From the NCBI GenBank assembly GCA_963971425.1, contig OZ020525.1, positions 248,001 to 312,000 of the forward strand: DNA of 64,000 nt, written 5' to 3'. How positions within the stretch are numbered: the stretch's first letter is position 1; each line of letters begins with the position of its first letter. The translations under genes were made by a program, and so were the position numbers. This DNA comes from Bryoerythrophyllum caledonicum. Lineage: Eukaryota; Streptophyta; Bryopsida; Pottiales; Pottiaceae. Below, piece after piece: positions 1 to 64,000 of this stretch. Below the pieces are notes generated by a model. That model saw nothing but the letters and a program-made list of their open reading frames with translations. It was not told the origin of the DNA and ran no database searches.

Positions 1-745
1 TGTGAGTTTTCTGTGGCTCTACACAAAGACAGTTGAATCAACAATCAAACAATAAATCCAGGATGCAAGTACCGAAAGAATATTGCACGGACTTAGTGAA
101 TGATGCTCACTTGTTAATATCGTGCATAGCATGAAGAGCCAATCCGACACTACCTTTGATATCCAAACAAATGCAATCCACGGAGATGTGCCAATCCACA
201 TCAGCATTGTGCATTCTCTCAATATATCCCATCCATGCCTTGAACCGATGATTTCCATCACATATGAAGAATTTACGATTCTTCAAGAAGCTCAACTGGG
301 AAGTAGCCAAAAGATTTGACTCAAAGCGATCATTGGTTGCGTTCCACAAAGGGCCCCATTTTTCTTTATCCTCCTCAGTGACAAAGGACTCCTCACCGAG
401 GTCATTGGAAAGAGAAACGTAAAACACAGTAGATCCAGGACGATATCCATGTGTAAATTCAGCCTCCAACCGCTTAATATCCGACTCCAGTGTGGGTCGG
501 ACAAGTGGCATGTACACAAGCCTGCACAACGGCACATCAAAGCGAGAGGAAGCCTTGGGTGCAATGCGTAGGCTGTCTATGGCAAAGATACAATTTACCC
601 TTTGGTGTTGACAAAGCTCATCTTCGTTAAGATGTTGGTGACAATCCACCTCATCCGCCACCGAAACATCCGCGTCCGGATGTGAACTTGTGCCACCAGA
701 GAATTCGGGTGATCGGGTAGACCGCTGAGATGATGACGGGTCCAT
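1..745 (-). CDS. ParB/sulfiredoxin-like domain protein, 3' end outside the window
   Basis: An open frame of 212 codons runs leftward from 745. It reads as a ParB-like fold: a segment around VYMPLVRPTLESDIKRLE, then FFICDGNHRFKAWMGYI at about 219-275. The DGNHR signature is the kind found at the core of ParB N-terminal and sulfiredoxin-like domains. The frame ends in ALHAMHDINK, like the N-rich helix that follows this core in ParB proteins. A splice donor (AACAA/GTGAGC) ends this exon at 111 and an acceptor (TTTGTGTAG) starts another exon at 18. The join keeps the frame, so the gene continues off the left edge. The ATG at 745 may not be the true start, because an acceptor (AAATTCAG) lies just before it, so earlier exons are likely. 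The fold is read by eye; a different DGNHR-bearing family is possible. Confidence 0.55.
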
Positions 746-860
746 GACCTGAATTTTGCGTCATATCAAAATTAGTTTCTAAGCAACACAATTCGACAAA
801 GGTTGATAATATAATGTGACGAGAGCAAAAGCAAATACCAGACAAGAATCAACCTCAACC

Positions 861-1178
861 TTAGAACTCAATATATATTTTTCCAAATCCTCTCAGCCAA
901 TAAAAAATAGCGTCGGCATCGACGCTACTTTGGGAGCGGCCATATACTCTTATCACGTATTTCACGTACTCCAGTGCCACCTCGAAGAACGCGCTATTTT
1001 GGCACATTGGAAGCCCCGACACCAACACGGTTGCCAACAGCGGCGGAAGCTCAATCTGAAAAAACGCATCAACTAAGGTCGCCACCCTGGAACTATCGTC
1101 CTCCCCGCACATCGGAGAGGACAGCACCCCTACAGCAGCATCCGGGGGACTAGCTGGCATCTCGCAGTGAGCATCCAC
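861..1178 (-). other. Possible upstream exon or chance ORF, 105 codons
   Basis: This open frame lies just upstream of the ParB-like exon on the same strand. It has mixed hydrophobic and acidic content (VATLVDAFFQIELPPLLATV) that looks protein-like. I see no clear splice donor before its stop, and one copy of the locus palindrome (911-924) falls inside it. It could equally be non-coding. I recognise no family. Confidence 0.2.
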
Positions 1179-2904
1179 TCGGGAATGCTCTCACAAAGGA
1201 AGGGATCGTTGACCTTTATTCATCTGAGCTTGAAGCGCAATTTCTAGAGAACCTAAACTAGTACAATAATACTAGGCTAATGTTGACCAATATAACAAGT
1301 ACAATTTGCAGATCATACGAACATTACTGTGACGAACTTAACAGAAAATAACTACTCCGGCACCGACGATCATGGTGGTGCTTCTTACAATCAATTCATT
1401 TCAACAAAATTTTCATACAATGAAAGCACAATCAGCATCTTGATGTATTATTCATGTGAACTTGGACCCTCTAAAGCATTTTCAATAATCTTGAGTCATT
1501 TTTTGGATATTTATGATCAGCTATGAAAGATTGTCGGTACCGACGAGCCCATATTAGGGTGACTAATGATCATAAGAAAGAAAACTAACTAACCAGATGA
1601 TCATATTTTTAAAGAGAAATACTCATTCAAAGAATCAGCAAATGAATCCAATGTGATAAATCTATTGAGTTCCCCACTCAAAAGAATCCGGAGAATAGGT
1701 GAGTCGGTGCCGACGCAACGAATTCTACTCAACGCCCTGGATGGTTGAAATGCATTATACTCTCACATAGCATAATATTCTAGACGAATCATTTCAAGTA
1801 TCGGCCTCAACTCACATTACAACCATAAACTTTGAATGTAATAACGACATCAGTTTGGTTGATTGTGCAGCCGAATGGTGAAATACATTCAGCGTCGGTA
1901 CCGACGCTGGTTCACGAAATTTGAATATAACAATGCCAGCGCAAGAGGCCCTGCCATTCGACAAGTAATTATGATTCATCGCAATACCAGGCAAGCGCGC
2001 ATCGGCCTTTTATCTAATAAATATTTCTCTTCCTGGCTAGCCGAGTCGGGAGTTTGTGCACGTAAAAGCACTAGAATTACTACGGTTATCAGAGTAGCAA
2101 GGTACCATTAAAGCCACTATAACTGATTTATTGAGCCATTCGAAGTATCACAGTTCATCCACATGCACGTCAGATTATAATGAGACAAGCATATGACTAT
2201 CGGTAGGATCAACCAGGTTGCTATTCCTTTCCAAAGTTCGGCCCCACATTTATTCATTCACTCTATTCATGCCTTCGGTAGCTGAGCAACATGAGGTAGT
2301 CCAAATTTAATCGATCGTAGCCTCGTCGTTCGTTACCACCGAATATGGTCCACCACCGACTGTCATCGAAACCACCACCAACTGTCATCGTATCCCAAAC
2401 CGAGGACTCATGTCCCACCACGTGGTGCCCTCCATCATGATCCAACGACACTCAACCAACCCCACCGTCACCACCCAAAAAACGCTCGCTCTCCAGGTCA
2501 ACTTCTAGACTACGCAGCACATACCACGCAATACTCAACATAAAAAACATCCACTCGCGACTCTACACTCATGAGTTACCAATTTTCGTGAAGTCGGCGA
2601 CATGAAAGCGATAAGTTTTTGTGAAGTCGGCGACACTCAAGAATCCACACTCACGAGAGTACACGACGCACGAATCCACACTAATGCGCACATTCAGTCA
2701 GCACTCACGAACCCGAATTTCAGAATCCACTCCCACGAATCTGAACTCATTCTGCCTACATTCAGTCGGCACTAACGAATCCGAATCAAGAATCTACTCT
2801 CACGAATCTGAACTCATTCTGCAAACATTCTGTCGGCACTCACGAATCCGAACTTTAATTCCACAGTCACGAGACTTCGAGATCGAACAACGTCAGTACC
2901 GACG
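911..2904. repeat. Dispersed palindrome family, core GTCGGTACCGAC
   Basis: Six copies of one palindrome lie beside the left-edge ParB-like gene: 911-924, 1357-1368, 1533-1545, 1703-1715, 1891-1908 and 2891-2904. The copy at 1891 is perfect over 18 bases (AGCGTCGGTACCGACGCT). The others differ at one or two positions, several at the centre (GGTACC, GGTGCC, GGCACC, GGCATC). The flanks are unrelated, so only the palindrome is shared. A partial copy lies in an exon of the related gene at 24815-24828. Confidence 0.75.
2691..2850. repeat. Tandem repeat, about 67 bp period, about 2.4 copies
   Basis: Units begin CATTCAGTCGGCACT and recur at 2691, 2759 and 2826. Each contains CACGAATCTGAACTCATTCTGC or a close variant, built from shorter CACGAATC words that also occur from about 2560. 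The long plus-strand ORF over this stretch is a by-product of the repeat. Confidence 0.7.
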
Positions 2905-2980
2905 CAGTCAAGACTTCATCCAAATCGACGACCCTTTCAAGCGCAAAGGCTCCCAGGTGATAGCACGTACCCTAAAGTGA

Positions 2981-4016
2981 GATTCGGTTATCAAATGAAC
3001 TTAGCCCGATCAAACCCTAGAATCAGAATTAAGAAGCTTGAATACAACATGCTGTTTGTGAGAAAATGTACCTTGCAGAAACCGCCGCTCCTGATTGCAA
3101 AGTCCTGGCCGTTGTCAATATGCGTTGCTGCCCAGTCGCCGCCTTTACTGTGACCACACTCCTGCATCCCCATTAATCCAAATGTGAATGAGCCTCAATC
3201 TGTTGAAAATCACAGAAATCTCAGCTCATTTCGTCAGCAAAGCAAAGAACAAACCCTACGTGGAAACTGAAAGACCATTAGACCACCTAATCCGAAAACA
3301 GAAGAAGAGGTGAAGCTGCTTGCAAACTCTGGGGAGGAGCATTTAGCCTGGCCATGGGTTTCCGGCTCAAGAGGATGACGACCATTCATTTTTGTATTCG
3401 TACTATATTCAGCAGGTACGAATGTTAATGAATTCGAGAGCCCTCAAGTACGGTCCAATTTTAATACTTGTCATTTTGAAGATTGGTGCATGGGAAACTG
3501 AAATGCGTCCTCATTAACCCGCAGTAATAACCAATAGCATTCTATTAGTATTCTTTTAGATCCAGCAGAACTGAATATTTGACTTCCCGTCCAAATTTTG
3601 AGAAGTCCATACTGGTGATTATCTAATAATAAGTTATTCTGAAGATTCAAATAATATTATACTCGACCATGGAACTATGGTGTTATGCGCAGTTTAGTTT
3701 AGTTTACTTAATCTTCTTGGTCAATTAAGCAGTTAATGTATAAGGACAATGAGCAAATGTGCGTCAAGGTTATTGTATTATCTAGCCTCCATATTCAGTA
3801 AGGCCACCCTCTCAGAATCTTGAAATCTAGTTGCAAAATGGAATGAACATATTCAGCTTCTTTTCAATGTTTTTAGTATTGTTACTTCTTCAATTCAATA
3901 AATTAAAGTCCATTTAGCAAAATGGTGCACCAATGCAAATCATTAGATTTGTACAGTATAATTCTCAATATACCATGAAATAATTCTAAAAGTATAAGGC
4001 AATCGACAAAACCTAC
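2981..4016. other. Non-coding stretch, nothing recognised
   Basis: The sequence is AT-rich with no long frame, repeat array or RNA gene that I can support. It may be intron or intergenic sequence between the left-edge gene and the exon candidate that follows. Confidence 0.5.
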
Positions 4017-4325
4017 CTCAGCCAGTGCGATATGTTGGGATCTGTGACTATCTTCCGATGCACTTGATTTAAATCTCAACTCCTTCACCGTAGACATCAA
4101 ATTTGATATAATTGTTTCAGAAGCTCCTCCGTCATCTCCATTGCTCTCTTCAATCCTTTTACTTCCTTCACTTGTGCTTGACCCCTTTGAACATTCTCTA
4201 CCTCCCTGACATTCCCTCAACTTCAGCTCTTTCTGCAATCTATATCTGGTTATGGACTTTCTACTGGAGAATCTGAATCCGGTCTTTCTTCTTCCTTTTC
4301 TACCTCGTGCTGATGGCGACCTAAA
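4017..4325 (-). CDS. Possible internal exon of an unknown gene
   Basis: An open frame of about 100 codons is bounded by a good acceptor (TTAATGGGCAG at 4326) and a good donor (GCTGAG/GTAGGT at 4016). The peptide is basic at first (RGRKGRRKTGFRFSSRKS), then polar with a likely helix (LQKELKLRECQ), then Ser/Glu-rich. It shows no catalytic motif and I recognise no family. No matching neighbouring exons were found, so it may be an isolated or chance exon. Confidence 0.3.
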
Positions 4326-4385
4326 CTGCCCATTAAGCATTTGGACTAGAGAATATCGAACCCCTCTGAGTACATATATTTTCAA

Positions 4386-5099
4386 TCACCTACTTAGACA
4401 CCTACCAACATAATCACAATCACCATCTCATCACTCTCCATTGAAACACCACAACTCCGGGTCCTTTTATGGAGACTTCCGATAGGGATGATGAATCTGT
4501 ACTACTGTGTAACTGTTTGTTCAATTCTCGTAACGATGTACTCAGCGTGCTTTAGCAGTCATCAAAAATGGAATTCGACTAACCATACACTCAGGATTTT
4601 ACACGAGTACTATCCTACTTCAACCGTCATTGACATCGGTGACGGCGTCCAGTCTATATTATTTGTCTTTTATTGACCTATCAGTGCACTAGCAAAGCTG
4701 TCAATCTTGTCGATTATCCTAATATTATTGCTTCACTAGCCGCCAATCAGGCCCACAGATCTATTTCATAGATATCTTTCAATTCTTTGTCACCAAGTCC
4801 TATTATACTACAGAAATAGGAACCAATAATATTCATGTTCATTACTGGCTTACGATTTACCACCTCATCAATCTCTGGCATCACAGCTGTTGATTTATTT
4901 TGTGGTCAATTCAATCGTTTGATCTCTTTCAGATTTATTTCCTCTCATAGGCACTGAATATTTTCATTGACATTGACTTCTAGAGTCCTTTCCAGATTGC
5001 AATTGTATGATAGTAGCTCTGGCGGAATGGCCGCAAAGGAGATAGATGAGTGTCACTACAGTATGGCTGTCATACGCGCTTCTCATGATAGTTTGCCTT
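4386..5099. other. Non-coding stretch, nothing recognised
   Basis: The sequence is AT-rich, without a convincing frame or repeat. It is the left flank of the gypsy fossil that begins at 5100. Confidence 0.5.
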
Positions 5100-6432
5100 T
5101 GTCGTAGTTTGCAGAGTCAGTATTCCTCCGGAAGGCACTCAATCGTCACTAATTGCTTCCAAAGTAAACCACTCCGGTTTCGTTCCCACAGAGATCTAGT
5201 TATCCTTTCAAATTAACCCCAAAATCACTAGTTTATTCATCACCTAGGTTAGTCAATCTAGTCAGGGATGATCCGGATCTTTCCGGATTCCAAGACCCAA
5301 GCAAAAACTTTCCGGATCTAGATTCCGGAAGGTTTCATAGTTATTTCCGGAAAGGATTTCCGGGAACGTGGGGGGTAGTTTGTTTTACCTCTGTTTCCCC
5401 TCAGAGTGGATTCCGGAAGGTTTAAACGAGTGACCGGAAGACCACTGATCCTATTTTGTGTAAGAGGCCGGATTCCCCACTGCCTTGTGACTTTAAGTGG
5501 CTAGACACCCACTGCCTCGAAGTTTATAGTGACCGGACAATCACTCTTCCTCTAATCTACTAACCTGTGATAGGGTGTTGGTCCTGGACGTAACTCTCAC
5601 GACATCAAGAAGGCCTTCCAGATGTGGTCACACAAAGGTACGGCCGGACTACAACGACGTTCCGGTAGCAGTTTTGTAGCTCTACAAGGATACGGATAGA
5701 GTTCTACTTGGAAGGACTCCTTCTAGAATCACATAGCAGGTTTTTCCTATCGTGGGGGTAAACTCCGGTTCTAGACCGGAATTCGGGTTCACACGGACTG
5801 TTCCGTGCCCTAGAGACTACCAGGAACACCTCTGCAATATATCTCTTCCCCTCCTGGTTCTTCCGGACTCTGAAGGTGACCAGGAACACCTCTGCAACCT
5901 CCTTCAGTTGTTCCGGACACTACCCTACTGAATATCCAAACCGGTTCACTCCTTAGCACAACAACACATCCTTCTCTTTGAAGAAACTTGCACAAAACTT
6001 TCTACCGCAACGGACCTTGAACCTCACACGTAAAATACTCTCTTCACAAATACTAGGTAGCAATTCTAGAAAAGCTCTGAAATATATTCAACGTAGAGGA
6101 AAAGAAAACAAGGTCCCGAGTTTTTCAAACCCATCTACTAAGTACAAGAATAGTTCCTAAATTAAGGCTTATCCTATCTGCAAGAAATCCGGAGGATCTT
6201 ATCCCTAAAGTTAAGGATCTTATCCCGAAAAATCCGGAAAAGAGAATCTCAGATCCTATTTTCCCGGGTCCGGTTTCCGGACATCCGAAAAGTACGCAAA
6301 ATTCCGGAAAGGTCCTAAGTTTCCGGAAGGCTTAGTTTCCGGATTGAGTAGCCGGGTGCAACTCTGGGCCCCATCGTTAATCGCTACCTAATTCCGATCC
6401 CTAAGCTACTACTACTCCTAAATCTAACCTAT

Positions 6433-8421
6433 CTAAGGGGGTGATCCAACATTCTTGAATCTTGGACTGGTACGTCTCGTAGATGCCTCTGCCTTCGCCT
6501 TGCCGGCCCTCCTTCGCTGAGGAGTAGAAGATGCCGGAAGGTCTTGTGATCCGGCTCCGGAAGTTGGAGGCTGTGATGCTGCCGGTGGAGGGGGTTCGGA
6601 GGTGGAATCCACCACAATGGTCTCCGGAGCTTCAGCAAAGCCTTGGAATTCGGCTCCGGGACTAAGAGGATCCGTCGCCAAACACCTAGCGAGTGGTGGA
6701 GTAGACTTCCGGCGACCTGATGAGGGAGGAGTAGGTGCAGGCCGGAGGGGAGAAGGGGTTTCACCCTGACTTACCTCCGGTAATAACTCCGTCCAGTGCT
6801 TTCCAGCACCGGGGCTTGGATTGCTGGAAGGACTGCCGGTCATGGGTGCAGCAGGCTCCGCCGGAGTTGGGATATCCGCCTGCTTCCCGGAGACCTCCGG
6901 GTGTACGCTTGGGGTTCCGGATTCATCCGGAGATGTCCGGATACGGACTCGAACTGCAATGTCCTCCGGTGCTTGAGTGCTTCGGTTCTCCGGTCCCTGA
7001 GTGGGTAGGTTGGCCACCAGTTCCTGCATTCGAGTCCATGTCTTCTCCATCTTCTTGCCGTGGTCGTGCAAGAACCGTATGATCTGGATCCGGTTCAGCC
7101 TTCCTTCCTTCTCCAGCTGATCTGTGAAGAGAAGACTCCGGTTGACCGTGTCAACCGGAAAGGCTAACGCGGCGCGTACCTCTGTCAAAGCCTGTGCGGA
7201 AGCGTCTGCTCGATCTTCCGCTTCCTTCAGCTTCTTTCAGGACTCCGTCAACGCCGCAAACGTTTCGTCGCACGTCACAGCAAACTTGTCTCGACTCCGG
7301 ATGATGGCAGCCTGTTGGATCTCTAAGGCTTGGAGTCGGAGTGTGTTCTTCTGTAGTTCTTGGATCGCTGTCGGTATGTCCACGACCCTCTCTACCTCCA
7401 ACTCCCTCCTGATGCCGTCCAAGACTTCTCGTAATCGCGCTTCGGATTGGCACACGATCGCCGCACGCCATCCTGCATGCTGGATGAGCTCCAGTAGATC
7501 GGGCCGGTTGAGTCCAACAAGGTGCGGGGGCTCCGCCGGAGGAATGCGACCTTCACGTGGTGCGGACCTCGGGCCTTGCGGAGGTTGCTCATCCGTTGGC
7601 TGAATTGATGTAGATGGCCCTGGTGTCGACTCCCGCGGTACAGATCTGCTCTGCTTCCGGTTTTGGGGAACTGTCTCGGGCAAGGAAGTCTCCACGTCCT
7701 CCGGTTCCTCGTTATCGTCTCCTGGTTCTGGACCTCCATAGTTCTGGATCTCCAGCAGCAGCTCGTATGCGTCTTGCTCGTCCGGGGTAAGCACATCGTG
7801 TTGCGCGTAGAGGTGAGTGAGGTACGAGGGGAGAGGGGTGCCGGCCCTCTTCGACTTCTGGAGCCCTTTAACCATCCGGTTGATCATCTCGCTCATAAGC
7901 GAGGCCCAGTCTACACTAAATTTCTCTCTCATCGAACCTAATATGGTGGTGGCCCATTTAGACACCACCCGTTTAGGTTTCTCCGGGTGAAAGATCGGGT
8001 TCAAGAATCTTACCACAATTTGCGCGTCTTGATGCCGGAGGTCGTCGGTGCTGTAGCCTTCTTTGGGGTCGGCTTGCCTTGTGAATTCGTCCCCAAGTAT
8101 GTCTTCGCACCGCTCCGCTGTCTTGACGGTTCCGCTACTGAAGGAGTAGGTACGCTGCCACTCCGGAATACCCCAGGTTTCGGGGTGAGCTCGGATTGTG
8201 CCATCGTACTGATTGTCCGGTGTCCCGAGCAGTTTCGCCACCAGTTTCGGATCCTTCACGCCCCACGCTACGTCGAGAAGCCCTCGGCAGCCCATGTTGG
8301 TGAGGTAGTGTTCGAGGACGGCTTTCTCCTCTGGGTCTGTCGGTATGATCGGGACCACCCGTTGAACCGCCGGTTGCGTCGTCGTACCACGAGTAGTCCG
8401 GGAAGGTTCTCCTTCCGCCAT
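6433..8421 (-). pseudogene. LTR-borne retroelement ORF, about 660 codons (fossil)
   Basis: One reading of about 660 codons starts 505 bases into the LTR and has about one break. The N-terminal third looks folded (EEKAVLEHYLTNMGCRGLLD, then PDNQYDGTIRAHPETW). The middle is Pro/Glu-rich, and the distal part contains a long helical, coiled-coil-like segment (EARLREVLDGIRRELEVERV) followed by Pro/Ser-rich sequence. A second fragment of the same family is at 37046-37321. The N-terminal part could be gag-like, but I see no CCHC knuckle. The function is unknown. Confidence 0.6.
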
Positions 8422-8583
8422 TTCTGCAGAGATTCCTCACAGTCTCTCCGGTATCACCTGCACGCACTGACCTCGCCACACACTCTCTCTAATGGAAACA
8501 CTTCCGTTCTAGGGGGATTACAATGCACGGGCAAAGGAAAAAGAGTAAGCCAAGAAGTGTGGGGAGTGAACCCTAACTTCTAG

Positions 8584-8591
8584 CTTAAATA
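8584..8591 (-). promoter_or_regulatory. Likely TATA box of the gypsy LTR
   Basis: The minus strand reads GGTATTTAAGC, about 340 bases into the LTR and about 160 bases before the first ATG of the LTR-borne ORF. That is where a U3 core promoter would be expected. If it is used, the ORF would be the first frame in the element's RNA. Confidence 0.45.
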
Positions 8592-8927
8592 CCTTCTGCG
8601 GTGTATGGACGGCCGTTACGGTTATAATAGCGTTTCCGGCTCCGGATCCATTCCGAATCCGGATTCTCTCCGGTTCCGGTTTACTTCCGGTTCCGGATGC
8701 TTCCGGCAGGTTCCGGACGTGAGCGGTCTCTCTGGTTCCAAATCCCTTGGATTTATGGTAATTCCTAAACGATTTTAAGGATCATTGGTACCCCTAGGTT
8801 GTCTTATTTCTTATTTGCCTATTCTATAGTTCAAACTTATGATTCTAACGTTCTAACACTAATTTTTTTTTGTTTGTGCTGGATTTTTAGGTTAACATCC
8901 GGAACCTTGTGGGAACAGATTCCCACA

Positions 8928-8939
8928 TTACCCCTTTTT
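8928..8939 (-). other. Polypurine tract of the gypsy fossil
   Basis: The minus strand reads AAAAAGGGGTAA immediately before the TGTGGG start of the LTR. It overlaps the end of the pol frame. This is the classic site for plus-strand priming and fixes the inner edge of the 3' LTR. Confidence 0.8.
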
Positions 8940-10855
8940 CACACGTGAGCGTCCTCGCGAACGCTGTCGGGAGGACTCTCCGTATGGTAAAGTTTAACTC
9001 TAGATCCATTAGTTCTTGTTTCTAGTGGTCTACCCTCTAGATCTTCTAGTTGTAAGGAGCCATTAAGGAAAACTTTACAAACTCGGAAAGGTCCCATCCA
9101 ACGAGTATGGAGTTTACCTGGAAAATCTTTATGACGGCTGTCAAAAAGAAGTACCAGACTTCCTTCCAAAATTCCGGTTTGGGTTGGTAGTTTCCGGTCA
9201 AAGTCTTTCTTTCGCCTTGCTTGGATCTCCTTTGTCCGGTCTAGAGCGTCTATCCGGCTTTCCTCCAAGTTGTCAATTTCATCTAGTCGTTGACTTACTC
9301 CTTCCTTCCGGATACCCTGACGGCTGGCTAGAACCCGGAAGGTTTCAACTTCGGTTTCTATTGCCTGAAGCACTTCCTGACCGTAAACGAGAAAAAATAG
9401 ACTCTTACCGGTGGTACCCTTGTATGCTGTGTTATAGGCATACACTGCAGAGGTAAGTTTCCGGTCCCAATCCATTTTGTGGGAGGTCACCACCTTTGCC
9501 AATATCTTGCCTATGATGCTGTTGGCTCGCTCCGTCAACCCATTTGCCTTCGGGTTATTAGGAGTGGTCTTCCGGTGGTTGATGTCATATCGTCCGGTTA
9601 GATCTTCTATCACATCATTCAAGAAGTGGGTTCCGCAATCACTTACCAACTCTAATGGGTGACCAAACCTCCTGATGATCTGCTCAAAGACGAATTTGGC
9701 TGCCGTCTCTGCGTCATTCTTCCGGGTTGCTCTGGCCTCTACCCATTTTGTCGCGTAATCTGTCGCCAGGATAATGTAGCGATGCCTCTGGCTTCCCAAC
9801 GGTTGAATGGGACCTATAAAATCTACTCCCCACTTCTCGAAGGGTGCCAAGGGTACGATGGGAGTCAGCGGCCAATGGTTCCGGAAGGTTGGGTTTCCGG
9901 TTCGTTGGCACGGGTCGCAACTTTGAATGAAGTTCCGGACATCCCTGTTTAAATGTGGCCACCAGTATCCGGCAGCCCGTATCCTTTCGACAGTGGTGCC
10001 GGATGCGAAGTGTCCTCCAGATGGTCCGTCATGTAGACTCCGGATCACGGTCTTCCGGAATCTCGGTTCCAAACACCTCCTTAGCTTCTCATCCGCCCCG
10101 AGCCGGAATAGAACATCACCAATCATTGAATATGGCGCTACCCGGTGTTGAAAAACACTCTTTTCCTCTCGAGACATTCCCTCCGGATACTTCTGCGTTC
10201 TAAGGTGCTCACACATTGGGGTCAACTCGGGATCGTCATCTTCTGTCGTCCAGAAGATGGTGATGTCTCTGGATTCCTTTTCGGGAGGGTTCTTCTGATC
10301 AATGAGATCCGGAAACTCATCCGGAAAATCTGTCTGCAACTCAAGGGGGTTCTCCGGTCCACGCTGCCTTGATAGGTAATCCGCGTTTAGATTGGACTTA
10401 CCGGACTTCACAATCACTTCGTAGTTGAATTCCTGTAGAAGGAGGATCCACCTTGCAAGCCTCCCGGATAGATCCGGTTTGTTAACTAGGTACTTCAAGG
10501 AATCATGATCGGTGTGGAATATTACCTTGTATCCTAGAAGATAGTGCCGGAACTTCTTACATGCGTAGATGACTGCCAGGGCCTCTCTCTCCGTGGTGGT
10601 GTAGTTCTTTTCTGCCGGATTCATTTGCCGACTATCATAGTAAATGGGCCGCTCTCGTTTTTCTTCGTCCGGCTGCCAAAGAATTGCACCTAGGCACCAT
10701 CCGGAAGCATCTAGGGTTACATGGAAGTCTTTTGTCCAGTCCGGTGGTGCCAGGATCGGTGTTGTCACCAACCGGGTCTTTAGTTCTTCGAAGGCTGCTT
10801 GCCGGAGTCCGGTCCAAATGTCACAATCCCTCTCTCTGAAGATGGATTTGCTCAT
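8939..10855 (-). CDS. gypsy pol fragment: RNase H and integrase (fossil)
   Basis: About 638 codons are open. The order is end of RT/connection (AAFEELKTRLVTTPIL), RNase H (VTLDASGWCLGAILWQ, YTTTEREALAVIYACKKFRHYL, FHTDHDSLKYL), the HHCC integrase finger (HDGPSGGH...CDPCQ), the integrase core (WGVDFIGPI, ELVSDCGTHF, a Glu in NPKANGLTERANS) and a GPFRV-type C-terminal end. The order RT-RNase H-integrase marks it as Ty3/gypsy rather than copia. The first few residues may belong to the abutting MULE sequence. Confidence 0.85.
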   Translation of the reverse strand: MSKSIFRERDCDIWTGLRQAAFEELKTRLVTTPILAPPDWTKDFHVTLDASGWCLGAILWQPDEEKRERPIYYDSRQMNPAEKNYTTTEREALAVIYACKKFRHYLLGYKVIFHTDHDSLKYLVNKPDLSGRLARWILLLQEFNYEVIVKSGKSNLNADYLSRQRGPENPLELQTDFPDEFPDLIDQKNPPEKESRDITIFWTTEDDDPELTPMCEHLRTQKYPEGMSREEKSVFQHRVAPYSMIGDVLFRLGADEKLRRCLEPRFRKTVIRSLHDGPSGGHFASGTTVERIRAAGYWWPHLNRDVRNFIQSCDPCQRTGNPTFRNHWPLTPIVPLAPFEKWGVDFIGPIQPLGSQRHRYIILATDYATKWVEARATRKNDAETAAKFVFEQIIRRFGHPLELVSDCGTHFLNDVIEDLTGRYDINHRKTTPNNPKANGLTERANSIIGKILAKVVTSHKMDWDRKLTSAVYAYNTAYKGTTGKSLFFLVYGQEVLQAIETEVETFRVLASRQGIRKEGVSQRLDEIDNLEESRIDALDRTKEIQARRKKDFDRKLPTQTGILEGSLVLLFDSRHKDFPGKLHTRWMGPFRVCKVFLNGSLQLEDLEGRPLETRTNGSRVKLYHTESPPDSVREDAHV

Positions 10856-13800
10856 ATTACTGCGTCACGATTGAGTCTGAGATTTCATATGAAAGCAGAC
10901 TCTTTGTATCTCGACGAAGAAATGTTTGATGGTTCCTCTGGACGTATTACTCATACGCTAGGTCAGCATCATACATATATTGATAATGAGAAGCAGTGGT
11001 TGCTTAAGCCAGGTAGATTCAGAGTCTATGGCTTAAGTTACATTGCTAAGAACCCATCCGCAGAGGACGGTACTCCTCATTGTTCAAATGCTCCCATACT
11101 CTCTGAAGTGAAGGTTGAGCTTGATTCTAACTTTGTCACTATCATAAGTGATGACTCCAATGCTGACTCTCCTACGCGTAAGATTCCTTCGTCGCGTACC
11201 ACCGTTGATTGCTCAAGGCCTGATTCATCGGTTGATCGCATCTCGGGTAGAAGTGGATCTTCTCCTGCGAGCTTTAGTGACTCTGTTAGTATTATTGACT
11301 CACTAAAGCAGTAACGTGATGGAAAAGGATCTAGAAACATGCTCAAGAAGCTTGACTATAGTACTGTTTGTATTCAAAGAGTACATAGTCTACCCCCTGT
11401 TTTCAATGAGGATGTCATTTTTGAATTACCTCCCGTCCAAGCCTCTGGAATGCTCTTGCAAGCGAAGTTGATGACAGGAATGGACAAGCGATACGACGGC
11501 CACGCTTGGACAAAGACAATTACCTCGCATATCAAGAATGACGCGGGACTGACATTTTGCACATCCAGTTGCGTGGGCCATCTCCAATGCGATAACCGTA
11601 ATTGTGCCTACTTGACTTGTGTCCATCGAACATCTTCCATCAACAGTACGGAGTGGGAGGGCTCGACATCGTCAAAGTTTGGGGTTGGTTGTCTTCCACT
11701 GAACGGTTCATCACTCGTTTGTAAGATTTGTAAGACACCCCCTTCTTGCCTTGCTAGCTGCAATTCTAGAATATACTATGTGTTTGGGAGTTCAATTATG
11801 ACTCGCGCATGTGTGCATTTAGGGGTCCATAGACATCCTGTCAAAGTTGGTGACTATAAGGAGTTGACCGAGAGGACCAATGCCCTTCTTGGAGAGCATG
11901 TTGAAAGGACCCCAAATGCTACTATCTCTGCAATTGTTTTGGAGGCAAGTAAAGATATTCTTGGAGAGCTTCTTCTACGGCCTGAAGATGTTCCGTCAAA
12001 GACCTTGAACCTGGAGGAGTTAGTACCTGTTTTGGATATGTGCAAGTCCATCAGTTCACCTAGTATTTGAAATCAGGTCACAAGTTTCAAGTACCTACGG
12101 CGGTATGGCATCATCGATAGTATCACAAAATTGAGGGGTTGCAGCAATTGGGCTTTCATTCAGGAAAATAAATTTCCGGGCCAAGGATCCGATTCAGATA
12201 AGGTATTTGTCTTCAAGATGTCTGAAGTGGGGCCAGGAAGTGGAGTTGACTTGGTAAGACGAATGCAGCCCACCGGCGACCTCGAAGACGCATGGTTGAT
12301 GTTTGACCATGTCAAGCGTGTAAAGCAGTGGACCACCATGGCTTGCCATATGTACGACTCAACTTTTTGTAGGATTATGACTCTGGCGATTTGTGATATG
12401 CAGTCTGAGGATGCCGCTGCTCAATGTATTTTTTGGAAGAATCTAAATGCAGTAGCAGCTAGGCATGACATACCCGATCCTAAGTTCAAAGGATTCATGG
12501 CTGATAGCACGCAAGCAAATTGGAATGCAGTGCGGGTCATCTATGGAAGTGGCGATGCCTCCATCCCAATGGCTAATCAAGAATGAACATGCCTCTTCCA
12601 TTGGACCCAATCCCTTGAGAAGCATACGAAGGCCGACATCAGGGTTGACCTCCAAGATCAACATCGACAACTTTGCAAGCAATATAAGAATGCAACAACA
12701 TTTAATGAGGCCGAAACTCGCTACCACGCCATCGTAGGATGGTGGCATTCTTCAGGTGCCGCAACGGGGGAGAGCTTGAGTCGTTTGGAGCTGTGGCTAG
12801 CATTTTGGCATTTTTGATACCGCCAGTGGGGTGGCTTTATGCAATTCGTAAGCGAAAGCCGTAAACATGTTTTCCGAAACCATTCATTTCTGTGCCCAAA
12901 TATTCGTACTCATCAATATTCATGTTATTGGTTGAATAACACCTTTGTTCCTTCATTCCATGGCATGTGTGTAGAATCTTAATGAGGCTGAGCTTGCCGA
13001 GATGCCCTCATGCAATCTTTCAGAGACAGTCGACAACAAATGGCTCCAGCAGTCCGGAAATCGAGGTAATGACTTGTATGTGGCCACTGTGGTTGACTTT
13101 GTAAGGGCATTTATGCAAGTGGTGAAGTATTATCAGTTTCTTAAAGGGAACGTGGAGGCAATGGGCCTAGAAAGGAGGAGTTGCTATTAAGGGTTGCCCA
13201 ACGCTCTGTCTCTCGCTCTGGAAACCCCAAGGTTCTCAACGAGGCTATAGCAAAAATGCCTGGAGCTGATGAATTTTGCACTCGTCATCCCCACATGGAA
13301 GGAGAAGAAGTATTTGGTAGTCAGAAACGCAAGCCCGACATGCCTTTCGGTGACGAGCATGAGTCCCATCGGCCTGACAAGGTAAACTATTCTTATCCAA
13401 GAATCAATACCAGAACATCCAGAGCTCGTACAGGTGCACCTAATATGAGTAATGTTCACAAGGAGTTTCTTTCTACCGTACCTGAAGAAGAAATCGTTCC
13501 CATGGCAACAGAGGTGATTCAATCTCCATTGAAATCTCTTTCAAGCCATATTACTGCCGTTCAGGAGACTGTATGCAATAAGTCGCAATGGCACATTGCA
13601 AGATTGCCAAAGACTTTTGCAAAAGCATGTTTTGCATTACAGGCAGTTACCAAGAGAAAGTGTATTGCAAGAATTGTGCAAGACAACAAAAGCACTGCTC
13701 CTACCTATGTTGGAATGATGGACAATTATAAGAAGAACAAGGTGGAGCGCATGCAATTCTTCTTCTGCAATGACGACATCGAGCGTTGTGTGAAGGGCAC

Positions 13801-14434
13801 CAAACGCAAGTGGGTCCTCTCGAAACCTGATGTTCCAAGTGTCTGGCCAGTTTTAATTGGAACTAATCTTTCGAAGAAAGAAATTTTGGCACTCGAGAAT
13901 GCAGGTTTTCAACTACCTCAATGTGTGGCGATGTCTCCAAGACGACTTTTTGGTAGTCAAGGTTCTACCCTTGATATGAATTTTCATCCCACTATGGATT
14001 CCCCTGATGAATATCCTAAGATCAGATGTGGGAAGAGTATTCGTAGGAATATGAGGGCTCCTACTACAAAACATCTCAACAATTGTGCATCAGCTGTCAC
14101 CCTCAGGTGTCGCATTCATCAAGTGACCATGGTACCTCATCCAGGATTTGGATGTATCGTTACTCTAGAATCTGGTATAGTTTCCAATTCTCAACAGTAC
14201 CTGATCACTATAGGTTCATTTCCAGATTGTTCATGTCCATATTTCAAAGAGATGTTGACAAAGTCCTTAGGGAAACGAGGACAATGGACCCAATGCAAGC
14301 ATCTTTACTACATCTTTACTATTATCTGTAGTTTGGATTCCGCAGTAGATGTGTTTATGCATGCCCCGAGCTTTAGCTTCAATGAAGTGAAGCGTGTTCT
14401 AGAAACTGGGGTTTTATGCCACGTATCACCATGA
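10830..14434 (+). pseudogene. Mutator-like (MULE) transposase with SWIM finger, decayed
   Basis: One frame is readable from about 10,830 to 12,848. It then crosses a likely intron (donor MQF/GTAAGC at 12849, acceptor TGTGTAG at 12974) and resumes to 14,434. Domains in order: a Cys/His-rich zinc-binding region (CVGHLQCDNRNCAYLTCVH at about 11,570, CKICKTPPSC at about 11,720), the DDE core with Asp in YDSTFCRI (about 12,355) and ADSTQANWNAV (about 12,500), the CLFHW block (about 12,590), and a C-terminal SWIM finger CSCPYFKE...CKHLYYIF at about 14,230-14,320. In-frame stops lie at 11312, 12068, 12584 and about 12,817, and a one-base frame change near 13,170. It is inactive as it stands. No terminal inverted repeats were found. 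Confidence 0.75.
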
Positions 14435-15652
14435 TGCAGAAAATAATTTGTAGTTTCCTTTTTACTGTAGGGTTTGAAATTGTGTATTAAGTTTGTTGAG
14501 TTATATTTGAATATGGAGTGCGACTAAAAGGGCCACTACCAAGTTTTTGAAATCTTCCGTAGCTTATGTGCAACTGTGCGACTTATTGAAATCTTCCGTA
14601 GCTTATGTGCGACTTATTCAAGTTTATAATTTTATCTTTTCACCAATTGAGTAAAAAAATAAGGTAGTGAATAATAAATTCCAATCCCCTCAAACTTTTG
14701 AAATTTTGAATTTTTTCAAACTAGATTCAACGTCTCTTAATGTGCAAATCCATATTTTATTCGCAGTTTAGGACCCCCTGTGGTACACGGTCATAGGCAT
14801 CTTTTTGCTAATTTTTAAAGAAATATAAGTTACATGATTTTTATATTTTAACAACCGAATTTTTAAAATCTCAAGAGAGATTTTTGCAAGTTCCTGCTCT
14901 CTGCTCCCATTCTCCCTACTCCCTGCTCCCTGCTCCTTGCTCCCCGCTCACATACTAGCTTCGCTCGTGAAAGAAGTTATTATTTGTCTGTATACTAGGT
15001 TCAACATTTGTCCCATATCGTTTGGTAAGGCTCCTGCGGCTCATGATATATAGGCTGGCTAATCCCTGGCTTTCATCTAGCAGGCCTTGGTGGTCGGTTA
15101 ACGTGTGCCGCGGGTACATACTGTCGTGGCAACCTCCGGGTGCTAGTGCCGAGTATGTATCCATCACACGTGGCTTATCCCACCACGCTTGACTAGAGTG
15201 CTGACTCCTGTAGTTACAGGCAGTTCAACATGGTTTTTTTTTTCATAACTTGCTTCACAGTGTTGCTTCCTTCTTCGTGTATACAACTTCCAATTCACTG
15301 AACCTTCTTTCAACATGCTTCCACTCTTATGTTCTTTGTAGATTCTCCTACTTGTTCCTCAATCCCAAACAATTGCTCCTCTTAACGAGTTGTTGATTTT
15401 CTTGTGTTCATAATCTTATGACACTGTATCATGGAGCCAATGTCATTCATATTACCTTAGGAAGATAGCAACTGTACAATTCTTTGTTCAGCATTCAAAA
15501 TCAGCTATCAGCTCATTATCATGGCTTCCACAATAAGCCATATTCTGAGTTCTTGAAGCTGCAAACGTCTAAGCTCTAGCTGCAATCACAAAATTCCATC
15601 ATAATCTTTACATTGTCTGCACAGAGCTCCTCCTAAAAAACCTCATGTCTAC
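14435..15652. other. Non-coding stretch with small repeats
   Basis: It holds a 39 bp tandem duplication (GAAATCTTCCGTAGCTTATG at 14549 and 14588) and a TGCTCC-type microsatellite at about 14,888-14,948. The rest is AT-rich, with no frame I can support. The right end of the MULE probably lies here but is not visible. Confidence 0.5.
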
Positions 15653-18600
15653 TCAAGATCTTGGTCTGGCTTCGAGTCGAGGGCGCTTGTGCTTGTACGC
15701 ATCCTTGAACTCACACTCCTGGAGAATCAGCTGCAACTCAGCCATCTCCACATTACGACGAACATCCTCATCATGCTTGAAAAGATACGTCTCGTGTGCC
15801 TTCTGGTAATTCAACCAAACAACCAGCTGCTCTTGACGCTTGCTGGAATTCTCCAAGGCAAACATCGAGCTCGCACCGTGGAGAAAGTTGGTAATTACCA
15901 TACACTCCAAAGTTCTCATATGGCGACTTGGCATCTGCTACATCTTCGTCCATAAGTGAAACTCAGGCTTGGTTTCATCAAACCTGTTGACGTTCACCAC
16001 GCACTTGTATCGCATACACATGTCAGACAAAATGTTGCAAAACATTGCAGCTCGAAAACACACAGGGTCCGTGTGTCTTCGGTGAATCTCAAAAAAGGCC
16101 CGGTAGGAATCACTACATTCCTGGGAAGAAGAAAAACTCCCTGGAATCTGTGGCCAGTTGTAAGGCACTGTGTCGAGCTTACTCCAGGGCGCCCACTTAT
16201 AACGCCGATATCCCTTCAAGGGACACTGGTGGTAACTCATCGTGATCGCTGCTGGTGGCACCTTTGACCATGTCTGGGATGCCTTGGGATACAGCTGATT
16301 CCACTGTCTCCAGACCTGCGGTGACAAGCCGAAGTCCTCCAACAGCCAATCTATGGCTTGCCATGAGAGAAATGGCACCTCCTCCTCGTTGTTAAACAGA
16401 TTCTCGTATTCTCCTAGAAATCGCTGCTTGTTCAACGACCCGGTTACCGGTAATGGCAAGCCTCCCCAGATCGTGTGTCTATAATCCGGAGGTAGTGACA
16501 TGAAAGTGGCCATTTGAACCGCTTCTGCCACATCCACCGTTTTCTTCTTTGCTCCCTCGATTGCACGCTTAAGTCGGTGGTGAGCTCGGACCTTGGCGTA
16601 GAGATACTGCCCCATGGTGATCTCACCCCGTTGCGCCAAGTCCTCGCGCTCTTGGACTTGAGTCATGCATCCCACAAAGCTCTGTTCGTTCTGCAATAAC
16701 TACGTCAGCTTCTCCATCTGGTTCTTCCATTCTCCCAGGTACTCCGAGGTAGTGGGAACGGTCTTAAGATCAACCTCAGGAATGACTACCATTCTTTGAG
16801 CTACATCCGGTTGATCATACTGCCTCCGCATTTGCAGCTGCCCCTCCAAGTGCCAGTAATATAGTAGCACTCTGGCTCTAATATCACTGATCGGCACCAG
16901 CAATTGTCTAGCGTCCTCCAGCTGAAGGTCCTGCCTCACGATCATTTTGCAGTTCAAATTCTGCACGTTGGCGAAGTTCGCCGCTGCGGTCTACAGGTTT
17001 TGGAATTCCGCCTGGCTCAACTTGTCTCCAGCGTTCAAGCACATCATGCTGAAACAAGCATTCCTCTGCAACTCATATGCTCGAAAGAGTGCAAAGGTTG
17101 GCGGACTATATAAGTCATGTCGCCAAATTGCCTCTTGGAGTTTGCTCTTTACTCCTCTATCTGTGGTCGTCTGTGAAGTCAACCGTGCATTAGCCTCGGT
17201 GACCTCCTGTACCTTCCCTTCCAACTTCGCTACTTAAGAAGAGTCAGGCGTAGCTACGGTCGACGCTTCCCTGCTCGCCTGTACCTCTCTCTTTTGTTGT
17301 GCTAGCGATGTCGCCAACTCCTTTGCCTGATTATTCTCAGCCTGATATTGCTCCTTCACCAGCTGATGTTGAGTCTTAAGACTCGCAATCTCGAGCAAGT
17401 ATTCTTCAACTTGTCTCTTCTTCGTAGTGTGGAGATCCTTATAGTTGGCAGCGCTACCGGAAGCTTGCCGGAGCTCTTCTTGCAACGTGTGCCAATCTCG
17501 CACATGTGCTTCTTTGTCTCCAGCTAGAGCCGAATTCTCCTTCTTCGACTCCGCCTTGAGACAATGGTATTCTTGCTCCATATGGCTCAGCTTCTTCTGC
17601 AACTCCTCGCATTGTTGTGCCTTTGTCGTCTGCTCGTTGCACAAAGTCTCCCAGCGCTGAACTTCTTCAGTTGTTTGGGCAAATTTTCCTCGCAGTTCAC
17701 CCCTCCCCCTGTCCAGCAGCTCTCTAGCCCGCTCCGCTTCCAACAACAACTTCTCCAACCTGAGCTTCTCCCGTTGGAAGTCCTTCTGCATCTGATCCTT
17801 AGCCAACAAGATATCCTTGTTGGTTGCTTGATACTGCGCCACCAGATCATCCTTCTGGAACACCAACTACTCAAGATTTGCCTTGTTCAACTCTCGTACC
17901 TCACCATGTTTGGTGCCCTCCACTCCCTGCGATTTCTTCCCCGTTTGCTTGGTAGGAGCTTCATCTTCAGGGTCCTCCATTGTGGCAAGCTCGGGAGCAG
18001 CGTACAGAACAATCTGCTTGGATGGTGTCTTGGACAACTTCGCTTCTGTTGGTGGACGTGATTCTTGTCCTGAAGTGATGCTCAAGACACCTCCAGTGGA
18101 GATCGGGGCTTCCCCATCTTCTTCTGCACTTCCGCCAGCGGTTTCTTCCCCTTGTCCTTCACTGGTGCAGGGGCTTCACGTGACCCTGGCGTCTCCTCTT
18201 GTGCGTCCTCCCTTGCTGGACTGGTCATGTCTTCATCTCCTACGTCTTCTTCTTCTTCAGAAGCCTCTTCCGGTTCCTCTTCTTCCTCCGGTTCCTCCAC
18301 CATCTTGTGCAATCTCTTCTTCTTGGCACTCCTCCCTGATTCTTCTTCCACCTCCTGTGCTCCTCCAGTCAAGCTCTTCCTCAATGGGGGACAGATTGCT
18401 GAGAAGTACGTGGTCCCATGGAAGAAGATGTTGTGGCGGGTATTCTTCTCTGCTAGCTCCAATCGGAGATGCGCGTACATGATCTTGGACCAGCTGAGTC
18501 GCTCTCCATTCCAGCTCTTGTAAGCTGCAGCCAATGCGCTAGGTGATAATACCTCCGTTCCATCAAAAGCCATCAAAAGTCGAAGGTTGATGAATTTCAA

Positions 18601-19116
18601 CCATTCCTTCCACGAAGCCTTGGCCTTCCTGATCGAATATCCCCGTCCCACCTTGGCGTCGTCTGGCCTCTCAAACACCCGACTGAGCTCACTCTTGGTT
18701 AGCAAAGGCAATCCCACCAACGTAGGTCCCGTCTTTGGCAAGCTTGGGCAATGCTGTTGGACGACCTCTACGTCGAAGCGAACCACTTCACCATTGATCA
18801 AAAATTCGTCTTGTGCGCCTCGCTTGGAGCTCAGCATGAAGGCCAGCACTCGCGGTAGATCTGCCTCCGGCCATTGCTGCTCGATGAATTGCAGGAGACC
18901 TGCCTTCTCCAAATTCTTGCGGTTGCCCTCATACACCTTCTTTGGCAACTCCCTCAGCGGAGAAGGATCGATCTCGAAATCCTTCTTCGTCTTCCGTTTC
19001 TGGCTCATCTTGATCTTTCTATCTGTTGTTCTCTTACAACCAACGCCACTCTGTGAATTTGGATTCACCATTTTGCACCTGTTTTTAACAAAAAAACAGA
19101 GTTCTTCTGCCTGCAA
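15653..19116 (-). pseudogene. Long transposon-associated coiled-coil ORF (fossil), possibly LTR-related
   Basis: A single reading of about 1,150 codons runs leftward from 19,116. It has about six breaks and is otherwise open. The N-terminal 230 residues look globular (LQFIEQQWPEADLPRVLAF, then SWKEWLKFINLRLLMAFDG, then SYKSWNGERLSW-like) and recall the plant transposon-associated domain often annotated as putative plant transposon protein. An acidic hinge follows (EEPEEEEEPEEASEEEE), then a Lys/Glu/Gln-rich coiled coil of about 210 residues and a C-terminal Trp/Tyr-rich region. I see no RT, integrase or LTR beside it. It resembles the layout of the LTR-borne ORF at 6.4-8.4 kb, so it may belong to a related element. 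Confidence 0.5.
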
Positions 19117-19826
19117 TGTCTACCTCGTTTGCGCAGTCTTCTTCACGCTAAAATACTCTTAAGACATGCATCTACACTCATAGAATTTCCTTTCATCTGT
19201 GCAGACTTATGTCTAAAGATTACATGCAAAGTGGTTACAACGGTTATGCCGTTTCTTGATTTTCTTATCAGACTCTTCTGCTTTTACTCTTGTAGATAGT
19301 TATCTACTCTTAGTAAATTCTATTCCGTTAATTTCGCACCTTGGCAATGAAGATTAATTGAATTCCGTGGGCTTAAGCAACCTCATTCACAGCAAAATGG
19401 CATAATTTAACAATCCACTGTTCTGTGAACTCACATTCAGAATATCTTAACGACGAACTTACCCGCCAAAGTGTGACGACTTCTTCTCCGCTCTTGGTGA
19501 CACCTCGCTTCCCGAATACAGAGTCACCAAACTCACGACTTGCAACAATTCTTCACAATACACTCTAACTCTCAACGATGCAAACTGACCTCTCAACTTC
19601 TGCTTCAGCGACTGAACAATGCACTTGTGAATTTGCTCTGATGAGCCATAGGCAAGTTTGGCAGCTTATTTTCTTAACGGCTCATCAAGTTTTGCCACTT
19701 GGTTTTAAGTCCCGTCCCCACTCGTCCTTATCATCACGTTTTTCAAGTCATTGCAATGATCTTTTTGACGTGATTGATTACAGTTCCCTCGAGTGAAGCG
19801 CCCACTTTTGTCCCTTCCATGGCACT
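19117..19826. other. Non-coding stretch between two minus-strand genes
   Basis: It contains no frame I can support and no repeat. It lies upstream of the coiled-coil ORF and downstream of the FCP1-like exon, so it may hold the promoter of one and the terminator of the other. Confidence 0.4.
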
Positions 19827-20961
19827 TTAGTTGATCTTTAGGTGACGAAGTGTGTAGGCCCAGTGTTGTGCTAGGCCACCCGGAAACTGATGAAGGTCAG
19901 AGAGATATGGCAGCAACTCCTCCAACAATGCGGAATCGTCTCTCGCGCCAACATGTTTGTGCGACCATGATGGAAGAAGAAGGACGTTCTCCGGCAAATT
20001 GAGCATGTGCTTAATCGGGCTGTCGTCAATGACAAGCATATTTGCCGGAGTATACTCACGACCCAACCTATTGAAGAGATGGCTCGATAAGGTCTTCAAG
20101 AAGATGTCCTTTTGAGTGCCAGATTCCTTCATGTAGATTGTTCTGCTACCGACTCTACACTCAGGAATCCTATCGCAACTCTCCTGACCAAAGATCCTGA
20201 GAGGGTACGAAGAACTATGCTGAAAAAGATAATTACATATCTAACGCGTTGTAGATTCCATCATCGAACTCCAGATCGTGATGGTGGCAATCTTAGACAA
20301 CTTCGTAAGGAATTCAGCACAACCAGGGCGCACTCGAACTAGTTTAGGGTCTACTTCGGCTGGCAGCGAAGCCGAGTGAATGGACGGGATAGAGTTCCTA
20401 GATCCTCTGGCCTGCCACGACGGCTCACACGTGCAAAGAATCCCATTGAGGTCCAACACAATATTCAACCACCTGCCCTCGATATCTGATAGGTCTCTAG
20501 GTATTTCTTCTAGATTACTGACACCACTTATTGATGCCTCGCCGACCTGGTTCGGAAACGCCAGGAGAACGACCAATATTACTACAGATTCATTAACAAC
20601 GACGAATCAACAATACGTAGAACGAAAGAGATAAATGGGGGGAGGAGTGATGGGGAAAGTGCGGAGTTCGAAAAGAGTTAGAAGAATACCTCGAGAACTT
20701 CATCGTCCTGCAGCATTTCGTCTCGGGCACCCATCGATTCCAACGAACCCTGCATGTTGTCAAGGGGCCCGGAGTGCCCAACATCCATTTGGGGGCACGG
20801 TTCTGGGACAAGAAGAGGTGGCTCCAGGACAACAGAATCATAATTGATCTCGTCTACAAGCACGGCTGAAACTTGGATGACCTCTTCTATGACTGGGACT
20901 ACAGTTTGGACGACCTCTTCTATGACTGGTTGAGCAATCGCGTCATCACCGAAACTTAGAT
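19827..20961 (-). pseudogene. Two exons with FCP1/NIF-type HAD phosphatase domain
   Basis: Exon 20961-20690 carries a short tandem repeat (QPVIEEVVQTVVPVIEEVIQ). Exon 20546-19827 holds the domain: motif I LNIVLDLNGILC at about 20,430-20,470, VRPGCAEFLTKLSKIATITIW, QESCDRIP, KDIFLKTLSSHLFNR, and the late motif MLVIDDSPIKHML at about 20,000-20,040. The family dephosphorylates Ser/Thr, classically on the RNA polymerase II tail. Motif I is DLNGI rather than DLDGT, so the second Asp (general acid) is Asn. One in-frame TAG interrupts the domain at 20241; the reading is otherwise continuous to TAA at 19827. Confidence 0.6.
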
Positions 20962-21169
20962 CTGAAAAATTTCAACAACGTCACCCTATCAGCGGATGCG
21001 CACAGAGGACACTGATACAAGTCACAGTGGTTAGATGTCAAGTAGTTTAGCTCGAGTCGAGCTGAAGTGCTCGCCGTGCACTGTAATATTAACAAAAAAA
21101 TACTGGAGTACAAAATTGGACATTTACAAAATGCTCTATCTATATACACTCGCAACTACGTACACTAAC

Positions 21170-22126
21170 CTGACGATGACCTGGGGACATCTGCGATAGA
21201 TTCGTCCCGATCGGGCGACTTCGGAGGGGAGGAGGGGCGCGCCGACGGGGAAGGGAGAACATGAAGCAATTGACCCCCACTGGAGACAGGGGAGGTACCC
21301 GACGGAGATGGTAGCTGCAAATCGCGAGACGGACTCCTAGACCCGCCGTCCGGTGAGGCGGGAGGCTGGGGGATCGCAGCATTAACTACGGGTGGTGTTA
21401 TGGCGGTAGCAGGAAAATTAGCCGACATGAATCTCTGCATCTTGAGCATCATCTCGGCATGCCTCTGATCTTGGTCCCTCTTCATTTCATCGTCACGCCT
21501 CCGCTGCAGATCCCTGAGCTCCTTGTCGCACTCCGCCAGCCGCTGCTCCATCAACCTCATCCGGGTGGCCTCCTCTTTGAGCTTCTTCTCAAGAGAGATC
21601 AACCTGCTGTCATCCTGAGCGCTGCTCGCAATAGCGAACGGAGAGCGTCCGCTTGCGCTGGCGACCTTCCTCTTCCTTGCCGCGGGACGAGCGGATGAAG
21701 CGCCCAAGGTCGGAGCTGAATGAGACCTGTCGGAAATCTCCAACGAATCCAACTCCGGGAAGTCGAGTCGTTGTCGCGAGGAAGCGATTGTGTCTCCTGC
21801 TTTAGATTGAGAGGCACTCTGAAACTCAGGCGGAGTAGCGTCAACGAAGTCGTCCTGGGACTCATTATCCGGAGTGACGGTGCTCGAGATCGGGCACGCA
21901 ACCATGGCGCTGGGCTCCGCATCTTCCTCCTCATCGCCGAGGTCAACAATGGCTTTCCCCTTCCCTTTCCAACGGCCTCTCCAAGCTCGGGGAAGATCTC
22001 CGAGTTGACGTGATACGCATAATTATCGAAATCGGCCAGATCCAACGTCAACGCGACCTCAAAGGCGTCGTCGAGGTCTTGCTCATCGGTGTCGTGGGAA
22101 ATACAGAATGCCTCCAGGTCCAGCAT
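21170..22126 (-). pseudogene. Exon with acidic, basic and coiled-coil linker
   Basis: The acceptor is GGTGTGCAG before 22126 and the donor is TCGTCAG/GTTAGT at 21169. It begins MLDLEAFCISHDTDEQDLDD, is acidic (DLGDEEEDAEP), then has a basic patch (RPAARKRKVASASGR), a coiled coil rich in Lys/Glu/Arg/Met (about 55 residues around RLAECDKELRDLQRRRDDE), then a Pro/Ser-rich tail. One frame change lies near 21,940 in a G/A-rich run. It looks like a flexible linker with a possible nuclear signal. Confidence 0.5.
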
Positions 22127-22405
22127 CTGCACACCAATGGATTAAACAAGATTCAATTTAGGTCAAGTCGAGCTAAACTCACTACAAACAATTGCTCGTA
22201 CAAAAACTCAGCTATTACAACTTCAAAGGATACAAACGTAGTTAATGACTTCTAGAAAATAATACAAGTAAGAGCCGACACTTTAGCTCGACTCGAGCTA
22301 AAGTCTCACGCAACAGCATAGGCATGACCTCATTGAAACTATGCACGAGTCAGAAAGGGTATCAACAGTTTAGCTCGACTCGAGCTAAACTACAGGGATG
22401 CTTAC

Positions 22406-23772
22406 TACACTCGCAGTCAGTAATTTTGTCCCGCCAAACAGTTGGACAACAGAATCCCCCCTCTTGCAGAACAGCTCCAGGACCTTAATGAAGAACTCCA
22501 TCCGAAGCTCGTTCAAATTCATGGAGTATGCCAACTCGTTGTACTTGTGCAGCTTCGTGTATAACACATGCTCTGGAGCTGCATAGATCTTCTTTACGGC
22601 CGGGATCACCGTAAGCTCCTTCTTGAGGAGAAAGAAGGCCGAACCGGGTCGAGAGCGTTGTTGGTCTTTGGCGCGTATCCTCCCAGGCGCTCGTTCTCGG
22701 AGGGAAGATACTTTGACTGCAGCACATCGTATGCATGGCAGAAGGACGGGCCCTCAGCAAATGCTGTCACTTGAAGGTGTGACTACTCGTTGCCGCAAAT
22801 GAAGAGTCAGGCTGGAAGATCGGTGAGGGGAGGGTGCCCTTTCGATGCGAACATCGTCATGAACTCGTCAAAGAAGGGCCTCTCCAACGACGACGTTGCC
22901 GTCTCAGAGAACCCAGGGATATTCCAAAAGTCGATGATGCCGAGCTTCACATTGCAGCCTTGGTTGCGCCACGAATCCGAAGGCCACGTGCCGAGCGAAT
23001 TCATTGCCGCCTTGTAAGAACGGAAGTGCAGGGCTCCCGCAGGTGAGACAAACCGCGACCGCACATCGATGAAGACTCTGAAGAACTCCTTCGCGTACGG
23101 AGAGAGATCTTCACATTTGCAGTTGCAAAACTGCGTTTGCCTTGAATCCTTGTAGTATGAATCCGGTGGACCCCAATCTAAGAGGGCACGCTTTGAGGCC
23201 TTGCTGACATTGTAGTTCTTCTTGAATGTCCGCCAGTTTGAACGACTGTACGCTCCAGTGCTGTTGAAGAAGGCCAGCTCCGCCCTGATCAGTTGAAGCT
23301 CCATCCGACAGACCTCCTTCCTCTTCCTCCGATCCACCTAGTCCCGGGCTGTATAGCAATCCTCCAGCGCAGAATTCGGCAGCTTGATAACCACCTTAGG
23401 CTAGGGCAGTTTCAGAGATGGCCCTGATCAATTGAGAATGTGCTTGCACATTTTTGCGTGATCGGCTTCGGTCATGTTGCCGAGAAACTTAAAGAACTCG
23501 CGCGTCAGGACCCCATCCTTCTCAGGTACCCAAGACTTCGCGTCCTTGAATTTTGCCAAGGGCATCGAAGTCGAATCCACGTTGATGAGGTCGCCATGGG
23601 CCGCAGAAGAGATGACGTCCAACCAGAGCTTGAAGGTCTCATCTGTCGCGGTGATGATCTTCACCTCGTTCGTAATTGAGAGCTTCTTCGCCTTCCCGGC
23701 TTTCTTGAGCGCTGACTGGCTCTTTGCAACGTCGATCATTGCGAAGCGCTCACAAACCGTGTTAAGAAATGG
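22406..23772 (-). pseudogene. Exon with beta-class DNA methyltransferase-like region
   Basis: The acceptor is TCTACGCAG before 23772 and the donor is AGTGTA/GTAAGC at 22405. RALLDWGPPDSYYKDS at about 23,150-23,195 looks like the catalytic motif IV (DPPY-type) of N4/N6 DNA methyltransferases. The exon ends with RMEFFIKVLELFCKRGDSV, then VQLFGGTKLLTAS at about 22,412-22,455. That resembles the C-terminal motif I of beta-class enzymes (gDxVlDpFgGtGt). The order IV then I is the beta-class order. The Asp of motif I is replaced by Gln and the final Gly by Lys, so activity is doubtful even apart from the stops. Confidence 0.5.
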
Positions 23773-23999
23773 CTGCGTAGAACATAAAAAAGGTCGTTTG
23801 AGTTTACAATTAAAGTAGGAATAGAAACATGTCCAGTAGGGTCCAAATACTGCAAGTTAGCTCGACTCGAGCTAACTTGCAACCCATGAGCAGACAATGA
23901 CGATTTTTTATCTATACATATGACTGTACAGATATAGAGCAAATTTGCACTTTAGCTCGAGTCGAGCTAAAGTGCATGACCTTGGTTAAGATATATTAC

Positions 24000-25446
24000 C
24001 TCAAACCTCTTGTCATTTGCAATCTCCACTACCGTTCTCCGACCCGACTTGTGAGACCCGCAAACGCCTGTGGCGGAGTGCTTTGGCATTGGTCTCCCAG
24101 CTTGGATCCACAAAGCACGGGAGCCGAGGATATTTGTTGCCCACGTCGGCTTGAACTGGACCAAGTGATTCATGCGATTATAATACGCGGAAATCTTCCT
24201 CAGCTTCTCCGGATCCTGCGTCCAGACAATGTAACATTGCCATGTTTGGAATTGCCTTCTCATCACCTCCGGGACGTTGCCGTTAATCATCTCTTTTGAG
24301 GCAACAACGGTTTGCTGGCCGTTGATGATGTAGAAGTTGCAGCCGCTGAGCTCCTCAACAGTCGTCGGCATAGCGTCGAGCTTCGACATGACGCAGAGAG
24401 TCTTCTTTTGCGTCTTGTCGGGCATTTGGAGGTAGTAATGCTTCAACTCCTCCATGCCCCGAGGTTCGAACGCACAGATCGTCCACTCCAGCGGTGCATT
24501 ATGCAACCTCATCACGTCAAGCTCAATCTTCATCTCTCTGTCGCCTTTGAAGAAGCAGCTCTGACACTCCGTCCAGAATTTTTGGTAAATCTGTTGGACG
24601 TTGTTGTAGTCAATTGTCTCTCCGTATCCGAGCGCCTTAGGGAGCTCCGAGAGTGCAGAGGCCATCGAATAGGCTAACTCCTCCTCTGATACGAACTTCA
24701 ACTTCTTTCTTGAAGAGGTCTCCGGCTTCTTGGCAGCTGACCGCTTCTTCACGGGGGAAGCAGACAGCGTGTTGCGTAGGGTGCTTCGGCTTGTTCTCGC
24801 ACCTGGTGTTCTAACCGGTACCGACGCTTGACTCATGTCCTGGCTTCCGGTCACGGCCCCCAAAATCGTTGAAAGTTCTATCGGGCGTCTTGCCGCGATA
24901 TTCTTGGCCTTATCTACGGCGGCAAAGTTACTCATTCTAGATAGAATCACGTGCAGTTTATTGGCTACAGCCTTTGCTTTTAGCAGATGTCGGCTACTAG
25001 TCTCCCATTTCTTAAGAGAGATCTCATGCTCGACCTGAGTCCCTATTTCCTCAAATTTAGAAGACCTAAGAGAATCGACTAAATCCTAGATACAGAAGGG
25101 AGATGAACTATTGTTCACTACAATAGTAAAGAAATATGGATCTAAGGACTCAGTGGTCGTCTCACACGACAACTTAACGTGATCGTTATCTTCGTGGACT
25201 ACATCAATAACTTTGGTCTTGAAGTCGATGTGCTGGAGATCGACGATAGCACCAGCGAAGGTCTGACCAAACACTAAATGATCCGTATTGGTCGCCCACA
25301 GAAGCGTCCACTTCAGTGTCATTGATGGGTCCTTGAGCTCCCAGCAATCCAAGTGGTTGTTGTCGTCTCCATCGTCATCGTCAACGTCGACAGGCTTTGG
25401 CTGGAAGAAGTGCTGCAGGTGAGACACCATCCTGTCCCTCTCAGAT
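24000..25446 (-). pseudogene. Exon with ParB/Srx-like core
   Basis: The acceptor is TTTGTGCAG before 25446 and the donor is TTTGAG/GTAATA at 23999. The exon begins with an acidic run (VDVDDDDGDD), has one in-frame TAG at about 25086, then a Lys/Arg-rich stretch (SPVKKRSAAKKP, nuclear-signal-like). At about 24300-24335 it has NFYIINGQQTVVASKEMI. The NGQQT block sits where GGHR, DGNHR or DGQQR sits in ParB, Srx-like and DUF262 proteins. It is followed by WQCYIVWTQDPEKLRKISAYYNRMNH, which fits the next strand and N-rich helix of ParB. The match is by motif and predicted order only. Confidence 0.5.
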
Positions 25447-25622
25447 CTGCACAAATACGAAACAGAGCACAGACATTAGATTGCTCTAATGATCATCCGA
25501 TTAGGACGGCGAGGTCACACATTAGCTCGACTCGAGCTAAAGTGTAATGTTATTTAAGTATGTGAATAATACTTTGCAGAAAAGTTTAGTCAATTAGAGC
25601 ATTCTCTTAGACCCTTTCAATC

Positions 25623-26106
25623 AACTCATGCCAACTTCTCGTTCAACTTCCAAAACCGTGGAAAAGCTTACAAACCGATCCAATCACTCACGAACCTCAC
25701 TCTTAGAGGTTCGCAAGTAGTTGGAGCGGGACTGAAGCTTACGCACTGTTTTTTGAGAGGTGAACGAAAAGTAGACATGAGTTAAGATACTAGACTGCAA
25801 TTACACGACTGTAACAATGTTGTAATCAAGCGTTAGCTTCATCTTTAGCTCGACTCGAGCTAAAGTGCTTATACATAGAATGCATAGCTGATTAATTCTG
25901 ACACTAACATTGATCATTCAAGCGACTTTACAAGACTTTTTAATTCAATTCATGGCTACTTCTCATTCAACTCTCAGAAACTGTGGAAGAGCTTCAGTTC
26001 CGCTCTAATCACTCACGAACTTCACTCATTGAGGTCCTTAAGTGGTTGGAGCGGGTCTGAAGCTCTTGCCCACTTGTGAAAGGTGAACGAGAAGTTGACA
26101 TGAGTT
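25623..26106. repeat. Two fold-back repeats of about 160 bp
   Basis: Copies at 25623-25783 and 25947-26106 are diverged versions of one sequence. Each is itself an imperfect hairpin: AACTCATGCCAACTTCTCGTTCA at the left pairs with TGAACGAAAAGTAGACATGAGTT at the right, with CTCACGAACCTC/GAGGTTCG-type pairing near the loop. They resemble fold-back MITEs or long hairpin RNA precursors. A palindrome copy lies between them (25843). Confidence 0.6.
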
Positions 26107-26338
26107 AAGTCATAATTATCATTGGTATACTTTATTTCAGGAATGTTTAGAGTCCAAATGTTGTTGTGTTTGAGTTGTTGTTTATGTTCATTGTCTTACA
26201 CTTTAGCTCAATTCGAGGTAAAGTGTGCTGGCTTTACTGGAAGGTCATGTCATTTTTGACCGAGATTTTCGAGAATTTTTTTTAATTTCTTTCGCTGGAG
26301 CCGGCTTTAGCGCAACCAAAGACGTATTTAGTCGTACA

Positions 26339-26679
26339 TTTAAGCTCGACTCGAGCATAAGTGGGCCTCCATGTGCACTATTGTCCTCACTTTAGCTCGA
26401 TTCAAGCTAAAGTGCGCTCTCAAGGGTGCTTTGTTGGTCACACTTTACCTTGAGTCGAGTTAATGTGTAGCCAAAAGAGCATGCTGGAGAGCGCACTTTA
26501 GCTCGACTCGAGCTAAAGTGTGGCCAAATGTGCACAGTGGAGGCCTACTTTAGCTTGACTCGAGCTATAGTGTGGACAATAGTGCTTCGTGGAGGCCCAC
26601 TTTAGCTTGAGTCGAGCTAAAGTGTGGACATTAGTGCAATATCGATGTTCCACTTTAGCTCGACTCGAGCTAAACTGTG
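26339..26679. repeat. Tandem palindrome array, seven units, about 52 bp period
   Basis: Palindromes start at about 26339, 26388, 26439, 26493, 26546, 26598 and 26650. Steps are 49 to 54 bases. Spacers share words such as GTGTGGACAATAGTGC and TGGAGGCCCAC, so the whole unit is duplicated and not only the palindrome. Units 26439 and 26339 are the most diverged. The array is the upstream end of the palindrome-rich region. Confidence 0.85.
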
Positions 26680-26884
26680 TTCATTGAAGAGCTTATTTAT
26701 TGCAGTTTGTGCAGATTCTTCTTTCGTTCTATGATATTGAAGGCGTAGGGTTTAGGGCTCCTGGGTGAGAGCATGGATTTTACCTTTCAGCCATTGATTA
26801 TGAACCTTAATCCTAGACAAATTCTGCTGGAACTAGACGTCCTGCAGAACAATAGCAAACCCACACACACAAAATCAATCACAG

Positions 26885-27135
26885 TAGCACATGGAAACCA
26901 ACACATTGAAATCATTCACAATGAAATCAGCACTTTGAAATGAGCACAATGAAATTAACACATTGAATTCAGCACATTGAATTTAGCAATTGAAACCACA
27001 ACATTGACTTCAATGTGCACATCTAAACTAGCACAAACCAACACATTTAAACTAGCACAAACCACGACGAATAACCACAAACCACCACAAACCACCACAT
27101 TCAAACGACCACATTCAAACCAGCACATTGAATAC
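26885..27135. repeat. Degenerate CACATTGAAAT-type simple repeat
   Basis: Words such as CACATTGAAATCA, CACATTGAATT and CAAACCACCACA recur at 10-14 base spacing. Apparent ORFs on both strands here are repeat artefacts. Confidence 0.65.
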
Positions 27136-27350
27136 ACAATCTCATCTATTTCTCACACATACATCAAAAGCAATGCTATCATAATGTTTCAATACATCAT
27201 ATCTAAAGCAAAACTACACAAATATCGAAAGAAATGCAAGACCGAATGAGTGCACTTACCTTTGAAACTGAGAAATTCGACTGAAATAGTTGCAAGTCTT
27301 GTTCCTTGTTCAAGTCAATCCTCCGCGTACGACCGTTTCAGACTCTACGT

Positions 27351-27529
27351 GCTCACAGAAACTCACACATACTCACAGGAACTCACAAAAACTCACAGAA
27401 ACTCTCAGAAACTCACTCACAGAAACTCACAGAAACTCTCAGAAACTCACAGAAACTCACACGAACTCACACAAACTCACACAATCTCTCTCAAACTCAC
27501 AGAAACTCAAACAATCTCACACAAACAGC
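27351..27529. repeat. ACTCACAGAAACT minisatellite
   Basis: About fourteen 12-base units of the form ACTCACAGAAAC and variants run head to tail. All three plus-strand frames are open through it, as expected for a 12-base period without stops. Confidence 0.8.
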
Positions 27530-28503
27530 CCTAAACTCTAGCGCTACAGTATACGCGAACTCACACAACAAGAAATCGCGCGTACAAACAAGCACGTACA
27601 GTATACAAATCCTATCCGCAGGAAACCCTAACCTCCAGTAAACTGCACACGAAAGCCTAAACGCAGCGCTACAGTATACACAAACTTAACAAACCCTGTA
27701 GATAACGAAACCAACACAAACTGCAAACTCGCAACGACGAACCAACGCATAAACGCACAAGACTCACAAAACAACAACGCATAGAAGAACACACACAAAA
27801 CCTGGACAGCAACAAGAAGAGAAGAGAAAAAGCGAGCGCCACGATTTCGTGGGGTACTTTCGGGGGCACCTAAAGCCGTGAGGGTCGAAACCCTATGGCC
27901 GTGTGGTGCTCCCGAGATACCCTCGGGATACCCTTCTTGATATTCGGGTGAGACCCTCGGGTAGAACGTATGGTTGCACCACAATTCATTCACCTTTATT
28001 ATTGATACCCGGAGTTTCAAGAAGCCAATTTAATCTTTCTAGAACAAGTTCAAGATATTACGCGCGTGTAGTATTTCTGTACTCGTAAATTTTCTACACA
28101 TTTTTTCTAGGCCATTAACACTACAATTTTGCATATTCTGGGGCAACGAACAGGTAGCAAAAGAAAAGTGATTATTTCCAATTAAAACTTCTAAATTAGC
28201 ATTTTCTCAATAATACACAAACTTGGATTGGACGGAAGTGAACGATTATATATTAGTGTTAGAAACAGGATTTTACTGTTTAGTTTTCTTTCATGGTTTT
28301 AGTGGATCAGCTCGCTTTCACTTGACTTGATTTCAATTTCAGCATTACACAAGGAGTAAATTCATTACCATCAATGTATATAAGTTCCTCCTACACCAAT
28401 TATTAGGTGAAGCACACTTAAGAGAGTTCTAAAGCTACGATTTTAAAATTCTATTACTTTGAATTCACGTTTTGATTTTTTATGAGTTTGATATTAATTA
28501 CTA
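27530..28503. other. Non-coding stretch, nothing recognised
   Basis: Beyond a few CTCACACAA words at its start I see no gene or array. A short inverted pair of ACCCTCGGG/CCCGAGAT words lies at 27,910-27,960. Confidence 0.4.
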
Positions 28504-28532
28504 CTAGGGTTGGTACCCGTCGTCCCGACGGG
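28504..28532 (-). mobile_element. Helitron 3' terminus
   Basis: On the minus strand a 17-base hairpin (CCCGTCGGGACGACGGG, 7 bp stem) is followed eight bases later by CTAG and then a T. This is the standard Helitron 3' end: GC-rich hairpin, short spacer, CTRR, insertion before T. The element body would extend to the right. No matching 5' TC end or Rep/helicase ORF was found, so it would be a non-autonomous copy of unknown length that may include the RING-type gene next to it. Confidence 0.55.
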
Positions 28533-28749
28533 AAGTGCGGAGGGTGGTGTGTTAAAGTTACGTTTGCATGTTTTGTATTTTAAAACATGTGCTGCAGTTA
28601 CAGTTTTCTGTACTTGTTGCTCTTACTAGGTGAGGAGACGGGGGTCCTTTTATTGTGACCGGATAAACCGTTTCTTAATTTCCCGAACCGTTCACTTACG
28701 AATTAATACCGGAGTGTCCGCGCTTGTTTTTTTAAAAACAAGCGTTATC

Positions 28750-31700
28750 ATGGCGACGGAGAAGCAGATCGTGGTGGAAGATGTGAGTAAAATTCGAACG
28801 GGAGAGTCGAAGAAACGGTTCAAACAAAAAGGTGCTACTCATGATCTACGGTGGGAGATTTTGGACGATGAAGACATTCCAGTGGAGGACGGTTGGGAGG
28901 CTGAAATGGAGGATTATTGGGTATCCAAGACATGCAAGAAACACGTGAAGATGTACCACATCGATAAACTTTGGCCAAGAGATTGCCACATAAGTCATAC
29001 GACTTACTTTGTTTGCAAGCCGTGGATGTGCAAAGATGACCACTTCATTTATCGTGCGGAGGAGGTTTGGCGGGCTTTGTTTGGGGATCGCCCAAGAAGC
29101 AAAGGATTTTTCAATAGCAGCCTACTATCAATGGTATACACCGAGGTCGTGTTGAAACGTAAGGTGGATTGGAGCACGTTTCCGACTTTTACACAATAAC
29201 CGCTTAGGATTGGGCAAAATCAGAGCATATTCCTGATTTATTCAATCTTGAATCGACCTTGACCAAGGCTATTTTGGAGGAGTTGAAGAATAAGCCTCGT
29301 CAGATGACCGCGGTGGATACCATGCCGAAAATACAACCATCGGTGGAGGAGGTTGCCGTTGTGATGGAGTCTGACAAACATTTGGACATTGTGGTCAACA
29401 ATATATTGTCAACCACAATCCCCAAAGAGACTTTGGAGCTAATGATGGTAGAAGACTCCGTATAATCAGATATTTTGAATATTGTGATTGTAGGAGGTAA
29501 AGACGACGGTAACGCCGAACGAGGGGAAGAGAATACAGATGGAGAAGAAACCGCTCTTCCAACCGTTCAAACTTTGGGAGGCATAGCATCAGAGACAATG
29601 GATGCCAGACCAAACACTTCAACGCGGGGAATATTGGAACCAATTTCCAATGATCCAATGATTGACAAGAGTACTTTGATTTCCGATATTGAAGAAATGC
29701 TTCGAACCATGCCAAACAAGGATAGTTCAAAGATTTGCTCGACTTCAGTGTTAAGTGGACTGAAGCGTGCGTTGAAGCAAAGGAATTTTGTCATCTACTC
29801 GATCTGCAAAGTGATTTGAGGGAATGGGCCAAAATACAAGAAGTATTGGGAGTGGCTTATGATTTGAAGAACGGGGCCGAAACTCTTATAGCAATGGCTC
29901 CTTCTCTTTTAAAAATGGCTCATGCGTTTTCAAGTATCACTCCGTATGTGCTATAAGGCACTAATGGCTTCGACAAATTGGCTTCATGTATACTGCCAAT
30001 GTTAAGAAAAAGGGTCGCGATAACTCAGAAAGTAATGGATATGGAGAAGGAGGCCTATAAAAGTGAAATCCTTACTAGAGACGTTAAATGGGAACTGGAA
30101 AAGAACAAGCGACAGCTGGAGGCCAGTAGGAGACTCCTTAACAAGAGGTCGGAGAAGATGAATGCGCAGGTGCCTGAGGTGGATGTGGTGGTCATTGAAG
30201 ATAGCGACGGAACTTCGAACGACCTCGCTCTTTCCAAGTTTGTAGAGAATGATGCAGAAGATGCCACACCGGTCAAATCTAACAAAACCGCCGGGCCTTG
30301 TTCTGTTCAATTGACAGTACCAGCTGGGAGTAGCCAAGTACGGCGAGAAGCGCCTGAAAAAAGAAAGGCAATAATGGAATGTGAGGGAGAGATGGAATTG
30401 ATGTCACAGAAGTTGGAGGTGGCAAATAAGGAGAGGACGAGGCACGAGCGGAACTAGAGACAGTGCTGATGACATTGAGATCGGTGGACGATACACCATG
30501 AAACAAGAACACAATGCCTTGGTTGAGTTGGGTTCATCGCCTTGAGGACAGGGAGACCATGATCTCAAAAGCACAACACGATCTCAAGAAATTTGCCGCC
30601 GAATCACAAAAATCATGTGAACTTCTGGATACCTCATTAGAACGATTCAAGAAATTCGTTGGACAACGTAGACATGAGTCCACAAAGGTTACTATTTGAG
30701 GTGATGTCCCGGAGATGATGGATCGTACAAATTATCATCGGAAAGGAAAGAGCTATGGTATTGACTGGACTTTAGAAGTGGAGGAAGGATGGGTGCCCTA
30801 CAATACCTTCTCATCACATTTTGTAAAATCGCAGCGAAGAGTAATCCATACTTGCGACTCTGTCCCGGCATTCCTCAATGACAAATGCAGCTTGTGTCAA
30901 GATCTTTTCGGTTTGGACGGAGCATATACATTGGGCCAATGTGGCCATAACTTTCATATTACTTGCATTTCCGCATGTTCTATGATACAATCGCCGTGTC
31001 CTATGTGTCGCTCTCCAACTAGCACAAGATTTTAGGAGGTGATGGAGATAAGAGATGTTATGCCACCGGGGCACGAGTTCAACGGATGGAATCTCCCCTT
31101 GGATCAACTTCCGAAGAAATCCTTGAACTATCGTGAGTGGGGAAAACCACTTATGTGGAATAGTGAGTTTTCTTGTCACCAACTATACGAGGTGTATGGG
31201 ATGGAAATTGATCTATTATTTTGAATGACACAAGACTATGAGGTGGAGATATGGGCGTGAGAAATTGAGGATGGCGAACAACAAGAGTTATTTTGTCAAA
31301 ACTTTGGGGGGCATAGGAGCACTGAGCACAAACGTTTCTTCCGATTTCCTCCCAGGAGCACTGAGCACAAACGTTTCTTCCGATTTCCTCCCAGGAGAGC
31401 TGAGAAGGGAGAAGATGGTGTATGGCATGAGGTAAGCGATGGCATTGAGCTGAGAGATGAATACAAGAAATACAATCGTACATTGTGGGAAGAGCCCTGG
31501 TCGTTGCAAAGTTGGAAAAGGCCACAAAGCTACGGAGTTCAATAGAAGAGGATTCTTTTAAAAACGTAGACTGTTCTTATTGAAATGCGGTACAAACATT
31601 TGATCGGAGGATTGAGGACATCATAGGATATTGGCGGAACGTGCTACAGAAACCGGAAAGAAAATTATTGGTGTCATTTCTAGAGAATGATGCTTTTGTG

Positions 31701-31953
31701 AGCAATGTGGTGGAACGAATAAAGAAGACCATCGAAATCTTTGCGGCAAAGAAGGTGGATCCAGACGGGAAGGAAGGGGGATGATGGCAATAACAGCGAC
31801 ATTAGTTGGTGGTCAGAGATGCATAGGGAAATTGCAGCCGTGGATCGAGAGTACGAAGAGGGGGAAATGATTGCTAGGCCAAGCCAGAGACCGTGGACTC
31901 GTAGTAGCACTCGAACGGATCATACTGATGAGCCTTTTTCTTCAAGGCAATAG
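28750..31953 (+). pseudogene. Decayed gene with RING-H2 finger, family unknown
   Basis: From the ATG at 28750 (MATEKQIVVEDVSK) readable segments follow one another to about 31,950. They are separated by in-frame stops (29463, 29954, 30697, 31033, 31222 and others) and several frame changes (near 29,200, 29,740 and 30,460). The N-terminal part is Trp/Cys/His-rich (WEAEMEDYWVSKTCKKHVKM). A Lys/Glu helical part covers 29,980-30,200. A clear C3H2C3 RING-H2 finger lies at 30886-31008 (CSLCQDLF...QCGHNFHITC...CPMC), suggesting an E3 ubiquitin ligase. Past the RING, a 39-base in-frame duplication lies at 31315-31392. Some gaps could be introns. I know no family with this whole layout. Confidence 0.5.
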
Positions 31954-32612
31954 AATGTGGTAGATGAATGTAAAGCTTAGCGTAGTTGTTGGTTAAGGAA
32001 TGGTGTAGCAAGAAGTCGGAAGCATGCCGTGGTGGGGCATACTTTTTGAAATAAAGGTTTATAATTTATAAGATATTTTGTCAACTTCTCAATTCTTTAA
32101 TTGTATGTGGGTGTTAGAAATATTGTGGTGCATCAGGTGGATGCAAAGCAGTGAAATGAATAGAAGTTTGCAAACTCGAAGTACATTGTGCATACAACAA
32201 GAATGTCATGTTTAAGTGATTTTGTATAGGATGACTAAATCCATACACGAAATACAAGACGATAGAATAGCAAAAGAGATGGATGTAAAACTTGTGCATA
32301 TATGAAAAAACTTTATTGATATTCGGAATAAATCCAAGAATCAATTGAGACAATAGAAGCTTTCAATGCATACGTGGAACGGCTATAAAGTATACTAAAC
32401 TCAAACTACACTATTTACAAACAAAATTAGTGCGGTGAACGCATACTTCGTAAATGGGCCACATTTTCCTACTCATTCACATTGGTAGGAAGTTCGTAAT
32501 CGATGTCTCCTTTTATTTCAACTCCATTAGATCCCAAACGATCGTCATTATTATTCGTGGCGGCTACTTGTTTGATTCTCCGTTTCATCAACAATGTTTT
32601 AATGGTTTTGAA

Positions 32613-35534
32613 TCAGTTGCAAATTTCAATGACATCAAAGGGATTACTAGGTCGCGTGCAAAAAAATGGATGCATGGGAGCTTTACATTTCTTCGTGTCG
32701 TTTGTAGGCCACCTAAATTGTAACCCTAAACCTCCCTGAACCTCGGGGTGATGTATGAAGAGCTTAGACAGAGGTACATCGCCATCACTAGGTAGGCCAT
32801 CGGATTGGTGTTGCGGCGTTCGGGGTCGCACATGTTTTGAAAGGGACACCAAACCGTAGGAGGATTTCAAATTGGTTGTAGTGACCGTTGCAAGAGGGGT
32901 TGCAAATAGAGACCGCGACGCGCGACCTTGCAAGGACGGTTGATCCTTAGAGGAGGATGCCTTTTTCTCCGTAACGTGAATGGGACTCCGTGTACCGCCG
33001 AAAGTACCGCCCTCCATAGTTTTCTCCCCGAGAACAACGGTGTCGTTAAGGAATGGCTCTTTCGTTATTTGCTCGGGGTTCTCCGCAAGTGCGAGACCGT
33101 GGTGCTTGCCATCCTCAACACTCATCACTGAGGGCCCTTGCGTTTTTTGTCCGTGTAGTGCCATTGCACGTGAGGATGATAAATCTTCTCCTCCCTTGTC
33201 TTTCGTATCTTCCGGAAGCGGAGTCGATCCACGACGAAGGATATTATTGCTATTGACCATGCCGTCTCCATTCAAGTACCGCGCTACGGGCAACAAGTCA
33301 TCTTCTTTATCTGCATGAACGTTGTCATCGAAAAAATCATTCTCAGTGATTGGGGCGTCGTGAGTATGATCCATACGTTGAGAAGGGCTGCTGACGATGT
33401 CATCGTCTAGATGCTCTGCATCGTAATTGGTAAGGGCACCGTTGCTTGAATCGTCAGAGTAGTCCGGGTCATCCGACTCACGTGGTTGTGGATCCTCTAA
33501 ATCCAAGTTCTCTGCGTACCACCTCTTTTCATCCGTCAACTTTGCATTCGCAAGCAATTTCAAGTTCGTATACACAAAGACCAAGTCATCAGCCCTTTCC
33601 GATAATAACCAATTCCGTTTCTTGTCATGGACAAAAGAGTAGCTACTCCAATTGCGTTCGCAATAAGAAGTTGACACTGTCTGCGCTAGTATTCTCTTTG
33701 CAATTGGTGCAAGGAGCTTTCCACAAGCACCTTGAAAATCCCACCAAACATACGGAGAACTTTTTTGGTCCTTAGGATCCATCATGTCATGGAATGGTAC
33801 ATCCTTGTTTCGAAATGCGAGGAATTCGTTCACCACCTCCGGATAAGTCTCAGGATCACATAACTTTTGTAGTACTCGTTTGCATGCCGTGATGACATCC
33901 GGATCATCGGCCAACTCTTCGTCATGGAGTAAATAAGGATTGAGAAGTGCACCGGCGGAATGTAAATCCATGGTCATCATCCGTTTCCGTGCGTAGAACT
34001 CGTTCTCAGCAATGAACGCTAAATCACTATCGAGACTGAATGGTTCATTACGCAACGCTAGGACATGCTTCTCGAGGTCGCGAAGGATGTGGAAAACCTT
34101 GGACATGCAAGGTTCCTTGGCATCGAATTCCCGAAGCGCATACACTACAGGGGCTACCATCTCGTGGAAGTTCGTGCACCGCTCCCAGAAATGCTCATCT
34201 AGAACCACTCTTTTGATGGCTTGAGAACTGACTACTTTATCTCTAGCCGAGAGTGACTTCTTAGAGGCGTATGCTCGCTATTCAGGATCAACAACGGTTT
34301 GCTCCAATGATTCCTTGACCTTCAGCAGGCGATCTATCAATATGAAATTACATGCAAATCTTGTTTGCCCGGGGAGCAATAGGCTGAACTTCGCCTCGTA
34401 TTTATGAAACAGGGCGAGGGGCATTTGCCGATTCTTGACAAACTTAACCAAGAACTTGGCCTTCTCGAGAGTTTCTTTTACCCGTGTAGCCTTCCCCCAG
34501 TCCTCCAACAATAAGTTCATGGCATGCGCGGCACATCCTTGAATGTATATGTGTGGATATTTCTTGACGACCAATGTTGAGGCATTGAGCATGACTGGAG
34601 CATTGTCAGTACACACTTGAACAATGTTGTGGGGGCCAACTTGTTCAATGAACTTGACATGATGGATGCCAGGTACCCAGCGTTCTTTTCTTTGCGTGTA
34701 GTATCTACAGCTCCCAAGAAGAGCTCTCTAGCGGGAGACACGAGCATTACATTGCACAAAGACCGACTAGTCACAGATGTCCACCAATCTATGGCTAGAG
34801 TTCCTCCAAATTTCCGAACACTCTCGAACGGTATTTTATTGAGTTGTGCTTCCGAATCAGCCTTCGCTTGTCCCAACAACCTTGTCCAAATGTCATGGTA
34901 AGAAGGTGGGACATATGGTTTTTTGAAAGAGACAGTCTTCATCACGGCTTCCTTGAATGAAATATTCCATGCTATAGCAAACATCACGTTTGCTTCGTAA
35001 AAAACTTCGCCCACACTTTGTCTAGCTCCCGCCGCTCCACTTCTTGAAAGCCCTCTTCGAGCACGGATTGCCTCACCAATCTGGGGAAGGTGGCACCTAT
35101 TCTCCCTTACTCAGTGAAGTCGTGGAAGGTGGGGGTCGGTTCAACTATGGTTGATGGTAAAATCACGAGGGGGGGGCTTGAGTGGACCCTATACAAGAAT
35201 CTCTACCAGTGGACTTGGGCGTGCTATATTCTGAGACAGGCGCAGGTTTCAATGGTGGGATCGGGCAATGTTCGGAGAAAAGTTCTCCATTGTATTTCGA
35301 GTAGTGGCCACGACAACTTTTAAATAAAGTATGTACGCGGGTTGTCAATTTGGTGTAGAGGCCAACATTGGTATTGCGCTTGCCAGGGAGTTCTTCGTAT
35401 TCGAGATGACTTAGCTGTTGTTCTAGCCTTCTTGCAAAAATGCGGTGTCAAAGATTGCATCGGAGGGAGTTGGTCTTCCTGCCTTGTACTTCAGTGATTT
35501 CAAAATACCAACGAGACCAAGGTTTGGTGGCCAT
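32613..35534 (-). pseudogene. hAT transposase, decayed
   Basis: The reading runs from MATKPWSRWYFEI at 35534 to a stop at 32613. Parts in order: a BED-like N-terminus (KTNSLRCNL*HRIFA, where a stop replaces an expected Cys); the core with IDWWTSVTSRSL (first Asp, about 34,780), CTDNAPVML (second Asp, about 34,600) and CAAHAMNLLLEDW (about 34,520); then the C-terminal dimerisation region CGKLLAPIAKRILAQTVSTSYCERNWS (about 33,660). An acidic tail follows. Breaks include a one-base change in a T run near 34,995, a frame change near 34,655, a TAG at 34278 and several near the N-terminus. It is not functional. No inverted repeats or 8 bp duplications were found. Confidence 0.75.
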
Positions 35535-37045
35535 TCTGATGAGTGTAGTATCAAGAAATGAACAAACGTAATAGGTAGTATGTGGAAGAAATATCACGAG
35601 TTCGGAAAAAAACTCTGATATTCAAGACTTCCAAACTCGATGATTACCAAGCAATAGATACATAATGCAGCTCAAAGCTCTTGAGAAACGAAAGTTCAGA
35701 AGTGAAGTGAGGCTCCATGGGCTGTTTTCTTTATACTCACGGTGATTCTGACTGTTGGGAGACGATAGATTGTCAATCTAGTAGCGGACGAGGGAGTTGT
35801 CGTGAGAGAGCCGTCCACCGTGGCGGACGGCGGACAAGGGACGTCGATCACCGGAAGCGGACAACCGTGCGGTCGACCCAAGCGGACGGAATGGGTAGTC
35901 GGCCGGGGCTGCGGACGGCTATTTACCCCCGGGTAAACTAACGAAACTCGTTATGTCACCGGACGTCTTGATAGGCGCGAGGACCTCTTCCATTTGGACG
36001 CCAAGGACGTCGAGCGTCCTGACAACCTTGATGACTATGAGTGCTATTTCAAGGAGTCCACTGCTCAAATTTGTACTAACCGTTGACTCATTGTTTCCTT
36101 GTTCCATCAAGTAGAAGTTAGTTCGGGTGGATGGGAATAACATGTTAGGTGAGGAGACTGTTAGTAAGAATGTGACTCTAACTCTATCAATTACAGTTGT
36201 TTCCTTGTTCCATCAAGTAGATTAGTCCGTGTAGATGGGAATAACAGGTGAGATTGAAAGTGTCTAGGGAAGGACGAGGGGGGAGTAACGGACGTGAAAG
36301 GGTCATAGCAAGTCTTGAGTGACCTTCCGGCCTCAGATTGACGTCGTTTGTGAAGGCTCGTATCGTTCCCTGAAGCATCCTACCTCCAGCCGCATCGGAT
36401 GTGGAGGGAAACTGGGAGGAGGATGGATAGTAGGTAGGTAGGCCCCCTGCTCATTTACATTACGACACTCGTAGTTTCGGTAACATGGGTCTAACTTCCC
36501 TTTGAGGGGATCTCAGTGACACCATAACCATCCAAGTGAGTGAGTAGAGTTAGAAGGAGAGAATGGGAGGAAGAGTAGGTGTTACTTCTGTCAAAGACTA
36601 AAATCTCTGTGAGTCCACAGACTACCGTCCGAGGTGATATAATCTTTATCCAGGTACTCGTGTGCTCCGGATGTCTATAGTGTGCATAGTTGTAAAGATA
36701 ACCCCCCCTCTCTTAACCCGGACTAAAACAAAGTAGGTCCCTACCCGAAGGTCCCTACCTTCCGACGAGGTAGGTCCTTACCCGAAGGTCTATACCTTCC
36801 GAGCAAAGTAGGCTCCTACCCGGGGGAAAGCACTCGTACGTAGAGTGGGGTGGTAGATGTAGTTAACGCTCACGCATTGTAATCTAACCCTTTCCTTTCT
36901 TTCTTTTGATGTATCTATTGTGGTACGTTTAATATTGTGTACATCTAGGCTGGTTGTTAGTCATTGTAGTTCTCGGTGATTCTCTATGGGAACGATTACC
37001 TTAAGGATATCTTTGTATTAAGACGTGAATACTTGCCAAGACGCA
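35535..37045. repeat. Non-coding stretch with direct repeats
   Basis: GTTTCCTTGTTCCATCAAGTAG followed by a related 35 bases occurs at about 36,091-36,148 and 36,197-36,252. At 36,729-36,835 a unit of about 38-40 bp built on GTAGGTCCCTACCCGAAGG recurs about 2.5 times; its arms are partly self-complementary (GTAGG/CCTAC). No coding sequence is supported. Confidence 0.55.
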
Positions 37046-37383
37046 CTACGATAGTAACGATACCCTCCAGACCGCTACAGTCCATTCTTCCGGATGCGCC
37101 CGAATGCGTCCTTCGTATTGGTTCGGCGGCTTCCCTACGAGCTCCGTCACTATCGCCTCACTCTGAAATGCCCACGGCGCTATAAGAAGTCCATTGCAAC
37201 CCGTTAGTTCTAGGTAATTCTCTAAAACCCTAAACTCTTCCTCTAAAGTCGGCAGCTCCGGCGCCACCTTCTCGAGTAAAAGGGTTCCGGCGGCCGGAGA
37301 CTTGCCCTTCCTCCCAGCCATCCGGCCCTACCTCTCAATATACTTGCACCTCGCAATTGCTCTTTGAACCCTGCACGCATTGA

Positions 37384-40300
37384 TCTTGCAATTCATAGAG
37401 ACAATATTCCTCCAGAATGCACCTAATCGTCACTAAATGCTTCCAAAGTAACCGCTCCGGTTTGGTTCCCACAGAAACCTGTTGTTTCTTCTAGAATCAC
37501 TAAATAATCCACTAATACTAGGTACTAACCCACAGAAACCTCATTGTCACTCGTTCTACAACTAATTACACATCTTTACGACAGATTCTGGATTCTAAAA
37601 ATAGGTTTTGGATCCTTTCGGATTCCAAACTTGTTACCCTAGTTTCCAGATCCTTCCGGATTCTGGATAACTTCTAACAGAATCTCTTCCGGAGTTTTTA
37701 AGCGAGTGGCCGAGGTCCACTGATCATGTTTTGTGTAAGTGGTTGAATTGTCCACTGCCACGTGACTTAAAGTGGCTTGACACCCACTGCCCAGAACTGA
37801 TAGTGACCGGACACCACTCCACCTTCTCTACTAACCGGTGATTTGATTGCTCCTGCTAGACTTAGGCTCTCACGACATTCGGATGGCCATCCGGACATGG
37901 CCACACAGAGATAAGTCTAGACTACAACGACATTCTGGCAAGTGCTATCGTAATTCTACTGAGTGAGTATTACGGTTTGCAACGAGGACTCCTTCTAGAC
38001 ATAAACATCAGGCTTTTCCTATCATGGAGATAAACTCCAACCTCAACCAGAATCTGAATTCACACGAATCTTCCGTGCCCTAGAGACTACCACGAACACC
38101 TCTCAAATATATCTCGTCCCCTCCTAGCTTCTTCTAGACTCTGGAGACTACCAGGAACACCTCTGCAATACGTCTCCAGCTGTCGCAGTTTGTAGGCTCA
38201 GTAATCCTCCAAAATGCACTCAATCCTCACTAAGTACTTCCAAAGTAAACCGCTCCCAGTTCGTTCCCACAGAGACCTGTTGTTTCTTCTAGAATCACTA
38301 AATAATCCCCAAACACTAAGCACCAATCCACCGAATCCTCACAATAGTTTCCGGATCCTTTTGGACTCTGTATTCTAATAATAGTTTCCGGATACTTCCG
38401 GATTCCGGATTTTAATAATAGATTCCGGATCCTTTCGGATTCCGGATTTATTACCGTAGTTTCTAGATCCTTCCGGATTCCGGATAACTTCTAACAGAGC
38501 CTCTTCCGGAGTTTTTAAGCTAGTGGCCGGGTGCCACTGATCCTGTTTTGTGTAAGTGGCCGGATTCCCCACTGTCTTGTGACTTAATGTGGCTTGACAT
38601 CCACTGCCCCGAAACTTATAGTGGCTGGACAACCACTCTTCCTACTCCGCTAACCGGTGGTTGATTGCTGCTGCTAGACCCATACTTTCAAAACATCCGG
38701 ATGGCCATCCGGATGCGGTCACGCAGAGATAAGTCTAGACTACAACAACATTCCGGCAAGTGTTGTCGTGATTCTACCGAGTGAGTATTACGGTTTGCAA
38801 CGAGGATTCCTTCTAGACATAGACATCAGGCTTTTTCCTATCGTGGGGGTAAACTCCAGCCTCAATCGGAATCTGGGTTCACACGGATCTTCCGTGCCCT
38901 AGAGACTACCAGGAACACCTTTGCAATATATCTCTTACCCTCATGGCTTCCCCCGGACCCTGGAGACTACTAGGAACACCTCTGTAATACGTCTCCAGCT
39001 CTCCCGGGCGCTCTCCTAATGCAAGTCTCAACCGGTTACCTCAAGTTACAAACACAATAACGCTCACTATCACAGGACCTATCCACAACAACACAAACCG
39101 CAATGGATCCGTTCCTCACAAAAACGCTCAACACTAGGATATAGATAAATATATTCAAAGGCTAAGATGTCTTCAACTAGAGGAAACAAGATGATGAGCC
39201 TCCCAAGACTCATCCTTTAAGTACTAACTAAGTTCCTAACCTCAGCTCCATCTTATCCGCAAGGAATCCGGGAAATCTTATCCTGAAAGATCTTATCTCT
39301 GAAAATCTGGATTTCAAATCTCAGATCCGAAATTTATGGATCTGAGATCCGGCTTCCGAAATCCGGTTTCCGGCTTCCGGATTCCAAAAATCCGAAAATC
39401 CCGGAAATCCAAAAATCCCTGAAATCCAGAAATTCCCCGAAGTCCGGAAATTCCCGAAGTCCGGAAATTCCCGAAGTCCGGAAATTCCCAAAGTCCCGAA
39501 ATTCCTTGAAGTCCAGAAATTCCCTGAAGTCCGGAAATTTCCCAAAGTCCGGATGTTCCTTTTGGACTCACAGTTTTCTAGACTTAGGCATTCCGGATGC
39601 AAACTTCCCTTAGTCTCCTTTGTTAGTAGCCGGGTGCAATCCTGAGCCCCATCGTTAATCGCTACTAATTCAAAAGGGTCTATTGATTTCCTAATACTAC
39701 TCCTAACTATGGTGTCTTCTTATTCCTACGCCTAGGTGATTCCTCTATCTTCTTCCCGGCGTCTGTCGTCTCCAGAGTCTCCTCCGGCTGCTGAGTTCCG
39801 GATCCGGAAATCGCTGCTGGAGATTCTTCTGCTGGTGGTGTTGTTGCCGACCTCCCTACCGACCAAATGTGCTCTTAGAGTTGTCCTGAGGAACAAATGG
39901 CTGCCGGATGAGGTCCGTTTCAAGATGACAGTTCCGGAATTCGGATCACCCTTGAAATAGTCCGGATTTCTCCGGACGTCCGCACTAATACTAAGTACTC
40001 TAATAGCACTGTTTAAGGATTCCGGTTGGACCATGATTCCATATTTCTTATTCCTACCTATTTGCGTCCTACTATAATATTCTATTTACTAATCTTTTAT
40101 TAAATTTTATATCTAGCCAAATTTTAAGGCTATATCCGGAACTATGTGGGAACTGATTCCTACACCAGCTCTCGCGGGCGCTCTCCTCATGCAAGTCTCA
40201 ACTAGTTATCTCAAGTTACAAACACAATAACGCTCACTACGGCAGAACCTATCCACAACAACACAAACCGCAATGGATTCGTTCCTCACAAAAACGCTCA

Positions 40301-40985
40301 ACACTAGGATATAGAGAAATATATTCAAAGGCTAAGATGTCTTCAGCTAGGGGAAACAAGATGATGAGCCTCCCAAGACTCATCCTTTAAGTACTAACTA
40401 AGTTCCGTACCCCAGCTCCATTTTATCCACGATGAATCCGGGAAATCTTATCCTTAAAGATCTTATCCTTGAAAATCCGGATTTCAAATCTTGGATCCAA
40501 AATTTTTTGATTTGAGATCGAGATTCCTGATTTCGGCTTCCGGCTTCCGGAATCCGGAATTCCCGAATTATTGGACTCGCAGCTTCGTGGATACACCGTT
40601 TCGAGGCCGGAAAAGTCGACTTCCGGAGGATAGTTGATGGCGGTGTAGATGAGCGCCAGAACACTGAAGGGATTTCCTGCATGAGGATCTTCCCTTTGGG
40701 ATGTCTTGAGGATCAAACGATCGCCTGATGAGGTCCGTTTCATGATGACAGTTCTGGATTCCGGACTACCCCTGAAATAGTCCGGATTTCTCCTTTTTGT
40801 CTACACTATTACTAAGTTTTCTAATAGCACTGTTTAAGGATTCCGGTTGGACCTAGATTCCTTATTTCCTATTTCTACCTATTTGCGCCCTACTATTATA
40901 TTCTATTTACTAGTTTTTTATTAATTATTATATCTAGCTAGATTTTAAGGCTATATGTGGAACCATATGGGAACGGATTCCCACA
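37384..40985 (-). mobile_element. Solo LTR B (gypsy), itself interrupted
   Basis: This LTR runs on the minus strand from 40985 (TGTGGGAA) to 37384 (TTGCAAGA). It is flanked by near-perfect 5 bp duplications on the plus strand: ATTGA at 37379-37383 and ACTGA at 40986-40990. Without the nested copy it is about 1.6 kb. It sits inside fossil C and carries solo LTR A inside it, so it is intermediate in age. No internal domain is present. Confidence 0.7.
38181..40164 (-). mobile_element. Solo LTR A (gypsy), 1,984 bp
   Basis: On the minus strand it runs TGTAGGAATC (40164) to AACTGCGACA (38181). Perfect 5 bp duplications CCAGC flank it (38176-38180 and 40165-40169). Removing it restores a continuous LTR B sequence (GTCTCCAGCTCTCGCGGG). 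It contains a GGAATTTCCGGACTTC-type minisatellite at about 39,405-39,560. It is nearly identical to solo LTR D in the opposite orientation, so it is the youngest layer. Confidence 0.85.
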
Positions 40986-41427
40986 ACTGACCTCACAAAG
41001 TCCCTCATTTTCTAGACTACTTCTGTACCAGAAAATCAGAAGACTAAAGGCGCAGGAAAGCAGAAGAGAGCAGAGAGCGTAGGAAACGACAAACGAGAAT
41101 AATGGCGCCCTCTATTGGCAGGCGTGTTATATATTTGGCACGATGTACGGATATCGTTGGGGTCATAATGATGGTTCCGGATCCGGATATCGTCTCGATT
41201 GTTACGACCAATTCCGGACTCCACCGTACTCTAGTCTCCGGACTTCCGGAAAAGTACCGGAATTGTCATGTTTAAGGATGCCGTTTTAGCAGTGAAACGT
41301 TAATTCTACCTAGGACCTATTTATGCTATTAAAACAAAGCTTACTACCTATTTTTTTTTTTAAACTCTCCCATTTCTTTCCGGATCTAGTGCTAGTGTCC
41401 GGAAGCGAGTAGGAACGCCTTCCCACA

Positions 41428-42275
41428 TATGCGTGTGCGTATAGCGTCTTGTGAAGTGCGAGACGCATGACTACGTGTGATTTACATCTCTTTCCTTGAG
41501 GGTGTATTACGTATACTTGTTTTAGTGTATGTTTTTTGTTTATGTGATGTTAGTTAGGACTCTCGATCTGTTGTGGTTATCGATATTTCTTTACACAACA
41601 TTCCCTTAGGCCTCTTCTTCTCTTCCATGTCTCTCACCTTGTCTCGCTCTCGTCTCTCTCACTTTCTCACTCTTACAATTACTGATCGCTCTTTATATTC
41701 AATTTTTGTGTATTGTCTTCAGATATTTGTATATTTTCTTCAAATACTTGTTCTTCCATGATTTCGTCGTGCCTAAAGAAGGTTTTTAATGTTATCCTCC
41801 CCGAAGATATAAGGTCGCGACTTCTTTTTGTCTATGGCTGGAACAAGTGCTCAACGCCACGACATTATCCTTTCTACGACATGGTCCTCAAGAGACTATC
41901 AGCTGATCGGAACAATAAGAGATTTTACCTCCTTGATAAAGTACTGATGGTTGATGATTAGTCAATGGGGCATGTCTTCAACGGAGACCTCACTTGCTAC
42001 TTTCCGGAGCCATGGGGTGGTGAAAAGGCCTTGCCCAATGCCCGCAACGTTATTTTTAACATTGAAACAACATTGCTTCCATTAATTTCCCCCCCGCGAG
42101 CTTCTCAATCGGTGAAGACGTATCTTCATGCACATAAGATGGATGGAAAGTTTAGACGAAGACTACTTAAACCATGGCACATTCAGGGAGTATTGCGGAC
42201 TTTATAGATGGTTCCTAGATACTATAGGTACTCCCTCCATTTTCCTAATCAAACATTTGTTATTGAATAAAGAAT
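41428..42275 (+). other. Stretch with an unrecognised broken reading frame
   Basis: A readable segment begins at about 41,757 (MISSCLKKVFNVILPEDIRS) and runs with one in-frame stop to about 42,205. A shifted frame (WMESLDEDYLNHGTFREYCG) continues it up to the solo LTR at 42281. It looks like a decayed protein-coding fragment interrupted by that LTR. I recognise no domain. Confidence 0.3.
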
Positions 42276-42280
42276 CATAC

Positions 42281-44263
42281 TGTAGGAATCAGTTCCCACA
42301 TAGTTCCGGATATAGCCTTAAAATTCGGCTAGATATAAAATTTAATAAAAGATTAGTAAATAGAATATTATAGTAGGACGCAAATAGGTAGGAATAAGAA
42401 ATATGGAATCATGGTCCAACCGGAATCCTTAAACAGTGCTATTAGAGTACTTAGTATTAGTGCGGACGTCCGGAGAAATCCGGACTATTTCAAGGGTGAT
42501 CCGAATTCCGGAACTGTCATCTTGAAACGGACCTCATCCGGCAGCCATTTGTTCCTCAGGACAACTCTAAGAGCACATTTGGTCGGTAGGGAGGTCGGCA
42601 ACAACACCACCAGCAGAAGAATCTCCAGCAGCAATTTCCGGATCCGGAACTCAGCAGCCGGAGGAGACTCTGGAGACGACAGACGCCGGGAAGAAGATAG
42701 AGGAATCACCTAGGCGTAGGAATAAGAAGACACCATAGTTAGGAGTAGTATTAGGAAATCAATAGACCCTTTTGAATTAGTAGCGATTAACGATGGGGCT
42801 CAGGATTGCACCCGGCTACTAACAAAGGAGACTAAGGGAAGTTTGCATCCGGAATGCCTAAGTCTAGAAAATTGTGAGTCCAGAAGGAACATCCGGACTT
42901 CAGGGAATTTCCGGACTTCAGGGAATTTCTGGACTTCAAGGAATTTCCGGACTTCGGGGAATTTCCGGACTTCGGGGAATTTCCGGACTTCGGGAATTTC
43001 TGGACTTCGGGAATTTCCGGACTTTGGGAATTTCCGGACTTCGGGGAATTTCTGGATTTCAGGGATTTTTGGATTTCCGGGATTTTCGGATTTTTGGAAT
43101 CCGGAAGCCGGAAACCGGATTTCGGAAGCCGGATCTCAGATCCATAAATTTCGGATCTGAGATTTGAAATCCAGATTTTCAGAGATAAGATCTTTCAGGA
43201 TAAGATTTCCCGGATTCCTTGCGGATAAGATGGAGCTGAGGTTAGGAACTTAGTTAGTACTTAAAGGATGAGTCTTGGGAGGCTCATCATCTTGTTTCCT
43301 CTAGTTGAAGACATCTTAGCCTTTGAATATATTTATCTATATCCTAGTGTTGAGCGTTTTTGTGAGGAACGGATCCATTGCGGTTTGTGTTGTTGTGGAT
43401 AGGTCCTGTGATAGTGAGCGTTATTGTGTTTGTAACTTGAGGTAACCGGTTGAGACTTGCATTAGGAGAGCGCCCGGGAGAGCTGGAGACGTATTACAGA
43501 GGTGTTCCTAGTAGTCTCTAGGGTCCGGGGGAAGCCATGAGGGTAAGAGATATATTGCAAAGGTGTTCCTGGTAGTCTCTAGGGCACGGAAGATCCATGT
43601 GAACCCAGATTCCGATTGAGGCTGGAGTTTACCCCCACGATAGGAAAAAGCCTGATGTCTATGTCTAGAAGGAATCCTCGTTGCAAACCGTAATACTCAC
43701 TCGGTAGAATCACGACAACACTTGCCGGAATGTTGTTGTAGTCTAGACTTATCTCTGCGTGACCGCATCCGGATGGCCATCCGGATGTTTTGAAAGTATG
43801 GGTCTAGCAGCAGCAATCAACCACCGGTTAGCGGAGTAGGAAGAGTGGTTGTCCAGCCACTATAAGTTTCGGGGCAGTGGATGTCAAGCCACATTAAGTC
43901 ACAAGACAGTGGGGAATCCGGCCACTTACACAAAACAGGATCAGTGGCACCCGGCCACTAGCTTAAAAACTCCGGAAGAGGCTCTGTCAGAAGTTATCCG
44001 GAATCCGGAAAGATCTGGAAACTACGGTAATAAATCCGGAATCCGAAAGGATCCGGAATCTATTATTAAAATCCGGAATCCGAAAGGATCCGGAAACTAT
44101 TGTGAGGATCCGGTGGATTGGTGCTTAGTGGTTGGGGATTATTTAGTGATTCTAGAAGAAACAACAGGTCTCTGTGGGAACGAACTGGGAGCGGTTTACT
44201 TTGGAAGTACTTAGTGACGATTGAGTGCAGTTCGGAGGAATACTGACTTTACCAACTGCGACA
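42281..44263 (+). mobile_element. Solo LTR D (gypsy), 1,983 bp, inverted relative to LTR A
   Basis: The plus strand runs TGTAGGAATC (42281) to AACTGCGACA (44263). Perfect duplications CATAC flank it at 42276-42280 and 44264-44268. It matches LTR A almost base for base over long stretches; a 100-codon reading shared by both differs at a single residue. The main difference is the number of units in the GGAATTTCCGGACTTC minisatellite (42,890-43,065). Confidence 0.85.
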
Positions 44264-44268
44264 CATAC

Positions 44269-45846
44269 AGTCTAAGTTAAAATTTGCTCAAGGACACAAT
44301 GGGAGAATGATGGCTGAGTAGAGCTGCGCATTTTCTGGTGAGGAGAGGAAGGGACTTAGTCGCAAAACTTAGTGTACAAGAAACGTGTGTAGGCTAGACC
44401 TCTTTGAGAGCCCTTGTACATCACATATCTGAGACAAAGGAGAGGTTGCAAGGCATAATGTGTTGGAAAAAGGCTCACAACTTTAGATCTGGATTAGTAC
44501 AGCTAGAAGGGTGTGGAGAAATTAGATTTGTGGAGAGTTTTTAGTGCAGAGCTGGGGAACATTGTGTTGGCACATGAATCTAGTCACTCACTCACCACCG
44601 AAGCAAGATCTACTCCAGATATGAAGACTTGGATACCACATCTACAACCTTGCCAAGAGTCCCTACACCTCCCCAACCCAGAAACTCAACATACAACATT
44701 GAGTAGAAAACAAGCACACAATGGAGCCTAGGCGGCACCCGCACCCCACATGAGGCTATTTCTTACTTACACACTACATCTCTTTTCTTGCACATTGTCA
44801 CCCTTTTCCTCCTAATTCTTGCTATGTGGACTCTTGCTTACACCAAAACCTTGTATGTTACTTATGACGCAATCACCACTAGTAAATGCACGATTCATAT
44901 TCTAACACTACCTTGTAGACATTGATGTCTAAATGTCTTAGCGAACTGATGAGGATCAGTTGTGAGTTTCCTATTCCAGTGGCTGTGCAGCTGCAAACGC
45001 CAAAACATCGACTCTCACCAGACAGCAACACCAGACCATGCATGGAGGGCGGAAATGCTGCCTACATCATCCACGACAAACGTACAAGCATCATCATTTC
45101 ATATCAGCTGTAGCAGACTCGAAGACACCCCGACAACAATACAACAGCCACCCTCAACACCAAGAGCTTCAACATCGCCAGATCTTCAAGACCTCAAACC
45201 CTCAAGAAGCAAATCCAAGGTATGTAATCCATCATGTACGTCTTCTCACCTCCTTGTCCATTTTGTCGTTTCTGTCACTACAAGACTGCATCAGTACATT
45301 GAATGACGACTCACCTAGCCGAAATCAAAGTTCACAGAAAAACCAACTTTGCTGCTTCAACGACAACACCAATGAATTCATACTGAAGAAGTGGAAACAA
45401 CTGCGACGAAACCCTAGCCGCCACAATCACAAGAATGACGGAAGTAAGCGCCAAACGGGTCCACATCCAAGGCCAATACATCGCAACCCTCAAAGTCAAA
45501 TCGAACGGCCTAACGGACACATGGGAGGATTCAACCCTAACCTCCAGCTACCTCCAAAATGAAGTTCTTCATCAACGACAATAGTAAAATCCATCAAAAG
45601 CAGATCAACAAGGTATAAGAAACACCCTCATTCTCTCCTCCAGCCATCTCATCTTGTTCAACTAGTTAGAGAGCCATTGCACGGTGCCTTCACCTGGAGA
45701 AGAGACCTTACCAGGAGCTGCGTGGGACATCGTCAAGGAGGATTGAAGGACCTTGAGCCGAGTCAAACAGCGAGGATCCCCCTCAGCAGTGAAAAAATTT
45801 CCACCCTCCCTCTTGTTGTGCTCTCTTTCTTTACCCTGCATGTTCA
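44269..45846. other. Non-coding stretch left of the LINE
   Basis: It contains short overlapping frames with no domain. It is either the 5' UTR of the LINE or older flanking DNA. I cannot place the LINE's 5' end. Confidence 0.35.
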
Positions 45847-46794
45847 ATGTTTGATCAATCAACTGTATACTACCCAAAATTGGTGTACTCCGCACAGAAT
45901 AGACAGATCGAAGACTGCTTGGTAAGGAGATTACTTACATCTCGGTGGTGTAAGGAGGAGTCCATGCAGAGCAGTAAAACCGAGGAGCACATCAACTATT
46001 GCGAGACAGACCTTCTAACAAACATCTCATGTTTATTCTCTTACTGGTCACTTAATTCTTCTCTTGAATACTGGTTATTGCACATTGAGTCAATATCACA
46101 GACTTACACACATCCATCTCTATGGTTGCAGATACAAACTCACAGAGAAAATCCTAGGACCAAATATTTGAAAGCTAGAGGCGAGGCCTTTAGCGGGGAA
46201 AAACTCTGGCGAACCTGCCGAAAAAGAGAACAACTACGACTTCCAGGCGCGAAGGCAGCGCTCCCTCTCTCCATCAAAACCCTGACGATCAAGTTCGATG
46301 ACGAACAGCATCCCCACCGAAACCTCTCTGTAACCCTCGACTCAACCTCTCGGCGCCCACCTGCTCGGCGATCAACTTCCCAAAGCTCAACCTCTCGGCG
46401 ATCAAGCCCTCGGCGCCCTAACTTCCGGCGCTCTGCCCCTCGGCGGTCAAGCCCGAGATCGTGTTGCTCCCCCGTTCAAACCCAAGAGCCCCCACCGAAA
46501 TTTGCTGATCAACCTCTCGGCGCCCAACATTTCAGAGGCCAACATGTCGGAGATCAAGCCCTAGGCTTTCAAACCCTCGGCGCTCAAACCCGCAGCGGCC
46601 CAGTACCAGGAGAAGTCGTTGTCACCTACGCAACTTGTTGGATTGGCGCTAAACTTGGCTCACGACCCCGCAGCTCGGGCCCACTCCAAATCCAAAACCC
46701 AAACAGCTACATTCCAGTTCAGAAAGATCAATTCTCAGTCACTGTATTGTGCACCTTTGGAATAGAAACTTTTGCTCAGAAATCTTTCTTATGA
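45847..46794 (+). other. ORF upstream of LINE ORF1, Arg/Ser-rich
   Basis: A 315-codon open frame overlaps the next frame by 46 bases. Its second half is built from degenerate CCTCGGCGNYCAA repeats at about 46,335-46,600, giving RRS/PRRS-rich peptide. The open frame may be a by-product of that repeat or part of the LINE leader. No domain is recognised. Confidence 0.25.
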
Positions 46795-47009
46795 CTTATG
46801 CAGTACTATTTGACCATGGATATTCCGCTCTCTTTTGTAATTTAGATGTATGTTATTACATAAGCTCTAGCATAGATTTCCACCTCTCCATGAGTGTATT
46901 ACCTTCAGTAGGCCCACAAATCAAATTGTGGAATGAAAGTAATCTCATGATTAAAAGAGGCAAAAAAATACACAAATCCATCACTCAAAGCTATATTTCC
47001 TACTGCAGA

Positions 47010-48647
47010 ATGTCTCATTCAAGCAACGTTGCATCTGCTGTCAAACAACTCGTATTCAAAGGTGTTGAAGGTGTAGCAAATGCTGAGATGAATGTTGTTC
47101 AGAAACGCGACGTGGAAGGTTCAGACCCCCCTAGCCAGAAAAAGGCCAAGGCCACCACCATGCCTAGACCTGAATACTGGTTAGGGTTTTGCTCTTTGAA
47201 TACTATTGTTAAGAGCAAAGGGTTGCCCAAAATTCCAGCTCTGAATATGGAGGACTTGAAATTGCGAGGCATGAGTGAGGCTCATGCTAAAGCTGACATA
47301 GAAGCATTGCCCTCTTTTCCTTATGTTGCTCAGGATGAGTGGCCAACATCAAGGCCAGATGGGGTGAAAGGTAACCATTTTAACTTGACACAAGTCCCAA
47401 GTGAAGTAGTAGTTGATGAGGACGGATTTGCTAAGGATTATCAAGTGTCAATTAACTTTGAACTTGGGGATCAAATTTGTGCACGTAAAGTCATTCACAC
47501 TATGGTTGTGGAAAAGCTCAAGGAGTTGGAGATACCTCTTGGCACACTTTTGGGTGAACCCATTGCTATTTTCTGCCACCACAAATCCGAGAACTGGAGT
47601 GGGACAATCAAGCTCCACTTGAGGAACCCGAAAGTAGATGCACGTGCTCTCCTACAAGGTGTGAAACCATTCATCCTCACTCTAAATGAGGGTATCCCAC
47701 ACAAAGGCAAGGTATGTAAGTCATATGACCCAGCTTCATCTAACAACCTTTCGGTCAAAGTGACGGGCCCAACACTAGGAAACAAAGAATGGTTTACCAT
47801 GCATGAGGAAATAGTAAAAGAGAGTTTTGCTAGAGGATTTAACTTTGAAATTACTGGGGTAGAGAAAAAGGCAGCTAATGAATTTGCATGGATAAAAACC
47901 ACATCTCCTAAGATGGCTTCCATAGTGAAGAACAACAAAGTGGCGTTTGCAAATGAGATTTTTGTGCCAAATTTTGTAAGCAAAGGAAGAATGAGTGAGG
48001 ATGAAAAATTGAAGAAAAATGCTTTGATTCTAATTGCTAAAAATCTTAGTAAAATTGAATCCATTGAGAAATTAGAAGGACTAAAATCAAAGCTTGGTGC
48101 AAACAACATTGTGAGCATGTATTTCAAACTTGAGAATGGAAAACATGTTGGGACATGTAATGTACAATGTCTCAATGCTGCCGTATACAAGAAGCATGTC
48201 AAACAAAATGTAGAGCTTCATGGGAAGTATGTGGATTTTTCTCCACACCCTAGGAGCTTTGATGGCAGAAACCCCCCAAGTGTAGAGGAACTCAATAGAC
48301 TTGGGTTGACGGACGTGAACTCAGCCGCTATGAATGCGGTCATTGCCATGGAGAATGCTCCAAACCAAATTCGTGTAGAGGACCTCAACCAAATGGTGGG
48401 AACAGTTGTTAACAAAGGTACACAAAACACTATCGCAAAGCTTCGAAAAGAAATGGTAGCCATGAAAGGTGAAATTATTGAAGAAGCAAGGAACTATGCC
48501 GACATGGTGCAAGAGACCACCAAAAAGGTCTTGAGGAGTGAAATGACATCTCTTAAGAAGAACATCATACAAACTATCATGGAGGAAGAAGAGAGAGCTA
48601 GCCAAAGAGTACAACTAACTATTGAAGGGATGGACACGTCAAACTAG
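47010..48647 (+). CDS. LINE ORF1 protein, RRM-like and coiled coil
   Basis: The frame is open from 46749. I choose the ATG at 47010 (MSHSSNVASAVKQLV), giving 545 residues, because the preceding part is low-complexity and hydrophobic. A segment around ALILIAKNLSKIESIEKLEG and MYFKLENGKHVGTCNVQC has the alternating strand-helix pattern of an RRM, as in many plant LINE ORF1 proteins that bind the element RNA. The C-terminal 120 residues are helical and charged (TIAKLRKEMVAMKGEIIEEA), likely a trimerising coiled coil. Base use is balanced, unlike ORF2. The stop TAG is followed within a few bases by the ORF2 frame. Confidence 0.65.
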   Translation: MSHSSNVASAVKQLVFKGVEGVANAEMNVVQKRDVEGSDPPSQKKAKATTMPRPEYWLGFCSLNTIVKSKGLPKIPALNMEDLKLRGMSEAHAKADIEALPSFPYVAQDEWPTSRPDGVKGNHFNLTQVPSEVVVDEDGFAKDYQVSINFELGDQICARKVIHTMVVEKLKELEIPLGTLLGEPIAIFCHHKSENWSGTIKLHLRNPKVDARALLQGVKPFILTLNEGIPHKGKVCKSYDPASSNNLSVKVTGPTLGNKEWFTMHEEIVKESFARGFNFEITGVEKKAANEFAWIKTTSPKMASIVKNNKVAFANEIFVPNFVSKGRMSEDEKLKKNALILIAKNLSKIESIEKLEGLKSKLGANNIVSMYFKLENGKHVGTCNVQCLNAAVYKKHVKQNVELHGKYVDFSPHPRSFDGRNPPSVEELNRLGLTDVNSAAMNAVIAMENAPNQIRVEDLNQMVGTVVNKGTQNTIAKLRKEMVAMKGEIIEEARNYADMVQETTKKVLRSEMTSLKKNIIQTIMEEEERASQRVQLTIEGMDTSN

Positions 48648-48649
48648 GT

Positions 48650-50740
48650 TTGACACACAACGCGACGGTAGTAATATATTTAACAATATACATTTATACT
48701 AAATACGTCAAATATATACTACTATACTTATATACTCAAAACTATAAAAACAAAAAACACATATATATCAAAGTATATATATATACTATATGCAAAAAAT
48801 ATAAAAGAAAAAACAAAAGAAAAAGAAATAATGAAAAGAAACAAAAATACAAAGATAATAGAAGAAGGGAAGAAGAAGAAGAAGACGAAAAAGAACAACA
48901 ACAACAACAACAACACTCTACACTCCTCCCACTAGTAGCCATAAACATTACTCATTGCAATCTATTGATTATACTTTGCGGAGACAGAGAAACTAACCCC
49001 AGCCCAATGCCAAATGTCTTCCACAACCATCCAAAAACACACAAAAGAGTATCAAAAATATATTTCATTCCGAATACTATAAAACTCCACCCTGAATATC
49101 GACACCTAGCATCTTCCTCTTCGCCACTTCTAAAAAATAATCACATACTTCACCAAACTTATTCCACCCTCTACCCCAACATTTCCCGCTACATACATCA
49201 AAAAAGCAACCATCCATCCACACATATCTTATTCGCCATAATTACCACCCTCCACCCTTCAATAGACGAATGCAATAATATCACCGACCAACATTCTACC
49301 AACACAAATCCAACACATTGGACAAATATATTACTAAACACTCTATCTTCTCTACAGAATCCTCCTGAAAGACATATAGATACACTCCACCCATACACCA
49401 AATTCCTAGAGGTAAACCAACACCTTTTTGAACACAATATATCTCTACACAATGACCTATGTAACTTTATCCATAGCCAAACCCCACCCCCTTCTCCCGA
49501 TGAACTACAACTAAAATTTCCCTACTTCCCGCACAATCTTATTCTTGAAGCTCTTAGATGCTTTGAACCAATTCATGCTTATATGCACCCGACCCCGACA
49601 CCCGCCTACATTTCCCCTCCACCTTGTAACCAAGACATTATAGACAATATAAACACATATATAACTACATGGAACGCCTCAACGTTAAACACTGCATTGC
49701 CATGCATACACAATCTAACCGCCCACACCAACACACCACCCGCCATAATTGCCATACAAGAAACTAAACTAACCGCTACTAAATCCACAAAATACATCCA
49801 AAAAACATTCCCCGATTATAAACTTATATCCAATAACACTCATTCTCTTACACGATGCATCCAACAACGAATGTCATATACACCGGCAAGAGGAGGTCTA
49901 CTCATGCTCGTACATCAATCACATGCCTTCCCCGGGAATATAACTAAAATCCCTACCCCGGCTAATATATCACCATACCTTCAAATTATTGAAATTACTA
50001 ACCGACCCCTCCTACCATGGCTCATCCTTCATCTATACATGCCCTTGCACATAGAAGACTCTAGGCTTATTCCGGAGATCCAAAACTTCATCACTTCACA
50101 AATAAATACACACACTAACCATACAATAATACTTTGCGGAGACTTTAACCGAGATATAGCCCTTATTGGACGACAAAACGGAGGGGTTTTTACCCCCCCA
50201 CTTGATATAGACTATCAATGGCGAAATTACACGGATGACCTAGAATTATATTTAATCCCAACCGATACACAATACTCCCATCAAGGCGGACTTAATTACA
50301 CACATACTAGTTTAATTGATGGATTTTGCATTAAAACACCTAACGATACCCAATACACATCTATCACCAATACCACAACCAACTTAAACTCGGACCACTT
50401 CCCAATCCAACTCAATATACCACATAACACCCTTATAAGTAGACCTCCAACAACCATCAACTCAAATGATATCAAAATACTAAACCCCATCCCAAAAGAA
50501 AACCTTGATAACTTTAATACAATATTCTTTGAAAAAAACTCACTACAAATAGACTCCCTTACAGAAATTCTTTCTAACCACCAACACCTCACACATATAC
50601 AATGGCAAGAAGCTTGCGCCACTCTTGACAAATTTATTAATGAAATTTCCACTACATTAGAAAGGCTCGTAAAGCACCTCCAATTCCACAACTCACACCT
50701 AGAACCTCGCAACAAGAAGACTATCTCGCGAGAAAACTAG
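48650..50740 (+). pseudogene. LINE ORF2 N-terminus with APE endonuclease and 2A-like motif
   Basis: The frame opens just after ORF1 with an AT-rich, Lys/Tyr/Ile-rich leader and Glu and Gln runs (48,860-48,915). At 48977-49006 it reads CGDRETNPSP, a degenerate form of the 2A-like GDxExNPGP sequence. The endonuclease motifs follow: IIAIQETKL (about 49,745), GGLLMLV (about 49,895), ILCGDFNRD (about 50,130), SLIDGFCI (about 50,315) and NSDHFPIQL (about 50,390). The frame ends at 50740; coding continues in another frame. Confidence 0.7.
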
Positions 50741-53700
50741 CCAAATTGTGGAAACAACATATTCTCACATACCACACCATTCATAAAACAATTTATATTG
50801 CTAAAACTAACCACAATTGGCGAACCCACCCCATACTCTCCGAACTACAAAACCTCCGTCACCCTCAAATCCCACACGTACCGCTGCCGAACAGCCCTCA
50901 CGGAGACTGACTAAAAGACATTGCAATCATTGCAAAAACTGCCAACAAAGAGGCTCGGAAAATTACTACAAAATATGCAAGAGAATGTGTTAAAAAAGCC
51001 ATTTCTAAGTATCGTCAATTATATGCAAGTAGCTCCAAAAAAATTAATAGAAAAGTCTTTAAAAATAACACAAACTTGCCATTAGATTGCATTTTAGATC
51101 AAAACAACATCCTAACGAGCCCAGATGACATCGCAAACGAAATACATTTTCAACAATCCATAAACAATAGACCAACTACCCCCCATGTCACTTCCAACCA
51201 CAACATACATCAACATGCACGTGCGGAGTTAGACAATACCCACGGCATGATCTTGACGGATTTACCATTGATAAAAGAGGCGAACCAGCAACCCCTCTTC
51301 ACACATATTATAATAGAAACACATACAACATGTGCCTAAAACATTTGGGAACCAACAAAGCCCGTGGCCCGGACCACATACCCAACTCAATTCTAAAAAA
51401 CATGCCCCAAGATTCCATGACCTTCTATCATTATTTTTCCTTCATTGCTACAAACAAAAATCAATTCCCGCATCTTGGAAAACAAGTTTAACAATCTTAT
51501 TATACAAAAAGGCAACCCATCAGTGCTATCTAACCACCGACCTATTGCTTTAGCTAACACCATTTACAAATTGTATACTAGGACACTAACATCAATATTA
51601 TCGGCCTATGGGGAAAAACACCAAATATTACACGAAAGCCAAGAAGGGTTTAGAGCCAAGAGAAGTACCACACGGCAACTTCAAACCCTCATTGCCGCTC
51701 TTGAGGATGCAAAATTCTCTAATAAAGACATTTACATACTCTACATTGACTTCAAAAACGCGTTCAGTTCCATCGACCACCCTAGATTGCTAGCCGTTAT
51801 GAGCGATCTTGGATACCCGGAAGACGCAGTCACATTGGTCTGCAATATATACTCCCAATCTACCACTATATACGTTGGAGAATTCTTTGGTAAAACACGG
51901 CCTATCACCATCCAACGCGGTACCATCCAAGGCGATACATTGAGCCCATATCTCTTCATTATTTTTCTAGAACCTCTACTGAGATGGCTTCAAAGAGGTA
52001 ATAATGGCTACACCTTCAGCACCTCAAAAGTCACCGTTAACTCGGCCGCATATGCCGACTATCTAGCGGCTATCTCCGGACGCCTTAAATCACTCCAAAC
52101 TCAATTAGACGAAATAGACAAATTTTGTTTAAGGACCGTGATGGAACTTGGGGTTCAAAAATGTGCCGTAACTGGATGCCCAAACAAATCAAAAATAAAT
52201 CCTACCACTTTCAAAGCCCTAATCCAAGCTACCAATATCCACTTTCGTAACCAACCAATTCCGGTTCTCAACCAAAACCAACCCTACATATACCTTGGAA
52301 TAAACCTAGTCCCATCGTTAAAATGGAAAATTCAAATCCACGCTACTACTACAAAACTTATTAAACAATGCAATGAACTCTCACTATGTCCGGCCACATT
52401 GCAACAAAAAATAAAAATGATTGATACCGTCATACGTCCGGGTATCTCATGTAGTTTCTATGCGGTGCCTTATTCGATGCCCGCCACAAACAAACTTGAT
52501 AAAAAAATCATAGCCATACAAAAGAAAGTATGTGAACTCCCTAACTGCACACCCAATGTCATAACACAACTCCCCCACGAACTATTCGGACTAGAAGCTT
52601 TTTTTCTAAAAAATGCCTATCTACGTTGCATTGGAGAACAACTCCAAAATGCACTTAACGACAAGGGACGATTAGGACTAATTTACAGTGGACTCCTTCG
52701 GCACATCCTTGCCATTTATGGAGGAGCACAATACCTCCAAAGACTTAAAAAAATCTAATTGCCTTCGGTCTCGCATTACCCGCACACTTTTTCTACTCAA
52801 AACAGAAGGCCAAACATTTCTAAAAAGCACACTAGAAGATTTTCTACTAGGCCCCGCGCCACTTGAACAAAATTGGGCAAATGAAATACATATCCTCCCT
52901 AGACTTGACCAACAATTATCCGCCAAACTCCTTCAAAAAAAAAATTCCGCAAACATTACCGATCTAAAACAAATTACACTACCAAATGGAACACACCTTA
53001 TGGACGACAAGAGATACAAAACATTCTACGGTACCCCTCACAAATTAATAAAAAGTGCACTAAATATTGCTAAACAATTATTTTGTCATCCTTCATGCCT
53101 CCCCATATGCCCCAACCCTTGCACTACTCACACCCCACCTTACACACTTAAAGACCCGTACATCATTGGTCACAATGACATCCATCCCAACATCAACCTC
53201 CCATTAATCCCTCCAAACCTGCCACATTCACGACCATATGCCCCTCCACCACATATATTAAAAAATCCTTCCATGTACCCAATAAACAACATTACTGCGC
53301 ACAAGCATAGAAAGTACATTGACTCCAACAACATAAGCAAACAATATACGTCATACCTATGCCATTGGCCCGACAATAATACCACCTACCACAAATGGCT
53401 CCCGCAAAGAAATCTTTTCCCTTGGCACAACCCAAATGCTTCCTTACATAACACTGAAATCCTCACACAATACTACCTTAAAACTCAAAATAGTTATAAC
53501 CTGAATATCATACAATTACACCATCCTCAAGCACAACCTCGAGATAGAAGATTTGTCACGCCACCTATTATTATTCCCCTCCTCAACATCTTTACAACTG
53601 AATGCAACCCCGAAACTGACATCCTCGCACAAACAAATACAATCAAAATACAACAAGATAATGCCCACATATACGAAGGTAATGGTAGACACCTAATAAC

Positions 53701-54157
53701 CATACCACTCGCTAGACTACAATGGTTGTGGAACCAATACCACAAGGCACTACAAACCCACATTAACATTGAACCAATACCCCAAACATTCAAAACCGAA
53801 ATTGTTTGGCTATACCAAAGATATAAATACCGTATACCTAAACATGACCCCCTTAAAAATGCACATTACTCAATACTCGATCCTATCTTAGACTACCTTA
53901 TTACATCTCTGAATATCACACATTCATACTTCTCATCCCCCGTTACATGCTCCACAAAAATTTCAAAATTCTACTCTCCATTTGAACGTGATAAGATTTT
54001 TAGTTCTCTTGGTAAAGCTTTTGATTATAGGTGGAGTGGAATAGGCCTTGCACACCCTCATAACGAAGAAGAAACACTACAAGCAACACATTGGGCACGT
54101 TGTCGTGTTGAGAAACTTTGCTTTAGGAAACACAGGGTCTTTTTTGCATTTAGGTAG
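50741..54157 (+). pseudogene. LINE ORF2 middle: reverse transcriptase and long C-terminal region
   Basis: KARGPDHIPNSILK (about 51,355) is RT block 1, HRPIALANTIYKLYTR (about 51,535) and FRAKRSTTRQL (about 51,650) follow, then YILYIDFKNAFSSIDH (about 51,735) with the first catalytic Asp, and GTIQGDTLSPYLF (about 51,920). The next catalytic box reads YADY (52051-52062) where YADD is expected, so the second Asp is lost. Past RT about 470 residues of Pro/Asn/His-rich sequence end in a domain around RDKIFSSLGKAFDYRW. Frames change several times. G is scarce on the sense strand. Confidence 0.7.
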
Positions 54158-55660
54158 TTAAGTGCAAGACTTATCTTGTATGTATGGCTTCAACAAACAT
54201 AAAAAATGGCTACTATGCCTTTCTTTTGCTTCTAGTCTATCTCCATAACATTCTTAATCTAGGGATTCCCATCTTCAAACGCTGCCCCTAAAAATCCCAC
54301 CACTAATTTTCACATAACTTTCAATCTACAAATCCAATGACTCTAGGATTTTGACACAACCTTTATAATCTTGTTAAGAAGCTATGTACCAATTTTCACT
54401 ATCACTGGATCAATTTTCAACAAGATCCATGGCCTCAAACTCCTCTGCCTCTAATATCAGGACCCCCCCTACTTCAACTCTTCATCACTCCTATTCTATT
54501 ACAGACAAATATCTCAAAATTTGTACATAAGTCACTCATATAACAAAGAACACTTCAACAAAAAATCAATCCTAAAGACTCTATTAATAATCTCCCAAAA
54601 CGTAGTTTCCTTATACCAAGTTCTGCCCTTGAATCCCTCTCAAAACCCCGGTTACAAATTACCTCATAACTTTTAGATTATAGTCTTAATGAATCTAAGA
54701 TTTTAACACAAGCTTCCTAAGACAATTTTAATACTACCCTCAAAATCTCACTATCAAACTCACAATGATCGCGGAACATCACTCTTTCAAAGTATTTTTA
54801 CATTACTGCCTCAATTTCTAAACCCCTCTTTATTCAAATCCGCACCACGGCTTCAGTACAACTCCGATTGGAGCGTGTGATACATCACTGGAAAGCTAAC
54901 AACAAGAGGAACAACACTCTAAAAACTGACAATCAAATTCTAAAAACTCGCCATGAAACAAGCAGAAACCTGAGGCTATTTGTAGTCTTGGGGAGAAGAG
55001 CTCGAGCGGGGGAGAAGGACAAGAAAGTCAAGAATTAACATCAGCCCACGCCTTCAAGCCTCCTTCTTTGACCAAAGTTTGGTCACCTAAGTCAATTTAC
55101 CTCCAATTCTTGCCCATAACTTTCCACATAAGCCTAGATTCCCTCTTATCTCTTATCTACAATGTCAACAAGTAGCTGCCCCTATTTTCTTCCCTCTAAC
55201 TTGACTCTAAATACTAGCATTTCTTACTTTTACTACAAACTAAACTATTATAACACTCTGTTTAGGTTTTTTGATCTTAGAAGCGTTAGAAAATGGCTTA
55301 AATACCATTAGAGCCCACGTAATATCATCGATCGCGGCTCAGTTTGGCTGGCTGAGCATTTCGTTGCACCTCGCCGGTCCGGGTTCGATTCCTTGGCTTG
55401 TCAGAGCGGCTGGCGCACGCGTGGACAGGGGACTGCTGGAATCAGCAGGAAAACCAGCTGGTGGACGCTCCTAAGCCCTGAGCTAGTGACAAGAGGCAGT
55501 AAAAGATCCTCTAAGATAAAGATGCTGTTTGGTGAAATATGACTGCGTAATTGAGGATGAATCCGCTAGTCATGTCTTCACCTTCGGCCCTAACCATTCT
55601 CTTTCCCCTCTTTTTTAATCCTTTTACAACATCTACTGATTTCCTTCACGACAACGCCTA
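54158..55660. mobile_element. About 1.5 kb of foreign DNA inside the LINE
   Basis: LINE coding stops at 54,157 and AC-rich LINE-like sequence resumes at about 55,660. The insert is non-coding. It has diverged internal repeats built on CATAACTTT...GATTTTRACACAA (about 54,310 and 54,665) and a tRNA-derived SINE at its right end. Exact edges and target duplications are not resolved. Confidence 0.45.
55330..55560 (+). mobile_element. tRNA-derived SINE
   Basis: GCGGCTCAGTTTGGCTGG (from 55334) fits a pol III A box with D-arm-like GCTCAG...CTGAGC pairing. GGTTCGATTCC at 55382-55392 is a perfect B box, about 46 bases downstream, in a T-arm-like context. A non-tRNA body follows (CAGCAGGAAAACCAGCTGG and beyond) to about 55,560. 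A real tRNA is unlikely because no acceptor stem closes around it. Confidence 0.65.
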
Positions 55661-56560
55661 GCGGCAAACAATGATCCCAACCACAACATCACCATTATTA
55701 ATACTCCCGATATTCATTGGTACCACAACTCTAACCCACACTTAAGCCCATTTCTGGACTCCCACATTATAGTACTATTTGAAGCCGACTCTATGACTTA
55801 CAAAGAACCCACTATACCACCGCAAATACAAACACCCCGCCTTGAACCAACAACCCTACGTATCCTATGTATACATCACCAAACTCGAGAGATAGGTACT
55901 CTAGAAAACCTCACTCATCTCACTTTGATAGCAAAAAATCTAAACATTAACAAGGTTTACACCGCAATTTTTCCACCCACACCTATTCCAATCCGTGTAA
56001 ACCGTAACAAAAAATGGTCTAATACCCCCCACACAAACATCTCCGCACTACCAATTACCGAATTAAGCCTCCCACTCCCCAACTACCAAACTAATACCGA
56101 CCTTAAATTTGACCCCAACTTTAGCTACTACACCGACGGCTACTTTAAAGAACCAACCAAAGTAAGCCCGGGACATTGGCACCGAGAAAAAGCCGGTTGT
56201 GGGGTATACAATTCAACCAAACAAATTAAATTAGGCAAAACACTACATGGACTCCAAAATATTCTAAGAGCCGAAATGATGGCTATACACAAAACCCTTA
56301 AGATAATCACCACTCAATACCTAAACGAACCGGCTCACATTTTTACAGATTGCATAAATACATTATATCTCCTTAATATACACATAAAACACCCCCTTTA
56401 CACAGCAATCACCCGGACAAAACTATCCTCACATCTATAGTTGTAATGCTCCAAAATCGCACACAAATTACTACACTCCACAAAGTCTGAGCTCATGCTA
56501 ATATCGCCGGCAATGAATAAGCCGACAAACTAGCAAAGGAAAGAAGAAAAAAAACCCACA
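55661..56560 (+). pseudogene. LINE RNase H domain
   Basis: The main frame is 55793-56440. YYTDGYFKE (about 56,125) gives the first Asp, LRAEMMAIHKTL (about 56,265) the Glu, and HIFTDCINTLYLL (about 56,335) the second Asp. The last block, HANIAGNE*ADKLAKE at about 56,490-56,540, contains an in-frame stop in place of one residue. LINE-type RNase H removes the RNA strand after target-primed synthesis. Confidence 0.65.
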
Positions 56561-57741
56561 AGAATGCCGAACACCCATACGAACACGCCATATTACTTTC
56601 ATAGATATGAATGGCCCTCTATGGGCAAAACTCCCGATAAAGGCCCCATACGATTCTTGGACAAATACCTCAAAAAACATGATCTTGTAAATAACCTGGA
56701 AAAACTTACAGAAAATTTCCCCAATATTGATAAATGGACTGGCAACCCAAACATTCACAACGAATTGTCCACAAATTTTTGGAAAAACCCCATAATTACG
56801 GATCCACAAATCACATGCCTAATCAAATTCCGCACCGGACAATACATGGAAAATGCCCGCAAACAACTGTTCTTTGGAATAGAAAGATTTCCTACAATAA
56901 CTGTCCAATTTGCAACACCACAGACCCAAACACATGGCTACATGTCCTACTCAAATGCCATAACCCTCATATACACTCACTAATTGTCAAAAGACACAAC
57001 AAAGCCGTATGGATTATTCGTAAACTACTCGTATCATCAACCAAATCCCGTTGCTTCATTCTCATGAATGCCGGAACCTTTAATGACAACCCACAAGAAA
57101 ATACGGTCCCTCCTTGGCTATTACCATGCATATGTTGCACTCAAAGATGCCACTGTAATGCAAGATTCAAATCGGACCTACTATGTGTTAAAGGACTATC
57201 ATACAAAGACCCCCCACAAAACCACATAGACCCTAGTCTCACTATTCAGTTTATTGAATTCACATATTGCAATGATAGATTCTCTCCGGACACTATTGCA
57301 AACAAAACAAATAAATACCAACCACTACTTGACGATATTCAAGCACTAGGATGGAAAGTAGACCCCCTCATTGTCATCACCGCGGGTGCTAGAGCCACCA
57401 CCTTCATTCCCTCAATGACAACCCTTGAAGAAACATTTAAAATCCCCATCACTTCAATCAAAACAACTTTTCTAATATTAACATTATTGCAATTTAACAT
57501 GCTATGTCGATACTCCTACATAAACGAAAACTTGAAAACAACCAACCCCTTCCTAACGCTTCGGAACCCCCTCCATAGACAAACACATGCATTTCACTGT
57601 ACACGGCCTCCGTTTTTTGGAGACTTTTGGAACCTATGGTCCTTTGTTCTTGGCTACTTGTTACTGGGTACACAGTGTCTACCCTCGAAAGGGGGAAGTA
57701 GTTCCATACTACTAACCCATGCCCGGTGGGCATGGACTTAG
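56561..57741 (+). pseudogene. LINE C-terminal region with Cys/His finger
   Basis: The frame at 56734-57741 includes CPICNTTDPNTWLHVLLKCH (about 56,905-56,965), the Cys/His finger that closes many LINE ORF2 proteins. Two Cys-rich words (CICCTQRCHC, about 57,127) and about 180 further residues follow. A frame change lies before 56,734. The end at 57741 is close to the 3' hairpin of the element. Confidence 0.6.
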
Positions 57742-57767
57742 TGGTAGAATGAACAGACACTTTATTC

Positions 57768-57794
57768 ACGCCGGCCCCCTTCGGGGACCGGCGT
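57768..57794 (+). other. GC-rich hairpin at the LINE 3' end
   Basis: ACGCCGGCCCCC pairs with GGGGACCGGCGT around a three-base TTC loop, with one C/A mismatch. It lies just before TTC repeats and AATAAAG. Such 3' stem-loops can be the recognition site for LINE reverse transcriptase. Confidence 0.6.
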
Positions 57795-57815
57795 TCTTCT
57801 TCTTCTTCTGAATAA

Positions 57816-59479
57816 AGTATCAAATGATTTTCATCACATTCTTCCTATCTACTTGAGTGTATAACATTTGGGAGATTCCCTCAATGTGACTTGTATTTCT
57901 CCAAAGGATTCTTTGAAGACGTGGCTTGTCATTGACCTTCAATTACAGTTAATTCTCAAATGATTCTTATTGCCTACCTGATTGTCGCAGTTTGTACTTA
58001 CCTCAATGTCGCAGTTTGTACTCACCTCAATGTCACATTTTGTGCTTATCTATAGCTTTGATCCTACATTACTTGATCTCTTCAATACTACTCCATGCAA
58101 ATATTATGTCACAGTGGTAACATCGGAGGAACTTTTGGTCCAACCACTTCTTCATATAAATGTGCTAGAGTCCAAAATTCATCCTGAAGTCCAGATTTAC
58201 TTAAATATGGCATGATCCCACATGCACGTCACATTCGAAGTGTGCGTCTCCCTGGCAACCCTTGTGTCCTGCAACTAAGATGATTGCAGAAATCAGGACA
58301 ATGATCTACCTGAACATCTTGAAGTAAAAAACATCAACTTCGTTAGAGAAATGCAAGTATTCATGTTCACTTTCGAAATGGCACCACCTTGAAGAAGGCA
58401 CTTGGTCACTTTGATATTTGACCATGCGTCATCTGCTCCAGGTCAGCAACGACTAGAGCAAAACCAAGATCAAAAACCTCTTGCGTGAAGAGGACTTGAC
58501 GGAATGCAGGAAGGGCTGGTCCTCCTTTCGTAGGTACAGCATATCCAAACATCCCCTGAAAAACGAGGCGGGCAACCACACTAGGCTCTCATCCACCGTA
58601 CGATCAAATTCAACTTGTACATCAAAGGCGTCATCAAACAATTGAATGCCAAAGTCTAAGGATCTAGGGAAGGGAAAGGAAAATACAGTGGCCCAAGAGT
58701 GGCCAGCTCCATTTTACAATTCTTCAACTGAGGCTTCATCGCAAAAATTGAAGCCAAGGGATATGAGACAGATCAGTAAGCGGAGTCCGTTGGCCGAAGT
58801 ACAACCCGATAAGGATCTTCATCGTCCGCACTAGATGGGGAGGCCAAGATCCACGCAGGAAAGGGTACAGAAACATACTACACATTAACACCTCTATTAC
58901 AACAGCGTTGCACCTCGCTTCGATCCAATGTGAATCTCGACGCAAACTTCACAGACCAGTCTATATTCTTGGTCTCCTCTCAGTACTCCACTTCGCCTTT
59001 ATACGCGCTCTTCTGCTTCCCATAGCTTGAGAATTCGTCCATCTCAATACCCAAAATCGGTAATCAGTATGGAAGCGAACTCTGTCGACGGCGACCAGGT
59101 GGTGAACGACAGAATTAATGCCATGACGGCTGACAGGCTGCTCGACGGCGGTCTTGAGTTGTGAGACTTCGGCGAGGTCTTGGGGGGTCTTGGCAGGGAG
59201 GCGAAGAGTTGGGTGAAGAACGGGCTGCGGGCAAAAAGCGGCAGTAAGCCGTGGACCGCGGGGAGAGAGGAAATGGCTCGTGATATCCCAACATCGGGAT
59301 TCGGCAGAGCCCAGCCTTGGGGGCAGCGCAGGGCAGGCATGGCGGGCTGCCCCCCGACGAAAGAAATTAGGGTATGGAGGCGGGGTCCATAGAGAGAAGC
59401 AGAGGAGGGGCAACTGATCAAAACCAAACTGTCTTTCCCGAGTGCGAGCCTCAGGCTCTCACATCCCGAGAGCCTTCGT
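57816..59479. other. Intergenic region upstream of CCT5
   Basis: It holds a 24-base tandem repeat (ACCTCAATGTCGCAGTTTGTACTC and variants, about 57,975-58,047). A minus-strand frame of 62 codons at 58453-58641 (DDAFDVQVEFDRTVDESLVW) looks protein-like but is isolated. Nothing else is supported. Confidence 0.4.
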
Positions 59480-59700
59480 TGCCAAGGCTCGCCCCCTTCT
59501 CACTTCTGCATCGTCTCCCCGCCATCGCCCCACCGTGCCAACCCCAGGTTTGTCTCCCTCTGCTCTGCTCCGCCTCTGCTCTTTTTTCACTAGCTCTCTG
59601 CTCTTTACTTTACTTTTTTCTCTCTGCTGCTCACCTTCTCGTCCGTGTTTTGGTGCGTATCTCTCCCTCTTTTCTTAGGGTTTCCTCTGCAGACGTCGCC
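59480..59700 (+). promoter_or_regulatory. Pyrimidine-rich leader of CCT5
   Basis: The 220 bases before the CCT5 ATG are dense in CT tracts (CTCTGCTCTTTT, TTTTTTCTCTCTGCTG), typical of the 5' UTR and core promoter of plant housekeeping genes. No TATA box is evident. The transcription start is not fixed. Confidence 0.4.
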
Positions 59701-62700
59701 ATGGCGCTCGCCTTCGACGAGTATGGCCGCCCCTTCATCATCATCCGCGATCAGGAGGCCAAGGCGCGCGTCCGCGGCCTCGACGCGCAGAAGGCCAACA
59801 TCATGGCTGCCAAGGCCGTCGCGCGCGCTCTGCGCACCTCGCTCGGCCCCAACGGCATGGACAAGATGCTTCAGAGCCCCGATGGCGACGTCACCATCAG
59901 TGAGCCTCCCTCCTCTCCTCTCGGATCACCTTGATCTCGCCCGATCGATCCTCCTCTCGCATTGGCATTTGTGTTGTTGTCGCCGCCGCGCGCGCGTGTC
60001 CGGAGCACGGGCGAGGTTGCAGTTATCCGCATTTTCAGTTCGCAGTACCCACTGTTTTCATGCGTTCGCCCTCATCCTCTTACGTCGAGGTTTTGGGGTT
60101 TTGCAGCAAATGACGGAGCGACCATCTTGGAGCAGATGGAGATCGAGAACCAGATCGGGAAATTGATGGTGGAGCTCTCGCGGAGCCAGGACTATGAGAT
60201 TGGTGATGGTACAACTGGCGTTGTTGTTCTTGCCGGATCTTTACTAGAGCAAGCAGAGGTTTTGCTCGAGAGAGGCATTCATCCCATCCGTGTGGCAGAG
60301 GGTTATGAACTGGCTTCCAAGCTGGCAGTAGAAAATCTGACGCACATTGGACATACGTTTGAGTTCAGCCCGGACAACATTGAGCCTCTTGTGCGAACTT
60401 GCATGACCACGCTATCTTCGAAAATGTCTGTCCTTATCCTCGGCTTTCTATTGTTTATTATTGCCTACATGAGAGGAGTGTCTGCGAGTTATGATTTTAA
60501 GACTTTCAAGCGGAAACCTTGTTGAATCTTTTGCATGTAGAAAAGCGCGAAAGGTTTCATGAATACTGTTGACGGAGACAGTTTTTGGAGTGTATTGTAT
60601 ACTATGGGAGAGGTTTGTGCATATATTATTATTTCTTGAGGAATTGTGATCGTCTTCTGACGACTTTGACGTTTCTGCAATTTGTAGAGTGGGCCGGTGT
60701 AAGCGACAGTTGGCGGAAATCGCGGTCAAAGCCGTCCTCGCTGTGGCTGATCTCGAGAGATCAGACGTTAATCTCGATCTTATCAAAGTGGAAGGGAAAG
60801 TTGGTGGAAGACTAGAAGACACTGAACTCGTATATGGTATTGTTGTTGATAAGGATATGAGTCACCCTCAAATGCCTAAAGAGATTCAGAACGCAAAAAT
60901 TGCCATTCTGACTTGCCCATTCGAACCCCCTAAGCCTAAGACCAAGCACAAAGTGGATATTGATTCTGTGGAGAAATTCGAGGCCTTGCAAGCGGCTGAG
61001 AAGACGTACTTCAACGACATGGTGCAGCAATGCAAGGTAGGGGTCTTTAACAACTTTCAAGTTTTCATCCGTTGTGCTAATGTTTTTTAATATAGATTTT
61101 CCGATTTGGTTTGTCTGGTTTCGGGAAGAGTCTGTTGTAAACCTACTTTGCCGTACTGCAATCGATGAAATCAATCACTGCGGTGTACATACTATTCCTG
61201 CATGAAATCGAGTTTCGAAGGTAAAAGCGCGGCGTTGCGGGAAGACTCCTTAGTTTCAGTGTGCCTCATCTCTTTTGGCGTCGACGTCTTTTTTCTTCCT
61301 TGTGAAAACTCTTCCCCCCTTCAGAAGCGTGATGTTCTTCATATTTACAGTCTACAGGGACTGTCATGTCTTGATACGTGCCTTCCCAGATGTTGGGCAT
61401 ATATTTACCTTTCGACTCATCCTGACAAAAAGTGCGTCTGTTACAGGATGCTGGTGCAACGCTAGTCATTTGCCAATGGGGTTTTGACGATGAAGCAAAC
61501 CATTTGTTGATGCACCAAAATTTGCCAGCAGTTCGTTGGGTTGGCGGAGTTGAGCTGGAACTTATTGCTATTGCCACAGGTATTTTAATTGGTGAAATGC
61601 TCTTGAGTCCATGAAACGCATGTTATAACTTATTCTGACATATTGTTGCTTAGGGCATATTCTTTGATGTGTTTTGTCGTTGATTCTCGTCTGCTCAATG
61701 TCGATGAACAGTTCCAATCTTGAATATCGACTGCCTCTGTTGGCTTTATTAAGGAACAACAGAATTTTAGGGCCACCTTTAGGAGTTTTCAGGAACTTGC
61801 AGATGCCCTTGACTTTGCACGAGATACTATTTTACCTGCTCCAACTGGTTTTTTGGTCAATATTACTGATATTCCTCATTTCTAACTGTTTTTAGGGTTT
61901 CCGGCACATTTTTAGGTGGTCGTATCGTCCCGAGGTTTCAAGAACTAACGTCCGACAAGCTTGGAAAGGCTGGTCTTGTACGGGAGAAAGGTTTTGGAAC
62001 CACCAAGGATCGGATGCTTTATATTGAGCAATGTGCCAACTCCAGAGCTGTTACGATCTTTATCCGTGGAGGTCAGTACATTATTGGTATTTGAATGTAG
62101 ATGTTCGGATTGGTCGTTTGTCTTTCGATTTTTGTTCCTTAGGCTGGCATATTAACGCGATGCGCTTTCCATAATATGGGAATTGTAATGATTAATGCCA
62201 CAGTAGTTAATTACGATAAGTTTGTACATTTTTTTGGCTCTTAAAATGACTAGGTTTGACATAGTTTTGATGGATTTTGAACGTTCTTGAACAGGGAACA
62301 AAATGATGATTGAGGAAACCAAGAGAAGTCTGCATGATGCCTTGTGTGTGGCTCGTAATCTGATTCGGGACAAAGCTATTGTGTATGGGGGCGGTGCTGC
62401 TGAGATCTCATGCTCTCTAGCTGTGGAGGCCGCTGCTGATAAAATATCGGGTGTAGAGCAGGTAACCTTTTTCCTGGTCTCAAAGCCTCCGAGTTGTTTG
62501 ATCTTTTTCCATGTCATGTGTACGAGCTCTTGTTCTCTTCTGGGTCCACTGGATGAAATTTTGTGGACCATTCTTCGGGTGATCTGTATTTGAATTGTAG
62601 ATATTTTTGTAGATTCAATGAAATCAACATTGGCGCTGATCCTACTGTTGTTTGCAGTATGCGATGCGGGCTTTTGCGGATGCGCTAGATATGGTTCCCA

Positions 62701-63271
62701 TGGCTTTGGCAGAGAATAGTGGCTTGCAGCCAATTAACACACTTACTGCTGTAAAAGCTCAGCAAGTGAAGGTGAGGCGATAATGTTGGTTGGTTTATCA
62801 TTTGAGTTGAAGTAAATTGAATAGTGGAAATGAGGTATCTGCCTGAATTTTAATTTTCGTATTGGAGCGGCATGTCTCTCATTCCTCTTTGGTGTTGTTT
62901 GACGTGGAAAGAGAGACGTGGCTTCTCTAATGGCTCAGGATCTCCAGACAGTCTCTTCGCTGGATGGAAGGAGGCCCGAAAAGAATCACGAATTATCGCC
63001 TTTCATCATAACTTTTTGTAGATTATTGTCAGGTTGGAAATTTTTGGTTTACAATTGCAAATCATCCTATTCCTGAACCAATGTGAACTTCTTATTACAG
63101 GAGCAGAATCCGCATCTGGGTATCGACTGCAATGATGTTGGAACCAATGATATGCGAGAGCAGAATGTTTTTGAAACTCTGATTGGGAAGAAGCAACAGG
63201 TTTTATTGGCAACTCAGGTCGTGAAGATGATTCTCAAGATAGATGATGTGATCAGTCCTTCATCGTTTTAA
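59701..63271 (+). CDS. CCT5: T-complex protein 1 subunit epsilon (CCT5), 8 exons
   Basis: CCT5 is one of eight subunits of the cytosolic TRiC/CCT ring, which folds actin, tubulin and many other proteins with ATP. Exons are 59701-59899, 60107-60425, 60688-61036, 61447-61579, 61916-62071, 62295-62461, 62658-62771 and 63101-63271. All introns are GT-AG and all phases agree, giving 535 residues, the usual plant length. The start [15 protein letters not shown] is the standard N-terminus. Group II chaperonin motifs are present: [24 protein letters not shown] (across the first intron), [12 protein letters not shown] for nucleotide binding, and [18 protein letters not shown]. The C-terminal [18 protein letters not shown] and [13 protein letters not shown] are typical of epsilon. 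No internal stops; the terminator is TAA. It is the only intact host gene here. Confidence 0.97.
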
Positions 63272-64000
63272 GTTCTGTGGTTCCAAGAGCTGTTGTAATG
63301 AAATTTCACGGAGATCACCATTTCTTTTCTGCCTTTTAATAGCTGGGGGGAAAGGTTTCGGAAAGGTTTACTGGACGGAGAGAAAAGAGTCTTGAGATAT
63401 GGCGTCTGTGCTCCATCTCCTGTAATGAGATGTTAGCTTAAACGGCCTTCCCTTCACATACTGTAGAGTGGTTGTGGAGGCTTTTCCTACCCTGAAATTT
63501 TACCATGATCCTTCTGCTGATGATTACTCGAGGTTAGCACATCAGAGGACAGTAATAGTGTAACCAGGATGTCTAGTAGCTCCATGGAATAGGATCTTGG
63601 GCAGTGACGAATAGTTGGAGGAATAGTCTAACAGGGGGATATTTTCTTGCTTCCAGGAACAGGTCATTAGGAAAATCGGAGCAGTAAGTTTTCCAATTAT
63701 CACGGGGAACATTATTTGGTATGAAACGTCCTTTGGTGAAAGTGACTTCGTGTCATGGAATTTGTGATTGTGTTTGCGCATTATGGTTCCTGGAGATGGA
63801 GATGTCGTCAGTGGTTGATGGCTCTGTTTTTACCTCATGCTGGAGCTGAAAGACGTTTCGTGCCGGGAAAGGATTACAGAAGAGAGGTGATGGCGTACTA
63901 AATTCCCAGGCATATCTTCATTGCAGGAACATTTCTTCTGTGCTCACTGCTAACAGAGTTCGATCATCATTTGGCTGGATAATACATAGGGAGTGGATGG
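63272..64000. other. CCT5 3' UTR and downstream DNA
   Basis: No further coding sequence is supported. No strong AATAAA signal is visible near the stop. The remainder is ordinary mixed sequence. Confidence 0.5.

What the first reader, a model, noticed from the sequence alone, without database searches (positions are those of the whole stretch)
21046..26679. Sixteen copies of one long palindrome in and upstream of that gene
The palindrome (core AGCTCGASTCGAGCT) occurs in three of the gene's four introns, three times in one of them, and repeatedly upstream, but I find it nowhere else in the window. Arm bases differ between copies yet remain paired (AAGTTAG/CTAACTT versus ACTTTAG/CTAAAGT), which points to selection or copying that keeps symmetry. 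ParB proteins bind palindromic parS sites, so these may be the protein's own sites. That link is inference.
Basis: partly seen in the sequence, partly recalled or inferred. Interest (0 to 1): 0.87.

Follow-up and report, generated by a model that had tools for sequence, protein, structure and literature searches.

The report
Transposon carrying its own address palindromes
The palindromes are repeated tags of large jumping genes in what is probably a moss genome; the jumping genes carry ParB-like genes, and different types have different palindromes, which looks like a self-recognition system that can now be tested.

Summary
In detail: 16 copies at 21043-26677, none elsewhere in the window, in three introns and upstream of one gene. 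They are not unique to the locus: the genome (437 Mb, probably a moss) holds 7,907 matches against 2 for the reversed control. All 8 palindrome-bearing regions fetched match one ~19 kb DNA transposon (29-bp inverted ends, 4-bp target duplications, DUF7869 gene); the window has a truncated, broken copy.

The gene encodes a predicted ParB-fold domain, a methyltransferase-like part and an FCP1-like part whose usual catalytic motifs were not found. Palindromes lie in introns and upstream of both element genes, none in assumed exons, and are better conserved between copies than their flanks (16 of 17 testable sites). In 19 of 34 homologues whose predicted protein runs into the intron, the palindrome appears as protein letters (shuffles 0.01).

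A second element in the window has another ParB-fold gene with a different palindrome; four distant relatives of that gene also have recurrent palindromes, mostly different.

Best reading: element-encoded ParB-like proteins bind their own palindromes to control their elements, as VANC does in Arabidopsis. Binding and function are untested. ParB-methyltransferase transposon genes are known from algae; the matched sites appear new.

The parts
19857..28503 (-). truncated copy of the ~19 kb element (family 1), matching element copy A from 1518 to 10390; both ends and the DUF7869 gene are missing
   Evidence: 90% identity up to 26679, 81-82% beyond
24000..25430 (-). exon 1: ParB-like domain (NGQ motif); one in-frame stop at 25086-25088
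   Evidence: fold on the homologue P0018
22406..23772 (-). exon 2: methyltransferase-like part, five in-frame stops and a frameshift
21170..22126 (-). exon 3: coiled-coil and low-complexity part, frameshift near 21955
19827..20576 (-). two FCP1/NIF phosphatase-like exon pieces (PF03031), on the same protein in Ceratodon homologues
21043..21069 (.). palindrome copy in the intron after exon 3
22154..22180 (.). palindrome copy, intron 2 (centre AAGTC)
22279..22305 (.). palindrome copy, intron 2
22366..22392 (.). palindrome copy, intron 2
23853..23879 (.). palindrome copy, intron 1 (AAGTTAG/CTAACTT arms)
23948..23974 (.). palindrome copy, intron 1, about 25 nt past the 5' splice site; homologues show it at a similar place (from protein letters)
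25518..25544 (.). palindrome copy upstream of the start codon
25841..25867 (.). palindrome copy upstream
26199..26225 (.). palindrome copy upstream
26337..26677 (.). array of seven palindromes (26337, 26388, 26441, 26494, 26546, 26598, 26651) at 51-53 bp steps
107..745 (-). family 2: second, different ParB-fold ORF (DGNH motif)
910..925 (.). family 2 palindrome, GCGTCGG-CCGACGC type
1531..1546 (.). family 2 palindrome
1701..1716 (.). family 2 palindrome
1892..1907 (.). family 2 palindrome, perfect
2890..2905 (.). family 2 palindrome
10799..14434 (+). family 2: plus-strand ORFs, the last with a SWIM-like C-C-C-H motif (label from recall), possibly the element's transposase gene. The first of them resemble, by eye only, the plus-strand ORF at L040 8144-9739 on the same side of that locus's ParB-like ORF. 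Pfam names nothing above its cut-offs

Best explanation
The palindromes are the recognition sites of a protein encoded by the same transposable element. SHOWN: a ~19 kb DNA transposon with inverted ends and 4-bp target duplications carries two divergent genes, a DUF7869 (transposase-like) gene and a ParB-fold / methyltransferase-like / FCP1-like gene, with palindromes clustered upstream of both and in introns of the second; the palindromes are more conserved than their flanks; peptides in distant homologues imply the same palindrome just past the same exon; a second ParB-fold gene family in the genome has other palindromes upstream. INFERRED: a dimer of the ParB-like protein binds its own family's palindromes and from there promotes expression of, or removes silencing from, the element's own genes; the methyltransferase-like and FCP1-like parts, in which the usual catalytic motifs were not found, act as tethers or effectors rather than as ordinary enzymes. 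This would be the moss counterpart of VANDAL/VANC self-recognition.
For: 7,907 genome matches against 2 for the reversed control, in recurrent spacing; 8 of 8 regions fetched for their palindromes, which cover the clusters in the printed list (all on contig C1), match the element; element ends and duplications CATC, TAAT, CCTA; gene content; arrays upstream of both genes; 0 of 33 sites in assumed exons, about 39% of the element; 16 of 17 sites more conserved than flanks in copies other than A, C and E; 19 of 34 read-through tails of homologues hold the translated palindrome, shuffled tails mean 0.01; palindrome type changes once on the protein tree, 22 labelled rows; DNA of another probable moss (L001): 76% identical DUF7869-gene region with three palindromes upstream; ParB fold for both families; five family 2 members or groups with recurrent palindromes and a mostly empty off-diagonal in the cross table.
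Against: No binding, expression or methylation data. The two ParB families are not detectably homologous by profile (hhalign probability 0.6%). Whatever reads DNA beyond the ParB N-domain is not resolved (pLDDT under 50 over most of the rest). The site centre is asymmetric (GASTC), and variant cores occur in the element. Within-site compensation is rare. L042 and L044, two different members, share similar palindromes; the diagonal of the cross table is circular, since patterns were taken from the same loci; two of six family 2 loci do not exceed simulation on a pattern-free score. One site (15020) lies in the open frame ahead of the start I assumed for the DUF7869 gene. 15 of 34 tails lack the canonical peptide, 6 of 34 also the wider one.
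Confidence: 0.65

Rival explanations
1. The palindromes are binding sites for the element's transposase (as with the subterminal repeats of En/Spm, recalled), needed for excision rather than for gene control.
For: The element is a DNA transposon, and variant palindromes occur at 638 and 1357 and at 18331-18476, nearer its ends.
Against: The densest arrays lie inside the element, upstream of both genes, and further sites in introns. Family 2, in whose plus-strand ORFs Pfam finds no DUF7869, also has recurrent palindromes upstream of its ParB-fold gene.
Confidence: 0.1
2. The palindromes bind a host factor (activator or silencer) and are ordinary promoter elements that the transposon exploits or suffers.
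For: Arrays upstream of genes; conservation.
Against: ParB-fold gene families and family 2 members in one genome have mostly different palindromes; a single host factor would favour a shared site.
Confidence: 0.1
3. The sites are methylation substrates: the protein is an active methyltransferase of the CcrM kind that marks the GANTC in the palindrome centre.
Confidence: 0.12
4. The palindromes act as RNA hairpins (splicing, or double-stranded RNA for silencing), not as DNA sites.
For: The intron 1 site lies at a similar distance past the splice site in homologues.
Against: 10 of 16 window copies lie upstream of the start codon, and arrays lie upstream of both genes; whether these are transcribed is unknown.
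Confidence: 0.06
5. Passive sequence: tandem duplication plus quasi-palindrome correction keeps the arms paired without function.
For: The array units share flanks; some symmetric changes occur.
Against: Lower divergence than flanks, and peptides that imply the palindrome at one intron place in proteins of down to 39% identity.
Confidence: 0.04

Closest known systems
ParB-methyltransferase accessory genes of algal transposons (Sola1-1_Ec32 of Ectocarpus; PMC12477816, abstract and passages seen; it cites earlier green and red algal cases, not read)
   Same: Large DNA transposon (21.5 kb there, ~19 kb here), accessory gene on the strand opposite to the transposase, ParB-like plus methyltransferase-like protein (1104 aa there, about 1250 aa before the FCP1 part here); those authors suggest that such proteins may bind and modify their own transposon.
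   Different: Here a probable moss, a DUF7869 element and a second element type; an FCP1-like part is fused; the usual methyltransferase motif is missing; and matched palindromic candidate sites are found. 'palindrom' has 0 occurrences in that paper's main text.
VANDAL transposons and VANC anti-silencing proteins of Arabidopsis (PMC5735166: abstract, Results and Discussion read; PMC10398659: abstract and outline only)
   Same: Element-encoded protein; motifs in introns of its own gene and upstream of the transposase, often in tandem arrays; related elements with different motifs.
   Different: VANC has DUF1985/DUF287 domains and a nine-base motif (YAGTATTAY); here ParB-fold proteins and palindromes of 12-27 bp. 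VANC activity is shown by experiment, this one is not.
Bacterial ParB-parS partition proteins and the KorB and Noc relatives (parS background recalled)
   Same: Predicted ParB N-domain fold in both families; palindromic sites near the gene.
   Different: No Pfam match to ParB by sequence; no segregation role indicated; CTP use not tested; the motif reads NGQHSVAAS or DGNHRFKAW.
Lanisha transposons (Repbase report 2020, seen only as cited in PMC12730594, passages; its Ceratodon origin is recalled)
   Same: DNA transposons reported by Ceratodon genome authors; the family 1 protein has 16 Ceratodon homologues, 12 of them with U or V locus tags.
   Different: Described as EnSpm-like; identity with family 1 could not be tested (no Lanisha sequence held).

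Membership tests
DNA transposon (cut-and-paste type) | terminal inverted repeats shared by independent copies | tested here: met
   29 bp, AACACCATATTCGTTATA... / ...GAATATGGTGTT; seven left ends and the right ends of A, C, F, plus right ends of B and D
DNA transposon (cut-and-paste type) | target-site duplication | tested here: met
   4 bp in 3 of the 4 copies with both ends (C CATC, B TAAT, D CCTA; A differs, TCTG/CTCT)
DNA transposon (cut-and-paste type) | transposase | tested here: inconclusive
   DUF7869 match E 1.7e-37; Pfam gives no function, transposase role inferred
ParB-methyltransferase transposon accessory protein | ParB-like domain | tested here: met
ParB-methyltransferase transposon accessory protein | DNA methyltransferase domain | tested here: inconclusive
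ParB-methyltransferase transposon accessory protein | carried by a transposon, opposite strand to the transposase gene | tested here: met
   family 1, (transposase role of the DUF7869 gene inferred); for family 2 the plus-strand gene is of unproven function and element ends were not sought
VANC-like sequence-specific anti-silencing system | element-encoded protein with motifs enriched in non-coding parts of its own element | tested here: met
   (motif placement only)
VANC-like sequence-specific anti-silencing system | related proteins paired with different motifs | tested here: met
   family 2 members at 47-49% identity, one locus each (L042 and L044 share); family 1 clades from peptides only
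VANC-like sequence-specific anti-silencing system | binding and loss of DNA methylation | not testable with these tools
   no binding or methylation data held
VANC family proper (DUF1985/DUF287) | DUF1985 or DUF287 domain | tested here: not met
   Pfam scans of pieces of both ParB-like genes and of 23 homologues list neither at E up to 1
bacterial ParB-parS partition | CTP-dependent clamp loading at parS, ParA partner | not testable with these tools
   needs biochemistry; no ParA was sought
ordinary MITE or satellite | copies without association to a gene family | tested here: not met
   8 of 8 fetched regions match the element; these cover only the printed part of 7,907 places, on contig C1
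Lanisha superfamily | EnSpm-like transposase with C(2)C and H(3-4)H motifs | not tested
   no Lanisha sequence held; motifs not aligned

The most novel reading that the evidence does not exclude
A eukaryotic self-recognition code: at least two different transposon types in one moss genome each carry a ParB-fold gene (7,907 family 1 palindromes; 150 scored of 1,773 first-look family 2 gene matches), and the subfamilies have their own palindromes (the family 2 members seen share a TCGGNNCCGA core with differing flanks). Protein specificity and palindrome co-diversify, so that each subfamily switches on, or protects, only itself. A bacterial partition-type DNA-binding fold would thus have been turned into a transposon identity system in plants.
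Probability: 0.48. Interest if true: 0.87.

Novelty: new variant of a known kind. Interest (0 to 1): 0.77.

Why it matters
ParB-methyltransferase proteins in algal transposons were suggested to bind their own element (PMC12477816, passage), but no palindromic sites are named there. Here candidate sites come with the proteins, in two element types and several members, so the specificity code can be read from sequence and tested directly. If true it would be a second, independent VANC-like system, in mosses, resting on a bacterial-type fold, and could supply DNA-binding proteins with palindromic targets.

Tried and rejected
MITE or satellite: rejected, the palindromes seen travel inside a gene-bearing element. 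Chromosomal partition locus: rejected, thousands of copies. The exact 19-base core was not found in viral contigs. Sequence homology of the two ParB families: hhalign probability 0.6%, only the NGQH/DGNH stretch aligned. PHROGs: E 0.028 and 0.37 at best. Profile search of PDB sequences: none. Pfam for the ParB and methyltransferase parts: none above cut-off. GANTC enrichment in the element: 84 against 74 expected. Compensatory change within sites: rare. Literature: looked for ParB with transposons and gave only the Ectocarpus paper as relevant, judged from listings; one search looked for moss DNA transposons; one search asked about Chara, my first and wrong guess at the host, and found none. 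The library lacks most subscription papers; Carey et al. 2021 on Ceratodon is not held. Copy number by terminal repeat, and a genome search with the family 1 protein, never got an answer (server busy).
Full report
OBSERVATION. The 16 palindromes are there, far above chance, and nowhere else in the 64 kb. Seven form an array with 51-53 bp steps whose units share flanking sequence, so the array grew at least partly by tandem duplication.

GENE MODEL. On the minus strand: exon 1 25430-24000, exon 2 23772-22406, exon 3 22126-21170 and FCP1/NIF-like pieces 20576-19827. Splice sites were read by eye, and are supported by colinear homology in other copies and by Ceratodon proteins that run from the ParB part to the FCP1 part. 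The window copy is broken by stops and frameshifts, so nothing said about function applies to this copy itself.

MOBILE ELEMENT. Genome search (437,360,962 bases, 894 contigs): 7,907 places with at most one mismatch, against 2 for the pattern read backwards. Only the first places are printed, all on contig C1; they recur with the spacing seen in the window. I fetched eight regions that cover the printed clusters; 8 of 8 match the window element. Aligned copies start at AACACCATATTCG and end at CGAATATGGTGTT, about 19.0 kb apart in copy A. Of four copies with both ends, three have identical 4-bp flanks; copy A does not. The window copy spans element positions 1518-10390 only. Genes in copy A: the minus-strand gene above and a plus-strand DUF7869 gene (PF25273, E 1.7e-37).

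PLACEMENT AND CONSTRAINT. Copy A has 38 near-matches (18 or more of 26): arrays upstream of the minus-strand gene (8051-8469) and of the plus-strand gene (14581-14865), intron sites, and variant cores elsewhere. None of the 33 better ones (20 or more) lies in an exon as I set them (about 39% of the element, ranges approximate; the site at 15020 is in the open frame ahead of the start I assumed for the plus-strand gene). In copies other than A, C and E, 16 of 17 sites are more conserved than their flanks (sign test 2.7e-4); pooled identity is 0.896 for sites, 0.878 for exons and 0.807 for other non-coding sequence. Random 27-bp non-coding windows average 0.833 (sd 0.086), and 8.6% of them reach the mean of the 11 best-covered palindromes (0.919), so single sites are not exceptional; the pattern is. 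The arrays align poorly, and 16 of the 33 sites lacked data for the paired test.

DEEP CONSERVATION. Homologue searches returned 23 proteins (16 Ceratodon purpureus, 12 of them with U or V locus tags; 3 Physcomitrium patens; 4 unnamed) and 66 proteins matching exon 1 (31-64% identity). All 19 named ones are mosses, so the host is taken to be a moss; its name is not known to me. Many of these predicted proteins run past the exon into the intron. I spelled three peptide patterns from the reading frames of the window palindrome with a free centre base, though after a first look at some tails. 19 of 34 tails of at least 12 residues contain one (15 by the two longer patterns, 4 by the short third one); in 18 of the 19 it begins 5-14 residues past the exon end, in one at 45. 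Those 19 proteins are 39-64% identical to the query. Shuffled tails give a mean of 0.01 and a maximum of 1. Another 34 of the 68 proteins had shorter tails and were set aside. With wider patterns chosen after reading the tails, 28 of 34 match (shuffled mean 0.14, maximum 2); 6 do not. The tails are not independent: several come from close relatives. Some of the more distant proteins show peptides that imply AGGTCGANTCGACCT, a symmetric change. On a quick tree (46 rows, 22 labelled; labels partly post hoc, the second state lumping all other types) the type changes once. All this is inferred from protein letters. The one piece of foreign DNA at hand, L001, filed as a cyanobacterial bin but 76% identical to the DUF7869-gene region over 2.7 kb, has palindromes at 3816, 4191 and 4271 upstream of that gene; I take it to be moss contamination.

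SECOND FAMILY. The other ParB-like ORF (107-745) has five copies of the GCGTCGG-CCGACGC type within 2.2 kb upstream and none elsewhere in the window. Genome-wide: 108 matches against 8 for the reversed control. A genome search with its protein gave 1,773 first-look candidates, of which 150 were scored, all significant, 100% down to 42% identity, some being two pieces of one gene. For four members at 47-49% identity I fetched 1.6 kb upstream of one gene each: L042 GTCTCGG-CCGAGAC, L043 ATCAGTCGG-CCGACTGAT, L044 TCTCGGATCCGAGA, L045 CTTCGG-CCGAAG. In the cross table the diagonal is circular, because the patterns come from these loci; the informative part is the off-diagonal, which is empty except that L042 and L044 share a similar palindrome (3 each way) and that the short L045 pattern hits once each in L040 and L042. 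A pattern-free recurrence score exceeds all 60 simulations in 4 of 6 loci (two of these four, the window locus and L040, are one group) and in 0 of 4 control windows; L043 and L044 only tie the maximum. That these members lie in full elements was not checked.

MECHANISM. What the two element types have in common is a ParB-fold gene plus recurrent palindromes near it. The simplest account is that each protein reads its own palindromes. Placement upstream of both element genes and in introns, and fusion to an FCP1-like part (FCP1-type enzymes act on the tail of RNA polymerase II; recalled), point to control of transcription or silencing, as VANC does in Arabidopsis (PMC5735166). What happens after binding is inference.

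NOVELTY. A ParB plus methyltransferase accessory gene in a transposon is published for Ectocarpus, with earlier green and red algal cases cited there. New here, as far as the searches of an open-access library show, are the moss families, the FCP1 fusion and the matched palindromes.

CHECK.

Noticed in passing
L001 1-4327: A contig filed under a cyanobacterial bin (AVDCRST_MAG81) holds a piece of the transposon type with palindromes; P0053, named Leptolyngbya, is a similar case. Probably moss DNA in cyanobacterial bins.
   Followed up: partly
window 5200-10900: A Ty3-type retroelement ORF (8939-10855 minus; label from recall) appears to lie inside the family 2 element, between its ParB-like gene and its plus-strand ORFs.
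   Followed up: no
window 38300-44100: Many TTCCGG-rich short tandem repeats and two copies of an ATCCGGATGGCCATCCGGAT palindrome (38693, 43765), perhaps the two ends of a retroelement.
   Followed up: no
window 32613-35014: ORFs resembling a hAT-type transposase (recalled, not searched).
   Followed up: no
window 48650-57741: Reverse-transcriptase-like ORFs of a LINE-type element (recalled, not searched).
   Followed up: no
window 59374-60525: Pieces resembling chaperonin subunit CCT epsilon (recalled, not searched), the only likely host gene noticed.
   Followed up: no
window 12131-12586: Weak Pfam match to Phage_ABA_S (E 0.00078, below cut-off) in a family 2 plus-strand ORF.
   Followed up: no
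L017-L019, element copy A positions 10466-12300 and 18331-18476: Palindromes with the same outer arms but other cores (such as CTAATGG, CTAGTGG): a second site type or decayed copies.
   Followed up: no
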